Source of the DNA: Armigeres subalbatus
Lineage: Eukaryota > Arthropoda > Insecta > Diptera > Culicidae
Length of the DNA stretch: 64,000 bases
NCBI RefSeq assembly: GCF_024139115.2
Contig: NC_085140.1
Coordinates: 103,986,988 to 104,050,987 of the forward strand
Direction: 5' to 3'
The position numbers were made by a program, and so were the translations under genes. Below the pieces are notes generated by a model that ran no database searches, had not been told where the DNA came from, and saw only the letters and a list, made by a program, of their open reading frames with translations. Of this stretch, positions 1-64,000 are shown piece after piece. The first letter of the stretch is position 1. Each line of letters opens with the position of its first letter.

Positions 1-583
1 CCTGTCGGCTTCTTCGAAACCTGATTCTCCCGCCGCAGGCGCCACTGCTGTGACGGCATGTGCCTGATACCACGTTTCATTTCCTCTGTAACGAATTTTC
101 GACACCTGTGATCGTTGTCCACCTGGATGGATACGTTGGTCGGACGCTTCTCACCAAGCTCATCGGTCTTTTCCATAATCTTTTCTTTAGAATCCGTAAC
201 ACGAACCAACGGCGGCATATCATCTTCCACGGTTTCCAACTGCTCTATGTCCATTCCATTGCGATCCTCATAGATCAAATCGTCGTTGTCATCATCATCT
301 ACGTCCGACCGCATTGGCCGCTTAAAGTAATTCGCCTCGGGTGCCGCGACGGATTTCGTCCGCAAACTAGAGACGATTTCTTTTTTAGCGATGTAATCAT
401 CTTAAAAGTTGAAAAAAAAACAAACTCTTAGGTAATTGTGCTTCCAACAGGATGCTAGAGCCTCGGCGGAAGCTTATTTTGATTTCATAATAACATGCAG
501 GGTATCCGTTTTCTAGACCTTTACTGCGAAAAATTTTACTTACCCAATGAAATGTTCAGCGCTTGTGTTAATTTTGAAGCCAT
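1..583 (-). CDS. UAP56-binding-motif protein (probable mRNA-export adaptor), 5' part; gene runs off the left edge
   Basis: Two coding exons are visible: 583-544 (40 nt, ATG at 583-581) and 400-1, with a 143-nt intron. The donor GTAAGT is at 543-538 and the acceptor at 402-401 follows a long pyrimidine tract. The phase agrees across the junction (G + AT). The protein begins MASKLTQALNISLDDYI, then a basic stretch, then an acidic run (DVDDDDNDDLIYED, about residue 40-55) and a charged C-terminal part ending in an Arg/Gln-rich segment at the window edge. The N-terminal S-L-D-D-[YI]-I core matches the UAP56/DDX39B-binding motif of export factors such as ALYREF, UIF/FYTTD1, CHTOP and SKAR. From family knowledge it would act in the nucleus, recruiting the helicase for mRNA export. 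Which family member it is cannot be told from about 146 residues. The open frame on the opposite strand here is a shadow. Confidence 0.62.
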
Positions 584-1580
584 TGTTTAATATTTTATTG
601 TTTGAGCGTTTTGAAACAATATTATCACTTTTTACAACAGGAAAATTATAACGAAAAATATCTATACGAAAACGTGCGCTCGCCCAGAGACGATGTTATT
701 ATATAGAGACACGCAAAGGGAATAAAAGCAATTCTGGCTTCACGGCCAGCAGACAAAAATATCCTGTGTGATTGGCAACATAAAAATTTGTGAGAACTTG
801 AAGTGACTCTCAGTATGAGCAGTCATTTCGTTTGCTCCAATCACCGTTCAGCACCATTGCCATATAATGCAACGACAAATATGATGAAATGCAATAATAA
901 ACTTTGTAGAAGAACTCCAAAAACAGCTTAATTTACTTAACTCTTACAACTTTTTCATATTTTCTATATTGTTGATTACAATACTTATCTTGCATTTAGC
1001 ACCGATTGGTAATGTTTGTTTACTTTGCTCGTTTGGAACCGCGTTTGACGGTTCGTTTGGTACTTTCGGCTTCACTCTGCGCGGGTCTCTATCTATAAAC
1101 AACGTCTCTGCGCTCGCCCAACACAAAATGGTCACATCACGTTTGTGATTCTGCTTGCGAAAATCAGCAGCGAAAATCAAAAGAAAAAAAAACCTTCGTT
1201 CGTTAAGTTTTTTTAACGGGCGGGTCACACCAGCTAGGGTGACCAGATCTTTTTTAAAAATATCGGTATCTCATCTGAATTAAAATCAGTAAATAACTGG
1301 GTTTTTACGAGGAAGACGCCGTTAAAATTTGACAGTTTGATGGTTATTTTCCCATCGTGGGTAAAATTTTACCCCGAAGCCGACCCATTTGAGTTTTGAC
1401 AGATTGATTGTTATTTGGCGCCAATTTTCTAACAAGCAAAGTTTAACTATCGAACTCTCAAGTCTAACCGCATGCTCCATAGCAGGGTTATTTTTAACGA
1501 CGGAGAAATAACCATGCGGAACTGTCAAATTTTAACTAAAAGTTAAACGAATCTGTGGAATGGTTCACAGCCTTAATAAA
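584..1580. other. Probable 5' flank/UTR of the left-edge gene; no coding gene seen
   Basis: This holds the presumed 5' UTR and promoter of the leftward gene, without a clear initiator. Two related blocks of about 40 bp face each other, 676-718 and 1120-1075 (both contain GCGCTCG and AGAGACG..TGTT..TATA..GAGAC), which suggests a degraded inverted-repeat element between them. A GTTTGACGGTTCGTTTGG stretch at 1043-1060 resembles the inner part of the 196-bp MITE at 37505. The 94-codon open frame on the minus strand (944-1228) has no recognisable domain. Confidence 0.4.
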
Positions 1581-2056
1581 TATCGTTTGGCGCGGCCGTA
1601 TTGTCGGATTTTCTGGATATGATACACTGCGCGGCGTTTGTAATGTTCCCAAATGGATACTTGCACAAAACTTCACGCGGCGAATGACTGTCGAAAGGTA
1701 TTGCGAGAAAAGAGAAAAATTCTAATTTTGCAGAGCAAAGAAGAAGAAGCAGACTGAGTGTCGGAAACTTCAAAATGGCATGCACTGTCTCGTGCACTGT
1801 ACGGAAAGTTTTGATATTTCTTGATATCAAGAATATTCGAGAAATCTAAAATGTTTCTAAATCACATAAATATATGACAAAATGCCTTCAAAGTATCATA
1901 AAACTTGTTTAAAAAATATAGCGGCATGTAACACTCGTTTGAAGTTGCATATTCCCGTTGATTTTAATAATCAACATTCACACCGAAAAAATAAACCAAA
2001 AATTTTTACCGTGCAACAAGTGATTTGACGTTTGTTTACGGCCGCGCCAAACGATA
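1581..2056. mobile_element. MITE with perfect 20-bp terminal inverted repeats
   Basis: 1581-1600 (TATCGTTTGGCGCGGCCGTA) is the exact reverse complement of 2037-2056. The interior is AT-rich and non-coding. If the outer TA on each side is the duplicated target, the element is a TA-target MITE of about 470 bp (Tc1/mariner-like). The superfamily is inferred only from the target length. Confidence 0.75.
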
Positions 2057-2507
2057 CACCGCAATCACATAACATATAGGCATCTTTGCCGTGAAATGTG
2101 GTCCTTCCCTGATTTTGAAACGCTAGCGAACCTAGCGGTGGAAGTCAAGCTTCACTCAAGAACGAGCATAAGGCAGAGCAGCAGCGCATGCTTTTCTGTT
2201 TCTTACTATCGTCTTGGATACACGGGAGGGCCGTTCGTCGATTGTAGATAAACAAAGAGTACTTTGAATTTTGCTGATTGTTCTATGATGTCTATCTGTT
2301 TTGTGCCGCAATGCTATTCACCCATAAGAATCAAGTAAACGGGATGCAGAAATTGAAATTCCAAATTTACTGTCAGTGCTATTCCAATCGAGCAGAAGAC
2401 CTGTCATTCCAAAAAATCACGCAGAACATTTGGTAAGGGCTAATTTAACTTCCGCAAATAAACATGTTTAAATTATTGTTGTAATATTTTTAGATCAATG
2501 TAGCCTA
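2057..2507. other. No gene recognised
   Basis: AT-rich sequence between two MITEs. No long open frame, RNA gene or repeat was recognised. Confidence 0.4.
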
Positions 2508-2964
2508 AGGTGCCGTCAGACGTTGCAAGCAAATCACTCGCAACGAGCATTTTGCTCGCAGAAAGTGACAACTGTCAAAAATTTTCCTGTCTGACTACAC
2601 TGAAAGTGATTGCATGCAAACAAATGACAACTCGTAAGCAAACGCTCGCTTGCAATGTGTGACTGCTCAGCGTTAAAAAATTTCAACTCGCAGAAACGAA
2701 ATTGCGCTTGCTAGTGCAGCACTAGCAAATTTTTCGCTTGCAAAAGTGAAAACGTTTTCAGGTGGCAGTGTTGCACTGCAAAAATAGGGATGAAATTAGA
2801 TTTTGTGGCCGAAAAACAAGTTTTTCGTTTTTGTTTATATTTGCATGAGAGTAAATCTGTCATTTGCTTAAAGTAAAAAATTGCTACGTGTGACTGCAAT
2901 TGCGAGTGCTCTCAGAAATCATTCGCTCGCACGAGTGATTTGCTTGCAACGTCTGACGGAGCCT
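2508..2964. mobile_element. MITE, terminal repeat AGG(T/C)(G/T)CCGTCAGACG
   Basis: The two ends share about 35 bp in inverted orientation (…CCGTCAGACGTTGCAAGC…). TA flanks both ends. The interior repeats short CTCGCA/GCGAG words on both strands, so the element folds extensively. It directly abuts the next MITE. Confidence 0.75.
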
Positions 2965-2967
2965 TAA

Positions 2968-3197
2968 GGCTCTGTCTCATTTGGAGAATTAAACTTAAAA
3001 GTGACAGTTCGAAAATTAGCACATAACCCAGTCATAAGAATGGCTGGTGCTATCTAGCAATTCCAATAAGACATCGATGCAAAATGATTCGATATCTGTC
3101 AAAAGTAATCTTGCTCTGCGAGCAGGGTTATTTGATAATTATTGAAATGTCACTTTTAAGTTTAATTTCAGTTTAATTCTCCAAATGAGACAGAGCC
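2968..3197. mobile_element. MITE, PIF/Harbinger-like, TAA target duplication
   Basis: The ends start GGCTCTGTCTCATTTGGAG in inverted orientation, with about 28 matching bases. TAA is present at 2965-2967 and 3198-3200. 230 bp, non-coding. The 3-bp TWA duplication is typical of PIF/Harbinger-derived MITEs. Confidence 0.8.
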
Positions 3198-3275
3198 TAA
3201 TAAACCCCTACAAATGGTAGAAAATGACTCTCAACTTGTTTATATTGTATTTGCTATCTGATTTGCGAGGTATAA

Positions 3276-3442
3276 AGGCTACCTTACACCTCGGGAAAAT
3301 TTTCCGCCGGATTTTGAACCCCGTGCATTTTAAATGGGGCCGGGATTTTGATTTTCCGTGCCCAAATCCCGAAAACATCGCATATGCAAAAATGCATGGG
3401 GAAAAAATCCGCGGACCAAATTCCCGAGGTGTAAGGTGACCT
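3276..3442 (+). mobile_element. MITE family 'TTACACCTCGGGAA', copy A
   Basis: 167 bp flanked by TAA (3273-3275, 3443-3445). The termini AGGCTACCTTACACCTCGGG and AGGTCACCTTACACCTCGGG are inverted copies. Interior words (CCGGGATTTTGATTTTCC, CATCGCATATGC) recur in copies B and C at 4494-4970. The open frames over it come from the repeat and are not genes. Confidence 0.85.
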
Positions 3443-4490
3443 TAAGCGTTACTAATCTTTTTGTTTTGAAATTAGGAAAATCACTTACACCACAGATAAC
3501 AGATATTGAAGCTAGAACAAATTTTATTGAAAATCCTGTGTAAACTTTTGAATTGATATACGTTGGCCCACTACTGCCATCTACTCAACTGATTGCGGCA
3601 GTACATAAGGATGCAGCTGATTAACAACCGTCGAACGCAGCCAATACGTTTGACAGCCGCATTTGGGATGCGTTTTCAATAACAATGATCCTTGCGCCAT
3701 CTCCAATCGATTGCCAAACGCGGTCTCAATTTAAAATACATTTGAATAAACGGTTGCGGATGTTTACACACGTATCGGATGCCAGCCTCAATATCTGTTA
3801 TCTGTGCTTACACCAATTTGAAAACTTTATGCAATATGAGCAGTGTTGCGCATTCAGGGTTGCCTGTCGAATTATTTGCTCAGGGATCAGATTTCGCGTC
3901 TTTGTATATAGTGTCTTTACAAGTACCCATTTGGGAACATTACAACTTCCGCGCAGTGTATCACATCCAGAAAATCTGACAATACCTAATTCTACTTAAG
4001 GCCAGTATCGACTTAAAAAGTAGAGAGGTTACGGAATTTTGTTCAATATTATCAAGCGGAATTTTGACAACTGATCTGCATGGAGCAAAATGTCACTTGT
4101 ACTTACGGAATAATCGAGCAGAATATTTTTCCGAAAGTAAAGTGACAGCTTCCATTACTTTGCGTTGGAACCTTACAAATTCCAATTTTGATTTTTGTTC
4201 TTGTCAGGTGGATATTGTTGAAAGAATTTTGTTTCGATTCTTTACTTTTCCGATTCAGTAAACGGAATTTAACATGTGATTGAGATAGAAAAAGAAATTT
4301 CTTTTGAACACGATACCAGCCTTTAGCATGGAAGTTGTCGTTTCCAATATCAATACCTATAATCAAACTCCATAGATCCAAAAGTTAAATGTAAATACGT
4401 TACGTTTATACAAGTCCTACGTCTACTCGCGGTTATGTTGAAAACATGGCGGGTAACATTGCTTTTTTCGAACAGCATTTTAAGGCTACC
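3443..4490. other. No gene recognised
   Basis: About 1 kb of AT-rich DNA with short overlapping open frames on both strands. None shows a domain, splice structure or codon bias that would support a gene. Confidence 0.4.
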
Positions 4491-4493
4491 TTA

Positions 4494-4652
4494 AGGTAGC
4501 CTCACACCTCGGGAATTTGGTTCGCGGATTTTTTCCCCATGCATTTTTGCATATGCGATGTTTTCGGGATTTGGACACGGAAAACCAAAATCCCGGCCCC
4601 TTTTAAAATACACGGGTACAAAATTCCGGCGGTAAATTTTCCCGAGGTGTAA
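4494..4652 (-). mobile_element. MITE family 'TTACACCTCGGGAA', copy B (reverse)
   Basis: Same family as copy A in the opposite orientation. The left terminus AGGTAGCCTCACACCTCGGG is preceded by TTA. The right terminus reads …CCCGAGGTGTAA and then stops at an inserted element; the missing terminal bases lie beyond the insertion and are shared with copy C. Confidence 0.8.
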
Positions 4653-4802
4653 TATGGGGGACACACTTGTGGTATTCATACCATGGTTCAAAAATCTTGA
4701 AATGAGTGCCATACCAATTATTGTCTTCATTAAAGATAGCCTTGAAATTATTTTCTTGTCGCCTTGTACCATGGTACGAATACCACAAGTGTGTGCCCCA
4801 TA
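4653..4802. mobile_element. MITE inserted between copies B and C
   Basis: 150 bp with terminal inverted repeats of about 34 bp (TATGGGG[G/C]ACACACTTGTGG…). TAA duplication at 4650-4652 and 4803-4805. It sits exactly at the join of two oppositely oriented MITEs. Confidence 0.85.
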
Positions 4803-4805
4803 TAA

Positions 4806-4970
4806 AGTAGCCTTTACACCTCGGGAAAATTTTCCGCCGGATTTTTGCCTCCGTGTATTTTAAATAGGGCCGGGATTTTGATTTTCCGTGCCCAAATCCC
4901 GAAAACATCGCATATGCAAAAATGCATGGGGAAAAATTCCGCGGTCCAAATTCCCGAGGTGTGAGGCTCT
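4806..4970 (+). mobile_element. MITE family 'TTACACCTCGGGAA', copy C
   Basis: Forward copy, highly similar to copy A and to the reverse complement of copy B. Starts AGTAGCCTTTACACCTCGGG and ends CCCGAGGTGTGAGGCTCT. B and C share one terminal AGTAGCCT block, which forms a head-to-head dimer. Confidence 0.8.
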
Positions 4971-5428
4971 TTATCAATAATCTTTACATTATGGATGTAG
5001 GCCCTTTTCACATGTTAATCGAGCTTTGACAGCTAAAAACATCGAAATAAATAGAAATAGTAAACAAAAAAGTCATATTCGCAGTTTCTTTCAACAAGAA
5101 AGGCAGTCAAGTGCTGTGCAAGTGATATTTTGTGAATAAAATGTGATATTATTTTGTGTAAATTGAACACCGCAGCACCATTATATTGAGTTGGATGCAT
5201 ACGTACAAGTTTTGGTGGCGGTGAATAACATCCTTTTGACCTCTACCGGTTTTCAACATCCTGAAACGAATGATAAACAAACACCGACACCAGTACCGCT
5301 GCACGGCACAGTGCTTCATTGTGCATAATACGTGATCAAAATGTGTGTCTGAACAAAAACTGAATGTCATGATGAATATGCTTTCGAATCTTAGCACACC
5401 GTTAGAAAAAAGGAAAATAGTAGGCAGT
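4971..5428. other. No gene recognised
   Basis: AT-rich spacer. A 95-codon minus-strand open frame has no recognisable feature. Confidence 0.35.
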
Positions 5429-5430
5429 TT

Positions 5431-5712
5431 GTGCAACTAGTTGCAAAAAGATTGTTTTTCTGCACGAGTTGCATGTGCAACGTGGGTGCTATGGGGCCGT
5501 ACACATATTACGTAAGCACTTATGGGTAGAGGGGGGTCGGTCAATATCTTACGCTCCATATAAATAAAAATTCTTTTGTATGAAAAAAATCTTACATGGG
5601 GGGAGGGGGGTCGAAAAACACAGAAAAAGTGCTTACGTAATAAGTGTACGACCCCTATATAACTGCGTATGCGTGTGCGGAAAAAATCGAGTTTTGCAAC
5701 GAGTTGCACACG
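5431..5712. mobile_element. Probable MITE with GTGCAACTAGTTGCAAAA ends, split by another MITE
   Basis: GTGCAACTAGTTGCAAAA near 5435 and TTTTGCAACGAGTTGCAC near 5693 are inverted partners. Between them lies the clearly bounded MITE at 5493-5655. The outer limits are approximate. Confidence 0.5.
5493..5655. mobile_element. MITE family 'GGGGTCGTACAC', copy 1
   Basis: The terminal repeats GGGGCCGTACACATATTA and GGGGTCGTACACTTATTA are inverted and continue through CGTAAGCAC. It is flanked by TAT on both sides. A second copy is at 20167-20337 with a TTA duplication, so this is a PIF/Harbinger-like MITE. Confidence 0.85.
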
Positions 5713-6789
5713 CTATTTTTGCAAAGACGAAAAATGAGCTCTGATGTGATAAATTTGTAACAAAATTGTGTCTAATTTATTTCACATGATTATTCTTGCC
5801 AAAAAATGATTATTCTTGCGATAGAGAACGATCAGATTCTATGTCATCGTCCCACATTGCATAACTCGACAAACCATGAAGCGATAGATGAGCTTGGCCT
5901 AGCAAAATTTTGACGTCATGCCCGTTAAACTATTTTCATTCATAACGCGACGGATAGAATACACTATTATTTTGAACACTTTCCCAAGCTTATTCAGCAA
6001 AATGTAGTCATCTGACTACTGTTCTGATGTTGGTTTTTCATTATAGCACCCAAACTCGTTTGAGTTGCATAATGCTCATTAAAGCACCTATTTCATTAGT
6101 ATGGAAAAGTAGGCCGTTTCATCACTCAAACACGAACTGTAAACCAGGTATTGATCAGGAATATGATTAGGTATGATCAGGAATTGGAAAAAATATTTCT
6201 ATGTTTAATTCTATACTCCAAGTACGAGAGGAGAGTTACTTTTGAAATCATAACATATTCATAACTTGAGTACTTTTTTCACTGTTTTCCGTTTAAAAAC
6301 TCAATTTTACATAACATTGAATTGAATTGAATTGAATTATCTTTATCTACAAGATTTTCGACGCTAGGCCGGTTCATCTCGCACATAACATTGCGTAATT
6401 CCTGGTTTTCCCAAGCTTTTTGTCGATATTTAACTACCTACCAATTTTCATAGTTCCAAATCTTCATCTTTGAGCGTCATGTACGTTGTCGTTATGACAT
6501 CAATTAGGTTGTTATTAATAGTTTATCGTTTCAATCATTTATTTTGAGCCCCGATGCTTACACCAAACTACCTGCTAATCTTGACTTTACTGCAAACAGC
6601 GACATTACTTTAGTAATGGTATATACATATGCTGTATGAGATGTAGATGATTTTCTTTCAATATTGTTTATCAAATCTATACAACTGAGTGAAATAAACC
6701 ATTAGTTTCTAAATAAAATATGTTAAGTTCAATCAAAGGTAATTGCCTATATTCCGGGGATTAAACCACCCGCCTTGGACATTAACTTA
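5713..6789. other. No gene; (TTGAA)n stretch near 6318-6338
   Basis: Mostly unrecognised AT-rich DNA. At about 6318-6338 there is a short run of ATTGA/TTGAA units next to a sequence resembling the 3' end of a LINE in reverse orientation. This is a weak call. Confidence 0.3.
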
Positions 6790-7137
6790 CAATGTTATGA
6801 AAACTCATATGTGAATATGTACATTATGTGGAAGATAATGATTTGAAAAATGTATTGGAGCCACTTTCCCTTCGATTAGACTCGAACTCACGACCATACA
6901 GTATGCTAGACTGATGCGTCCAATTTGGGAATCCCGAGCTCATTCAGTAGCCGCTAGGTTGCGAAGGCCGACGGAGGTCCTTCGTAGCTTAGTTGGTTAA
7001 AGCACCAGTCTAGCGTACTGTAGGGTCGTGGGTTCGAGCCCCATCGAAGGGAAAGTGGTTACCTCCAATACATTTTTCAAATCATTATCTTCCACATAAT
7101 GTACATATGTATTCACATATGAGTTTTTATAACTTTA
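6790..7137. repeat. Inverted pair of tRNA-derived repeats
   Basis: The arms about 6795-6918 and 7004-7137 are reverse complements over roughly 120 bp. They share the tRNA 3' half, GGGAAAGTGG, AAATCATTATCTTCCAC and CATATGAGTTTT. The right arm has a complete tRNA-like head and the left arm a degraded one. Together they could form a large hairpin, or they are two SINE copies inserted head to head. Confidence 0.7.
6978..7052 (+). tRNA. tRNA-like cloverleaf, anticodon AGC (SINE head or pseudogene)
   Basis: The acceptor TCCTTCG pairs fully with CGAAGGG. The D stem is GCTT/AAGC. The anticodon stem CCAGT/ACTGT has one mismatch, with loop CTAGCGT (T33, AGC, G37). The T stem GTGGG/CCCAT has loop TTCGAGC, and the discriminator is A. 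The A and B boxes are intact. The G3:U70 pair needed for alanine charging is absent (C3-G70), and the copy lies in a repeated unit. A SINE promoter or pseudogene is more likely than a working tRNA-Ala. Confidence 0.6.
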
Positions 7138-7490
7138 TTAGTTATATAGGTGAAAGTCTTTATCAGAACATAATTATTATGTTAAAATTAAAAAAAGTTA
7201 ATCTGAAGAAATTGTAATTGTTTATTTTCAACGATAACCAGTTTGTATATATATATGCATACCTTATACAGCGTGAAGAAAGAAAATGAAATGAACTGTG
7301 TACAAAAATTATGCGATTGCAAATTTGTGCCTTGGTAGCCACTGTGCATCGGTCCACCATACGGAGGAGGGAAGTGCACGCACGGACGTACACAAGCGGT
7401 GATAAGGAAACGGACGAAGCCGCGGGGCAATCAGCCTGGCAGCAGCAAGAACACCATCCATCCAAGTGCGATCCGAGTGCGGTCGGTCAG

Positions 7491-7525
7491 TCAGTCTGTG
7501 CAAGTTGTTCATCTCGTTTGGATCG
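7491..7525 (+). promoter_or_regulatory. Candidate Inr + DPE core promoter of the NAD kinase gene
   Basis: TCAGTC at 7491-7496 fits the arthropod initiator. With A+1 at 7493, positions +28 to +32 read GGATC, which fits the DPE consensus at its required spacing. It lies about 470 nt upstream of the start codon in a GC-richer stretch. This is an inference; a second TCAGT overlaps at 7487. Confidence 0.45.
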
Positions 7526-7963
7526 TTGTTTCGGTCGTGGTCGGATTTTTTTTTTCATGTGTGATTGAGGAATCGAGAGTGGTAAAAGCCCATTCTTATC
7601 AGTTACAGAGTTAACAACAAATAATCGGTTCGGTGTGTCGTTTACTGTGTGCCTTCGTTTTTGAACCGCATCTCTTTCCTGGCACCATCGTTATTCCACG
7701 GCGGAGAATGTAATCTAATCTTCCCCGGTAGAGGTAGGCAGGCAGAGCAGAACTGTTCGTTTGTGAGTGAGCCTGAATCTTATCGGTGCCAACATCGTGT
7801 CTTGTGCGCTTCCAATCTGAGCGATACCGTGCAGTGGCAGCTGATATTTTAATTTCGTTTTGGGATATTTCATTCTGACGCATCTTGAAGAGGATCAAAT
7901 CTTCAAAAGAGTGAAGCTTGAGGAGTGACGGATATACTTCAACTGCATGCTTACAAGTTCCCG

Positions 7964-8000
7964 ATGTATAAGGCAACTCACTTTGGGCGGACATTCGCAG
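7964..8000 (+). CDS. NADK2: Mitochondrial NAD kinase, coding exon 1
   Basis: ATG at 7964 opens 37 nt encoding MYKATHFGRTFA plus one base, ending CAG|GTAAGT at 8000/8001. The overhanging G joins the GT at the start of the exon at 32423 to restore a Gly codon and a continuous frame. The combined N-terminus is basic, with no acidic residue in its first roughly 45 positions, as expected of a mitochondrial presequence. No competing exon 1 with a matching phase was noticed between 8 and 32.4 kb. An upstream ATG (7947) in another frame overlaps this start and would end at a stop in exon 2. The assignment across a 24.4-kb intron is inference from phase, donor and presequence. Confidence 0.68.
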
Positions 8001-8634
8001 GTAAGTCAAAATTCTACTAAAATATGTTAGTATAACTAATATTTGAGGCCTTTTTCAAATGTCGATCTTGATATGTACATTGATAAAGCTTTGAGATAAC
8101 AAGCTCTGGGGGAGATTGCTGGAAAATTGTATTGGCAATGCACGATTCACTACTTGAATGCGTCGTTGTAGTCAAGGCTAGTGACCTAGAATTCGGCTAA
8201 AATATGAATTAAACCGGTTCAAGTGCAACTTTTTCCGTCTGCTGCATGCTAGCAGCACTAATGTGTCCAGGTATTTTATAAATAAGGGGTTACGCTAGAA
8301 AAGACAAATTCAGCTGCCGTTTTGCTCATTATTTGTAACAGCTTTTATGAAACTGGTGTCCCTTAAGGCAGCAAGTAGGCTACAATAACTAATATAACAC
8401 AAGCTTCTAGCTTGTGGAGTATTTCATGGACTTGATGGTTTTCCTAGGGCTTCTTGTACTTCGTATGCAGGAGACCGTGGGATCAATCCCAGATCTGTTG
8501 CTTTTCTGTTTAGTATCTAATCCATGTATGTGTTAACTGTATATCTCATTATCTGTCTATCTGTTCTCTGTTGAAATTGCTAATAATAAAGCATATATTA
8601 GTCCTTTTAGCAAAAGCAAGTACACATCTAAGTA
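8001..8634. other. NAD kinase intron 1, start; no gene
   Basis: Begins with the GTAAGT donor. Around 8465-8500 a GAGACCGTGGGATCAATCCC motif resembles a worn tRNA B-box region, perhaps a SINE remnant. Nothing else was recognised. Confidence 0.35.
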
Positions 8635-9169
8635 CCGTCAACTGGGGGGAAGATGATCATTGAGGTGAAGGTGATCATTTGATGTGTCAGTCAAAAGTGC
8701 CAAATTTTTTTATGAAACGGTAGTCAACAATATTCTCCGTTCAAGTAATGTTACCGCTAGGTAGAAATCAGAGTTTTTCGATTATAATCATGAAAATGTA
8801 TTTTGTGGAAGAAAGAGAGAGATAGTCATAAATGACGCTATTTTCGTTTCAAATATTAAATTCGTAGACTTCTGTACGTAGTAAATTCAACATTCATACA
8901 AATAACCTAGTGTATTTTGACTACTAGGTCATAATGGTTTTAGTAGAGCTGTCTTGATCAACTTCACCCCAAACCAGATTACTCAAAAAATGTGTGATAA
9001 ATTAATTTATTTTAATAAATGCGAATGCATTTCAAAAAACTAAAGCTGTTGATTATTGCAACGTATAGCAGTACATGTTTTGAAAATATTTGTTTCGATT
9101 TAAATTGTAAACACACATTGTTATTGCATGTTTTGTCTTAAAAATGATCATCTTCCCCCCAGTTGACGG
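8635..9169. mobile_element. MITE, CCGTCAACTGGGGGGAAGAT ends, TA duplication
   Basis: About 27 bp of perfect terminal inverted repeat, with TA at 8633-8634 and 9170-9171. 535 bp, AT-rich and non-coding. Tc1/mariner-type target. Confidence 0.85.
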
Positions 9170-9190
9170 TACGAATTAAAATGTAGAAGT

Positions 9191-9421
9191 CTCGGGTACT
9201 TATTCAAAAGGACGTATGTGATTTTGTAAACAAAGATTCAAACGTCGATTTATCCAATCTGATAGCCTTCCCACGCAAACCATCGCCATAGACAGCAAGG
9301 GGGAGGCTACGGCTACCTGTTGGTGGTGTTTGTTTGCATGGGAGTGCCATCAGATTGGACAAATCGACGATTGAATCTTTGTTTACAAAATCACATACGT
9401 CCTTTTGAATAAGTACCCGAG
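9191..9421. mobile_element. MITE with long (~80-bp) inverted arms
   Basis: It starts CTCGGGTACTTATTCAAAAG and ends with its reverse complement. The arms stay nearly complementary past AATCTTTGTTTAC and into the TCGTCGATTTGTCCAATCTG region. A 4-bp AAGT may be the duplicated target. The unit would fold into one hairpin. Confidence 0.75.
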
Positions 9422-9831
9422 AAGTCATGATTTATTCATTTTCTTACTTCTGATACCTGCCATTGGTATTGTTGGTGTTTGTGAGCTTAGACATTCATGA
9501 TGGTAGAGCAATATCCTATTCATGTTCCTTAGAATTTGATTCAAACTGGTATAAGCTTTTTCATTGAAGATTTTCATGGGCTTGACGACCCACTGACCAC
9601 TGCGAGTTGTGGGTCTTGTCTGGGCATGGTGGGCTTTGTTAACCCTTTCAAGATGGATCATATATGCCCTATACCCTGAAGACCCAGACATCCGAAACCT
9701 TGGGAAGATTGCGCTTCTGAGAGCATGCAAATGAATCTGACATGTTTGAATCCTACATCATATTGTTTGACAGTTCTGAATACGCATACAAATTGAGCCA
9801 TCCTGAACGTTATGTCTGTGATTAATTTTCA
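9422..9831. other. No gene recognised
   Basis: Unrecognised intronic sequence. A 101-codon minus-strand open frame has no domain. Confidence 0.3.
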
Positions 9832-10770
9832 GGAATACAAGATGCTTAAGGTACTCCAAAACGTTCTGGAGTTCAGCCCACGCTATCTACCGGACCAACC
9901 AAGGTTTTTGCAATTTCCTCATCGCCGGCATATACCCAATCCGGTTCAATAGGCATATACGCATCATGCAAACCCTATTTTCTTGAATACGAGTTGCTCA
10001 ATGTACTTCAAAACGTTCCGGAGTTCTGCCCACGGTATCTACCAGATCAATCCAGGCTTGGGCAATGTACTAATCGTCTCATACACCCAATCAGGTTCAA
10101 TAAGCATGTACGCATCATGCAAAGCCAATTTTCTTGAATACGGGATGCTCAAAGTACTCCAAAACGATCTGAAGTTCAGCCCACGGTATCTATCAGATCA
10201 ATCAAGCCTTTTGCAATGTCCTCATCTTCGGCATACGTCCAATCAGGTTTAATAAACATGTACGCATCATGCAAACTCATTTTTTAAATACTAGATGTTC
10301 AAGGTACTCCAAAAAGTTCTGGAGTTCAGCCCACGGTATCTACCGAATCAATCAAACCTGGCGGTATCCTCATCGTCGGTATACACCCAATCCGGTTCAA
10401 TAAGCATATACGCATTAGGCAAATCCAATTTTCTTGAATTCGAGTTGCTCAAGGTACTACAAAACGTTGTGGAGTTTAGCCCACGGTATCTATCCGATCA
10501 ATGTTTCCATCGTAGATATACACCCAATCCGGTTCAATAGGTGTATACGCATCATGCAAACCCAATTTCCGTGAATATGGGATCTTCAAGGTACTCTAAA
10601 ATATTCTTGAGCTTAATTCAAAGTATCTATCACATCAATAAGGACTTTCACAATATCGTCATCATCGGTATTTACCCAATCCGGTGTAATAAACATATGA
10701 TCCTAATTTCCATGAACATGAGATCCAATGTCTAAGGTGCTTCAAAATGATCTTGAGTCAAGATGCACAA
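9832..10770. repeat. Tandem array, period about 150 bp, six units or more
   Basis: The motif GGTACTCCAAAACGTTCTGG and its variants recur near 9849, 9999, 10153, 10303, 10453 and 10588. Each is followed by AGTTCAGCCCACGGTATCTA, then ACCCAATCCGGTTCAATA, then ACGCATCATGCAAA. Units diverge by roughly 10-25%. The period is close to a multiple of three, so several units stay open in one frame (for example 9983-10252 and 10295-10540), but stop codons and indels argue against a protein. Confidence 0.8.
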
Positions 10771-10822
10771 TGGCAATAAGGTTAACTTGCGATTTGTTCT
10801 GCGTTCACGGACTTGGATGATC

Positions 10823-11122
10823 TTCTTCTTCTTCTTCTTCTTCTTCTTCTTCATTGGCATTACATCCCCCACTGGGACATTGCCGCCTCGCAGCTTAGTG
10901 TTCATTCAGCACTTCCACAGTTATTAACTGCGAGGTTTCTAAGCCAAGTTACCATTTCTGCATTCGTATATCATGAGGCTAACACGATGATACTTTTATG
11001 CCCAGGGAAGTCGAGACAATTTCCAATCCGAAAATTGTCTAGACCGGCACCGGGAATCGAACCCAGCCACCCTCAGCATGGTCTTGCTTTGTAGCCGCGC
11101 ATCTTACCGCACGGCTAAGGAG
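10823..11122 (-). mobile_element. Feilai-type tRNA-derived SINE, full length
   Basis: On the minus strand it begins CCCTCCTTAGCCGTGCGG. It has tRNA A and B boxes (GGTTCGATTCCCGG), a conserved body, and ends in (GAA)n, which reads (CTT)n at 10823-10850. It is bounded by a perfect 14-bp duplication GGACTTGGATGATC (10809-10822, 11123-11136). The Feilai name is from memory of Aedes aegypti SINEs with tRNA heads and triplet tails. Confidence 0.9.
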
Positions 11123-11136
11123 GGACTTGGATGATC

Positions 11137-11528
11137 AAGTAGTTCAATCCTTACGGTTTCCATGACGTTTTGGTGAACCTAAAAGATCTGTAGTAGCTTT
11201 TATGAATAATGATTGAAGTCATATCAACTCAATGGGCTTAATGGGATATCATATCAAACACCTTTCATAAGTTAGTTCATTGGATAGATCACATGATCCA
11301 AGTTACAAAAAGAGTCTATACAGTCGATCCTCTATGACTCGCTAATAAAAGGACCATCGACTCAAGCATCCATCGAGATATGGAATAGAAGCTTCATGTT
11401 TTTAGTATAGCATCATTTGCTTCCACGAGTTGATATTGAATCGTAGCTTGTGAAAATAATGAATGAAATCGTATTGGCTCAAAAAAACTGCTGTAATGTT
11501 TAGCGCTAAACGAATACATCGTTCAGGA
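11137..11528. repeat. Degenerate repeat stretch
   Basis: Related words (AGCTTTTATGAATAATGATTG, AGCTTGTGAAAATAATGAATG, AGCTTGTAAATATAATGAATG) occur near 11204, 11447 and 11959, each followed by a CTCAATGG-like motif. This suggests an old tandem array, later split by the hAT MITE. Confidence 0.5.
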
Positions 11529-11536
11529 CTTGGTTG

Positions 11537-11899
11537 CAGAGATGCATCGTGAACAGAACACTAGTCAATAGCGTGCCAATGTGTTCTTAGTTTTGAACTC
11601 TGAACACTGTTCAGTGTGCACTGGGTTGGTACGCAAACAAAACGATCATGGTAACTAAGATTCCTTAGAGTTGGAACTATGCAAACACATACGAGCATGC
11701 TTGATTTCTATCCGTTAGATGCCCACGTGTTCCATTACCAGCCGAAAAATGTGTAGCATGCCGTCACTTAATTTTGTTTTCCTAGGATACAACTTGCTAA
11801 GTTAGGTCTAGGATAGTTAGGTCAGTGCTCTTGAACAATGTGCTGTGTTCAAAACGTTTTGAACACGAACACGCGTTCTCGTGTTCAGATGCATCTCTG
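11537..11899. mobile_element. hAT-type MITE with 8-bp duplication CTTGGTTG
   Basis: The ends CAGAGATGCATC…GATGCATCTCTG are inverted. CTTGGTTG is duplicated at 11529-11536 and 11900-11907. 363 bp, no transposase. The CAG…CTG ends and 8-bp target site fit hAT. Confidence 0.9.
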
Positions 11900-12344
11900 C
11901 TTGGTTGATCGGGTAGATCGAAATCCACGTTTTGGAGAACCTAAAGACTACAGACAGCTTGTAAATATAATGAATGAAATTCTATCGGCTCAATGGACCT
12001 GCTGGAATATATCGATCAGGGCTTGGTTGATCGGGTACATCGTATGTTCTGAACTCCAGGCCGTTTTGGAGATCCTGAAATAGGTTACGTTAATTCACAC
12101 ACGATAATTTCATGTCTTATGATTACACAGATATGTTTGGATATATTCTCAGCTTTGGACATTTTGTTTCTAGAGATATTTTCTGATGCATTCGAGGACA
12201 TGTATTCCAGAACAGTTTGGACGGCCTTGGACATCCGAAAAAAATATGTCAACACCTTTTTAGTTCTTTCTATACTAGTCTTGGTAGGATCGAGCGGAAA
12301 ACCCCAAATCTGTACGTTAAATCCATGTTAAAAAAGTCGTCCTG

Positions 12345-12480
12345 AAAGGGTTAAGGAAATCCTTCGGAAATTTCTTTAAAAATTCCTTCGAATTAACCTT
12401 AAGAAATTAATTTGAAAATTCCTTCAGAACTTCCCTCAAGAATTACTTCGAAAATCTCTTCAGATATTTTTCCGAGACTT
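12345..12480. repeat. Degenerate TTCCTTCRGAAATT array
   Basis: Imperfect repeats of 20-30 bp built on AATTCCTTC(A/G)GAA. A larger related array lies at 60780-61290. Confidence 0.6.
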
Positions 12481-12513
12481 ACTACATCATGCATCTATGC
12501 CGCTTCCGTCTAC

Positions 12514-12889
12514 AGATTCTGACTATCAGTTTGTGCAGGCAAGTAGCCAACTTTTCCGGGCCCATCTTGATGAGCTCAGCTCCGATACCATCCTTACCTG
12601 CTGCTAAAGACCAATTTATCTGTTGGATGGCATCCTCAACTTCCCTCAAGGTGGGGACTGGTTGGCTTTCATCGTCCGATGAACTAGTAGTCATCTCCTC
12701 CGCTGCCGTGACTCTCAGACCGATTTAACTGTTGCTCGTAGTGCTGCTTCCATCTTTCGATCACCACACGTTCGTCCGTCAAGATGTTCCCATCCTTATC
12801 CCTGGACATCTCGGTTCGCGGCACGAAGCCTTTTTGGGATGCGTTGAGCTTCTGATAGGACTTGCATGTTTCTTGAGAACGGCACAGCT
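12514..12889 (-). pseudogene. LINE reverse-transcriptase fragment, truncated by a P element
   Basis: The minus strand encodes the start of a reverse-transcriptase domain (PTLREVEDAIQQ…AGKDGIGAELIKMGPEKLA) and the preceding linker. It closely resembles 40670-41070. The reading frame is broken. It ends at 12889 in the duplicated target of the P element and resumes at 17252, so it is one half of a split LINE. Non-LTR clade uncertain (RTE-like). Confidence 0.85.
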
Positions 12890-15800
12890 CAGAGGGGCGA
12901 CACAGCTGTCAAAATCCATAGATAACCCATCTATCTCACATGCGTTTTGGTACTTTGGATTTTGGTACCCACTTTTTGTTGAGTTTACCCTAAGAAAAGG
13001 CTCATTAGGGTAGGCGGATCATAGTACAATTTCACGTATTTAGGGTAATTAATTATTTCACGATGAAAACATGTAGTATTCTTTTAATTTCCAAATTATT
13101 TTTCAAATTGGGTGTCATTGTAATAAATCATCGAGCTTTATTATTGAATATATTTAGCATTATCTCAACCAAATGACAAATGAATCAGTCATCGGGTGTC
13201 TATACTTTTGAAATTGAGTTACAAACTATCATGAAATTGCATACACCATCAGGCTATCGAGATGTGACTATCTGTTATCTGTTAATGTCGAATTATATGA
13301 AATTGAATCTTGCTTATCTTGTCGTAATTCTTGGTCGACTGACTTTGCAATAAATCGTGATGATTTTTCGACAATGCAGATTATAGATAACTACCTACTT
13401 GAGATGAGATTTCCAAGGGCCGATTATTTTTAACTTCGTTTAGTCCTTAAACCAGATTTATCGTATGGATAAGCACCGCATAATACTTTATCGATGGTTA
13501 ATAAATTAACCCTATGTGGGGCAAGCGGAGGATTGAAAAAAAAACAGGAAAATTTCTGTTGTGATTAGCGGCCGTATGTAGGGGTAATGCAGGAAGGAAA
13601 GGGTCTTTTCTTTTCGTACGCTAATTTGTATGACAAAGCGGAGGAAGAAAGTTTGAGAAACCCATAAAAATCCTTTACGTGGTTAGTTAACTTTCCCGTA
13701 CTATGCAATCTTAATTACAGTTTATTTGAGCAGGGTAAAATTAGGAGCTGAAAAGTTTAGAAAAAAGCTTAATTTTAAATGTTTGAAATTGAGTTTTATT
13801 GTTCCCAAATAAGTTCAATGGTTTACATACTGTATATTCTTCAATTCGGTTTGTTTAGAACAAATGATTAATGACCCTCAAACAAAATAAGTTTAGTGAA
13901 CTTGCTTCTAGTAGATTGCTTGAATGGAATGACTGTCTTGGCGTAGCATGCCAATTTGAGATCAATTATTATCTTCATCAGATAAATCCTATGGTTGTCA
14001 CTAGGCTCATTATCTTCAATAATATGCCAAGTCAAGTTACTGAACACATCCTCAAACTGACATTGAAGTCTCTGCATTGTACAACCAAACAGCACTTCAT
14101 AATACTTAGCCACATTGAAACTTTTCTTATCTGAAACCAGGATCGTAAATTCACCGTCCACACATTTTTTGCACCGAACTGCTTGGAGAAGTTTCTTTTG
14201 TACAGAATGTGAGTTCCGTTGCAAAGCTGTGCCTATGAAAGAATCGTCCGTGAACGTATCTACACAAGGAATTTCATTCAACAGTCTAGCCTTCACAGTT
14301 TCAAAACCCTCAACGTCTTCTGAATTTTCAAAGCGGCGGTCATTCATTCTGCTCAAACATTGCTTCGTTTTCTCTTCAGCTACCAACATCACCGATTCAT
14401 TAAAATCCACGCAATTAGCTTTTGACGTACTCTTAATACTATTGTGCGTAATCAATCTTTTATACGCAGCCTTAAATTGAGACACGGTCGGATTATTATT
14501 ACATCCCCCCTTAGCACGAATTGCAGCAAACCACGTTTCAACGTGGTCTTGACTAAAGCGGTAGGTGGCAATATGAGACAACAGTTTTTTCTCCCGTACA
14601 TACTCAATGTACATATCCCGAAAACTTTGGATATTCACTAAAAATCCTAGAAACCCAGTTTTACAGGGACTATTGAGGATACTTTCATGGGACGGTAACA
14701 TAATACCCCGGATGAAGAGCTCGGCGGATGTCATAACTGCATTCAAGTTGTCAAAATTTGCCTCACACATTGGTTTTTTGAAGCCATTCGCAGCGAAATT
14801 TTTCGAGTTCATGATATCAAAAACATCGTTGAAGACTCTGATGAACTCAATCGTTGCATCCACGTCGGCAAATTCAGGATCTATGAATTTCAAAGATTCG
14901 AGTGCATTTGCAACACTTTCACTCAGCGTTTGGGCAGCTAATAGAACTTTCATTTTCTGATTCTGAAAATGCACATGACGATCCGACAAGTTCTGAGCTA
15001 TCTTCATGCCTAAAATAATTCATATTTAAAAGTTAATTTGTATAATAGTTATATTATGGTATTTATACCTGATAGATTTTGTTTCTCATTAAGTTTCTGC
15101 ACATAGTTCCAATCAGCTATTCCACTTGCTGTTAGAGCAAACATGTTTCTCACGAGCTTCAGCATGTGACAAGCATCGAGAATAACAAAGACATTTTCGT
15201 TGGTAGATGGATGCTTGAAGTTTGTTTTGAACGGTTTATTGTTGACACGAAGGTTGCAACCCAAAGCATTGGCCATTGCAATATTAGTGGCCGTTCCGTC
15301 GAAAGCCCGATTACCGTTGCTCCTACGTCGTGAAGTGCAGTCAGTATGGTCTCAGTTAACGATTTCTTGTCCGATGCTCCAATGCCGTTAATGAAAAAGA
15401 AAGCCACAGGAATTTTCCAGCTTTCCTCCACAGATGAGATCATGTAAACTAATGCTTCTTTAGCTACATGTAAGCCGTCTTCAGTGGTAGCATTGAGAAA
15501 ACTAAAAGAGTTTCCAAAGTCAACAGTACCTTCAAATTTCTTCCTATACGGATTCCATTCCGTATGCTGTCTGATTGCGACTTCATCCATACAGAGGCTA
15601 ACGAGAATCGGACGCCCATTAAGGGCCTTCGCTTTTGCTTCAATCGCAGCTATTGATTCAAAGGTCAATCCAGGTTCACCATTGATAGAACGGTACCATC
15701 TTACAATGGAGCGTTGGTGGGGAAGCGTATTCTGGAATGATTCTCGGACGAACTGATAAGCTTTTGCAGAGTAAAAATTGAGTGTTGTCGCAAATCTTCG

Positions 15801-17251
15801 CATATCAGAGCTAAAAAATCCACCTTGTTGTCCATACAAAAGTTCTCTATACAGTTCAGTATTCCTATCCAGTTCCTGGAATAAATATATGAATATTCAG
15901 GTGAATAAAACCGATGATAATCACCTAAAAAACTCAACGTGGTACGTTTACAGACTCATTCACTAATATTAAATGATTATGTGTAACAGATTTGTTTTAA
16001 ATCATTTACCTGTAAAATCAGTTCTCCTTGACCGTTGATCAAATCGTGCTTCTTCAGTTCAGTCATAATACTAGAAAATTTGGCAACTTTCTTTCGCAAA
16101 TGTATATTTTGCTGCTTGAGACGGTTTGTACGTTTTTCAGACCGTTGAAGCTGATTCTGAATCACCGGAATCGCCTGTAGTGCTTGCTGTGGTGTGAGCG
16201 ATGAAATATTCTTTACATCACCTGCATATCTGATCCTAAAATTTACCATATTTAGTGAGTGATTGTAGCATAAATAAATTAACTTAATACTGACCGTTTG
16301 ATCCCTGCTGTTGAGTTAACCATAGGAGTCGCGTTTATGGTTTTGATAGGTGGCATATGGTTCACTGGAACGACCGGATGCACTGGTGAATACTGTGTAA
16401 TTGATGTCGGTCCGATACTTGGGTAGTTCGATTGAGTCGGCTGATCTGTCGATGTCGGTCCGATGCTTAGATGTTTCGATTGAGGCAGCTGATTTGTCTG
16501 GCCTACTGTGGATTTCTGTGGTGATGGTTTATCTTTGAACCCAACGGGATCATCGCTATCCGAAGCCAAAAGGTTCAGCTGTAGGCGTGCTCGAATTGTT
16601 CCGACATCAGAGTCACTGTTTGACGATATTTGTTGCTGATTCGTTATGGTGCCAAGTGGTACCCTGACTTTAGCGTAGCGGTCATTCAAAGCTATGGCTA
16701 CGGCATACTGTTCGTCTATCTCCGTTAGAAATAAACGAGGTATCGCATCCTTCTTGAGCTTCCTTTTCCCGTTCACCAAAACGAAATCAGTTTCGTAGAA
16801 GTGTCTCGAACATATCCTCGCGTTCTCACCCATGAAGCAATCTGTTCCGGATAAAATTTGAATCCAGCGGGCGTTCCTGTCCGGATTCGTCGGAATCCTG
16901 TAATTGGAATGTTGAGTAGAAATAATAACCTTAGAAAAGTAATGTTTACGTTCGGTTTACGCTTACCTGTGTGTTGAAGAACCGCCGTTTTCTTTGCGCA
17001 AATGCATATCGTTTATGCATGATGCTATTAAGCACCGCATACTGCTGCTATTTCCTCCAATTAACACTAATTAGGCTATAAAAAACGGTGAAAACCACGA
17101 TGTTCTCCACGAACATGAAAATTTCAACGCACAACAAAAAATGTTTATGTTTACGTTTGCCACGTATGCACGGTATGCATCAACAACACGAAACCAAAAC
17201 AAAAACATAACCATGTTGAGTAGGCGAAATGATGACAGTAGCATGCCCCTG
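12890..17251 (-). mobile_element. P-superfamily DNA transposon inserted in a LINE
   Basis: A complete-looking element of 4,362 bp. The ends start CAGAGGGGCGAC and CAGGGGCATGC and have imperfect inverted similarity. GCACAGCT is duplicated at 12882-12889 and 17252-17259; an 8-bp duplication is the rule for P elements. The flanking LINE sequence is continuous when the element and one copy of the 8-mer are removed, which fixes the borders. It carries a five-exon THAP transposase and about 980 bp of non-coding DNA at its 3' end. One frameshift makes this copy unlikely to be autonomous. Confidence 0.85.
13868..17040 (-). pseudogene. THAP-domain P-element transposase (THAP9-like), five exons, frameshifted
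   Basis: Exons: 17040-16967, 16897-16295, 16235-16010, 15875-15069 and 15009-13868. All junctions use GT-AG and four of the five exons keep frame. Exons 1-2 give a full THAP DNA-binding domain (C-x4-C, then R..W, C-x2-HF and a late P..F). Exon 3 is a basic coiled coil. Exons 4-5 resemble the RNase H-like core of P transposase: a CMDEVAIRQH aspartate segment, a DGTATN-type block, and a C-terminal SQDHVETWFAAIR…GGCNNNPT region shared with THAP9. About 950 residues in all, longer than Drosophila P (751) and close to THAP9. In exon 4, near 15308-15318, one nucleotide appears missing: the frame before it runs into unrelated residues while the next frame carries the conserved sequence. The exon is 807 nt where 808 would preserve phase. 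It may be an old mutation or a sequence error. Confidence 0.82.
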
Positions 17252-17314
17252 GCACAGCTGTCCCATTCTCCTCGCACTGCGCTTTTTCCAGGCGGCGTTC
17301 TTTCCACTGAAAAA
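17252..17314 (-). pseudogene. Continuation of the split LINE (short piece)
   Basis: On the minus strand it encodes the linker upstream of the RT (similar to the segment at about 40625-40690). It is bounded by the P element on the left and the foldback-like element on the right. Confidence 0.8.
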
Positions 17315-18457
17315 CGATGCTGGATCATTAGGCCGAAGGCCGTTAGGCCGAAGGTCATTAGGCCGAAGGCCATTAGGCCGAATGGTCATTAGGCCGAACG
17401 GTCATTAGGCCGAATGGCCATTAGGCCGAATGAGCACTGGGGAGCGAGAAGTGACTAGTGCGAAGTGAGGAAGAAGTAGAACGGAAGAAGAAAAAAAGAA
17501 AAAGAAGGGAGAAGTAAGAAGGAAGAAGAAAAAAGGAAAAAGGAGGAAGAAGTAAGAAGGAAGAAGAAAGAAGTAAGAAGGAAGAAGGTGGAAGGAAGAT
17601 GGAAGAAGAAGGAAGAAAGGGGAAGGAATAAGGAAGAAGGGAGAAGGAATAATGAAGAAGGAAGAAGAAAGACGGGAGAAAGATCGAAGAAAACAGAAGA
17701 AGGAGGAAGAAAGAAGGAAGAAGGAAAAAGGAAGAAGAAAAGAAGAAAGAAGGAAGAAGGAAAAAGGAAGAAGGAAGAAGGAAGAAAGAAGAAGGACGAA
17801 GGAAGAAGGAAGAAGAAAGAAGGAAAAAGGAAGAAGGAAGAAAGAATAAGGAAGAAGGAAGAAGAAAGAAGGAAGAAGGAAGCAAAAAGAAGGAAGAAGG
17901 AAGAAGGGAGAAAGAAGAAGGAAGCAGAAAGAAGGAAGAAGGAAGAAGGAAGAAAGAAGAAGAAAAAAAGAAGAATGAAGAAGGAAGAAGGAAGAAAAAA
18001 GAAGGAAGAAGAAAGAAGAAATAAGGAAGAAGGAAGAAGGAAGAAAGAAGAAGATAGAAGGAAGAAGGAAGAAGGAAGAAGAAAAGAAGAAAGAAGGAAG
18101 AAAGAAGAAGGAAGAAGGATGAGGGAAGCAGGAAGAAGGGAGAACGAAGAAAGAAGGAGGGAGAAGGAAGAAGAAAGAAGGAAGAAGGAAGAAAAAAAGA
18201 AGGAAGAAGGAATAAGGAATAAGGGAGAAGGAAGAAGGAAGAAGGAAGAAAGAAGAAGGAAGATGGAAGAAAGAAGAAGGAAGAATGAAGAAAAAGAAAA
18301 GAAGAAAGAAGAAGGTAGATCCAAGTGGGGCGAAGGAAGAAGAGATAAGGTGGAACTTCTCATTTTTCACTTTATGCTTCTTTTTGCTAATTCGGCCTAA
18401 TGACCTTCGGCCAAATGGCCTTCGGCCTAACGGCCTTTGGCCTTATGGCCTGACACC
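17315..18457. mobile_element. Foldback-like element: TTAGGCCGAA terminal arrays around a purine-rich core
   Basis: Bounded by an 8-bp duplication CTGAAAAA (17307-17314 and 18458-18465) in otherwise continuous LINE sequence. The left terminus has about seven 15-16-bp units of CATTAGGCCGAAGG(C/T) (17327-17430). The right terminus (18391-18457) has about five units in the opposite orientation. The about 940-bp core is GAAGAAGGA-type DNA. Long open frames over the core are low-complexity (Phe/Leu/Ser on one strand, Lys/Glu/Arg on the other) and are not genes. Confidence 0.78.
17431..18370. repeat. Purine-rich (GAAGAAGGA)n tract
   Basis: About 940 bp of nearly pure A/G on the plus strand with imperfect GAAGAAGGAA units. 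It is prone to slipped-strand and triplex structures. Confidence 0.95.
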
Positions 18458-18973
18458 CTGAAAAACACGGGTCTGCTGTCTCCGCTTCCGTCCATACCAT
18501 TCCACGTTCTGCCGGGTCCCTTGCTGCGTTAATGGCTGCTTTAACTGTATTCCAGCAGTCGTCAAGAGAGGCCCCATCGAGCTCATCCTCTTCCGGCAAC
18601 GCTGCCTCGAAAAGCTGCTCGTATACAGTGGCGACACCAGGCTGCTTCAGTCGCTCTAGGTTGTACCGCGGCGGCCGTGGTGATCTCCAGGTGTACCGAT
18701 ACGGAAGGCTGTGTTGGAAGTAGATGGTGCGAATGGCCGTATTCTTGGACGCGGCGTAATCAATTAGCCGTAGACCCTTTTTGTTCGCCGGTCGATGAAC
18801 TTTCCAATAGTCGGTCTAAACTCCTTCTCTTGGCCAACCTGAGCGTTCAAATCTCCTATGATTATTTTGACGTCGTGGATTGGGCAGTTGTCATACTCTT
18901 GTTCCAGCTGCGCGTAGAATGCGTCAATATAATCTTCAGTGCTTCCGGAGTGTGGGCTATGGCCGTTGATTAT
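18458..18973 (-). pseudogene. LINE endonuclease end and linker
   Basis: The minus strand encodes part of an APE-type endonuclease (…HDVKIIIGDLNAQVG…) and then the linker RPPRYNLERLKQPG…DDCWNTVKAAIN. The part holding the SDHYL motif is deleted. It continues the LINE cut at 17314, and stops break the frame. Confidence 0.85.
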
Positions 18974-19003
18974 TCATTCATTTATTTAGTTTACATCTAA
19001 ACA

Positions 19004-19288
19004 GATAAAGAATGCGCCCCACGCTCGCCAAGTCGTTTTGCACCTGGTATGCCCACCTCGCTTGCTGCGCTCCACGCCGTCTCCTACCTGCCAGATCGGA
19101 AGCGAACACCATCTTTGTAGGGCTGCTGTCCGGCATTCTTGCAACATCGTACCCTTCCGGCTTTAGCTACCTTCTGAATACCGGGTTCGCCGTAGAGCTG
19201 GGCGAGCTCGTGGTTCACCCGTCTCTCGAATACTCCGAGTGCTTGCAAGTCCTCCTCGAGCATTGTCCATGTTTCATGTCCGTAGAGG
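19004..19288 (-). pseudogene. LINE C-terminal fragment
   Basis: The minus strand encodes HETWTMLEEDLQALGVFERR and MNHELAQLYGEPGIQKV-like sequence, typical of the region after the RT in these LINEs. Frames are broken. It belongs to the copy that continues at 19683. Confidence 0.75.
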
Positions 19289-19682
19289 CAGTGTTGTGCT
19301 GAATCATTTTCAGACGATAATGATTGCAATCTTCATGTGAAAACGTTTCACGTAAAAACAGTAGGCGAGTTGTCGCTGGCGACAACTTCTCAAATTATGT
19401 ACTCAAACGATAATAAACACAGAATTTTCATTCAAACATTAATCTTTACTATGATCAGCTAATTGTCAACAGTCCCGTTATATCTTCTATTTGGCGTTAT
19501 GGTTTCATGGTAGTAAGGAAAAAGTGTTCAAAATGTAACGGTAAGTGCTTCAAATCAAGATATGATTATCAAACGATTCTTAATCACTGGCGAGTTTTTA
19601 TCACTTGATAATTTAAAAGTAAGATCGCGGGTAAGTTTTGATCATCCTCGATTTTTTGAAAATTTGATTTTTCCCAACCCTG
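19289..19682. mobile_element. hAT-type MITE in the LINE, 8-bp duplication CGTAGAGG
   Basis: 394 bp. The ends CAGTGTTGTG and CAGGGTTGGG are inverted. CGTAGAGG is present at 19281-19288 and 19683-19690. The flanks rejoin as LINE sequence. Confidence 0.88.
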
Positions 19683-20166
19683 CGTAGAGGACTACCGGTC
19701 TTATCAGCGTCTTGTATATGACACATTTGGTGCGGTGGTGAATCTTTTTTGACCGCAGTTTCTTCTGGAGCCCGTAGTAGGCCCGACTTCCACAGAGATG
19801 ATGCGTCTTCATATTTCACGACTAACATTGTTAACAGCCGTTAGCAAGGATCCACGGTAGACGAATTCCTCGCCGTTGATTATGCTGAAGTTGAAGAACC
19901 GGCCTTTGTATCTGTTGGAAATTGTAATTTCTGTTGATATAAAAGAAGAGGAGGTTTTGCGCCCGCTTGAGGAAGGGATTTTGCTCTACTCAAGCGGCCT
20001 TTCCCCGCTCCAAATAAAGAATAAAGAATAAAGATTGATCCTCAACCTGCACATTCTCTCATTGATCGACCACCATCCGATCACGCATCTTTGCATATCG
20101 CCTACCACTAGGAAAGCTGTTACCAGCTCGTCTGTGTTACCGCAGCTCTGGTAGATGGTATGGTTA
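19683..20166 (-). pseudogene. LINE fragments (RT end and endonuclease), with a small insertion
   Basis: 19683-19912 encodes on the minus strand VSREI-type RT residues and a GRFFNFSIIN endonuclease piece, joined by an internal deletion. 20036-20166 encodes YQSCGNTDELVTAF (endonuclease). Between them a roughly 120-bp insert ends in (AATAAAG)n and looks like a small retroposed sequence. Confidence 0.7.
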
Positions 20167-20337
20167 GGGGTCGTACACTTATTACGTAAGCATTTTTTTT
20201 TGGGATTTTCGAATACCCCACCCCTCTCCCAATGTAAGATTATTTTCATACAAATGATTTTTTATTTATATGGTGCGTAAGAAAACGAGAGACCCCCACT
20301 TCCCTCATAAGTGCTTACGTAATATGTGTACTACCCC
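20167..20337. mobile_element. MITE family 'GGGGTCGTACAC', copy 2
   Basis: 171 bp, TTA duplication at 20164-20166 and 20338-20340. The ends GGGGTCGTACACTTATTACG and the inverted partner match the copy at 5493. Confidence 0.9.
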
Positions 20338-20560
20338 TTACCTCTAATTACCTCATTAACCCTTCCAACAAACCTCCTGTAGCGCAACGATGCCGAATCC
20401 ACGGTCCTTGAGCACATCGGCGAGTATGCGTGTGGTGAAGTTGAGAGATTTGCAGTTCCACGAACCGAGTTTCCAATTGCTAGTCCCTTTTCGTCGCTGT
20501 GGTCTTCGTTGATTGCTCCTGTTCGTATTGTCTCGCTGCCCGATAATTTTCTGATAATTC
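20338..20560 (-). pseudogene. LINE endonuclease N-terminus
   Basis: The minus strand encodes SNWKLGSWNCKSLNFTTRIL and GFGIVALQEVCW, the start of an APE-type endonuclease domain. It is the 5' end of the LINE broken by the MITE at 20167. Confidence 0.75.
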
Positions 20561-22857
20561 CATGTTTCCCATGTTTTTATAGGTAGTTTAAGCAGTAAAA
20601 TTTCATTTTTTTATGATATTCCTCGATATTACAATTAGAAATTATTCGACAAACACCCTCAGATTTTTATTGTACTTTTTACTGTCTTCTAATTCTTGCA
20701 TTAACAATAATAAAACCAGAGAGCCTCCATAAGGCTTCGTTACTAAAGCAGTGCCAAGCAAATTATATACACTCGTGTATTGAACTAAAGTTCAATAAAC
20801 TGCCCCTTCCATCCCCACTCAATACGTCATCGAAAATACTTATTGTACTGAACTACAGCGTCACGAGAAGCGAGACAGCCATCAGCGGTCCCATAGATGT
20901 GCAATCAAAAGTGCACCCATTATGGGCGATGCAACACAAAATAAACCGAACGTTGATTGGTAACCTATGTCTATAAATAGATCGCAGCTTATCACCACCA
21001 GCCGTAATAAGCCCCAGGGATTCAACAGGTTCTGCGTGTGGTGAAAGGCAAGGAAATTGTTAATACGGGCTATTAGTAGCGTAATTAATTTCCATATACG
21101 AGATACTATCACAAGCCCGATCGACGATTGCGTCGATGGCGTGGCATGGTCTCACGTGGCGTGACACAGCACCATAGAACGTGAAGCGAAATCATAAATT
21201 TTAATAACTGCTCTTATCAAACCCTAGCAGCAATGACGTAGCACTTGGTAAATATTGTTTCTTATTTGGTCGCTTATCTCGACGTTGGAAACATTTCTCC
21301 ACCTGAAAACAAGTTGGGTATTTCATCTCAAGTTTTGCGCTTCCGAATTTGAGTTTTTTTTTGTTGGAATCCGTATGCGTATCGGCTTGATATGTGACTA
21401 TCTATCGATATATTATGTGTTTTTTCAGAGGTTCCCAACTAATTTTTATGTATGGCTCATTCATATTTGTATATTTGTTCTGCATTGAAAAATAAGTATC
21501 GTACGACAAGTTAGTACTTCTCTATTTGACCGGGGTTTTGCGAAATCGCATCAAGCTAGTACTTTGCAAATAAGGTCCTCAGTGTCTTGTTCTTAAATGC
21601 AATATAAACGGGAATCCCTGGTGCCTATATACTCGACGAACCCAGGCACATCCGTAATCGAATACATACAAAAAATAAGGCGCGCAGTCTTTCTTATCTG
21701 CTTTTAATTTTTGTTGTTGTGCCATGTTCTTCGTACTTGTTGTGACGGCCCATTCAGTTTTCGCCAATCGTCAAGCGAAAACAACACATCCAGGGGGCCT
21801 GTCGACGTAATGCGTTTGCGTTCTTGATTCCTATCTTTCGCAAATATTTGCCTTGCACACTACACACAGAGTTCCTATCCAACGCGTTGACGCGTGTCAT
21901 CACATCATACCGATATGTATAGATATTTTTGAAAATGTTTATGGGGGCAGGCGCTCGAATCTAAATTCGAATCGCTAGCATGTACTACGTCTTGCAGAGA
22001 TGTTATCATTTTGAATTTCACCTCACACGTAAACGTTGAAACATTTTTTAATTTCTTTCAGTGACTGTCTAGCAATCGGGAATTGCGCGGTACTGTATTG
22101 TATTATCAATCTGATTAATTACTTGTAACATTATGTCAATGTTTTGCATTCAGTACGTTGTTAATTTTAATTTTTAGCCACGCACTTCCGTAGCATGTCT
22201 TTACAATGTGACTATAATGTGACTTATTTGTAACGGTTTCAACTAGAAACATTATTTCTGGATGATCGATTATAATCGAAACTTTATGGCGCAAAAGAAA
22301 TTCTAGTTGGTGGATTTAACCCACAAGTCACGCCTATTATTCCTTACTCTAGTTACAATAATATTGCTATTGAAAGGTTAATGATACTTTATTATTGTTT
22401 GAAATAGATAAGAAGGAACAATTGAATCAACAACGAATATTTTGGAATCAACCAAATTTAAATTAAGCCAAGGACATCATATATGTATAGCAATCTATGT
22501 TACTTTGACACTAAAAATAGATAGCATTCTTGTTTACACCTCAGCTCAATCAAGACGTTATTTGTCCAGAACTCTAACTTTTCCATACATATTTGTTTTG
22601 GCGACGAGGATTACGGAAATTTAAAGATTTTCAAGATTAATCCAGAGTTTCAAAAATCGCATCTGGATTCACTTCAAAATCAATTCCGATCAATCGAATA
22701 ACTCTTTGAAATCAATCCGCTAGTCAAGAAGACAGTTCATCAAACCAACAATCCATGTTTTCTACCCAGAGGAACAATAACCCAACATCAAGTTTATAAT
22801 TGGTTCTGAGCAGGGGCGGGGCTGAACAGGAAAAAATGTAACGTGGTATCCCATTTA
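20561..22857. other. Intronic, no gene recognised
   Basis: 2.3 kb of AT-rich sequence. Short open frames only, with no tRNA, array or paired termini noticed. Confidence 0.4.
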
Positions 22858-23095
22858 AAATAGTGAGAAATGTGAGAATGATATAAGTGAGAAATTAGAA
22901 GTAATATGTGAGATGTGAGAAGCAAAAAGGGAGAAGTGAGGAGTGCGAAATGAGAAGCGAGAAGGGAGAAATGAAAAGTGACAAGAGAGAGGTGAGAAGT
23001 GAGTAATGAGATAAAGATGTGGGATGTGAGAAGAGAGAAGTGAGAAGTGATAATTGAGAAGCGATAAGTGAGAAGTAACAATAAAAATTAGATAC
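22858..23095. repeat. GAGAAGTG-type minisatellite
   Basis: Imperfect 7-8-bp units (GAGAAGTG, GAGATGTG, GAGAAATG) over about 240 bp. The same unit forms the large array at 26815-28280. Confidence 0.85.
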
Positions 23096-23098
23096 GAT

Positions 23099-23290
23099 AA
23101 TGAATTATTGGCAGTGGCTGATTTTCTACCCGCCGCTTCCGCATCAAGGCGCTATCGTATATGCGCAAATAGCCAGCATGAGTTAGCCACCTGAAGTTTG
23201 TATGGCGAAAGGCATCTCAGGCGGGATTTCTCAAAAGTAGGAACTTTTCAAGAAATACTAACGGGTGGCAACTGAAAAATTGGAATGACT
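23099..23290. repeat. Dispersed repeat, inverted relative to 52560-52745
   Basis: GATTTTCTACCCGCCGCTTC, GGCGCTATCGTATATGCGC and AGCATGAGTTAGCCACC match the reverse complement of 52560-52745. Identity unknown. Confidence 0.65.
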
Positions 23291-25258
23291 TCAATACTTT
23301 TTTTTCCTGAAAAATAATGCTTTCACAGAAATATGACTATGTGAATCCAGTGATGGGAAATGTACAGTAAAACACTGTGATTATGTGAATATTTACATTT
23401 TATCCGGTCAAATTTCATGAACCGGACAAACCGAAACAGGTTTTCAAAAAAAATGTACGCCTCATTGAGACATTTTTTTTTGCCGATGAGGCAAACTGTT
23501 TGTTTGCTTCTGCGTGAGAGTCGAGCCGTCGGTGCGGTCAGCATTTGCATAAGATTTCTTGTTTTGGTTCGTGCGCAGCGCAAACAGAACAGAATCGAGT
23601 TTAATTGCCTGTGGCGCAAAGCCTAGAAAGAATACAAGCCGTTGATACTAATTTATTAGTTCTACTAGTCTCTAAAATGAGCAAGGAATAATGAAATTAT
23701 CATTTACCACCAAAAACGGTCATACGTCGGTGAAATGAGCGTACAGAAATATTCATCGTGGGGAGAGAAAATAATAAAATCATGTGCTGACTGTCGTCTG
23801 CTTGGTCGTGGCTGCTGCTGCGGCTGCCGTGCTTTTGTTTTTCTTTGACTGCGTGGCAGAATGAATGATAAAAAGAAATGTCAACCGTTCCCATCCCTGT
23901 GTGAATCAATCAACCCCCCCCACAACTTGACATTTGGCGTTAGTTTCGCGTACCCACTTGCAAATCGCAGATGGCGCTTCGAAACATAAACAATGGGTCA
24001 TCCTACACTGCCGCCATACTTTTCCTCCGTACAAACTATGTTTTTTTGTTTCGTCATTTGTTGTCAATAAACAACGAACAGGAGCGTCATATGGATGGGG
24101 TGAATTGGTAGTTGCAATTAATGAAAAGATTCTGAACAAAACTTCCAATGCAATGAAATTTGTCACTTTGGAAAAGAAATTTATTTTATATATCGCCCAT
24201 TTAATTTTAGACAACGAGTTCCCACTGATCTATGCAGTTATAATAGTGGAATCTTAGAAGTTAAATTTATTAGCTGTTTAAATGATTATTCTTTATCATA
24301 TACAGCTTCATAACTTTATTATCATAAAATGATAAGATGTGAGAACAAAGGAACTTGGATTTGATTTAATACTACCATCATGACTAGGTAGTTTCTTTTT
24401 AAAACACACGTAATGGTTAACATTTGGATCAGAACAAAACGTGGTTATAAACCATTTTATAGAAAGCTCAAATGACAGGAGACCTAACACTAATGTTTAC
24501 ATTTTGCAACGAACATTTGCGAAAATGATGATGATGATGGTTTGCATGCAAATTCACCAAAACAAAGACCAAGCCGTCCACTCAAAATGTCTCGCTGTCT
24601 CGTAAAATAGCTTATTTTCGTAACGAAGGATAGTTTTGTGGAGTACATATTTAAACCGATGTGCCGTTTTAATTAAATACATAACCCCCAAAGTTTATTT
24701 TCACTGCGCGTAATGATATACGGTTTTAACGAGTTTGTTGGCTGCAGAAAATCGTCGGTTCATATTTTTAAATAAACCCTCGGTACGGTTTACTATAAAT
24801 AAAAAAAAAAAAAACAATAAGGATGAATGACTCATTTTCGGTTAGATTTTTATAAGCCATTTTGAAAAGCAACATCTCCCGTGTCCATTTATCCAATAAC
24901 GTTGCTTTCCTCCTTTGTATTTCCAGCCCAGTTTACCCATTGATACTTCACATAACATATTCTATCTGCGAAATCCTTATAAAATTCCAAGTTATAAGCA
25001 GGGTTCGTAATGCTCACTCAATCTCAGGAGCACATGATTTTCCCTCACGAAAGTTTTCGGGGAGAAATCGCTTTTCGGGAAAGAAAAACAGCCTGGAGAG
25101 TGATAACAATTTTTCGCTCACTTCGATTGCCGCTAAACGTTGGTTTGCTCTTTTTCTTTCATACTCGAGTCTTTTCGTGGCAAGACTCGATGCAAGTTGT
25201 GCATAAATGCAAGTTGTAGTAGCTTATGTGGAACAAATAACTTAATGCTTTCATACAG
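23291..25258. other. Intronic, no gene recognised
   Basis: About 2 kb without a supported gene. Open frames of 60-114 codons lack domains and splice context. Confidence 0.35.
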
Positions 25259-25261
25259 ATA

Positions 25262-25341
25262 GCGTGGTGGTGTGGCTAGAGTGAGCGCATCCCACAGCTA
25301 TTATTGTTACTATTCTGGGTTCGAATCCCGGCGCGGCCATA
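25262..25341 (+). repeat. tRNA-like sequence, probable SINE remnant
   Basis: An A-box-like TGGCTAGAGTG and a good B box GGTTCGAATCCCG lie 50 bp apart, but the acceptor and anticodon stems do not pair well. Probably a worn tRNA-derived repeat. Confidence 0.4.
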
Positions 25342-25344
25342 CAA

Positions 25345-26814
25345 TTTTGTAATTGTTCTGCGATAATTATCGCGATAAGTGAGTGAGAGGTAAAAGTAAC
25401 GAAACGAAAAAGAATTTTCATCTAATAGGCAAGATTTTCGTTTATCTTCCAATGCTAATTCTAGAGAAAAGATTGATGGGTGAAAGATGATCCTCAACAT
25501 AAACAACGAAACAAGATTTTCCCTTGGCCCGAAAAACGCTTGCTTTGGTCTCATTGAAATGAAAAGTCGAAACCCTGGTTATACGACATTTAAGCGCTAC
25601 CGATGAAAATTAATCGTCGGTAAAATTTCCGCCATTTGATTTGTTCTGGCAATCGCTCCTTCAACCTTCAGCCGGTAATCTTAGAGTCATCAGCTACCGC
25701 CTCTTTCTTAATATTAATTCTAGTTTGGATTGATTTTTGTCACGGTATTTAGTACTGGGCATTACCTTCCTTTTCGCTTTTTTCATGAAATAATTCAGAT
25801 AATCACAAGTTTGACAAAACCAATTAAACTTATTAAATCAAAATTTCGGGGTACAGTGGTATCGTACTACAGATGTCAAGTTGTTCTTGGGTTGGTACCC
25901 CTATAAATACTTGTTTCGAATAATCCAGCAACAAACCACGTTATAGTTTTATCTATATTTTAAGCACCCAGCCCCGTAATGTTTGATGATATACGAGCCT
26001 ATATCAAAATAACTAATGAAAAATGTAATTGTGTTATTATAAACAAATAAACAAAATTAGGGTTTTCTTTAGCCTTTTACGCCATGATCGAGAAATGCTC
26101 GCGATATAAGTAAGTTTGACAGAACCACCTGAACCAATTTTTCGGGGTACACTGACAATGTACTGGAGCCGTCAAGTTGCTCACGGGTTGGAATCAATCC
26201 TTAGAATGAAACCTTTGAATTGTCACACTTTCACACCAACTTTGCTCACTACATGCCGCAGAAATAAGAAATACTGCAGCGTGCATTGTGAATTTTTCAA
26301 ACGAAAAAAGATCATGGGAAAAGTACAGCGTCGCACATTTTAAGCGGGAATATGCGTGGAAAACTGTCAAAGCATTATTTGGTCTACTATGCTACATTGT
26401 ATACAAAGGTGATTTTAAAGCCAAAAACACAAAGCAACTCATAGGCAGGATCAGAAGCAGCATTCCGAAATTCGATGTGGTAGAACCGAACCATGGACCA
26501 TATGCCAATATTCATTAGTCTAAGTTTGCAGACTAAGGACAACTCTTTGTATAACATATATTATATTGAACTTCTTTGTATTTTTTTTATCCCTAGTCAT
26601 TCTTTTCGTTCCAATTTTTTAGTTGTCACTCGTTATTTGGTACCAGTTGTGTAGGAAGATGTCCGCTACTACGCATACCAAATATTTTTTCGATGAAGGT
26701 GCTTAATTTTGAGAAATCAAACCTTAGATGCTATTCGCCATACTGATTTCAGAAAGTTAACTCCTAGTGTGCCGCTGTAAGCACGCTCAAAGCAGACGAT
26801 TCATTGAGATTTGA
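25345..26814. repeat. Intronic; two diverged direct repeats
   Basis: About 25805-25890 and 26115-26190 share ATTTCGGGGTACA…TACT…GTCAAGTTG…GGGTTGG. At 26690-26730 TGCTTAATTTTGAGAAATC also occurs, reverse complemented, near 52555. No coding gene seen. Confidence 0.4.
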
Positions 26815-28280
26815 TATATGAGAAGTAATAGGCGAGAAGAGAGAAGTAAGAAGTACGAAGTGAAAAATGAGAAGTGTGAAGTAAGTAGTATAAAGTGTCC
26901 TCACGTAAGAAGTGAATAGTGAGAAGTAAGAACTGAGAAGTGAGAAACGAGTGGTTGTTAAACGAGAAGCGAGAAGGGGGAAGTAAAATGTGGATGAGAA
27001 GTAAGATGTGTGAAGTGAGAAATAGGAAGGAAGAAGTGAGAAGTAAGAGAATGGTAGCAAGAAGTGAGGTGTGAGATGTGGGAGCCCGAATAAAAAAGTC
27101 CAATAGAATTACAATAGAAATTATTGTAACAATACGATAAATTTAATTTTTATTACAATAATATCTATTGTTGCTCACAATAGAATAACAATTAAGAATA
27201 TTGTTTTCCACCATAAATCCTATTGTAAATGGCAGTTTTACAATAGAAAATAGGGGTTGTTAGTTACCGTAACAATAAAAAAATCGTTTTTTTCTCGAAC
27301 AATTTTTTTCAATTACAATAGAATTTATTGTAATTTTGTTGTCAAAATTTTTCTGTCAATAGATTTTATTGTACGTTAATTGGAACAACAATAATGCAAT
27401 TTAATTGGTACAATAGAAGAACAATAGAATTGAATGTTCATAAATAAAATGTATTGTACTTTTATGATATTTTAATGTAATCCTATTGTAGTTTCTATTC
27501 GGGAAATATGAAGTAACGAATGATATGCGAGTAGTGAGAAGTAAAAGGTGTGCAGTGGAAAGTGATTTTTGAAAAGTGCGAAGTGAGATGTCAAGTGAGA
27601 AGTAATATGTAAGATGTGAGATGTTAGAAGTGAGAAACAAGAAGGGAGAAGTGAGAAAGTAGAAATGAGAAATTAGAAGTGAGAAGTAAGAATCGAGAAG
27701 GGAGAAGTAAGAAGTGGGAAGCGAGAAGCGGGAAGTGAGAAGTGAGAGGCAAGAAGTGAATAGTGAGAAGTGAGAAATGAGGTAAATATGTAAAATTTTA
27801 AAAGTGATAAGTGAGAAACGAGAAGTGATAAGTGAAGGCCGAGAAATGAGAAGCTATAAGTGAAATGTGAGATTTAGAAGTGAGGAATTCGATACGAGAA
27901 GTGAGATGTAAGATGTGAGAAACGAGAAGTGATAAGTGAGTGCCGAGAAATGAGAAGTGAGATTTAGAAGTGAGAAATGAGAAGTTAGATTTAGAAGTGA
28001 GAAGTGACAAACGAGAAGTGATTAGTAAGAGCTGAGAAGTGAATGGTGAGAAGTGAGTTGTGAGAAGTAAGATATGAGAAGTGAGGAGTGAGAAATGAAA
28101 TGCAAAATGTGAGATGTGAGAAATGCGAAGCAAAAAGAAAGGAGTTAGAAGGGAGAAGTAAAGTGTGTGATGTTAGAAGGGAGAACCAAAGAGTTGAGAA
28201 GTGAGAATCGAGAAGTGAGAGGCAAGAAGTGAAAAATGAGATAAATATGGGATATGTGAGAAGTAAGAAGGGAGAAGTGA
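26815..28280. repeat. Large GAGAAGTG minisatellite interrupted by a MITE
   Basis: About 1 kb of 7-8-bp units (GAGAAGTG, GAGAAGTA, GTGAGATG) at 26815-27084 and 27504-28280. Minus-strand open frames over it read Leu/Ser/Phe/His/Thr repeats and are not proteins. Confidence 0.9.
27085..27503. mobile_element. MITE with CCCGAATA ends and ACAATAG-rich interior
   Basis: The ends CCCGAATAAAAAAG and CCCGAATAGAAACT are inverted. The interior is full of ACAATAGAATT/AATTCTATTGT words on both strands. 419 bp. A target duplication could not be fixed because the flank is repetitive. Confidence 0.7.
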
Positions 28281-28289
28281 ACCACGCGA

Positions 28290-28766
28290 ATTCGACGCCA
28301 CACGTCGCACGATTTCTCGGCCCAAAAAGCGAAAGGCACCAACCAGACGCATGTCCCCGGGCCGCAAGAGGATACCAGCCGGCCGGTGCCATCGACACAA
28401 AGGGACCGAAAATCCCTGGCAGCTCGTCAGTAGCTCAAAGCAGAAGTCGAGCGCATCTCGACCGACAATGAAAGTTAAGGACAGAATAGTGTTAGTGAAA
28501 ACTGATAAGGATAAGTACGCCGATGTCGATGCAGGCGACCGAAAAGCTTTCGGCGCTGGAATAGGACGCGCGAAACTTCAGACGCACCAAGTCCGGTGAA
28601 ATGATCTTGGTACTGAAACGTGGAGCGCAAGCTAGCCGGAGGACTGGCCCAAGAGATCTTAGGTGACGGCGCCGAAGTGAGGTCGTTGAGGACGGAAGTG
28701 ACCTTCCAGTGCAAGCAACTGGACGAGGTCACGAACGCAGACGACGTCGTCTCTGCCGTCAGAGAA
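28290..28766 (+). pseudogene. LINE ORF1 (gag-like) fragment, R1-type
   Basis: The plus strand encodes RRTKSGEMILVLKRGAQAS and then, after a frame change, LAQEILGDGAEVRSLRTEV and LDEVTNADDVVSAVRE. This is the pattern of the R1-clade gag-like protein. It is GC-rich compared with the surroundings and the frame is broken. Confidence 0.65.
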
Positions 28767-28826
28767 TAGTGCGGTACAAAGGTAGCAGGTAGCCTACCCT
28801 AGGTAATGGAGTGAGGGAATTTGAAG

Positions 28827-28905
28827 TCGGCTGGCACCGGGAATTTAACCAGCCACCCTCAGCATAGTCTTGCTTTGTAGCCGCGCATCTTACCACACGG
28901 CTGAT
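28827..28905 (-). mobile_element. Feilai-type SINE, tRNA-part fragment
   Basis: Reverse complement of the SINE head: AGCCGTGTGGTAAGATGCG, CTACAAAGCAAGACTATGC, GGTGGCTGG. It lacks the body and tail. Confidence 0.75.
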
Positions 28906-29875
28906 GGATGGCCAAGAAGTTAGGCTTTGTACAAATTCTATTCTACGTAGCACAAGGAGCATGCACTATATTTGAAACAGGTTTACAGACTTTTGGTTAC
29001 GTGTGTAGATCAAAAGGCCTTCCTCCAGGAATTTCTTGGATGACCAAGAAGTACATAATGCTTTGTAAACATTCTATTCTAAATATCAGGAATTGAATCC
29101 TAAAAAGAAAGAGCAAGTCTCTCACTTATCATCTCTGTATACATATACGATATGTAGCATACCGCGAGAAACTTTTTTCGCAAACAGTCATGATAGAGAA
29201 CTGATTCGGGATGTTATACTCCATGATAAATTTAATTTTAAAAAGCTCCAAATGCGGGGAGCACTGGCTCTGATGATGCATTTCAACTTGTTCTACACAG
29301 CTGTGCAGTAACCAACACGAAAGGAGCGAAAACAAAGCGAGAATCACCATTTTTCTGTGGGGGCTGCCTATCCGATTCTGTTTTTTCGCAGTTGTATACA
29401 AGTTTGATAAATTTGTTATCATGGCTTGTTATGATTCGGAACAGTTTTTGCCTCTCTTTTATCGTTATTCGCTATCTATTGAGAGCTATTTCTGCAAATC
29501 CTGCTAAATATGTAGCACAAGGAGCATGCACCACATTTGAAACAGGTCGACAGATCTTTGGTTACGCGTGTAGATCAAAAGGCCTTACTCCAGGAATTTC
29601 TTGAATGGCCAAGAAGTAATGCTTTGTACACATTCTATGCTATGTAGCACAAGGAGCATGCACTATATTTGAAACAGGTCGGCAGACCTTTGGTTACGCA
29701 TGTAGATCGAAAGGCCTTACTCCAGGAATTTCTTGGATGATCTTTTATCCTTTATCTTTTATTGAGAGGGAAAAGCCGGCGGGAGTGATCAAGAGGTTAT
29801 GCTTCGTATACATTCTATTCTAGTACCACAAGGAGCATGCACCATATTTGACCTTTGGTTACGCGAGAAAATCGC
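28906..29875. repeat. Tandem array, unit about 130 bp, split by a hAT-type element
   Basis: Units around 28907-29080, 29504-29610, 29611-29745 and 29790-29870 share GTAGCACAAGGAGCATGCAC, TTTGAAACAGGT, TTTGGTTACG, GTAGATC and AGGCCTTACTCCAGGAATTT. A related copy in reverse orientation lies at 34547-34750. Confidence 0.85.
29087..29503. mobile_element. hAT-type non-autonomous element, 8-bp duplication CTAAATAT
   Basis: 417 bp. The ends CAGGAATTG and CAGGATTTG are inverted. CTAAATAT is duplicated at 29079-29086 and 29504-29511. It interrupts one unit of the 130-bp array. Confidence 0.85.
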
Positions 29876-29912
29876 GAAAAAACCGATTTTTGATTAATGG
29901 ATGAAACTTAAT

Positions 29913-30122
29913 GCTACGTTTAGACAGTTCAAGTGAATTAAACAAGTCACTTGAATTGATCGCGAGTGAATTGAACAACTCAGTTGAACTTAATTGACTT
30001 GCCAAAAGTTGAACTTGTTTAACTTTCTTCTCGTTCAAGTGAGTTGAATAAAGTTGTTTAGACGTTCAATTCGCGTTTAATTCAAGCGATTTGCTAAATT
30101 CACTTGAACTGTCTACCATAAA
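29913..30122. mobile_element. MITE with TAGACAGTTCAAGTGAATT ends
   Basis: The left end TTTAGACAGTTCAAGTGAAT and right-end complement GGTAGACAGTTCAAGTGAAT are inverted partners. The interior repeats CAAGTGA/TCACTTG words. Borders are accurate to a few bases. Confidence 0.7.
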
Positions 30123-30300
30123 CCTGGAGGGGTTGTTCGTGTTGACATCCAACGATTTGGTCTTGTTGACATTGATGGTAAGACCCGCCGTAGAGGAGCG
30201 TTCGGCCAGGTCGTTCAGCTTACTCTGCATATCAGAGCGCCGTTGTGCCAGTAGAGCGCTATCATCAGCCAAATCGAAGTCGTTTAGATGCCCCATGAAT
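30123..30300 (-). pseudogene. LINE reverse-transcriptase fragment (second family)
   Basis: The minus strand encodes LADDSALLAQRRSDMQSKLN and LTINVNKTKSL. These are the catalytic-aspartate and following motifs of a non-LTR RT. It differs from the family at 40-42 kb and is very short. Confidence 0.7.
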
Positions 30301-30321
30301 TGCCTTTAATTTTTTTTAGCC

Positions 30322-30430
30322 TTTCTTAGTCGTGCGGTAAAATGCACGGCTACAAAGCAAGGTCATGCCAAAAGTTGGTGGGTTAGATTCCCGGTCTGAT
30401 CTAGGAAATTTTCAGGTTAAAAATATTCTC
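30322..30430 (+). mobile_element. tRNA-derived SINE head, truncated
   Basis: CGTGCGGTAAAATGCACGGC, CTACAAAGCAAGGTCATGC and a worn B box. It resembles the Feilai head and then diverges. Confidence 0.6.
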
Positions 30431-31051
30431 GAAAATTGGGGACCGTCACGAAATCACGAAAGATTTTGAACGTTAATAACGCCTTTATCTTTTGATGGAT
30501 TTTTGAGATTTATATACCAAACCCCTCGAAAACTCTCCACCTATTTGCAATTTTCAGTGAAACTTTTGATTATCAACGTTAAACAATTGAAAATTTCAAT
30601 TCAACCCAGTAAACAATTCAGAAACAATTAAACCTGTGTGCATCCCTAAAACGGACATCATTTTGATGTAAGTTACGGTAAGCCTCCCACGCCCCAGGTT
30701 ACATATTTACAGCAATGTCTTGTTAGACAAAGTTGTAGGCACATTTAGGCGGTATAAGTTCGTCATATATCATGAATTGATAGCTACCTTCTGGGAAAAT
30801 ATACAAACGAATGTAAATGACATTTTACAACACTGATCGCATCTCGCTGTGGAATTTTTTTCGTGATTCTACTTTTTCTTTTTTGACATTTCTCCTAGCG
30901 TAGTACGCTGATAATGACGTTTCATTTATGTGCATGATTTTTATCGTATTTCAATGGATTTTTTAATCTGTGTAGTTTAAGATAGTACCTGACCAGTAGA
31001 TGTTGACAGATTCATATCAGAACTTCTTTTTCTGTTACAGTATTTTTTTAA
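30431..31051. other. Intronic, no gene recognised
   Basis: AT-rich, with no supported feature. Confidence 0.35.
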
Positions 31052-31171
31052 TCCATTTAATTCCACCAGTTATTTTTCGTTATCTTTGCAGATACGTATT
31101 TCGACCACACAGTTGTGGTCGAAATACGTATCTGCAAAGATAACGAAAATTAACTGGTGGAATTAAATGGA
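31052..31171. repeat. Near-perfect palindrome, arms about 55 bp
   Basis: TCCATTTAATTCCACCAGTT is mirrored by its complement at the other end. The centre is CGACCACACAGTTGTGGTCG. The whole 120-bp unit can form a cruciform or hairpin with almost no loop. Confidence 0.9.
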
Positions 31172-31518
31172 CAGTACTTAATTCGTCTTAGACGGTTGAA
31201 TACATTCCACTAAAAGAGCTATATATATTTTTCTACATTGTGCTGTAATAATGCAAAAATGGCTGGAGGGTCCACTATTGGTTGGGGGTCCACTATTGGG
31301 CGCTTTACCCTATGACAAGCAAATAAGTTTTAAAACAGCTCTCGAGCCGTATAAGGATCATGTCGTCAATGAAGACACTATTGAACTGGCTCGAAAGACA
31401 GTATATTTAAAGTTTTGATAGATATTTTCTCCCATTATCTCATTCCTAATAATAAAAATGGATCTGTACGAGTCATTCTTTTCTTTGATGGTATGCGTTC
31501 GTTGAATTACTTTGTTTG

Positions 31519-31875
31519 TCTATTGGCGCTTTGATGTTGCATGAAGAAGAAGAAGCAGAAAGATGACAATCGAAAAAATCTCCACGGGAAATTCTAAAAG
31601 CAATTTAATTAAAAACGGTAAGTAGTACGGGGTTGGATACTTAATACTGTGTATTAAGTGTAATATCATAAAATAAAATTTCTAATAGAAATATTGTGTT
31701 TATTATACAGTAGAAGAAAAGTCCAACCCCGTCCTGCTTATCGTTTTTAATTAAATTGCTTTTAGAATTTTTGAGAAGAGTTTTAAAAACCTCTTCGTAT
31801 GGTTTCCCATGGAGATTTTTCCGATTATCATCATTCTGCATCTTCTTCTTAATGCAACATCAAAGCGCCAATAGA
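31519..31875. repeat. Long inverted repeat (MITE-like), arms of roughly 120 and 150 bp
   Basis: CTATTGGCGCTTTGATGTTG at the left is matched inverted at the right. The arms continue through AAATCTCCA[C/T]GGGAAA, AAAGCAATTTAATTAAAAAC and CGGGGTTGGA. The right arm has about 30 extra bases. A target duplication was not resolved. Confidence 0.8.
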
Positions 31876-32422
31876 TTTATAAGTTCATGGTTCTTCATGG
31901 TTTTTGTTCTGTGTCAATACCTGTCAATACTATCAAACTCAATATAAGTTATGTCTTGTAAAAAGTATAAACATATATATATTCATGCAGCATATATTCA
32001 TAGTCTATTTTATTGTCATTCTTTAATACTTTCGGAAATTATTTAGATTCTCAATTTGTTTTATGAGAATGAGCCAAGTTCAGTAGACTCACTAGACTGC
32101 CATAGTCTCCCTGATTTTTCGGATCTGGTTTCATGTATTAAAACCTATTTTTGTCTACTTTCCGGTGGTTAGTGTGGTGATTAGCTCCTAGCTACTCCAA
32201 AGCTAGAAATTTACTGTCTCAATGTTAGAATAAGGACGCTGCAAAAGCTTCAGACCTTAAGGCTTGCGCAACCAGACATACTTGAGTAGCATAGTAAATG
32301 TTGGATAACAAACCTTCGAGCAACAAATTAGGTTTTGTCCGGCATTTGTATGGAGGCTCGCAACTGTGCGTCTGGTCACTTTTTGTTAGACTAAATATGT
32401 TTTATTTTTCTACCATCAACAG
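31876..32422. other. End of NAD kinase intron 1
   Basis: No feature apart from the acceptor (pyrimidine tract and CAG ending at 32422). Confidence 0.5.
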
Positions 32423-33867
32423 GTTGTAAAAATGTACTCCAAGGTGTCGTAACTTGTCGCGCATTCGGAACGAACCCCAAAGCTAAGCTGCGCAAAGTAT
32501 TGGTTGTGTCGAAACTAACGCGACTAGAATTCGAGAAAACCCGTGACCAAGCCCTCAGCGATGAAAGGCTGGAGCATAAAATTCGCAACCGCGGCTCGGA
32601 CTACGATGCGATGAAATACTATCACCACCTGCACAAGGATGTCGAGGCAGAGGTGGTGAAATCATTCCGCGAGCAAGGAATCGAAGTGAAGGTCGTAACG
32701 CGATTGACCATCAACAAGCATCTCCTGCGATGGGCAGACATGTTGGTGCCCGTTGGAGGCGATGGAACGTTCCTGCTGGCAGCCGGGCGTGCTAGTCCGT
32801 TCATATTGAACGGATCGAGCAAGATGCCCGTAGTGGGATTCAATTCGGATCCTAGGAGATCGGAGGGAAGGCTTATGCTTCCCAAGCACTACTCCAGTAA
32901 CGTAGAGGAAGCCGTAAAACGTATCATTTCCGGCGACTTCAACTGGATGCAGCGATCACGAATCCGGATAACGCTAATAGGAGCAACTACGACGGAACGT
33001 CCACCGCCAATCGATTTACATGAGTACAACGTGGCTCAGGTGGAACATAAAGATGTGATCAATGGTTCTGAGGAAGGCAGCAACAATAGGATTTTACCGT
33101 ACTTAGCGTTAAACGAGGTATGTTTGCGTAATGTTTGAACGTTCTTTGCGATCATTTGATTTATTTTCACTCCAGGTGTTCATCGGAGAAATGCTGTCAG
33201 CACGAGTTTCTCATCTTCACCTTCGACTCGACAAATCGGACGTGGTAACGAAAACCAAAAGCTCTGGGTTGTGCGTCAGCACGGGGACCGGCTCCACATC
33301 GTGGCTGACGAGCATGAACCGACTGTCGACGAACAACGTAAAGGATCTTATCGATATAATAAAACGGCGAACGCAGGCCAGTTCGCTGAATGGAATCGAT
33401 CCGGAAGCCGTGTCGGAGGAGTACAACCATAATTTGGTTTACCCACCGGACGATCCCCGGCTGTGCTACTCAATTAGAGAGCAGATTTGTGTCGGGGTTT
33501 GGCCCAACCCGAAAGGACTCGAATCGAGAGGATTTGCTAAGCAAATTACGGTGAAGTCCAGGTGCATTGATGCAAGTAAGTTGGTAACTGGAGGACATAA
33601 TTCAGTATTTGTACAATATTTATCGACTTTTTGAAAAAAAAAACGACGAGTTGTGGAATAATAATGGGGAAGATAGTTGGTTTTGGTTTTATCTCCATTG
33701 GATTGCAGAGCACTGAATAGTCCGTTTAAAATAAGCTAACTAATGACTTCTTTTTCCTCATAGGCTTAGTGATAGACGGCAGTATTGCGTACAACTTTAA
33801 CGACGGAGCGAAGGCGCTACTCGAGGTACACCCGGAGGACGCGCTGCAGACCATCGACATGAAATGA
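32423..33867 (+). CDS. NADK2: Mitochondrial NAD kinase, coding exons 2-4
   Basis: Exons 32423-33117, 33176-33575 and 33764-33867 (stop TGA) have GT-AG introns of 58 and 188 nt and matching phases. With exon 1 at 7964-8000 the protein is about 411 residues (human NADK2 442). It shows the NAD kinase signature GGDGT (residues about 124-128), a GFNSDPRRSEG block (about 151) that matches the NADK2 NTDPERSEG motif, ALNEVFIGE (about 241-249) and STGTGSTSW (about 279-287), and ends with a VIDGSIAYNFNDGA segment. From family knowledge it phosphorylates NAD to NADP in the mitochondrial matrix. The basic Arg/Lys-rich N-terminus supports import. No in-frame stop or damage was seen. The start TTG at 32500 is not a real start, because the frame is open back to the splice acceptor. 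Confidence 0.93.
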
Positions 33868-34417
33868 AATTACGATTCATCCATCCGGAAGCGGAAAGTG
33901 CAACCAACAGGCTGGTCAGATGGAATTGAAACAACGTCGGGATAAAGTTACATAGGAAAATTATCTGTCACGTGCCGATGAACGGCACTGATACAAAAAC
34001 TAGACGACTTCATACTGATATCCATTTTGTTATCATTATCATCGTGTTTTAAATTATTGTTAGTGTATTTTTACAGATGGAGGTTCACGCATTTATTTAT
34101 CACCGCAACAAACAAAAGTGCTGGAATATACACGGATAGTTGTAAATAAAAGATTCCTTTTTTTGCGGACGAAAGAATTCCATAAAGTAGACTGCTTACT
34201 CCGGCTCGTGCTTTATCAGCTTCGATGTTGGTCGCACCGAAAATTTCCTTTCCAGATCAAACCAGTCATATTGAGCAGCAGCTGGTGGAAGAAAGTTGTT
34301 GTCTTCCAAAGGAGAGCAAAGTCAAATGGGCAGTTATTTTTATTCTAAGGGTGCTAATTCCAGCTAAATACAAAACTGTATCCTGTTACTTATCACCCCA
34401 TACCTATTCGTGTTTAT

Positions 34418-34423
34418 AATAAA
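34418..34423 (+). terminator. Poly(A) signal AATAAA of the NAD kinase gene
   Basis: AATAAA about 550 nt after the stop, followed by a GT-rich stretch. Another AATAAA at 34145-34150 could serve a shorter 3' UTR. Confidence 0.55.
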
Positions 34424-34439
34424 GCTTACAAGTTCGTTT

Positions 34440-35543
34440 TGTTGGAATTGTTCTGCCATTTATTTTTTTTTGTGAAAACTCATATGAAATGTATCCATAT
34501 GGTAACTGTAAATCTAATTTTAAATCTATTTTGAAAATATTTATACAATAAATCCATGAAGTAAGGCCTTAGAGTCTACACGCGCAACCTAAGGTCTGTT
34601 GACTAGTTTCAAATATGCAACATACTCTTTGCGGTCCTTCGAATAGAAGGTGTTCACATAATATATTCTGGGTCATCCATAAAATATCTGGAGTGAGACC
34701 TTAGTCGTCCAAGAAATCCCTGGAGTAAGGTCCCAAGGTCTACCCGCGGTGGCGGAAAAAAATTTTTTTGTCTTTATTTTTGTGATTTTTTATTAAGCAG
34801 AGGCACGTCCGCCTGTGCAACCTGTGCACCGTACAGATAGCAATTTTGTCCCTAACATCCTAACATTTGAACTCTCGGTAGATTTCTTGTTATTCTTATA
34901 CAAATATATACTTGGATTATGTGCATTTGTCATATGTTTAGTATAAATTTAACGATTAGGTATAAATACATAATCGTAAAATATGCTCGGATTTTTTACA
35001 GGCGACATGTGATATGAGCAAGGAATGTAGTAATTGTCGCTGAAAACTGCAAAAAACAAGCGACAAAAGAGAATAGCGATAACTCTTTGTCCCCATCTGC
35101 AGAGGATAAAGACATTGTTGCGTTCCATTTTATTTGCAACAAACATGGAGAGGTAATTGTTGTGAACTTTTCAAACTGCGATAACTTGTTTATTTCAGAA
35201 GTAAAACGCAAATCGTTGACATGATGGTTAAGTTTATGTCTAATCTATAATAACTGATACTCAGAGCCGTAGCGTGGACTCCCAGCGCCCTTGGCGAAAC
35301 CGTTGTTGGGCGCCCCTTACTTTCGTACATGTTCAAGGCAAATAGTATGATAAGAGGTGAGAATATATTTTTAAAATCACCTTTTTTGTGTGGTGGATTA
35401 AATAAATGTTTGCTTTATTAATTCCTTAAGCCTTTATATCCTGCATATGTTCCAATAGGTAGGAAGTAAAAGTAAGGATTATTAAAAAGGCCAAAACATT
35501 TCCTAAAATCCTTTTCTAGAAATTTTATGATTTTCTAAAAGAC
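34440..35543. repeat. Intergenic; reverse copy of the 130-bp repeat and a dispersed repeat
   Basis: 34547-34750 matches in reverse the array unit at 28.9-29.9 kb (AGAAATCCCTGGAGTAAGG, AAGGTCTAC). 35150-35258 matches in reverse 50640-50760 (GTTGTGAACTTT, TGCGATAACTTGT, TAACTGATAC). From 35262 a GCCGTAGCGTGG…GGCGCCCC segment resembles 42255-42310. No gene. Confidence 0.6.
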
Positions 35544-35548
35544 CAACG

Positions 35549-35587
35549 CACAGTGGTTCCATTCCCATAGGAGAGCGGTCATAAATA
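35549..35587 (+). repeat. Terminal repeat resembling a 23-spacer recombination signal
   Basis: Heptamer CACAGTG, 23 bases (GTTCCATT…GAGCGG), then TCATAAATA. The mirror copy is at 46681-46643. Confidence 0.7.
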
Positions 35588-36261
35588 TATATTACGGAAA
35601 TTATTCGGTAAAATCACATAACATATGTGTAACTCGGGTAGCAAAAGTTGTACCCTTATAACACTTTTTATTTGTTATACAGAACATCGAAACGTCAGAA
35701 GATAGTATAACAGTATTTGATCTAACAAGGGGTCACGCGACTTATATTGTATATCTGAATAAGACTCGCGTTGGAATTATACAAAAGATTGTCCCTAGTG
35801 GCGTTGGGTGAGATAGGGGAAAACAATATTAAAGTAGAAAAGAAAGGAGTTAAAGGCATGTAACTGATTTAATATTGTATTGATATTGATTCGACAAACT
35901 CGAACAAACTCCATTCTTATGCCGCGGTCGGGCTGTTAACTAGTAAACGATGAATTTGTTTGGTGTTTGGTTGAAATTTAGCGCACACATAATCATTCTC
36001 CACGCGAACTACTAATAAAATATGTCCAAATAAACATGTATGTAACTGACTTTTTGTCTTTCAAAAGTCTTCTACACTATGTTTCCTTAAACTATCAATA
36101 ACAACAAGTAAAGTTTCATTTATCGGATTATTTTGAAGAAATATCGATTTTTAAAAAGTTGATGCCTCACCTAGATTTACCCTCAGTTAAATGTTCAATG
36201 CACAGTTTTGGTGTTTTCTGTTTCCTTTTTACATGCCGTTAAAGTTGCTCTACTTTGGGTA

Positions 36262-37082
36262 GGGTAAGACGGTATAATGCGCCCCACCTGGCCAAAACGC
36301 CCCTCTTTGATTTCTAGAAAACTATAACTAACTAAGGGTCAAAATCAGTTGGAACCTATAAATATATGTAAAACCATCGTACTATGTGAATGTGGAAGTA
36401 TTTTTGTTTTACATAATAAAAATAATAGCAAAATACAAAAAGTTACATTTTTTATGTAACTTTTCATGTTTGTTTGCTCAACATTCTGGAGCGATGCTAG
36501 CATACTGTCCGCAAAACTTGCACGGGAACACTCAGTTGGGCAACAAAATAACTTTTCTCAGTGGTTAATATGATATAAAATTGCTTCCATCTTCAAAAAC
36601 GTAACGATTTTCGAAAATATGTTTTACTGGCCAAAACGCCCCAGTGTAGGCAGGACGGTATGCCCTTACCAACTGGACACAAGCGCGGCGAGCTTGCAGC
36701 AGTTGCTTCCAAATGATATGGAAATTATTGAAATGTAATTAAAACCTGATTAAATGGACGTATGGTGGTTTTTGAATGTCAAGCACATAAGGATGCGTAG
36801 CCTTTCTATTATTGGAGTGAGAAAATACTAATGAAGCGCTATGGAACGTCTTTGGCTAAGGTGGGGCGTATTGCCCAGGCACTTTTTGAAATCCATTTTT
36901 TCACGACTTTTCAAAAAAGCATTATTACGTGTTATCTGTAATATTTTTATATGACTACTCACGGGCAATGCATTTGCGACTTCTTGCACTACCAAATAAC
37001 ACAAAGTTTGCATAAATTGCGATGAAATGTAAAAAGTTATCAAGGTTTTGCCTTAGGGGGGGCATATTATACCGTCTTACCC
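36262..37082. mobile_element. TA-target element, GGGTAAGACGGTATAAT ends
   Basis: 821 bp with inverted ends GGGTAAGACGGTATAATGCG and GGGTAAGACGGTATAATATG. TA at 36260-36261 and 37083-37084. Words such as TGGCCAAAACGCCCC recur inside. Non-coding. Confidence 0.85.
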
Positions 37083-37504
37083 TAAAAAGTAATCGGAATA
37101 CTATCAACCCAAAAGCAATGTTCTAATAATGAAAAGAATGCCATGAAAAGAGATAACATTAATATCGTACATCGTAATAACCTATTCAGATTACGTGCTT
37201 CATGGCATGATAAAGATTATCTTGGATTCAATGTTGAATCATCACATTTTCATTTAATATGATATCCAAATTGGAAACACCTCACAGTTGCGATGCTCTC
37301 CTGCATTATGATAAGCGAGCTTGCTTTCGTACGATTGATAATTTATAATGTTGCTTCTAATCTATCTATTTTGTGATTGTTGCGCATCGTAGACAAACAT
37401 TGGCGTATTGGAGTATCCCTCGTCATCCTTACGAAAAAACCGAAGACTGCATATATAAAGATTCGTTCCCAATGTAGAACAGTTCTAAGGAATATACTTT
37501 CCTA

Positions 37505-37700
37505 TATAGATAGTAGAATCTATAGATGAGCGAAAGCATAGCTGAGTCGATTTTTTTGCCCGTGCACACGCGCATATGACGTCACAGCCCTTAACGTTTC
37601 CATTGAAATCGTGACGTCATGCTCGTTTGGAGACACGTTTGACAGTTCGTTTGGAGACAAAGGATTTATCTTCGCTCATCTATATATTCCACTATCTATA
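37505..37700 (+). mobile_element. 196-bp MITE, copy 1, 8-bp duplication CTTTCCTA
   Basis: The ends TATAGATAGTAGAATC… and TATAGATAGTGGAATA… are inverted over about 30 bp to GATGAGCGAA. CTTTCCTA is at 37497-37504 and 37701-37708. Copy 2 at 57371 has the same length in the opposite orientation. The 8-bp target fits a hAT-like MITE. Confidence 0.9.
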
Positions 37701-38550
37701 CTTTCCTACACATGTTGAATCAAATTTACATTTTTACCATGCTGACTCAAAAATATTATATCAATTTCAGAGGAATTTTATTTTCGTCTGATAAATAAGT
37801 TAAAATGAATAAAAGACGAACATTTCATCAAAAAGCGCCTGAAAATAGAAGTTTACTCTACAAATAAATCAAATTAGATTTCATCAAATATAAATTGGTT
37901 AGTAACAGCATAGGAGAGACCTTCTTTTGGATGCAATCCGTCATTTTTAAAAACAATGCAAAAAATTAATGATAGAAAAATAAATATCATTATACTTCGG
38001 CTACAGATCTTGCTCTTTGTAGTCTTGGAAAAAAGTGTTATAATTTTCTGATCATATGGTATTTGTTTACACTTGAAAATGACAGAACGATGTTCCCGTT
38101 CCCAATTATAACAGTTTTGGCTCATCAAAAGGGGGTCAACTTTTGGATTGGATTTTGTTCGAAGATCCACTTATGTTATGTGGTAAAATGGTGTACTTTT
38201 AGTATTTTCGGGTTAAACAGCCTATTTTTTAATTATTTGGTAGGCTCAGTCATTATCATACTTTACGGTGCCAATTTCAGTATTATATGCAAAAATCCAA
38301 CAAACAACGTTCAATTTATATTCTTGAGGAAGATGCGTGGGTGGGAAGATGCTTGTTATTGTGAAAGTAGTAAACGAAAATAAACCTGATTAATCCACCT
38401 AGCGGTGTTAATGCCTTTCTAGTGCGTATGAAAAAAATAGTATTTTTGCCATACCTTTTAGGCCCATTGTGCGATCTGGCCAATTTTTATTAGAAAACAA
38501 AAGGATATGATTCCACGTCGAACTTGTTCCGAACAAATCGGTTAAGTCTA

Positions 38551-38678
38551 GATCAACATTTGGCGTAACAGCCAAATTTTATTCCTTCTGATTCTTTGTC
38601 CACATATATAGCTAAATATGTAGACGAAGAACCAGAAGGAATAAATATTGGCTGTTACGCCCTTTCCAAATGTTGGTC
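38551..38678. repeat. Palindromic segment within copy L
   Basis: GATCAACATTTGGCGTAACA is mirrored near the other end. The arms of about 60 bp contain ATTCCTTCTG…TTTGTC. The same palindrome is at 46127-46254 in copy R. Confidence 0.8.
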
Positions 38679-39236
38679 TTGAAGTATAAGTGCCAAAAAA
38701 ATAAGTGAGTTTTTTTGCGCACATACATACACACGCACAGACATATATCAACTGGTATCTAATACTATGGGTCTCCAGGCACCGTATAACAGTTCGTTTT
38801 TGGAACAAACGTATAGCCTTTACGTATACTTAGTATAGGAGAAAGGCAAAAAGGTTTAATATATCAATTTAAAGTAATATATTTTCACATAAATCATTCA
38901 TAATCCACGATATACTATTTAATAATCTGCACACAGATAGCTTTTGAATGACAGCTAAAAATTTAAATATCTTCTCAGAGATGTCTGAGAATGGAAATCG
39001 GGGAGAAACAAACTTTTCAGTCTCGTGTTCATCAATTTTAGTAATTTGTTACCATCGTTTATTTATTTCTAAGCTCAGTCGCAGACTGTGGTAACTGAAA
39101 TGCCATTTAGGCAGCAGCCAGAAATATGAATACACTTAAAGGATATTCAAAAAGAAATTGAAGCGGTACACGATTAAATTGAGCAGAAAATATTATATCT
39201 GTTAAACAAACATAATTTTGCTATTTGTTTACCCTC

Positions 39237-40070
39237 AGCTTTCTCATGGACGGTTGCAGCTGAAATAGCCTTTAGATGAAAGATAGGAGTATAAATATTT
39301 ACTCAGAGGATGTTTCTGGAGGGGATTTGAAGGGAAAACATACTTTCTTAGTCGATGCAGAATATAACAAAATTGAGTATAAAATTGTGTTACCATCAAA
39401 GAAACACAGTAAAGTTATTTGTTTACCTTTTGCTTGGTCGCGAACGGTCGCAGCTGAAATAGCCTTTAGATGACAGATTAGAGTGTAAATATTTACTCAC
39501 AGGATGTTTCTGGAGGGATTTGAAGGGAAATATATTTTCGTAAAGGATAAAGATTACAAAATTTGGGAGAAAATTGTTTTTCCGTCGGAGAAACATAGTA
39601 AAGTTATTTGTTTACCATTAGCTTGGTCGCAAACGGTCGCAGCTGAAATAGCCTTTAGATGTCAGATTAGAGTGTTAATATTTACTTAGAGGATGTTTCT
39701 GGAGGGGATTTGAAGGGGAAACATACTTTCTTGGAGGATGAAGATAACAAAATTTAGAAGAAAATTGTTTTTCCGTCGAAGAAACATAGAAAAGTTATTT
39801 GTTTACCATTTGCTTGGTCGCAGATGGTCGCAGCTGAAATAGCCTTTAGATGATAGATAATAGTGTAAATATTTACTCAGGGAATGCTTTTGGAGGGGAT
39901 CTGAAGGGGAAACATATTTTATTGGTGGATGATAATCATGAAATTCAGAAGAAAATTGTGAATCCGTTCATCAAACACAGTAGAGTTTTTCGTTGACCAT
40001 TTGCTTGGTTGCGGACGGTCCCAGCTGAAATAGCATGTAGACGACAGATTAGAGTGTAAATATTTACTCA
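39237..40070 (+). repeat. Tandem repeats of about 190 bp inside copy L
   Basis: Four to five units start with GCAGCTGAAATAGCCTTTAG-like motifs near 39257, 39449, 39640, 39830 and 40020. Each has ATATTTACTCA, GGATGTTTCTGGAGGG and TTATTTGTTTACC. Copy R has the same array in reverse (44340-45180). Open frames over the units are by-products. Confidence 0.85.
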
Positions 40071-40291
40071 AAGGATATTTCAAGAGGGAATTCAAGGGTA
40101 AAACATAAGTTTCATGAGGTATGCCAACATTTTCACGTATAGTTTATTTAGCTGGATTATCTTAAATCCGAAGCCTTATACAGAGCATATTAGCTCAAAT
40201 TCTATGAAAATGACGATTGCATCTTATATAGTATACCATAAAGTAGCAGTTTAGGGATAACTTGTTGAATTTCGATAAAGTCATGATTTTA

Positions 40292-40320
40292 TATTTATGA
40301 CCTATGGGGGAACCACTGTG
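40292..40320 (-). repeat. Terminal repeat resembling a 12-spacer recombination signal
   Basis: Read from 40320 on the minus strand: CACAGTG, GTTCCCCCATAG(G), TCATAAATA, so the spacer is 12-13 bases. The mirror copy is at 44093-44121. Confidence 0.7.
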
Positions 40321-42045
40321 CGACGACCGCCGCGGTACGACCTAGAGCGACTGAAGCAACCTGATGTCGCCACTGCGTACGCGCAGTAGCTCGATGGGGC
40401 CCCTCTTGAGGACTGCTGGAATACAGTCAAAGCAGCCATTAACGACGCAGCGGAGAACAACGTCGGATATATGGGACGAAGTCGACGGAACGATTGGTTC
40501 GACTAAGAGTGCAGACAGATTCTGGAGGAGAAGGACGCAGCGCGGGCGAGCGGTCGCACTGCAGCAAGGTACCCGGCAGAACGTGGAACGTTATAGACGG
40601 AAGCGGAGACAGCAGACCCGCCTTTTTCAGGAGAAGAAATGCCGCCTGGAAGTAGCGGAGTGCGAGGAGATGGAACAGCTGTGCCGTTCTCAAGAAACAC
40701 GCAAGTTCTACAAGAAGCTAAACGCATCCCGCAAAGGCTTCGTGCCGCGAGCCGAAATGTGCCGGGATAAGGATGGGAGCATCTTGACGGACGAACGTGT
40801 GGTGATTGAAAGGTGGAAGAACATTTGAATGGCGCTGAGAGTACAGGCAGTGAAAGTCAAGGCAGCGGAGGAGATGACTACGTCAGTTCAGCGGACGATG
40901 GAAGCCAACCAGCCCCCACCTTGAGGGAAGTTAAGGATGCCGTCCAACAGCTAAAGACCAATAAAGCAGATGGTAAGGATGGTGTCGGAGCTGAGCTCAT
41001 CAAGATGGGCCCGGAAAAGCTAGCCACTTGCCTGCACAAACTGTTAGTCAGAATCTGGGAAACTGAACAGCTAGCGGAGGAGTGGAAGGAAGGGGTTATA
41101 TGCCCCATCTACAAGAAAGGCGACAAGCTGGAGTGTGAGAACTTTCGGGCAATCACCATCCTTAATGCCGCCTACAAAGTGATATCCCAGATCATCTTCC
41201 GTCGTCTGTCACCATTAGTGAATGAGTTCGTGGGAAGTTATCAAGCTGGCTTCGTTGACGGCCGCTCGACAACGGACCAGATCTTTACTGTACGGCAAAT
41301 CCTTCAAAAATGCCGTGAATACCAGTTCCCAACGCACCATCTGTTCGTTGATTTCAAGGCGGCATACGACAGTATAGACCGCGCAGAGCTATGGAATATT
41401 ATGGACGAGAACAGCTTCCCTGGGAAGTTTACCAGACTGATCAAAGCAACGGTGGATGGTGTGCAGAACTGTGTGAAGATTCCGGGCGAACACTCCAGTT
41501 CGTTCGAATCGCGCCGGGGACTAAGACAAGGTGATGGACTTTCGTGCCTGTTGTTCAACATTGCACTAGAAGGTGTCATGCGGAGAGCCGGGTTTAATAG
41601 TACGATTTTAAACAGATCCAGTCAATTTATTTGTTTCGCGGATGACATGGACATTGTCGGCCGAACATTTGCAAAGGTGGCAGAACTGTACACCCGACTA
41701 CGTGAAGCAACAAAAGTTGGACTGGTGGTGAATGCGTCAAAGACAAAGTACATGCTTGTGGGCGGAACCGAGCGCGACAGGGCCCGCCTGGAAAGTAATG
41801 TTACTATATGCGGGGCTGATAACAATGTTAGTCGTGAAATACGAAGACGCATCATCTGTGGAAGTCGGGCTCCAGAAGAAACTGCGTTCAAAAAAGATTC
41901 ACCACCGCACCAAATGTACCTACACATACAAAATAATGCGTGTATGATGCATGGCAAACCGTTCTCTGCTGAGAGTGCACGTGTTGGACAACATGTGGCG
42001 GTGCGTAGTTTTGGTATTGTGGAGTAAAATATAACGCGCCCCCAT
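40321..42045 (+). pseudogene. LINE 3' part: linker and reverse transcriptase, damaged
   Basis: It begins mid-protein at the edge of copy L with RRPPRYDLERLKQPD. A linker follows (QGTRQNVERYRRKRRQQTRL), then an RT domain (about 40900-41850) with FRAITILNAAYKV, FVDFKAAYDSIDR, RRGLRQGDGLS and the catalytic FADDMDIVG (about 41640). Several in-frame stops lie before the RT. A deletion after VSREIRRRII (about 41865) shifts the frame, and similarity stops near 41945. The matching 5' half (endonuclease) is on the minus strand at 46682-46976, so this LINE was split by a transposon and then separated by an inversion. Clade uncertain, RTE-like. Confidence 0.88.
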
Positions 42046-42603
42046 CGCAGCATTTTAGTTGCCTCATATCCAAGGAATGTAAAATAACAACATTGCCAAT
42101 GACAACAACATTATCCTCTCTTGTAAATGTTGGGACAAACTCAACTCGCAATAAGCGTTTGTCCCAAACTGCAACAGAATAGGACAATGATCGCCTGCCA
42201 CGCATTTTGAGAAGTAGTCGGTTTCCGATGATGTTTTAGGTTAAATTAGTATCAGCAGCGCCGTAGCGTGTGGTTGGCCAGGTAGGCCCTCGCCAAGGGC
42301 GCCAGGCCTTTGGGGCGCCGAAATCCAGAATTGAGCTTTTGGAAATGATGGTAAATCCTATCAAGATTTTTTTACGCGGTTGGATGCCACTTGAATTTTC
42401 TTGTTTTTTTGTGATTTTTTTGGTGGAGTTTACTCATTGTTTTATTGATGTTGAAGGTCTAAATCGTTTAAAATCAAACCATGTAATAAACCTTGATGTA
42501 TTCTCAAATTCACTGATTCAAAGTGTTTCAGATTCACCAGAGCTTTTACCAGACGACGGGGGACTATATCCGTTTTACTTCCGAAAGACCATTTCTCTCC
42601 AAT
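42046..42603. repeat. Dispersed repeat, related to 50256-50650
   Basis: 42062-42205 (ACAACATTGCCAATGACAAC, GTTGGGACAAACTCAACTCG, CGCCTGCCACGCATTT) is nearly identical to 50256-50390. AAGTAGTCGG…GATGATGTTTT also recurs at 50608. No coding gene recognised; the 111-codon frame at 42270 has no domain. Confidence 0.6.
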
Positions 42604-42616
42604 AACTGATACCCGG

Positions 42617-42908
42617 GCCCTCCTTAGCCGTGCGGTAAGACGCGCAGCTACAAAGCAAGACCATGCTGAGGGTGGCTGGGTTCGATTCCCAGCGCCGGTC
42701 TAGGCAATTTTCGGATTGGAAATTGACTCGACTTCCCTGGGCATAAAAGTATCATCGTGCTAGCCTCATGATATACGAATGCAAAAATGGTAACTTGGCT
42801 TAGAAACCTCGCAGTTAATAACTGTGGAAGTGCTTAATGAACACTAAGCTGCGAGGCGGCTCTGTCCCAGTGTGGGGATGTAATGCCAATAAGAAGAAGA
42901 AGAAGAAG
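42617..42908 (+). mobile_element. Feilai-type SINE, full length
   Basis: CCCTCCTTAGCCGTGCGG head, B box GGTTCGATTCCCAG, conserved body, (GAA)n tail at about 42892-42910. The flanks AACTGATACCCGG and AACTAATACAGG are an imperfect target duplication. Confidence 0.85.
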
Positions 42909-42910
42909 AA

Positions 42911-44087
42911 CTAATACAGGTACCAGAACGTCGGCTCTGGGAGCATCTTCACTAACTTTTTTTTATCATTTATCTGATGAAAAAGGAAGTGAAAATGGGA
43001 AGGAACAAGAAATACAATTGAAAAAAAGAATGGAACAAGTTTCTGGGGAAGAAGCCCTAGATGAGGACTTCAATAAGCCAAAGGCGAAACACAGAGTAGA
43101 CTGTAAAAATCGCGTATAATTTTTGTTCGTGATTAAGAAATCTAAGCGGGTTTCAAATACATTCGACTCTCTACATCTCGATGTTTAATATCTCGATATC
43201 TCTCCCTATGGTGATGGTTTTCTTGGTCCCTTCAATCTACATAGATTTGAGCTTTCTACATCTCGATAACCTCCCTCTCTCGATATCTCTCTATCTCGAT
43301 GTGTTCTGGACGTTCTGGTCATATTTTGTTCAGGATTATTTTTCCTTCCCTGTATTGTTGTCGTTTTTTATAGCAACGAGCTTTTTCGATCTAATACCCA
43401 TTTCAATTTTCCTCCCATTACTCGATCTCTCCTTATCTCGATGGTCTGTAATAGCGACTGTAATAGATCTTCGGAAGTAGTGATAGGGAGTTTGGCAAAC
43501 TATTTGAGGCTCTATCGCATTCTATCGTTAACTATCGCATATGATGCAGTGATATTTCCAATTCTTTTTAACCAGACAATTGCATGATGGTGAAAAAACA
43601 AGCAAAGCTGTTGAATATTCGATGATATTTGTAATTTGATTTTTTATTCTGGGTCTATACAATCTGGTAAAGCTTTAAACGAGGCATTTATCTACAGACA
43701 TGATGAGTCGAGAATCTGCTTCGAGGGATTTCAGTAATGATGGCAACTGATCCACTTGAAAGTTATTGGCCTAACCAATGCAACCAATGCTACCAAGCTA
43801 CCGATCAACGTGGATAAACCCACTCCAGGAATAGGTCCGGAGTTGTTTCTTTTTTAATACGACTTGGTCCAATCGATATTTCTACCTTCTACCAATCCTC
43901 TCCAAAGTTGTACTTCATTTGAAGTCCAGTAGTTCTTTCAAACCACCGACCAAGGTCATTCGATCCACTCCAAAGCAGGGTTCTTCTTGATGCGACTACG
44001 TCCGATAGTGATCCAACCACTGCCTGACCTGACTTAAGGGATGGATTTTATTGGCCTAGCTAAATACACTAGTTTTTATTTTGCTTG
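42911..44087. other. No gene; degenerate ATCTCGAT stretch at 43160-43450
   Basis: An imperfect ATCTCGAT/ATCTCTC repeat runs through 43160-43450. The rest is unrecognised. The block lies inside the segment inferred to be inverted. Confidence 0.45.
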
Positions 44088-44092
44088 CGTTG

Positions 44093-44121
44093 CACAGTGG
44101 TTCCCCCATAGGTCATAAATA
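44093..44121 (+). repeat. 12-type terminal repeat of copy R
   Basis: CACAGTG, 12-13-base spacer, TCATAAATA; identical to the inner end of copy L. Confidence 0.7.
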
Positions 44122-44339
44122 TAAAATCATGACTTTATCGAAATTCAACAAGTTATCCCTAAACTGCTACTTTATGGTATACTATATAAGATGCAATCGT
44201 CATTTTTATAGAATTTGAGCTAATATGCTCTGTATAAGGCTTCGAATTTAAGATAATTCAGTTAAATAAACTATACGTGAAAATGTTGGCATACCTCATG
44301 AAACTTATGTTTTACCCTTGAATTCCCTCTTGAAATGTC

Positions 44340-45180
44340 CTTTGAGTAAATATTTACACTCTAATCTGTCGTCTACATGCTATTTCAGCTGGGACCGTCC
44401 GCAACCAAGCAAATGGTCAACGAAAAACTCTACTGTGTTTGATGAACGGATTCACCATTTTCTTCTGAATTTCATGATTATCATCCACCAATAAAATATG
44501 TTTCCCCTTCAGATCCCCTCCACAAGCATTCCCTGAGTAAATATTTACACTATTATCTATCATCTAAACGCTATTTCAGCTGCGACCATCTGCGACCAAG
44601 CAAATGGTAAACAAATAACTTTTCTATGTTTCTTCGACGAAAAAAACCATTTTCTTCTAAATTTTGTTATCTTCATCTTCCAAGAAAGTATGTTTCCCCT
44701 TCAAATCCCCTCCAGAAACATCCTCTAAGTAAATATTAACAATCTAATCTGACATCTACAGGCTATTTCAGCTGCGACCGTTTGCGACCAAGCTAATGGT
44801 AAACAAATAACTTTACTATGTTTCTCCGACGGAAAAACAATTTTCTCCTAAATTTTGTAATCTTTATCCTTTACGAAAATATATTTCCCCTTCAAATCCC
44901 CTCCAGAAACATCCTGTGAGTAAATATTTACACTCTAATCTGTCATCTAAAGGCTATTTCAGCTGCGACCGTTCGCGACCAAGCAAAAGGTAAACAAATA
45001 ACTTTACTGTGTTTCTTTGATGGTAACACAATTTTATACTCAATTTTGTTATATTCTGCATCCACTAAGAAAGTATGTTTCCCCTTCAAATCCCCTCCAG
45101 AAACATCCTCTGAGTAAATATTTATACTCCTATCTTTCATCTAAAGGCTATTTCAGCTGCAACCGTCCATGAGAAAGCTG
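44340..45180 (-). repeat. Tandem repeats of about 190 bp inside copy R
   Basis: Mirror of the array at 39237-40070, with the same unit and order. Confidence 0.85.
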
Positions 45181-45202
45181 AGGGTAAACAAATAGCAAAA
45201 TA

Positions 45203-45581
45203 AGGCATTTTATGAGACGTTTCGCGGTGGCCCGTTTATTTACTTCTAATGTTTTGTTTTGGTATGATTCTGCGTGGCGTGAACATTCCGTTAGGTCCGA
45301 ACACAAAATAATGTTTGTAACGTTTTACTTTTCATTCGTGTTTTCTTCAGCATTTCATGCTTAGAATGCAATGGTATGAATTATCTAACGATACATTTTA
45401 AGAATCATATGAAAAACTATGTTCTAAAACCCTGGTAGACGAAAAGTAAAACAGGCAGAATTGATGATGGGACCCATCGGAATGTTCGGCGTGAAATTAC
45501 CAAACAAACGGGCTCCCACTAATTGTCAAAGTAGATAAACACGAGAAAAACAGCTGTTTCGATCTGTCTCATAAAATGCCT
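45203..45581. mobile_element. MITE in copy R, AGGCATTTTATGAGAC ends
   Basis: 379 bp, inverted ends AGGCATTTTATGAGAC, flanked by TA. It is absent from the same site in copy L, so it was inserted after the copies arose. Confidence 0.82.
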
Positions 45582-46126
45582 TATTATGTTTGTTTAACAA
45601 ATATAATATTTTCTGCTCAATTTAATCGTGTACCGCTTCAATTTCTTTTTGAATATCCTTTAAGTGTATTCATATTTCTGGCTGCTGCCTAAATGGCATT
45701 TCAGTTACCACAGTCTGCGACTGAGCTTGGAAATGAATAAACGATGGTAAAAAAATACCAAAATTGATGAACACGAATATTATGTTTCTCCCCGATTTCC
45801 ATTCTCAGACATCTCTGAGAAGATATTTAAATTTTCAGCTGTCATTCAAGAGCTATCTGTGTGCAGATTATTAAATAGTATATCGTGGATTATGAATGAT
45901 TTATGTGAAAATATATTACTTTAAATTGATATATTAAACCTTTTTGCCTTTCTCCTATACTAAGTATACGTAAAGGCTATACGTTTGTTCCAAAAACGAA
46001 CTGTTATACGGTGCCCGGAGACCCATAGTATTAGATACCAGATGATATATGTCTGTGCGTGTGTATGTGTGTGTATGTATGTGCGCAAAAAAAAACTCAC
46101 TTATTTTTCAGGCACTTATACTTCTA

Positions 46127-46254
46127 GACCAACATTTGGAAAGGGCGTAACAACCAATATTGATTCCTTCTGATCCTTCGTCTACATATTTAGCTATATA
46201 TGTGGACAAAGAACCAGAAGGAATAAATTTTGGCTGTTACGCCAAATGTTGATC
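46127..46254. repeat. Palindromic segment within copy R
   Basis: Counterpart of 38551-38678. Confidence 0.8.
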
Positions 46255-46642
46255 TAGACTTAACCGATTTGTTCGGAACAAGTTCGACGTGGAATCATAT
46301 CCTTTTGTTTTCTAATAAAAATTGGCCAGATCGTACAATGGGCCTAGAAGGTATGGCAAAAATACTATTTTTTCATACGCACTAGAAAGGCATTAACACC
46401 GCTAGGTGGATTAATCAGGTTTATTTTCGTTTACTACTTTCACAATAACAAGCATCTTCCCACCCACGCATCTTCCTCAAGAATATAAATTGAACGTTGT
46501 TTGTTGGATTTTTGCATATAATACTGAAATTGGCTCCGTAAAGTATGATAATGACTGAGCCTACCAAATAATTAAAAAATAGGCTGTTTAACCCGAAAAA
46601 TACTAAAAGTACACCATTTTACCGAATAATTTCCGTAATATA

Positions 46643-46681
46643 TATTTATGACCGCTCTCCTATGGGAATGGAACCACTGTG
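46643..46681 (-). repeat. 23-type terminal repeat of copy R
   Basis: CACAGTG, 23-base spacer, TCATAAATA read from 46681 leftward; identical to the outer end of copy L. Confidence 0.7.
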
Positions 46682-46976
46682 CGTCGGTACCGGCGCAGTT
46701 TCACCATCACCAGATAGTGGTCAGAGTCGATGTTAGCGCCACAATATGTCCTGACGTCGATAATGTCGGAAAAGTGCCGTCCATCAATCAGAACGTGGTC
46801 GATTTGTGATTCTGTCTGCAGTGGTGATCTCCAGGTGTACCAATACGGGAGGCTGTGTTGGAAGTAGGTGCTGCGAATGGCCATATTTTTGGAGGCGGCG
46901 AAATCAATTAGTCGTAGGCCGATGACCGTAGTATGCACGGACGATAGAATAAGCTCGTTTATGTGATGTCTACATG
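46682..46976 (-). pseudogene. LINE endonuclease C-terminal part (5' half of the split LINE)
   Basis: The minus strand encodes RLIDFAASKNMAIR, YTWRSPLQTESQIDHVLI and ANIDSDHYLVMVKLRR, the end of an APE-type endonuclease with its SDH motif. It stops at copy R. With one CGACG removed, its last codons run in frame into the linker at 40321 (…RRYRRPPRYDLERLK), so the two are parts of one LINE. Confidence 0.85.
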
Positions 46977-47190
46977 GTAACCAGAGTATATTTTATAAAG
47001 AAATGTTCTCTCCAATACTCACTCAATCTACGTAGCTGCACCATTCTTCCATCCTTTCAAAACAGAAAAAAAAAATTAAAAATAAACTAATGGAAAAATT
47101 GTGATATTTTACCGTAGTGGGCAGCTGTGTCGTCAAAGCTCATAGCTTTAACGTTGCTCCTTATTTCCCAATTGGACAACAACGTCCGAA
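46977..47190. other. No gene recognised
   Basis: Short unrecognised spacer between the LINE piece and the next transposon fossil. Confidence 0.35.
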
Positions 47191-48146
47191 AAGACATTAC
47201 CGGTACTCGAAATCATCGGTGGAGCTCCAAGCAGCTGATTGGAGAGTTACTCCAGTAACCAGAATCGCGATACGGTCAACATGATCTTTGCCGATAAGAG
47301 TGTTAACTATTTTTCCATCCCAGTGAACCTTGAGCACATCATCAGGTTGAAATGTTTTCCGTATCTTGGCCACTGTCGATCTACGCCATTTTGCCCGCTT
47401 TCTTCCTATCGAACTCTCATTAATATTATTTTTAGTTGTTACGTCTACTCCCATGACTTCGGCTGCTGCAGCAAGAATAACAGCTGCTTGATAGTTGCTT
47501 ACCTTTGCAGCGTCTAATGCAAGGACCAACTCTTACGAAATTACGTCTTTTCGTCCATGGCAAACATTCTCAATAGGAATTATTTCCGCATCAGACGTAT
47601 CTTCAACATCGCTATCGGGGATCTCGGTGGGATGTGGAGGGCCTTCAAATAATTTACGTGTAATATTACCACAATTAAATAGTTCCTTCAAACTCACCAG
47701 TAGTTCTTTTCTCTTCCTTAAGTTGTTCACTACAACCTACGATTGGCATTCATATTCGAAAAAAAAGTTGCTCGTGTGCTCATTTCAAATTCTTTGGACG
47801 AAGAGTTCGTGACTTCAGATGCTCATAGTATAAATCCAAACTGTTCTTCAACTTCCTTTTCCTCTCCGTCGATGCTCCTGCAGCTATCTCCCCCTCCATA
47901 CGTTTTACAGCATCTTGGGTTGGAATGTCAAACAATTGATCTAGCTTAGCCGAAACGTTTGATTGTTGGCTTAACCCCCTTGACTTGCTTTTGCCGAAGA
48001 TTTTCTCGATCTTTTCGATGCTTCGAATCTCCTGCACAAAAGGGACATCTATGGTATTCCACAATTTATGAACCTTTTGAACAATGACTCTTGCGCTTTC
48101 TCTAACGGATTTGTTTTCTGAACGATGATGATAAAAAATACGATGA
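47191..48146 (-). pseudogene. Fossil of a transposon-borne protein (WDGK/VDR family)
   Basis: Three minus-strand open pieces read on in order. 48130-47780 has YHHRSENKSVRESARVIV, EIRSIEKIEKIFGKSKSRG and QLFDIPTQDAVKRMEGE. 47730-47533 is an acidic linker. 47529-47197 has LALDAAKVSNYQAAVILAAA, ESSIGRKRAKWRRS and VHWDGKIVN…DHVDRIAILVTG. The layout resembles an uncharacterised protein carried by DNA elements in arthropods and cnidarians; this is family recall, not a search. A frameshift near 47740 and a stop near 47530 break it. The C-terminal part is missing. Confidence 0.55.
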
Positions 48147-48156
48147 GGACTTCTCT

Positions 48157-48440
48157 CACTCTCTCCTTAGCCATGTGGTAAGTCGTGCGGCTACAAAGCG
48201 AAACCATGCTGAGGGTGGCTGGGTTCGATTCCCGGTGCCGGTCTAGGCAATTTTCGGTTTGGAAATTGTCTCGACTACCTTGGGCATAAAAGCATCATTG
48301 TGTTAGCCTCATGATATACGAATGAAACAATGGTAACTTGGACTAGAAACACGGCAGTTAATAACTGTGGAAGTGCTTAATGAACACTAAGTTTCGAGGC
48401 GGCTTTGTTCCAGTGGGGGATGTAATGCCAATAAGAAGAA
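48157..48440 (+). mobile_element. Feilai-type SINE
   Basis: Head CTCCTTAGCCATGTGG, B box GGTTCGATTCCCGG, body, and a short (AAGAAG) tail. GACTTCTCT is duplicated at 48148-48156 and 48441-48449. Confidence 0.88.
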
Positions 48441-48767
48441 GACTTCTCTACTGCCCGGTAGTTTTGATTTTTGAACAATTTCTTGCCTTCTTTCTTTCGT
48501 TCGGTTAGTCGGTAAAAGATGCAAGGTGTTCGAAAAAACTCATTAGTGGTCGACTTTAGTGTTCTACCAATTCTTCCGGAAGCTGGCAAAGTGCAGCATT
48601 TCTTGGAGAAAGAAATAAATCTCCAATACGGGAAATTAAGAGCATACAGCTGCACAACACACGCAACTGTGTGCTCATTGAAATTAACAATCCCGAAATT
48701 GTCGCGCGTTATCAGTTGGAACACAATTGGAAAAGCACAATGCTTTCCTCGAACAAAGAATACGCTA

Positions 48768-49155
48768 GCAGAAGAATGAATTCTGTCATCCAAAGAAAAA
48801 GTAGAATCATGAAAATAATTTCACAGCGAGGTATGGGATGCAGCTTTCAAAATTTCAAAATGAAATTTATTTACAAATAATTTATAGCATGAGGTTAGAA
48901 TTTTGATTATCTACTTTATACATAAATTAATTTGATTGTTAATGACAATGAAGTTTTTTCTTGAAATGATTCCGGAGATGGTACTACTTTTAATCTTTAT
49001 TAAATTTCTAATCCCGCCTAATAAATCATTTTCAAAAAAATCTCTGTTTGTAATTTTTAAAATTATTTTCAATTCCATTGCCTATACCTTGCTGTGTTAA
49101 ATTTCAGTGATTCTACTTTTCCTCTGATGACAGCGTTCATCCACTTCTCCTCGCG
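48768..49155. mobile_element. MITE in ORF1 copy 1
   Basis: The inverted ends share CTGTCATC…GAAAAAGTAGAATCA (near 48783-48815 and 49105-49132). TA flanks at 48766-48767 and 49156-49157 match rejoining of the ORF. The outermost bases are less certain. Confidence 0.65.
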
Positions 49156-49342
49156 TATTCCGCATCCCAGTTTACATGGATTGCGAGAATGCGAGGCGGT
49201 AACTGTTCGAGTGCATGATCTCCCCCCTTCAATGAGTGACACTGTGATTGGGGACTTCATGTTAAAGTATGGTGAGGTAATCTCCTCTCGAAGCAAAATT
49301 TGGAAGCACTTCCCGGGTATATCCAATGGTGTGCGTGTGTTA

Positions 49343-49440
49343 AGAGCCCCGCACATAGGATACGTTTGCGTTGCGTTTGACAGTTTTTCCATCGGAAATG
49401 TGTCAAACGCAACGCAAACGTATCCTATGTGCGGGCCTCT
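49343..49440. mobile_element. 98-bp hairpin MITE, TTA duplication
   Basis: Arms of about 40 bp are nearly perfect complements (CCCGCACATAGGATACG… TTTGACA) around a 20-base loop. TTA is at 49340-49342 and 49441-49443. Removing it restores the ORF1 frame (GTG TTA CGC ATG versus GTG TTG AGG ATG in copy 2). Confidence 0.9.
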
Positions 49441-49495
49441 TTACGCATGAATCTGCTCCGGCATATCCTTTCGTACATCACAATTGACAACGAAA

Positions 49496-49693
49496 AAAAG
49501 ATATTTTAGTTACTAGATAAAAATTGTCGCTTCGGTTCCCTTTGTTCTGCTGTCCGGAATATGTTGGGTACCAAGCTGTCAAATCGTATGGATTTTCCTT
49601 CTTTGACATTTAGCTCCCCTATCCTCGCCAGCAAAAGATGTTCCGGACAGCGACGACAGCGACAATCTTTATCTAGTAACTAAAATATCTTTT
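49496..49693. mobile_element. 198-bp MITE, 8-bp duplication CAACGAAA
   Basis: The ends AAAAGATATTTTAGTTACTA are inverted. CAACGAAA is at 49488-49495 and 49694-49701. The flanks rejoin as ORF1. Confidence 0.88.
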
Positions 49694-50255
49694 CAACGAA
49701 ACGACGATGGTCTCCTATTTTAATCAACCTAAATCGTGTCGACAATGCTGTTTACCGGTTCATCCGGGTCAAAAGTGTTTTCAGCCTAACGTAACAAGCA
49801 ATAATAAGAAAACTTCCACACCACTTCCATCCGAAGAATTATTTGTTCAGGGTGATTTTCCACCACTGAACGACGAATCGCAGCCAACACAATCTGCATC
49901 AAATGTACCTAGAGCTGAAGACGAAAAACAACCAAACGACGACGAATGGACTGACAACGAAGACAATGGATCGGGATCATCGACAGAGTATGTTGAGGCT
50001 ACATACAAGCGACGAAAATCAAAACAGAGGTTAGATGAGATCGAAACCAAAAAAATGTGTTCTCCACAGTGTTTCTCAAACAGGGGACAGGAAAAATAGT
50101 TGGCAATAACTCTTCGAAGGAAAATGTTTTGTTGAAAAAAATATAATTGGTAAGGGTGGTTACAATAAAATGTGAACTTTGTTAATCGGCTCTGTACAGC
50201 TGGAAATGGCGGGTGAGCCTTAAATAAATAAATGAATTAAAAAAAATTGCAGGGA

Positions 50256-50769
50256 ATATAAAGTAACAACATTGCCAATGACAACAACATTATTTGCTCT
50301 TGTAAATGTTGGGACAAACTCAACTCGCAATAAGCATTTGTCCCAAACTGCAACAGAATAGGACAATGATCGCCTGCCACGCATTTATTGTCGGCGTAGC
50401 ACCAACTTAGAATTCGGAAGTCCGGACTTCCGAACCGAACTTTCTTCCGAAGTTTTATCTGTCAAACTAATGGATGCGTTGTTTAGCGCATCTTTAGGGG
50501 AATCCAGGGCACTACTTCCGAAGTTGGGAAAGTTGCCTGTATCTGGAGAAAAATCCAACTGCGGTATAAAAAGCGGTATAAATTTATTCCGGATACACAA
50601 TAGAAAAGTAGTCGGATTTCGACGATGTTTTTGGTTAAATAAGTATCAGTTATCAATGTTTACACATATAAACTTAACAATCTGTTGACATGATTTGTGT
50701 TTTACTTTTGAAATATACAAGTTATCGCAGGTTGCAAAGTTCACAACAGTTACTTACTTGATACTTGAT
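50256..50769. repeat. Dispersed repeat with a likely internal insertion
   Basis: 50256-50390 and about 50602-50650 match 42062-42250 almost continuously, so 50391-50601 is probably an insertion; it has GGAAGTCCGGACTTCC and other short palindromes. 50640-50760 also matches 35150-35258 in reverse. Confidence 0.55.
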
Positions 50770-52150
50770 GGGCTACAGCTCTTCGATGAACCTACGCCTA
50801 ATGGACTATCCTTCTCCACTGGACTCGATCCTGTGCCAATCGCTTCCAGTCGCCCTGAACATTGAGCGCCCTCAGGTCCTCTTCAACTGCAAAAAGCCAT
50901 CGTGTACGCGGCCTTCCACGAAGCCTGCGGTATCTTCCGGGTTCTCTACTAAATATTAGCTTCGCTTGACGTTCTTCCGGCATACGAACATCGTGTCCAG
51001 CCCACCGTAGTCTGCCGTGTCTCGGTAAACAGGAATCGCCGAGTATTGTCCGCATCACCTTACGCCCAAACACTCCGAAAGATCTGCGATCAGCCTCCTT
51101 TAACGTCCATGTGTCATGGCCGTATAATACCACCGGAAGAATCAGAGTCTTTGGCTTCGTTTGCAGACTACAGGACTTAAGCTGGTTACGAAGTCCGTAA
51201 TAGGCCCTATTTACAGCTACAATACGCCTATTAACCACGCGAGTAATATCATTATCGCACGTCACTAATGTTCACATAAATTCTTCTACCACTTCAAATT
51301 TTTCACCATCCAGCGTCATTTCACTACCACCACCACTAATGAATCCACGTTGATTGCCAGCGACCATGTACTTCGTTTTGCTGGTATTGATCGTGAGTCC
51401 AATCCTCGCTGTCTCCCTCTTAAAAAACACAAAAGCCTCTTCCACGGCACGGCGATCAATCCCGATAATATCGATATCGTCCGCAAATCCCAGGAGCATA
51501 TGCGATCTTGTGATAATGGTACCGTTTCTTTGCACACCAGCTCTCCTAATCGCTCCCTCGAGCGCTATATTGAACAGTAGATTCGAGAGTGCATCACCCT
51601 GGTTCAATCTATCGAAGGTAATAAATGTTGTCGATATTTCATCCGCAATCGCAACCCTTACACTTGATTTCGATCCGTCCAACGTTATACGAATCAGCCG
51701 TAGGCGACACAAGCAAAGCTTGAGAGCAAATCGATAACTTGTTAACTTCCGCTAACTAATTAACTGATAACTTCCTTCGACAATCGCTGGATATTGTAAC
51801 GAATCGTTCGCTGTGATCTTTCGTTCGATACAGTTGACAACCGTGATAGAATTTTACTGACAACGAGGTAGTGATTAGAGTCAATGTTCGGACCTCTGAA
51901 TCTTCGCACATCGATAACATACTTGAATGCAGTGTTAGTCGTGGGGTCCACGGCTCGGAATTCACGTTCTCCGGATCTTGGCCATCGGACTTCTTTAATA
52001 GCAGCCACGTTCACTCCAACCTTCTGCAGTTCACGAGCCAGAAGGCTCACTCGTCCAGGTTCATTAAGGGGCCTGACGTTCCAGGTACCGAGTTTCCAAT
52101 CATAGTTCTTATTTCGTTGCCGGGTCGGTTGCCAAAAATAACGTTCTCTT
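50770..52150 (-). pseudogene. LINE (endonuclease + RT), internally deleted
   Basis: The minus strand encodes, 5' to 3', the endonuclease start (IGNWKLGTWNVRPLNEPGRV, about 52105), a deletion joining to GPNIDSNHYLVVSKI, RT motifs (NQGDALSNLLFNIALEG about 51600, GFADDIDIIG about 51480, LTINTSKTKYMVAG), and a C-terminal part (RRIVAVNRAYYGLRNQ, SREPGRYRRLRGRPRTRW). Several frameshifts and deletions make it dead. A related but distinct family from the LINE at 40 kb. Confidence 0.85.
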
Positions 52151-52545
52151 TTTCTTCTATCTCCATTTTTCGTAGTATTTGAGAGGCTTCAATAAGCTAC
52201 CTTACCGTGGTCGCGTTACCTATATCGCGCTGGTGGAGCTGCCTCCTTAGGTATAGCTGACGCGATACAGCATTTCGTTAATTATCCGCTAGGTACCAGG
52301 GGGCTGTACCGCATCTCCTGGTGAACAGACGCTCGAGACGTACCTTCTCACTCTAGCTGATGTCAGAAGGAAAACATTACCCAGGCTACACTACAGTACA
52401 CAACCCATAGCTGGCGGTCTTTTGTCATCGGACGACCCGTGGAAGCGTGAGATAGAAACTTGTGGGGACCAGAGCAATGTTGAGCGCTCCTTCGCTCCTT
52501 CAACCCTCCATTTTGCATAAACTGGGACGCAACATTATTATTATT
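52151..52545 (-). mobile_element. Probable 5' UTR of the same LINE
   Basis: GC-richer non-coding sequence upstream of the endonuclease start on the minus strand. Assignment is by position. Confidence 0.5.
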
Positions 52546-52750
52546 AGGTTCGATTTCTCAAAATTAAGCACCTTAATCGCCGGGTACCAAATAACTTTTC
52601 ATGAAAAGTTCCTAATTTTGAGAAAACCCGCGTTAGATATCTATCGCCATATTTCTGGTGGTTAACTCATGCTGGCTATTTGCGCTTATACGATAGCGCC
52701 TGGGTGTGGAAGCGGCGGGTAGAGAATCAGCCTCTGCCAATAATTCATTA
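52546..52750. repeat. Dispersed repeat, inverted partner of 23099-23290
   Basis: AACTCATGCTGGCTATTTGC, ATACGATAGCGCC and GAAGCGGCGGGTAGA match the other locus in reverse. It also shares TTTCTCAAAATTAAGCACCT with 26693-26712. Confidence 0.65.
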
Positions 52751-54134
52751 CTTTTTTGGTATCGGACGAATCTGCTGGCCTACCAATTATGCCATAAAGA
52801 AAAGACGTAGGTACCGTATGATCCAGAACCACCCACGACGACTATCTGTGAAGCGGTTGTGACTTTTTGTGATGAGGAAAACCCAATAGCTAGCCGACCA
52901 TGGGATTGCCGGATAATCTCTTCTGCCCTCAGTTAGTCAGTTACTGTTGGTTGTGGATGTTTTCGAGCTTAAAAGGAAATAGTGCCAAGCACTAATATTC
53001 ATGAGCTTTTATAAAAGTTAAGAATATGCAATAATTCCAATACAACATTTTTGTAGCTCTTGCCAAAAATTACAATTTAGAGTATCTTAAAAAGTGGCCC
53101 GCTCATGCTCTCATAAGTTCTTCATTATTCTGGAACTTGGTCTGCCTTACAACTTAATATTCGATTAGCATTTCCTCAGTAATGAATGCAAAAATAATTA
53201 ATGTGGATTCTTCTGGGTTTTAATCAGTACGGCGAAAGGCATCTAAGACATTTTTACAAACACTTACCATAGAAATATTTATTGGAAATCATCTCCAGAC
53301 TTTAGATGCCAATCGGGATTTATTTTGAGATTATGTGTGCCCATATAAGGCGAGCCATAAACAGCCCATGCTTTCGATTTGTTGCTGCTCCGATGAGCAA
53401 ACAAAAGGATCGATGTGTAACTAGGATGTGATATAAAGAGCAGTAGACCTTTTTGATCGATATTGTAGGTAGTTTGTATTGTTTGGTATACGTTCGCAAT
53501 TTAAACGTGTCAGGACTTTTTGACACAAATTGTAAGACTTAGATTTAAAATGCAAAAAATAATTTCCTTATGCAGATCAATAAGAAAAAATGCACGCTCA
53601 TAATGCTCAGATCTAATACAAAGTACATAATTTATACATCAAAAATATCTAACATTCGTCATGATTTTATGTTTGAAAATTTGTTCGTAGACTTATCTAC
53701 AGTTCCCGTTTAGTTCTTAATGACTAATAATAGTACATATACACAAATATAATGCTAATTAGTAAAAGCATTAAGTTTTTGGTTTTCATATAAACGTGTT
53801 GACATTTGTTATGAATGGTTTAAAGACACCTTATCTACTTTGCATTATAAATTACACAAAATATCACTTCAATTAGGTAAACATATGAAAATGACTCCAA
53901 TTGGTGATTTTTATTTATTATAACTATATACGACTAATCAATTCAACATCTCAATAGTATAGAATTTTATTCTCTGCGAGATATTTCAATTCATCTAGTG
54001 GGGCATAATAATTATTAAGTCTGTTCCTATAATATAATTGTATTTATCGGTGAGACTGACTAAAGATTCGCGTTTCATTAGCTTGAATATCGTGGTTTGG
54101 TTTCTATGGATATAGAGTGCGACGCGCTACTTAC
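52751..54134. other. Intergenic or 3' UTR region of the kinase gene; no gene recognised
   Basis: AT-rich. A 3' UTR intron of the leftward kinase starts at 54134, so its last exon(s) must lie in this stretch or farther left. No clear acceptor-plus-poly(A) pair could be chosen. Confidence 0.4.
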
Positions 54135-54162
54135 CTTGCGTCAATTCCTCTCCCCCACTCGT

Positions 54163-56474
54163 TCACTGGGTGACATTGCGCAGCATCGTTGCCTGGCCGC
54201 AGTGTCCAATGCTGATATCACAGGGTGTCTGCATCCACGGTTCCCCATCGGCCTGCACCGGCAGCGTTCCGTGCAGTTTGAATTTCACACGGCGGGCCTG
54301 CCCTAGCCGCACGGGCCTACTCAAACCGACCTGCAGTTGGGCAATGTGGAAGGATGACACGACACCGAACACCTCCAGGATGCCGTCGGAAATGCTGTGC
54401 ACCTCGCGCATATCACTCCCACCACCGTGGGTCGGCGAGTCTTTGCTCATCTCTGTTGAAGAGTGTGAAGAACGGAAGGTGTCGTTGAAAAAAATTATAT
54501 TATAAAAAATATAAAAGAAAAACGATAAGCGAATCTTGGCAATGCGAATAATTCGATGTTCGAAGTTATCTGGTGTTTCGGAAAACACCAATTATTCATT
54601 CTGATAAAAACTACTTCATAAATCCTTAAAACCATTTCAATATTTCCCAATATGATTCTAGAATATTAAATATAGACTAGATTAGTGCCATGTCTATTTG
54701 GTTTTACCATGATGAAAACTACTCTGCATCAATTGTTAAATCCATATAATACGTATTGAAGTTTCTGACTACGAATTTGTTGTTAATTGGATCAGACTAT
54801 TAGTCTAGTTTTAGAATATTTGACGAAACAAGGCAGTGATATAAGAATTCTTGATAATTAATGAGCAAAGTGAAAACATCCATAAGAAAATCAAGACTGA
54901 TAGGTCAAACACTTACCCCACAGTTTAACTCCGGCTCCCCAAGAATCAATATTAAGTACAACTATAGACTGTAGCTCGGGTAAGTCGATCTTGACATCAT
55001 CCAGATATAGTTCCACTTTCTTTTCTAAATCAACACAGTCCTGTTGGACTACCTGGTGAGTCCCGTAGCACAAATATAAAGCCTAAAATATCAAAGCGAA
55101 TAAATCAAGTATCATTAGCACACACACATACACAACACTATCAAATTAATAGACAAGATTTGTTTGCAGTTGCCTCACCTTGTTTATAAATCGGCTACTA
55201 AACAAATAATACGAACTATCTCTCGCTTTGTGGAAATTCAACGTCACGAGTGCGTCAACACCAATGCTGAAATAATTATACACAAAAACGCTTCTCCTGA
55301 ACGGGAAACGGGGCACGTGAAACCGACTCTGGTGCTGCACGGAAATCTCCATTAGCCATCGGTCCAGCTGGACCGGCTCGGCCGTCTCGATTTTTCGGAG
55401 GTATTCGATCGCATCGAATGTATCCGGTCCTTCTGCACCCCAGCCGAGTACCCTAGAAAGATCGTTACCCGTTCCTAGTGGAAGAATTGCCACTTCGGGC
55501 AGGGGTTCAACTTTCATTTGAAGCAACGTATTCAGAACCCAACCAACGGTACCGTCACCACCGGCTACCAAAATTCTGCACGTGGCCGGTGCCGCGTAGA
55601 TCGCCCACTGAAGCGCTTCCTGTGGTCCATGAGATTCCAGCTCGAAAACCTGTAGCGGATGCAGGATTCCACGCATTGAAGCTACTACTTCTAAGGATCC
55701 GCTGCTGCCGGATTTTGAATTGGCTGAAACGAATGGGCTTTGTTAGTGTCACAGCTGTAACGAATTTTAGATAGATTGGAAATTATCAAAATAACAATAA
55801 AAAATGTGAAGTTCGTATTTTTTTGTATCACATTACGTTAATACGCCATACATACCAACCACGATCAGCGGTTTCCACTGATCCTTCCATTCCGGAGGAA
55901 TGATTCCGGTCAAATGAACTTTCGGAGCCCCCTTGGAGCGTGCAGCTAGAATGCACTTTGGAGGAAATATCATACTCTTGAACTCGCCAAAGTCGCACAA
56001 CGATTTGGAAACTTCACTGAAACACTTATCATGGGCCGACCGTTGACACCAGGCGCACCGCTGACCGTACAAGCCCGGTTCACTGATCTGATCGATATCT
56101 CCCGCACATACACAGCATTCGGAAGCTAGTGGCAAGTTCCCCTTCACCCATAGATGGCGGCTTTCCTTTCCGTCGTCGGCTCGACTCCGGATGCGCAGCT
56201 CCTTGCATCGAAATTCTATATCCGCCTTCCGGATGCACCCATTGTCCGAACACACGCCACAGTTCTCACAGAAGACCCCATTCGAGGACATCAGAATTTC
56301 ACAAATCGAACAGAAGCAAGCGCGATTCTGGAACCGTACCGACTTCCAGGCGTGACGGCGCTTGCCGTCCGGAATGTACACTACATCTTCCTTCAAAAAG
56401 AATCGCCCAGCCAACCAAACACCCCCAAGAATGAGAAACACCGACAGAAACAGGTTGAACGACCACTCCAACAT
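54163..56474 (-). CDS. DGKE: Diacylglycerol kinase epsilon
   Basis: Coding exons 56474-55856, 55723-55179, 55082-54917 and 54452-54163 (stop 54165-54163) have introns of 132, 96 and 464 nt with consistent phases. About 539 residues (human DGKE 567). Order of features: N-terminal hydrophobic segment (about residues 5-23), two C1 zinc fingers (about 41-90 and 107-163), catalytic domain from VVANSKSG (about 205) with AGGDGTVGW (about 260-268), LPLGTGNDLSRVLGWG (about 288-303), then the accessory domain with FSIGVDALV, VVLNIDSWGAGVKLW, SDGILEVFGV and QADGEPW. The epsilon type lacks PH, EF-hand and SAM domains, as here. From family knowledge it phosphorylates diacylglycerol (arachidonoyl species preferred by DGKE) at ER or plasma membranes. 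A further GTAAGT donor at 54134-54129 lies 28 nt after the stop, so the 3' UTR appears spliced. Confidence 0.94.
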
Positions 56475-58928
56475 TTTCTAGCGCTACTGCGTTCGTTCGT
56501 TGCTCCACTGTGTGCGGGTGGATGCACCGAGAGAATGTCCTTGGCGACGGCGTCTGTCACCCACGCAAACAATGAAAATATTATTCTTTTTTGATAGCAC
56601 CACAGTTCCACAGTTTTGAACTAATTACACGTCGACTGCTAAATGCCGTCTCAGATTATATTAAGGAATGTAAACTTTCTTTAGTAAGATGTAAAATTTT
56701 TCTTGCGAATTAAAAAGAACACAATTCGACGCGCTGCATTGTATCTTTGAACTGCCACCCACCGCAGCTGATGCGTAAATTTGATTAATCGACATGCGAG
56801 CGACTGTTGTTCAATTTAATTAGAGATGTGAGCCGTATAGTCGACATAGCGTCATCATTTCCGGGAAAACAAAAAAAGAGGAAATACGGGAAATGGGCAG
56901 GTAACCATTAAGCATTTTAATAAGCCTTATGTTAACCATATATTGTGATTCTCAAGATATTGCAGTTTGCGTTGAGTTCGCCAAATGCACGAAGTTGCAG
57001 CAAACATGCAAAAGATCTTACATACAGTGTTGCTGATTAATTTATTTTTCAAGAAGATTATGTTATAATCGAAGTCGTAATGTTTTGTCATTCTATTTAA
57101 GCAATATATAATGAGCTATTACTCCACATTTAAAATATTGTGATAGAAAGTTATTTTTTTACAGGAAACTATGATAAAACTAATAAATAAAGTGAAAATG
57201 TTTGACATACTTCCCCTGAAAAGTAAGTAAAACATGTTAGCACCACTGCTCCGATGTACACATCAAACTAAAACTAACGTGAATCCAATGAATAACACGC
57301 CTAAAACAGACGAATCAGCATGAATTTTGACAGCTCGTTCCTGTGCAAGTTGCTTGCAGGTTGTCTGCAATATAGATAGTGGAATATATAGATGAGCGAA
57401 GATAAATCCTTTGTCTCCAAACGAACTGTCAAACGTGTCTCCAAACGAGCATGACGTCACGATTTCAATGGAAACGTTAAGGGCTGTGACGTCATATGCG
57501 CGTGTGCACGGGCAAAAAAATCGACTCAGCTATGCTTTCGCTCATCTATAGATTCTACTATCTATAGTCTGCAATGCTAATTTTATTTGCAAATCGCAAT
57601 ATTATAGCATTTTGCTCATTCACCTCTACCTCGCTTAGTTGTGCGCCGCTAAGGTACTTTATCATATTGTGGTACTCACTCACTTTAAGTGAAGAATATT
57701 ACATCACAAATTAAACACAATTTCTCTAATAAGATCCACTCAAACAATATACCAAACGCAACGCAGGCGAGAGAAAAGCAAAAAACTACTAAAAATCGAT
57801 AAATTTCACTAAAGAATATCTTTTTGTAAAGGGACAACAATATGCTGCATACCTTAGAAGCGAATGTGGAAAAGCTCGCCGAAAGCTCATTTACTTTTTG
57901 CATGGCGCACAACCCGGCGCGTGGAACCCGGCGCGTAACCGTTGAGCTAGTATGCTAATTTTAGAATAATATCTTGAGAATCACAATAATCACCATTTGT
58001 TTAGAGAACTGCAGCATATTGCATGGAGTATGCATGCCAGATAACTGATTCATAAGCTGTAGACGCTGTAGATTTAGTCTATAGCGATATTTATTAGTCG
58101 TTACTTGAAGAATGGATTCATAAATACCCCGATAAATACAAAAACTTCAATGTTATTACAGATTTTTCATGTTTCCATTTTCATGCTACCCAGCCCTTGA
58201 ATTGTAGGCAAATAGAATCCTTTTGTTTATTAACCCTTCCCAGACACATATCTGCTCAATTCTGAGGTAGATTAGATGGCAAACACTCATCGACCATCCG
58301 AAACCACATACTTGTTCCAAACACAGCAAGCGTTCAAATCCAGTAATTAACGTAATAAGCAAAAAGAAACAAATCTCCAATGGGAAGAAAAAGGAATAAT
58401 GAATTAAAATGCGTAAATGAATATTTTTCGTTTCATTTTTTTTTTTGTTCCTTCCTTACTCGTCTAAAAATTTTGACATTTTAGCATAGGCGTGGAAAAA
58501 TAGGTAGGGGCATGCAGTATATCAGCCAAATAATTCGCCAAAAATGGCTTTTGAGCAGCATTAAAGCATTATTTAGGTCTTACTAGCATTGTAGCCAACT
58601 TTTTTATGCGACTATAAAACCGAAATAAAGCCGGTTTTAACGGCTTAGTGGTTACTTGGGTAGTCTTTACCTTAGGCCAAACAATCTTGACCACCTTCAA
58701 CACAATAAATTTTCCCATTGTGTTAAAAATGTGAAATTGTGAAGTACTAGATTATGTCGATGTCGACTGCCAGATTTTTTTTCCTTCTTTTTTGTTTACA
58801 AATCGCGATTTGCTCCTCCAAATTTGCACAAAAATCCAAAATGCAAAACTTTAGTTTATGTTACAAATAATTATTCGCTTAATGATAAATAAGTTGTGAT
58901 TGCAGTGTTGAACTAGTCCAGTAGCAAA
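56475..58928. other. Intergenic region between divergent kinase and zinc-finger genes
   Basis: Holds the 5' UTRs and promoters of both genes and the 196-bp MITE copy 2. Short open frames show no domain. Confidence 0.5.
57371..57566 (-). mobile_element. 196-bp MITE, copy 2, 8-bp duplication GTCTGCAA
   Basis: Reverse complement of the MITE at 37505-37700 with only a few differences and the same length. GTCTGCAA is at 57363-57370 and 57567-57574. Confidence 0.92.
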
Positions 58929-60159
58929 ATGAATGAAGTTTCTTCCGATGTGAAGAAAATAAAGCAGGAAACTCTTCAATATGAGGAACAGGACCTTTCC
59001 GAATCAGAGAATCCTGTCGATAATATTAAACATGAACCGCTGGATATTGAACCGGATGACTTGCCGTCAGCCGGTACTGCAGGTAATATTTTCCTTACTA
59101 TCCAAAGAACTACTTTTTTATCCCGGTACAATTTACTTCGGTTAAATAGGTGTGCATTATTTCACATGTCCTGATTCGACTTGTGACTTTTCATGCGAAC
59201 TCGATGGAGTTTTGAGCATGCACATCCGCCTGCGGCACGAGGGCCAGGACTTGGGTCTAATTGAACCAACAACCAATAGCGTCGTTGAGGAAGATGACTC
59301 CGTGGTACCAACCATCGATATAACTGGTCCCATCGTACTGATCGAGAGAATCAATAAGAAAAAACAAATAATTCATACGTGCAGTCGGTGCGGAACAGGA
59401 TTCCGGAAGCTGGAAGTAGCCGAATCTCATATAAAGAAAGTCCATATGGTAGTGAAAAGGTTTACGTGTAGTGTCTGTGGGAAAGGCTTCGATCGTTCCG
59501 GTGACTTAGAAATACACACCCGGGTTCACACCGGTGAGCGGCCCTACAAATGTCCTGCCGACGGTTGTGACTACTCGGCTTCCTTGACTAATACCTTGCA
59601 AAGACATGTACGCCGTCGGCATAAAGAATTCATCAAAAGCGCCACTCCAAGTGAACAAGAATCAAAAGCTGATATGAAAAAACAACGTACTGAAGAAAAT
59701 TCAAAGTCTGGTGCAGTCACAAAACCAAATAAAACAAAAACCATCGTTACGCGTTCAAAAAAACACGAATGCTTAACATGTCGAGTCGAATTTACAAAAT
59801 TCGAATCCCTCCGAGCCCATCGGAACGCTGTACACGGCAAAGCGAAAACATTTTACTGCACCTACTGCAAAGCATCATTCCCCAGCTCTCGAATTTTGTC
59901 GAGACACATCCTACTGCACGATGAAGTCCAATCGTTTTCCTGTACCGTCGAAGGCTGTCAATTTACGTTCATATCGGAGGACGATCAGCAGAAACATCTA
60001 AAACGACACGAGAAGAAGGCGAATCCTAGCTTGAGGCCATTCGGTTGCGACATATGCGGAAAGCAGTTCGAGCTGAAGTGTGGTCTGGTGCGGCACATTA
60101 GTGCCCTACACCCTCGCGAGGTAGCCGTTAAGCTAGAGCCGTCGAATTCGAATACATAA
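58929..60159 (+). CDS. C2H2 zinc-finger protein (eight fingers)
   Basis: Exons 58929-59082 and 59150-60159 (stop TAA), with a 67-nt intron GTAATA…TAG and matching phase. 387 residues. The N-terminal 50 residues are acidic with two psi-K-x-E SUMO-type sites (IKQE, IKHE). Eight C2H2 units follow: FTCPDSTCDFSC…H, HTCSRCGTGF…H, FTCSVCGKGF…H, YKCPADGCDYSA…H, HECLTCRVEF…H, FYCTYCKASF…H, FSCTVEGCQF…H and FGCDICGKQF…H. Only the finger 3-4 linker is the canonical TGERPYK. A Lys/Glu/Thr-rich spacer (about residues 200-245) separates fingers 1-4 from 5-8. Probable nuclear DNA-binding regulator; no orthologue can be named. The upstream GTAGCAAAATGA context supports this start. Confidence 0.88.
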
Positions 60160-60779
60160 GGTACGATTAGATTGATATGAATTAATTAAACAGTGAGTGA
60201 CTGTGTATTAACGCGCTGTGTGGGATTTGATGCCGAAAATCCATATACCTATCTAAATGCTGATGAATGTTTTAAAGAATGCAATCGAACCCCGGGAACT
60301 TATGTCGAATTCGTTTTTAAAAAGTTCCAACCTAGGTTGGAACCAGTTCCAACCTAAGTGCTGTCAAAGTGTTTTTTTATTCGCTCAGGTTGGAACTAGG
60401 TTCGCACTAGTTCCAACCCCAAAGCAGTCGGGTTCGCACTGTGTTGTTTTACGGTTTCGCACCGGGTTCACCAATACAACTGTATTTCAACTGTCAAAAC
60501 CACGTGGGTGGGTGGGACTGGGTGGAATGAACAAGCAGAAGGAAGAAACGAAACTGTCTGTTTATTAAAATCAAATGCGCGTTGAAAATCTTCTTTTTCG
60601 GGAATTTTGTGATATTTGTTATTGTAGTTTTAAATGAAATTAATCCGGTACTGTTGTCTAGATTCATTTTTTTAAAATAATTGTTAGGGAAGTTATGTAT
60701 TCATAAGTTCATTCAGGTTTTCCTCACAGATTCTGTCCTAAATTAGGTCGGTGGATGGAATTGTGTAGTTTGGAAATTC

Positions 60780-61290
60780 CTCTTGAAAGCCGTTCACAAA
60801 ATCCGCTAAGAATAGTCAGAAAAATATATTTGAGGAATACCGAATAGAATTATTTCTTATGCAGAAATTACTTCAGAAATTCTTTCTTTTGAAATTCTTC
60901 CAAAAACTCTTTCATGCGTTTCAGAATGTTCGTCGGGAATTCTGCCAGAAATTACTTCAGAAATTCTTTCAGTAATTATTTCTTGAATTGTTGGCGATAT
61001 CTTTCAGGCATTCCTCCAATTTTTTTTCCAAGGGATCCTTTCGAGATGAATTCCTTTAGAAATTCTTCTAGGAAGATCTTTGAAGACTGTTCCAGGAGTT
61101 TTTTCTAGAAGTTGCTCCAGGAATTAATTTGAAAATTCCTACAACATAATTCCTTCAGGAAATCCTTCTGGAATACAGGAACTAACTCGAAATTTCCTTC
61201 AGGAATTGCTCAGCATGGTTCGTACATAAATTCCCCCGGAAGTACCTTGAGCAATTCCTCCGGGAGATTCTTGAAAATTGAAAATGCACG
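60780..61290. repeat. Degenerate TTCTTTCAGAAATT array
   Basis: Imperfect 20-30-bp units (AGAAATTACTTCAGAAATTC, AATTCCTCC, AGGAATTC) over about 500 bp, of the same type as 12345-12480. Confidence 0.7.
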
Positions 61291-61503
61291 GGGCCCAAAA
61301 TCTGGTGGAAAATTTTCCTGAGCTTTGAGGCTACCTTCATCAGGAGAGGTAGCGAGGAAAAAATAATTAGCGAATCCTGGAGAATTTTTATTACATGCTT
61401 CTGAGTGTTCTCCGAAAACTTTAGCAGAAATAGATGAATTTTTGTAGAATGGAAAATCTCTTTGACATGAATTCTATACGGGATTATTGAATATAATTGA
61501 ATA

Positions 61504-61720
61504 GGGGAACTGCTCCGATCTCCATCTCACTGAACATATATTCATCTCATCGGGAAACAAAGAAATACAGCACCAATTTCGTCGCCTTTTTTTGTCAACA
61601 TGCGTGCTCACTGCTGAAAAAAATCACAAAAATAACAAACAATCCAAATTCCTTTACATTGCTTTGTTTTTGATGGGATGAATATCGGAGCCATGAGATG
61701 AATTCCAGGAGCAGTTCCCT
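61504..61720. mobile_element. 217-bp MITE nested in the composite element
   Basis: The ends GGGGAACTGCTCC and AGGGAACTGCTCC are inverted. TA at 61502-61503 and 61721-61722. Further inverted pairs inside (TTCATCTCAT/ATGAGATGAA). Confidence 0.85.
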
Positions 61721-61974
61721 TATTTATATACACCCAAAAGCAAATTTCACTATCCGCAAAAATCAGTTCACGCACTAAACATATTTATTTATTTATCATA
61801 ATCTGATTAGGCCAACGCACTACCAGTGCACTGGATGTCCTGGATCATATGTTTCGAATCAAAACAAACACGATGCTACGCACACCAACATATCCAATGA
61901 CAGATGGAACTGAAAATGTTTTTTTATTCAGGGTTCGGGTTGGCACTGACCCAGGTTTAAAAACGAATTCGACA

Positions 61975-62371
61975 TTAGTCAGTGTTGGTAAAATTATTCA
62001 CAAATCTCAATTGTGACCTATGCAACTCCTACACAACAGTATTAGCATTTTCCTTAATGTGTTCGTTCATCCTTCGCAAGAATAAACAATCAATCGCTCA
62101 TCAAAGTAAGCGATTGTGCATTTAAATTCCGGATTGGGCGCCCGCATCACCATTTCTTTAACGCAAGGAAAGTATACAATAAACGGGAATAAAATTAAAA
62201 ATAAAGTAATATTCACGGCTGTTTAACCACATTAAATAGTAATCGGAAAGCTAATGTCAATCAGCAACCCTTATTTTATCTCTATTTGAGGTTAAATAGA
62301 ATGTTCAGCCTAGGCATTGAAAAAAATCAGATCATGAGTAAAAATCAACTAAATTCATGCCAACTTGATGC
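61975..62371. other. No gene; flank of copy 2
   Basis: AT-rich spacer ending in the 15-bp target site. Confidence 0.4.
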
Positions 62372-62453
62372 AGAGTTGACAGCCTGACATCATCAAAGTC
62401 GGACGCGTTTCTATCATTTAACTCGATCTCGCTTTAAATATATCCCGTGGAAA

Positions 62454-63865
62454 ATGTGTAGCGTGCGGAAGAATACATTGGTGGTGGACTTTAGTGTTCT
62501 CCCAGTACGCCCTGATGCTGGGAAAGTGAAGCTATTCCTGGAAAGCCAGTTGAAGCTCCAATATGATAATGTTTCGAGCATACAATTGCACAATAGCCGC
62601 AATTGTGTGCTTATTGAGATGAAAAATCAAGAAATTGTCACACGGTATCAATTAGAAAATAATTGGAAATGTAAAATGGTGTGTGCAGACAAGGAATTCC
62701 GCATACCGGTTTATGCGGATTGTGAGGCAGTGACCGTGCGGTTGCATGATCTCCCCCCGTCTATGAGTAACAGTGCAATAAGTGATTTCATGCTGAAATA
62801 TGGTGAGATAATCTCTATCAGAAACGAGGCATGGCGGCACTATTTTCCCGGAATTTCAAATGGTGTGCGAGTGTTGAGGATGAATCTGCTTCGCAATATC
62901 CCCTCGTACGTAACTATCGGGAACGAAACCACTATGGTAACTTATTTAAATCAACCAAAATCCTGTCGTCAATGCCTTTTACCAGCCCATCCTGGTAAAA
63001 AGTGTCTGGAATCGCGAACTGCAAACGTTGATAATAACAAAACAGCAGCATCATCACCCGACGGGTTGTTCACTCAAACCGACTGTTCGGATTTGTACCA
63101 ACTTTCTGAAGCAGCACGGATTTGTGGCAGCTCAAAACTAGAAAATTTTGTTTTATTACCCGTAATTCAAGGTATTTGTTACAACTACTTACAAGATTTG
63201 GTATGCCTCGTTTCCGATAGTACCGATTCTAAAGCCTTCGACGTTATCTCAGCTTATCTTGACTATCCCTACGCAAATGTATATTTTTAGTTTTATCTCT
63301 TCAGGTCACTTCAAAACTAGTTTATTACTTACTAGGACCCCTAAGCTTGCACCCGTAGTATCGATGCAGAAACAGACCAGTTGAATCAGTCGCAACTAAA
63401 TTTTCGCTCTATTCTTCTACTGTAAATATAATGCACTTTAATCAAGCTGATATGATTTACCATTCATTTTAATTTACGCTGAATCCTTAATTCGAAACAC
63501 TATTCGTATCGCCTCTTCTTCTGTAGTACCCCTAGCACTAAATTAAGTTTTTTAGGTAAGGTTTAATTCTCGAAAAACAACGTTTTAATATTAACTTTAT
63601 GATTTTAGATAACAATGGCCGTCTTATCAATTCCATTTTCTCTTATCATTCCATTTCTAGGTATTAGTAGCTAATGAAATATGTGTATGATTTAACCATT
63701 AGGAGTGCTCATTCGATCGACACTCGCAAAGGTATAGGTAGGTACACTGAGCAGCATGACGGTGATAACACCGACTTTCCACCAATTAATGAAGCATCGA
63801 ATCTATCATCGTCTCCCGTAAATGTATTTAATAATACCAAAAAAAGTGCTCGCAGAAAACTGTAA
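62454..63865 (+). pseudogene. ORF1-like protein with CCHC zinc knuckle, interrupted by a solo LTR
   Basis: MCSVRKNTLVVDFSVLPVRP… gives about 210 residues before the LTR at 63084. The knuckle SCRQCLLPAHPGKKCLE (C-x2-C-x4-H-x4-C) is near residues 174-187. After the LTR (from 63771) the frame runs on as FPPINEASNLSSSPVNVFNN…ARRKL and stops. Without the LTR the frame would be intact. The N-terminal half may be an RRM-like fold as in other LINE ORF1 proteins (inference). Confidence 0.75.
63084..63770. mobile_element. Solo LTR, BEL/Pao-like
   Basis: Starts TGTTCGGA and ends GATAACA (TG…CA). CCGAC is duplicated at 63079-63083 and 63771-63775. 687 bp without gag or pol. The TGTT…AACA ends with a 5-bp duplication are usual for BEL/Pao. 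Confidence 0.82.
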
Positions 63866-64000
63866 AATTAGATTGTCGGCTCTGTAAAGCTGAATACGGC
63901 GCCTGAGCCTAAAATAAACTATTTGAATAAAAAAAAATGCCAACTTGATGCTCTACTGCGACCTAATCGATGGTGCTTCGTAGATCGTTGAAATTTGGCG

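Follow-up and report, generated by a model that had tools for sequence, protein, structure and literature searches.

Results

Two inverted copies of one element in the window

The window, the whole 64-kb stretch of Armigeres subalbatus DNA that was analysed, contains two inverted copies of a non-autonomous Transib, a cut-and-paste transposon related to the recombinase that rearranges antibody genes. Copy A (35549..40320, + strand; 4772 bp, of which 2568 bp are a nested insert) was delimited by its ends and flanks, and copy B (44093..46681, - strand; 2589 bp, of which 381 bp are a nested insert) by its ends and its alignment to copy A. Exact CACAGTGGTTCC sites were found four times in the window, at 35549(+), 40320(-), 44093(+) and 46681(-); with up to 2 mismatches, 9 sites were found vs 2.75 in shuffles. 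The first-pass annotation had reported that both copies end in CACAGTG, the heptamer of recombination signal sequences (RSS), and this heptamer, with the CAC start of Transib terminal repeats, is present at all four ends. In each copy one end reads CACAGTG-23 bp-TCATAAATA and the opposite end CACAGTG-13 bp-TCATAAATA, the 23-bp spacing belonging to the heptamers at 35549 and 46681, the 13-bp spacing to those at 40320 and 44093.

Site scans placed the heptamer of the 23-type end of copy A at 35549..35555 (+), followed by the spacer GTTCCATTCCCATAGGAGAGCGG (35556..35578, +) and the inner block TCATAAATA (35579..35587, +). At its 13-type end the heptamer (40314..40320, -), the spacer GTTCCCCCATAGG (40301..40313, -) and the inner block (40292..40300, -) follow on the opposite strand. 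The corresponding features of copy B are the heptamer (44093..44099, +; site scan), 13-bp spacer (44100..44112, +) and block (44113..44121, +) of its 13-type end, and the heptamer (46675..46681, -; site scan), 23-bp spacer (46652..46674, -) and block (46643..46651, -) of its 23-type end. Spacers of about 12-13 and about 23 bp to a shared block had been proposed; the 13/23 arrangement is present as described, but it is never exactly 12/23, as a shift of the block by one base gives 12/22. The spacers differ by 10 bp, in keeping with the suggested difference of about one helical turn. In 20,000 trials on random sequence of matched composition, two ends had some 9-mer in common in 0.6%, and had one in common at 12/23 (+/-1) in 0.005%.

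Copies A and B are 97.8% identical (49 mismatches in 2190 aligned bases, both nested inserts excluded). The insert found only in copy A (35615..38182, 2568 bp) has the ends CACATAACATAWGTG and a 7-bp duplication, GTAAAAT, and the insert found only in copy B (45202..45582, 381 bp) has the inverted ends AAGGCATTTTATGAGAC; neither was assigned a strand. An array of 4.5 copies of a 191-bp tandem repeat adjoins the 13-type end in both copies (39250..40107, +, in copy A and 44338..45194, -, in copy B). Units related to this repeat were also found in the transposase-carrying elements described below. Both copies agree in their ends, as the annotation had noted, but because A and B belong to one family their agreement reflects inheritance and not independent support, and the test lies in the rest of the genome.

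Spacer lengths across the genome

Exact CACAGTGGTTCC occurs at 347 sites in the 1.336-Gb genome, compared to 39 for a reversed-pattern control, a control count that predicts about 0.002 chance sites per 64 kb vs the four seen. Whole-genome counts were 155 for the 23-type end and 139 for the 13-type end, with 0 in the control for each, and the heptamer-to-block pattern, allowing a gap of between 3 and 30 after GTTCC, was found at 237 ends and at none in the control. Among the first 100 of these 237 ends, the spacer was 13 bp in 46, 23 bp in 45, 12 bp in 4, 22 bp in 3, 17 bp in 1 and 31 bp in 1. In viral contigs, two stretches matched the element end.

All 26 two-ended copies that were retrieved, which had been picked by the end sequence itself, combine a short end (12-13 bp) with a long end (22, 23 or 31 bp), and none has symmetric ends. 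The spacers were exactly 13/23 in 20 of the 26 and 12/22, 12/23 (three copies), 13/22 or 13/31 in the remaining 6, so that most copies carry 13 and 23 bp and not exactly 12 and 23 bp. Spacers of 12, 22 or 31 bp are found in copies with exact target duplications (L014, L022, L024, L025 and L027). Convergent pairs within 10 kb were a 13-type and a 23-type end in 65 of 65 cases, with no 23/23 or 13/13 element, among the 200 ends listed (100 of the 155 23-type and 100 of the 139 13-type ends). The unequal spacing first noted in the window recurs in these copies and pairs, and the symmetric ends named as its possible refutation did not appear among them. Within 20 kb, the window's two outer ends, 11.1 kb apart, form the sole convergent 23/23 combination of the ends listed; the flanks give no sign that this pair moved as one unit, and each half fits its own insertion. 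When 22 unpaired CACAGTGGTTCC sites were retrieved (L003-L010 and L037-L050), 7 had a plausible inner block, 1 (L042) was a spurious match and 14 had no block. L008, with a 10-bp spacer (10/23), was considered as a mobile subfamily and rejected, as it is a single genomic site.

Target duplications

As they stand, the flanks of copy A are CAACG/CGACG and those of copy B CGTTG/CGTCG, each matching at 4 of 5 positions. Re-inverting the segment between the inverted copies (40321..44092, no strand assigned) yields CAACG/CAACG for copy A and CGTCG/CGTCG for copy B and also rejoins LINE sequence. The one-base mismatch at each copy is explained by a flip of the 3.77 kb between them. The outer half of the copy A duplication, CAACG, lies at 35544..35548 (+) and its twin, moved by the inversion, at 44088..44092 (CAACG read on the - strand). 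The copy B duplication, CGACG within a LINE, lies at 40321..40325 (+), also moved by the inversion, and its outer half at 46682..46686 (read on the - strand).

An exact 5-bp target duplication, as is typical of Transib, was present at 21 of 28 insertions, including the window's two after re-inversion, and no exact duplication longer than 5 bp was found at any of the 28 (lengths of 3-9 bp tested). The other 7 insertions had a 4-bp duplication (3), 4/5 matches (2), a 3-bp duplication (1) or none (1). L021 and L022 have one flank in common and hence are not independent insertions. The full C-R-N-Y-G pattern was matched by just 14 of the 21 exact duplications. L051 also has CAGTG/CAGTG.

Gene-carrying partners

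Three elements, L016, L030 and L051, carry the same ends and a transposase gene. Two pieces of L016 matched the HzTransib transposase of Helicoverpa zea (PDB 6pqn) with E values of 1.5e-28 and 4e-33. Matches to RAG1 chains were weak, from E 0.0014, and fell in the C-terminal part of the transposase, and the match to Pfam RAG1 (E 2.6e-5, 23 bits) was slightly below the cut-off of 25. HzTransib has D, D and E at chain positions 109, 208 and 419, which correspond at a constant offset of 17 to D126, D225 and E436 (PMC6941560), and the aligned residues of L016 are likewise D, D and E. A Transib/RAG1-core DDE transposase is therefore present in the partner elements, the kind of enzyme that the annotation had proposed to look for in an autonomous partner, and the match to HzTransib, together with the 5-bp duplications, identifies the family as Transib; the gene-carrying elements with these ends encode this transposase and no other kind.

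A single unbroken transposase frame was absent from every retrieved gene-carrying copy; instead there were several open pieces with frame changes (introns or decay), together with fragments and with internal stops in L030. The open frames of L016 (80 aa or longer) and L030 (100 aa or longer) contained parts of the transposase but no further long gene. At the 13-end, gene-carrying and gene-less elements agree in all of the first 34 bp and then at 40 of 66 positions; at the 23-end they agree in 38 of the first 40 bp and then at 19 of 60.

A protein search of the genome for transposase relatives scored 150 of 402 candidates. Relatives from Drosophila ananassae and D. yakuba fall in the clade of the 13/23 family. 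Other Transibs were sampled at 6 loci of 5 families, and ends were resolved in F58, F59 and F60. These three are likewise relatives in transposase, begin with CACAGTG, CACTGTG and CACAGTG and have 5-bp duplications of CGCCG, CGGCA and CATTG, respectively. They differ from the 13/23 family in having inverted repeats of 748, 601 and 784 bp that are at least 97.6% alike, without a spacer difference (one copy each), and their transposases, which share 34-35% identity with the one encoded by the 13/23 family, are placed in other clades. F57 has inverted arms whose ends were not resolved, and F61/F62 (one family) is without long arms.

Discussion

Origin of the elements and of the unequal spacers

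Taken together, the sequences are very probably explained by a non-autonomous Transib mobilised in trans by the transposase of sister elements, an inversion by recombination and small indels in a shared terminal repeat. In this Aedes-type (Aedini) mosquito genome, the transposase of sister elements with the same ends would move the non-autonomous copies. By analogy with HzTransib and RAG, it would bind one 23-type and one 13-type end, nick directly outside CAC, leave the flanking DNA as hairpins and the element ends blunt, and join the latter to the target with a 5-bp stagger, favouring C-R-N-Y-G-like sites. Copies A and B very probably inserted independently, at CAACG and at CGACG within a LINE, and later ordinary recombination between the inverted copies very probably flipped the intervening 3.77 kb.

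The 13- and 23-bp spacers can be aligned with differences of 3+7 bp, a score equalled by 23 of 5000 shuffles. Since the spacers align, their difference most likely arose from small indels (3 + 7 bp) in one common terminal repeat, and the 10-bp difference is old within the family. Whether the asymmetry is needed for mobility is a separate matter, as the 65 mixed pairs in 65 (among the ends listed) would be equally expected by descent. On balance we lean towards the asymmetry being a product of history: the transposase would read roughly the whole terminal 34-40 bp and tolerate one helical turn, and the long and short ends of a founder would have been inherited under no restriction of the 12/23 type. 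If all copies descend from an asymmetric parent, the lack of symmetric elements among these pairs requires no rule. Consistent with this, the spacer sequence itself is conserved between elements with and without the gene, unlike RSS spacers, the three further Transib families of this genome with resolved ends are symmetric, and invertebrate RAG-like complexes have been argued to use the outer 15-17 bp and to be fairly insensitive to asymmetry (PMC7204232). Against it, the 10-bp difference is retained in nearly all copies, even those with diverged interiors; the exceptions (12, 22, 17 and 31 bp) make up just 9 of the first 100 ends, and where the duplication is intact the spacer may have changed after insertion.

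Alternatively, the asymmetry could have a function, with the family's transposase needing one 13-type and one 23-type end under a 12/23-like pairing rule without RAG2. In L016, L030, L051 and the gene-less elements the inner block does lie at two spacings that differ by one helical turn, all 65 pairs are mixed and the sole 23/23 combination within 20 kb, the window's outer ends, is without sign of joint movement (both among the ends listed). Descent alone predicts the same data, however, and the spacers of 12, 22 and 31 bp beside exact duplications reflect either post-insertion mutation or tolerance. We regard such a requirement as possible but doubtful, and the same holds for a working 12/23-like rule in an insect without RAG2, in which 13-type and 23-type ends would be synapsed via the inner block common to both, at spacings that differ by a helical turn. 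If true, the aligned spacers, with their insertion of 3 + 7 bp, would catch the step from a symmetric terminal repeat to a 12/23-like pair, and would do so in a genome that also has symmetric Transibs.

The ends had also been called V(D)J RSS-like, a description that stands for the exact heptamer and the unequal spacers; the likeness to the nonamer is weak. Compared with the RSS nonamer ACAAAAACC, the inner block of both window end types agrees at 5 of 9 positions, a match expected by chance at a fixed place in 6.7% of cases. Among shuffles, 82% and 97% (23-ends) and 21% and 49% (13-ends) reached the best nonamer scores at spacers of 8-35 bp. It is improbable that the block is a homologue of the nonamer and the ends true RSS relatives beyond the heptamer. 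The genome-consensus 13-end does resemble the nonamer at 7/9 positions in CCAAAAACA, 21 bp from the heptamer, and at 6/9 in TCATAAATC, 13 bp from it, but the best scores lie within the shuffle range for both end types, and with the best RSS-like nonamer at 21 bp the pair would be 21/23, not 12/23.

The flank swap in the window might instead be a transposase reaction on two facing 13-type ends, a hybrid-joint-like inversion, given that the breakpoints lie at or within the elements and that precise end-joining gives the same map; we consider this quite improbable, as it would need two 13-type ends to be paired and as inverted arms that are 98% identical and 3.8 kb apart are an ordinary substrate for homologous recombination. 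CAGTGGTT is similar to the ends of some hAT elements, but a hAT or other element with an end merely resembling CACAGTG is hardly credible, since duplications of 6-9 bp, including the 8 bp named beforehand as the mark of hAT, were found at 0 of 28 insertions vs 5 bp at 21 of 28, and the Transib transposase in the partner elements rules hAT out.

Comparison with known systems

The annotation had held that asymmetric spacing in an insect Transib would be informative on how the 12/23 rule arose. The asymmetry is real but not new, as Transib5 of D. melanogaster and Transib2, N1, N2 and N3 of Anopheles gambiae are 12/23-like in the Kapitonov and Jurka (2005) data that PMC8355894 cites, and the 13/23 family therefore adds to a known group. 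A literature search, with Repbase outside its scope, found no published account of this family. What is new is the autonomous partner, the copy depth and a pair of spacers that can be aligned and whose difference of 3+7 bp amounts to one helical turn. The bearing on the origin of the 12/23 rule lies in the scatter of known arrangements, HzTransib being described as symmetric and ProtoRAG as 27/31 (PMC8289069), with a few insect Transibs 12/23-like (PMC8355894). The family offers many copies, gene-carrying partners, symmetric Transibs as internal controls and alignable spacers, and these assets make it possible to ask directly whether a RAG2-less Transib transposase favours unequal ends and whether pairing changes when one spacer gains or loses 10 bp.

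Transib5 and the Anopheles Transibs resemble this family in their RSS-like heptamer and in having spacers at the two ends that differ by about one helical turn (PMC8355894); they belong to another family and, for Anopheles, another mosquito lineage, and the comparison is by description. HzTransib has a related DDE transposase and a 5-bp duplication (PMC1852546), but its ends are given as symmetric (PMC8289069), compared to 13/23 here. Amphioxus ProtoRAG is likewise asymmetric with a CAC start; it differs in its spacers of 27/31 bp (PMC8289069) and in having both RAG1L and RAG2L. With vertebrate RAG1/RAG2 and the 12/23 RSS the family has in common the exact CACAGTG, GC-leaning 5-bp duplications and the weak RAG1 match of the C-terminal part of the transposase (E 0.0014). 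It departs from the vertebrate system in that no RAG2 gene was seen among the frames of L016 (at least 80 aa) or L030 (at least 100 aa), that a clear nonamer is absent and that its spacers are 13/23 bp and conserved in sequence.

Two inverted copies with unequal ends

Four exact CACAGTGGTTCC sites in the window delimit two oppositely oriented elements, copy A at 35549-40320 (4772 bp, + strand) and copy B at 44093-46681 (2589 bp, - strand); the first-pass annotation had placed both correctly. At the long end of each copy, CACAGTG is followed by GTTCCATTCCCATAGGAGAGCGG and TCATAAATA, giving a spacer of 23 bp, and at the short end, again alike in A and B, it is followed by GTTCCCCCATAGG and TCATAAATA, giving a spacer of 13 bp. 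The element is a real Transib with 13/23 ends. A 12/23 arrangement, echoing that of the V(D)J recombination signal (RSS), had been proposed; the asymmetry held, but the two spacers measure 13 and 23 bp (12 and 22 if the block is moved by one), and the 12/23 label is therefore approximate.

With one nested insert per copy excluded, A (2197 bp) and B (2208 bp) differ at 49 of 2190 aligned bases (97.8% identity). B has no frame longer than 74 aa, and a 135-aa frame in A spans the edge of the insert nested there. In both copies 191-bp tandem repeats adjoin the 13-type end (39250-40107 in A, 44338-45194 in B). The insert in A (35615-38182, 2568 bp) has ends CACATAACATAWGTG and a 7-bp duplication, GTAAAAT; no transposase was seen in it, and no second copy of its end was found elsewhere in the window at ≤1 mismatch. 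It is possibly a P-like non-autonomous element, which is a guess. A segment of 196 bp within it (37505-37700) is identical to 57371-57566 on the - strand, 20 kb apart. The insert in B (45202-45582, 381 bp) has inverted ends AAGGCATTTTATGAGAC and is absent from A. A near-perfect 100-bp palindrome with 50-nt arms, probably an older nested element, is present in both copies (38562-38661 and 46144-46243, 88% alike).

Elsewhere in the window, a P-element-type transposase gene lies in pieces at 13868-16956 (- strand), with THAP, P-element HTH, RNase H-like and GTP-binding insertion domains. The frame at 32398-33138 shares 94% identity with NAD kinase 2 from a cluster labelled Ochlerotatus camptorhynchus, which points to an Aedini mosquito as host. 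Both strands of a low-complexity stretch at 17405-18442 contain long open frames in which F, L, P, S or K, E abound.

Insertion, inversion and target duplications

As assembled, the flanks do not match in full (CAACG/CGACG for A, CGTTG/CGTCG for B). Re-inverting 40321-44092 gives CAACG/CAACG for A and CGTCG/CGTCG for B, and the empty site of B reunites two halves of one LINE, whose reverse transcriptase lies at 40810-42024. The matching flanks and the rejoined LINE argue for two ordinary insertions and, after them, an inversion between these oppositely oriented copies. The facing arms of A and B are 98% alike over 558 nt.

Target duplications of 5 bp, as had been supposed for the element, were exact in 21 of 28 insertions (26 fetched from the genome plus the window's two after re-inversion) and longer than 5 bp in none of the 28. 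The remaining seven had 4 bp (three), four of five matches (two), 3 bp (one) or no duplication (one); L021 and L022, two of the loci fetched, have one flank in common. Among the exact duplications, 14/21 fit C-R-N-Y-G in full and 15/21 begin with C and end with G.

Spacer asymmetry across the genome

Over the assembly (1.336 Gb, 2076 contigs), with the reversed pattern as control, CACAGTGGTTCC occurs 170 + 177 times against 22 + 17, the 23-type end at ≤1 mismatch 155 times against 0, and the 13-type end 139 times against 0. The heptamer with GTTCC, a gap of 3-30 and TCATAAAT gave 237 matches against 0. In the first 100 of these listed, spacers were 13 (46), 23 (45), 12 (4), 22 (3), 17 (1) and 31 (1), and the 38 neighbouring pairs were 13/23 (31), 12/23 (3), 13/22 (2), 13/31 (1) and 12/22 (1). 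Among 200 ends listed, all 65 convergent pairs within 10 kb combined a 13-type with a 23-type end; the sole convergent 23/23 combination within 20 kb was formed by the window's two outer ends. Collecting copies, as the first-pass annotation had suggested, upheld the asymmetry: 20 of 26 fetched two-ended copies were exactly 13/23, six were near variants and none was symmetric. At 22 unpaired sites fetched, the block was present in seven, absent in 14 and a spurious match in one.

Elements carrying a transposase

A search for a partner with a RAG1-core transposase had also been suggested, and three elements with the same ends carry pieces of a Transib transposase: L016 (3950 bp, with CAGCG duplicated as read on its own strand), L030 (7354 bp, duplication CATTG) and L051, which came from the protein search (23-end at C3:41527499, 13-end at C3:41533856, CAGTG flanking both sides). 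Two L016 pieces match HzTransib (E 1.5e-28 and 4e-33), and its C-terminal piece matches RAG1 chains with E from 0.0014 and Pfam RAG1 at 23 bits, 2 below the cut-off. The catalytic D, D and E are present. No unbroken frame across the gene was found in the copies seen, and the L030 piece is broken by two TGA. With a 170-aa query, at least seven genome places, or parts of them, match the family at ≥86%, and other Transib families match at lower identity. The nearest relatives of the read-through among 5.8 billion proteins are 49-51% identical; those with a name belong to two Drosophila species, D. ananassae (45%) and D. yakuba (42%).

The 191-bp repeats also adjoin the 13-type end of the partners (L016 497-867, L030 499-1187). 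They are 63-71% related between elements with and without transposase and vary in copy number; the 13-side is therefore homologous past the end, though diverged. The repeats are a possible seed of satellite DNA.

Constraint on the ends and likeness to the RSS nonamer

Gene-carrying and gene-less elements have 34/34 bp in common at the 13-end, then 40/66, and 38/40 at the 23-end, then 19/60; conservation stops just past the block, inward, at both. The spacer sequence is conserved too, which fits recognition of the whole terminal region more closely than it does an unconstrained RSS spacer. An alignment of the two spacers reads GTTCC-(ATT)-CCCATA-(GAAGGGC)-GG, differing by 3 + 7 bp, a score matched by 23 of 5000 shuffles. 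The simplest reading is that both ends derive from one terminal repeat through small insertions or deletions summing to one helical turn.

The block that had been called nonamer-like is common to both ends, but its likeness to the RSS nonamer is weak (5/9 in the window). The genome consensus of the 13-end offers TCATAAATC at 13 bp (6/9) and CCAAAAACA at 21 bp (7/9), and the best scores of all four end types in the family are equalled by 21-97% of composition-matched shuffles. The best RSS-like nonamer would give 21/23, which argues against a literal 12/23 reading. Two symmetric Transibs of the same genome, F58 and F60, do better than the 13/23 family (1.9% and 0.6% of shuffles), with spacers of 9 and 29. 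In F60 (locus L060, ends C2:106668356 and C2:106673019), one end has ACAAAAACT, an 8/9 match, at a distance of 29 bp from its CACAGTG, and the opposite end differs there.

Comparison with other Transib elements

Six further Transib loci in the genome represent five families, and ends were resolvable in three, all symmetric as read from one copy of each: F58 (4154 bp, duplication CGCCG, inverted repeats of 748 bp), F59 (4366 bp, CGGCA, 601 bp) and F60 (4664 bp, CATTG, 784 bp). In a tree of 50 transposases, the 13/23 family groups with Drosophila proteins (19 rows in the clade, 100/100). F57, F58 and F60 are in a separate clade of four (100/100), and F59, on a long branch of unsure placement, and the F61/F62 family also stand apart.

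Transib families are described as mostly symmetric in a passage of PMC8289069, and PMC7204232 makes the case that RAG-like complexes of invertebrates recognise the outer 15-17 bp. Passages of PMC8355894 give a 12/23 (±1) asymmetry for D. melanogaster Transib5 and Anopheles gambiae Transib2, N1, N2 and N3, and symmetric spacers of 20-22 bp for the remaining Transibs. Asymmetry in an insect Transib is thus, on those passages, not new. What the Armigeres family adds is copy depth, a gene-carrying partner and alignable spacers; the asymmetry itself it shares with Transib5 and the four Anopheles elements.
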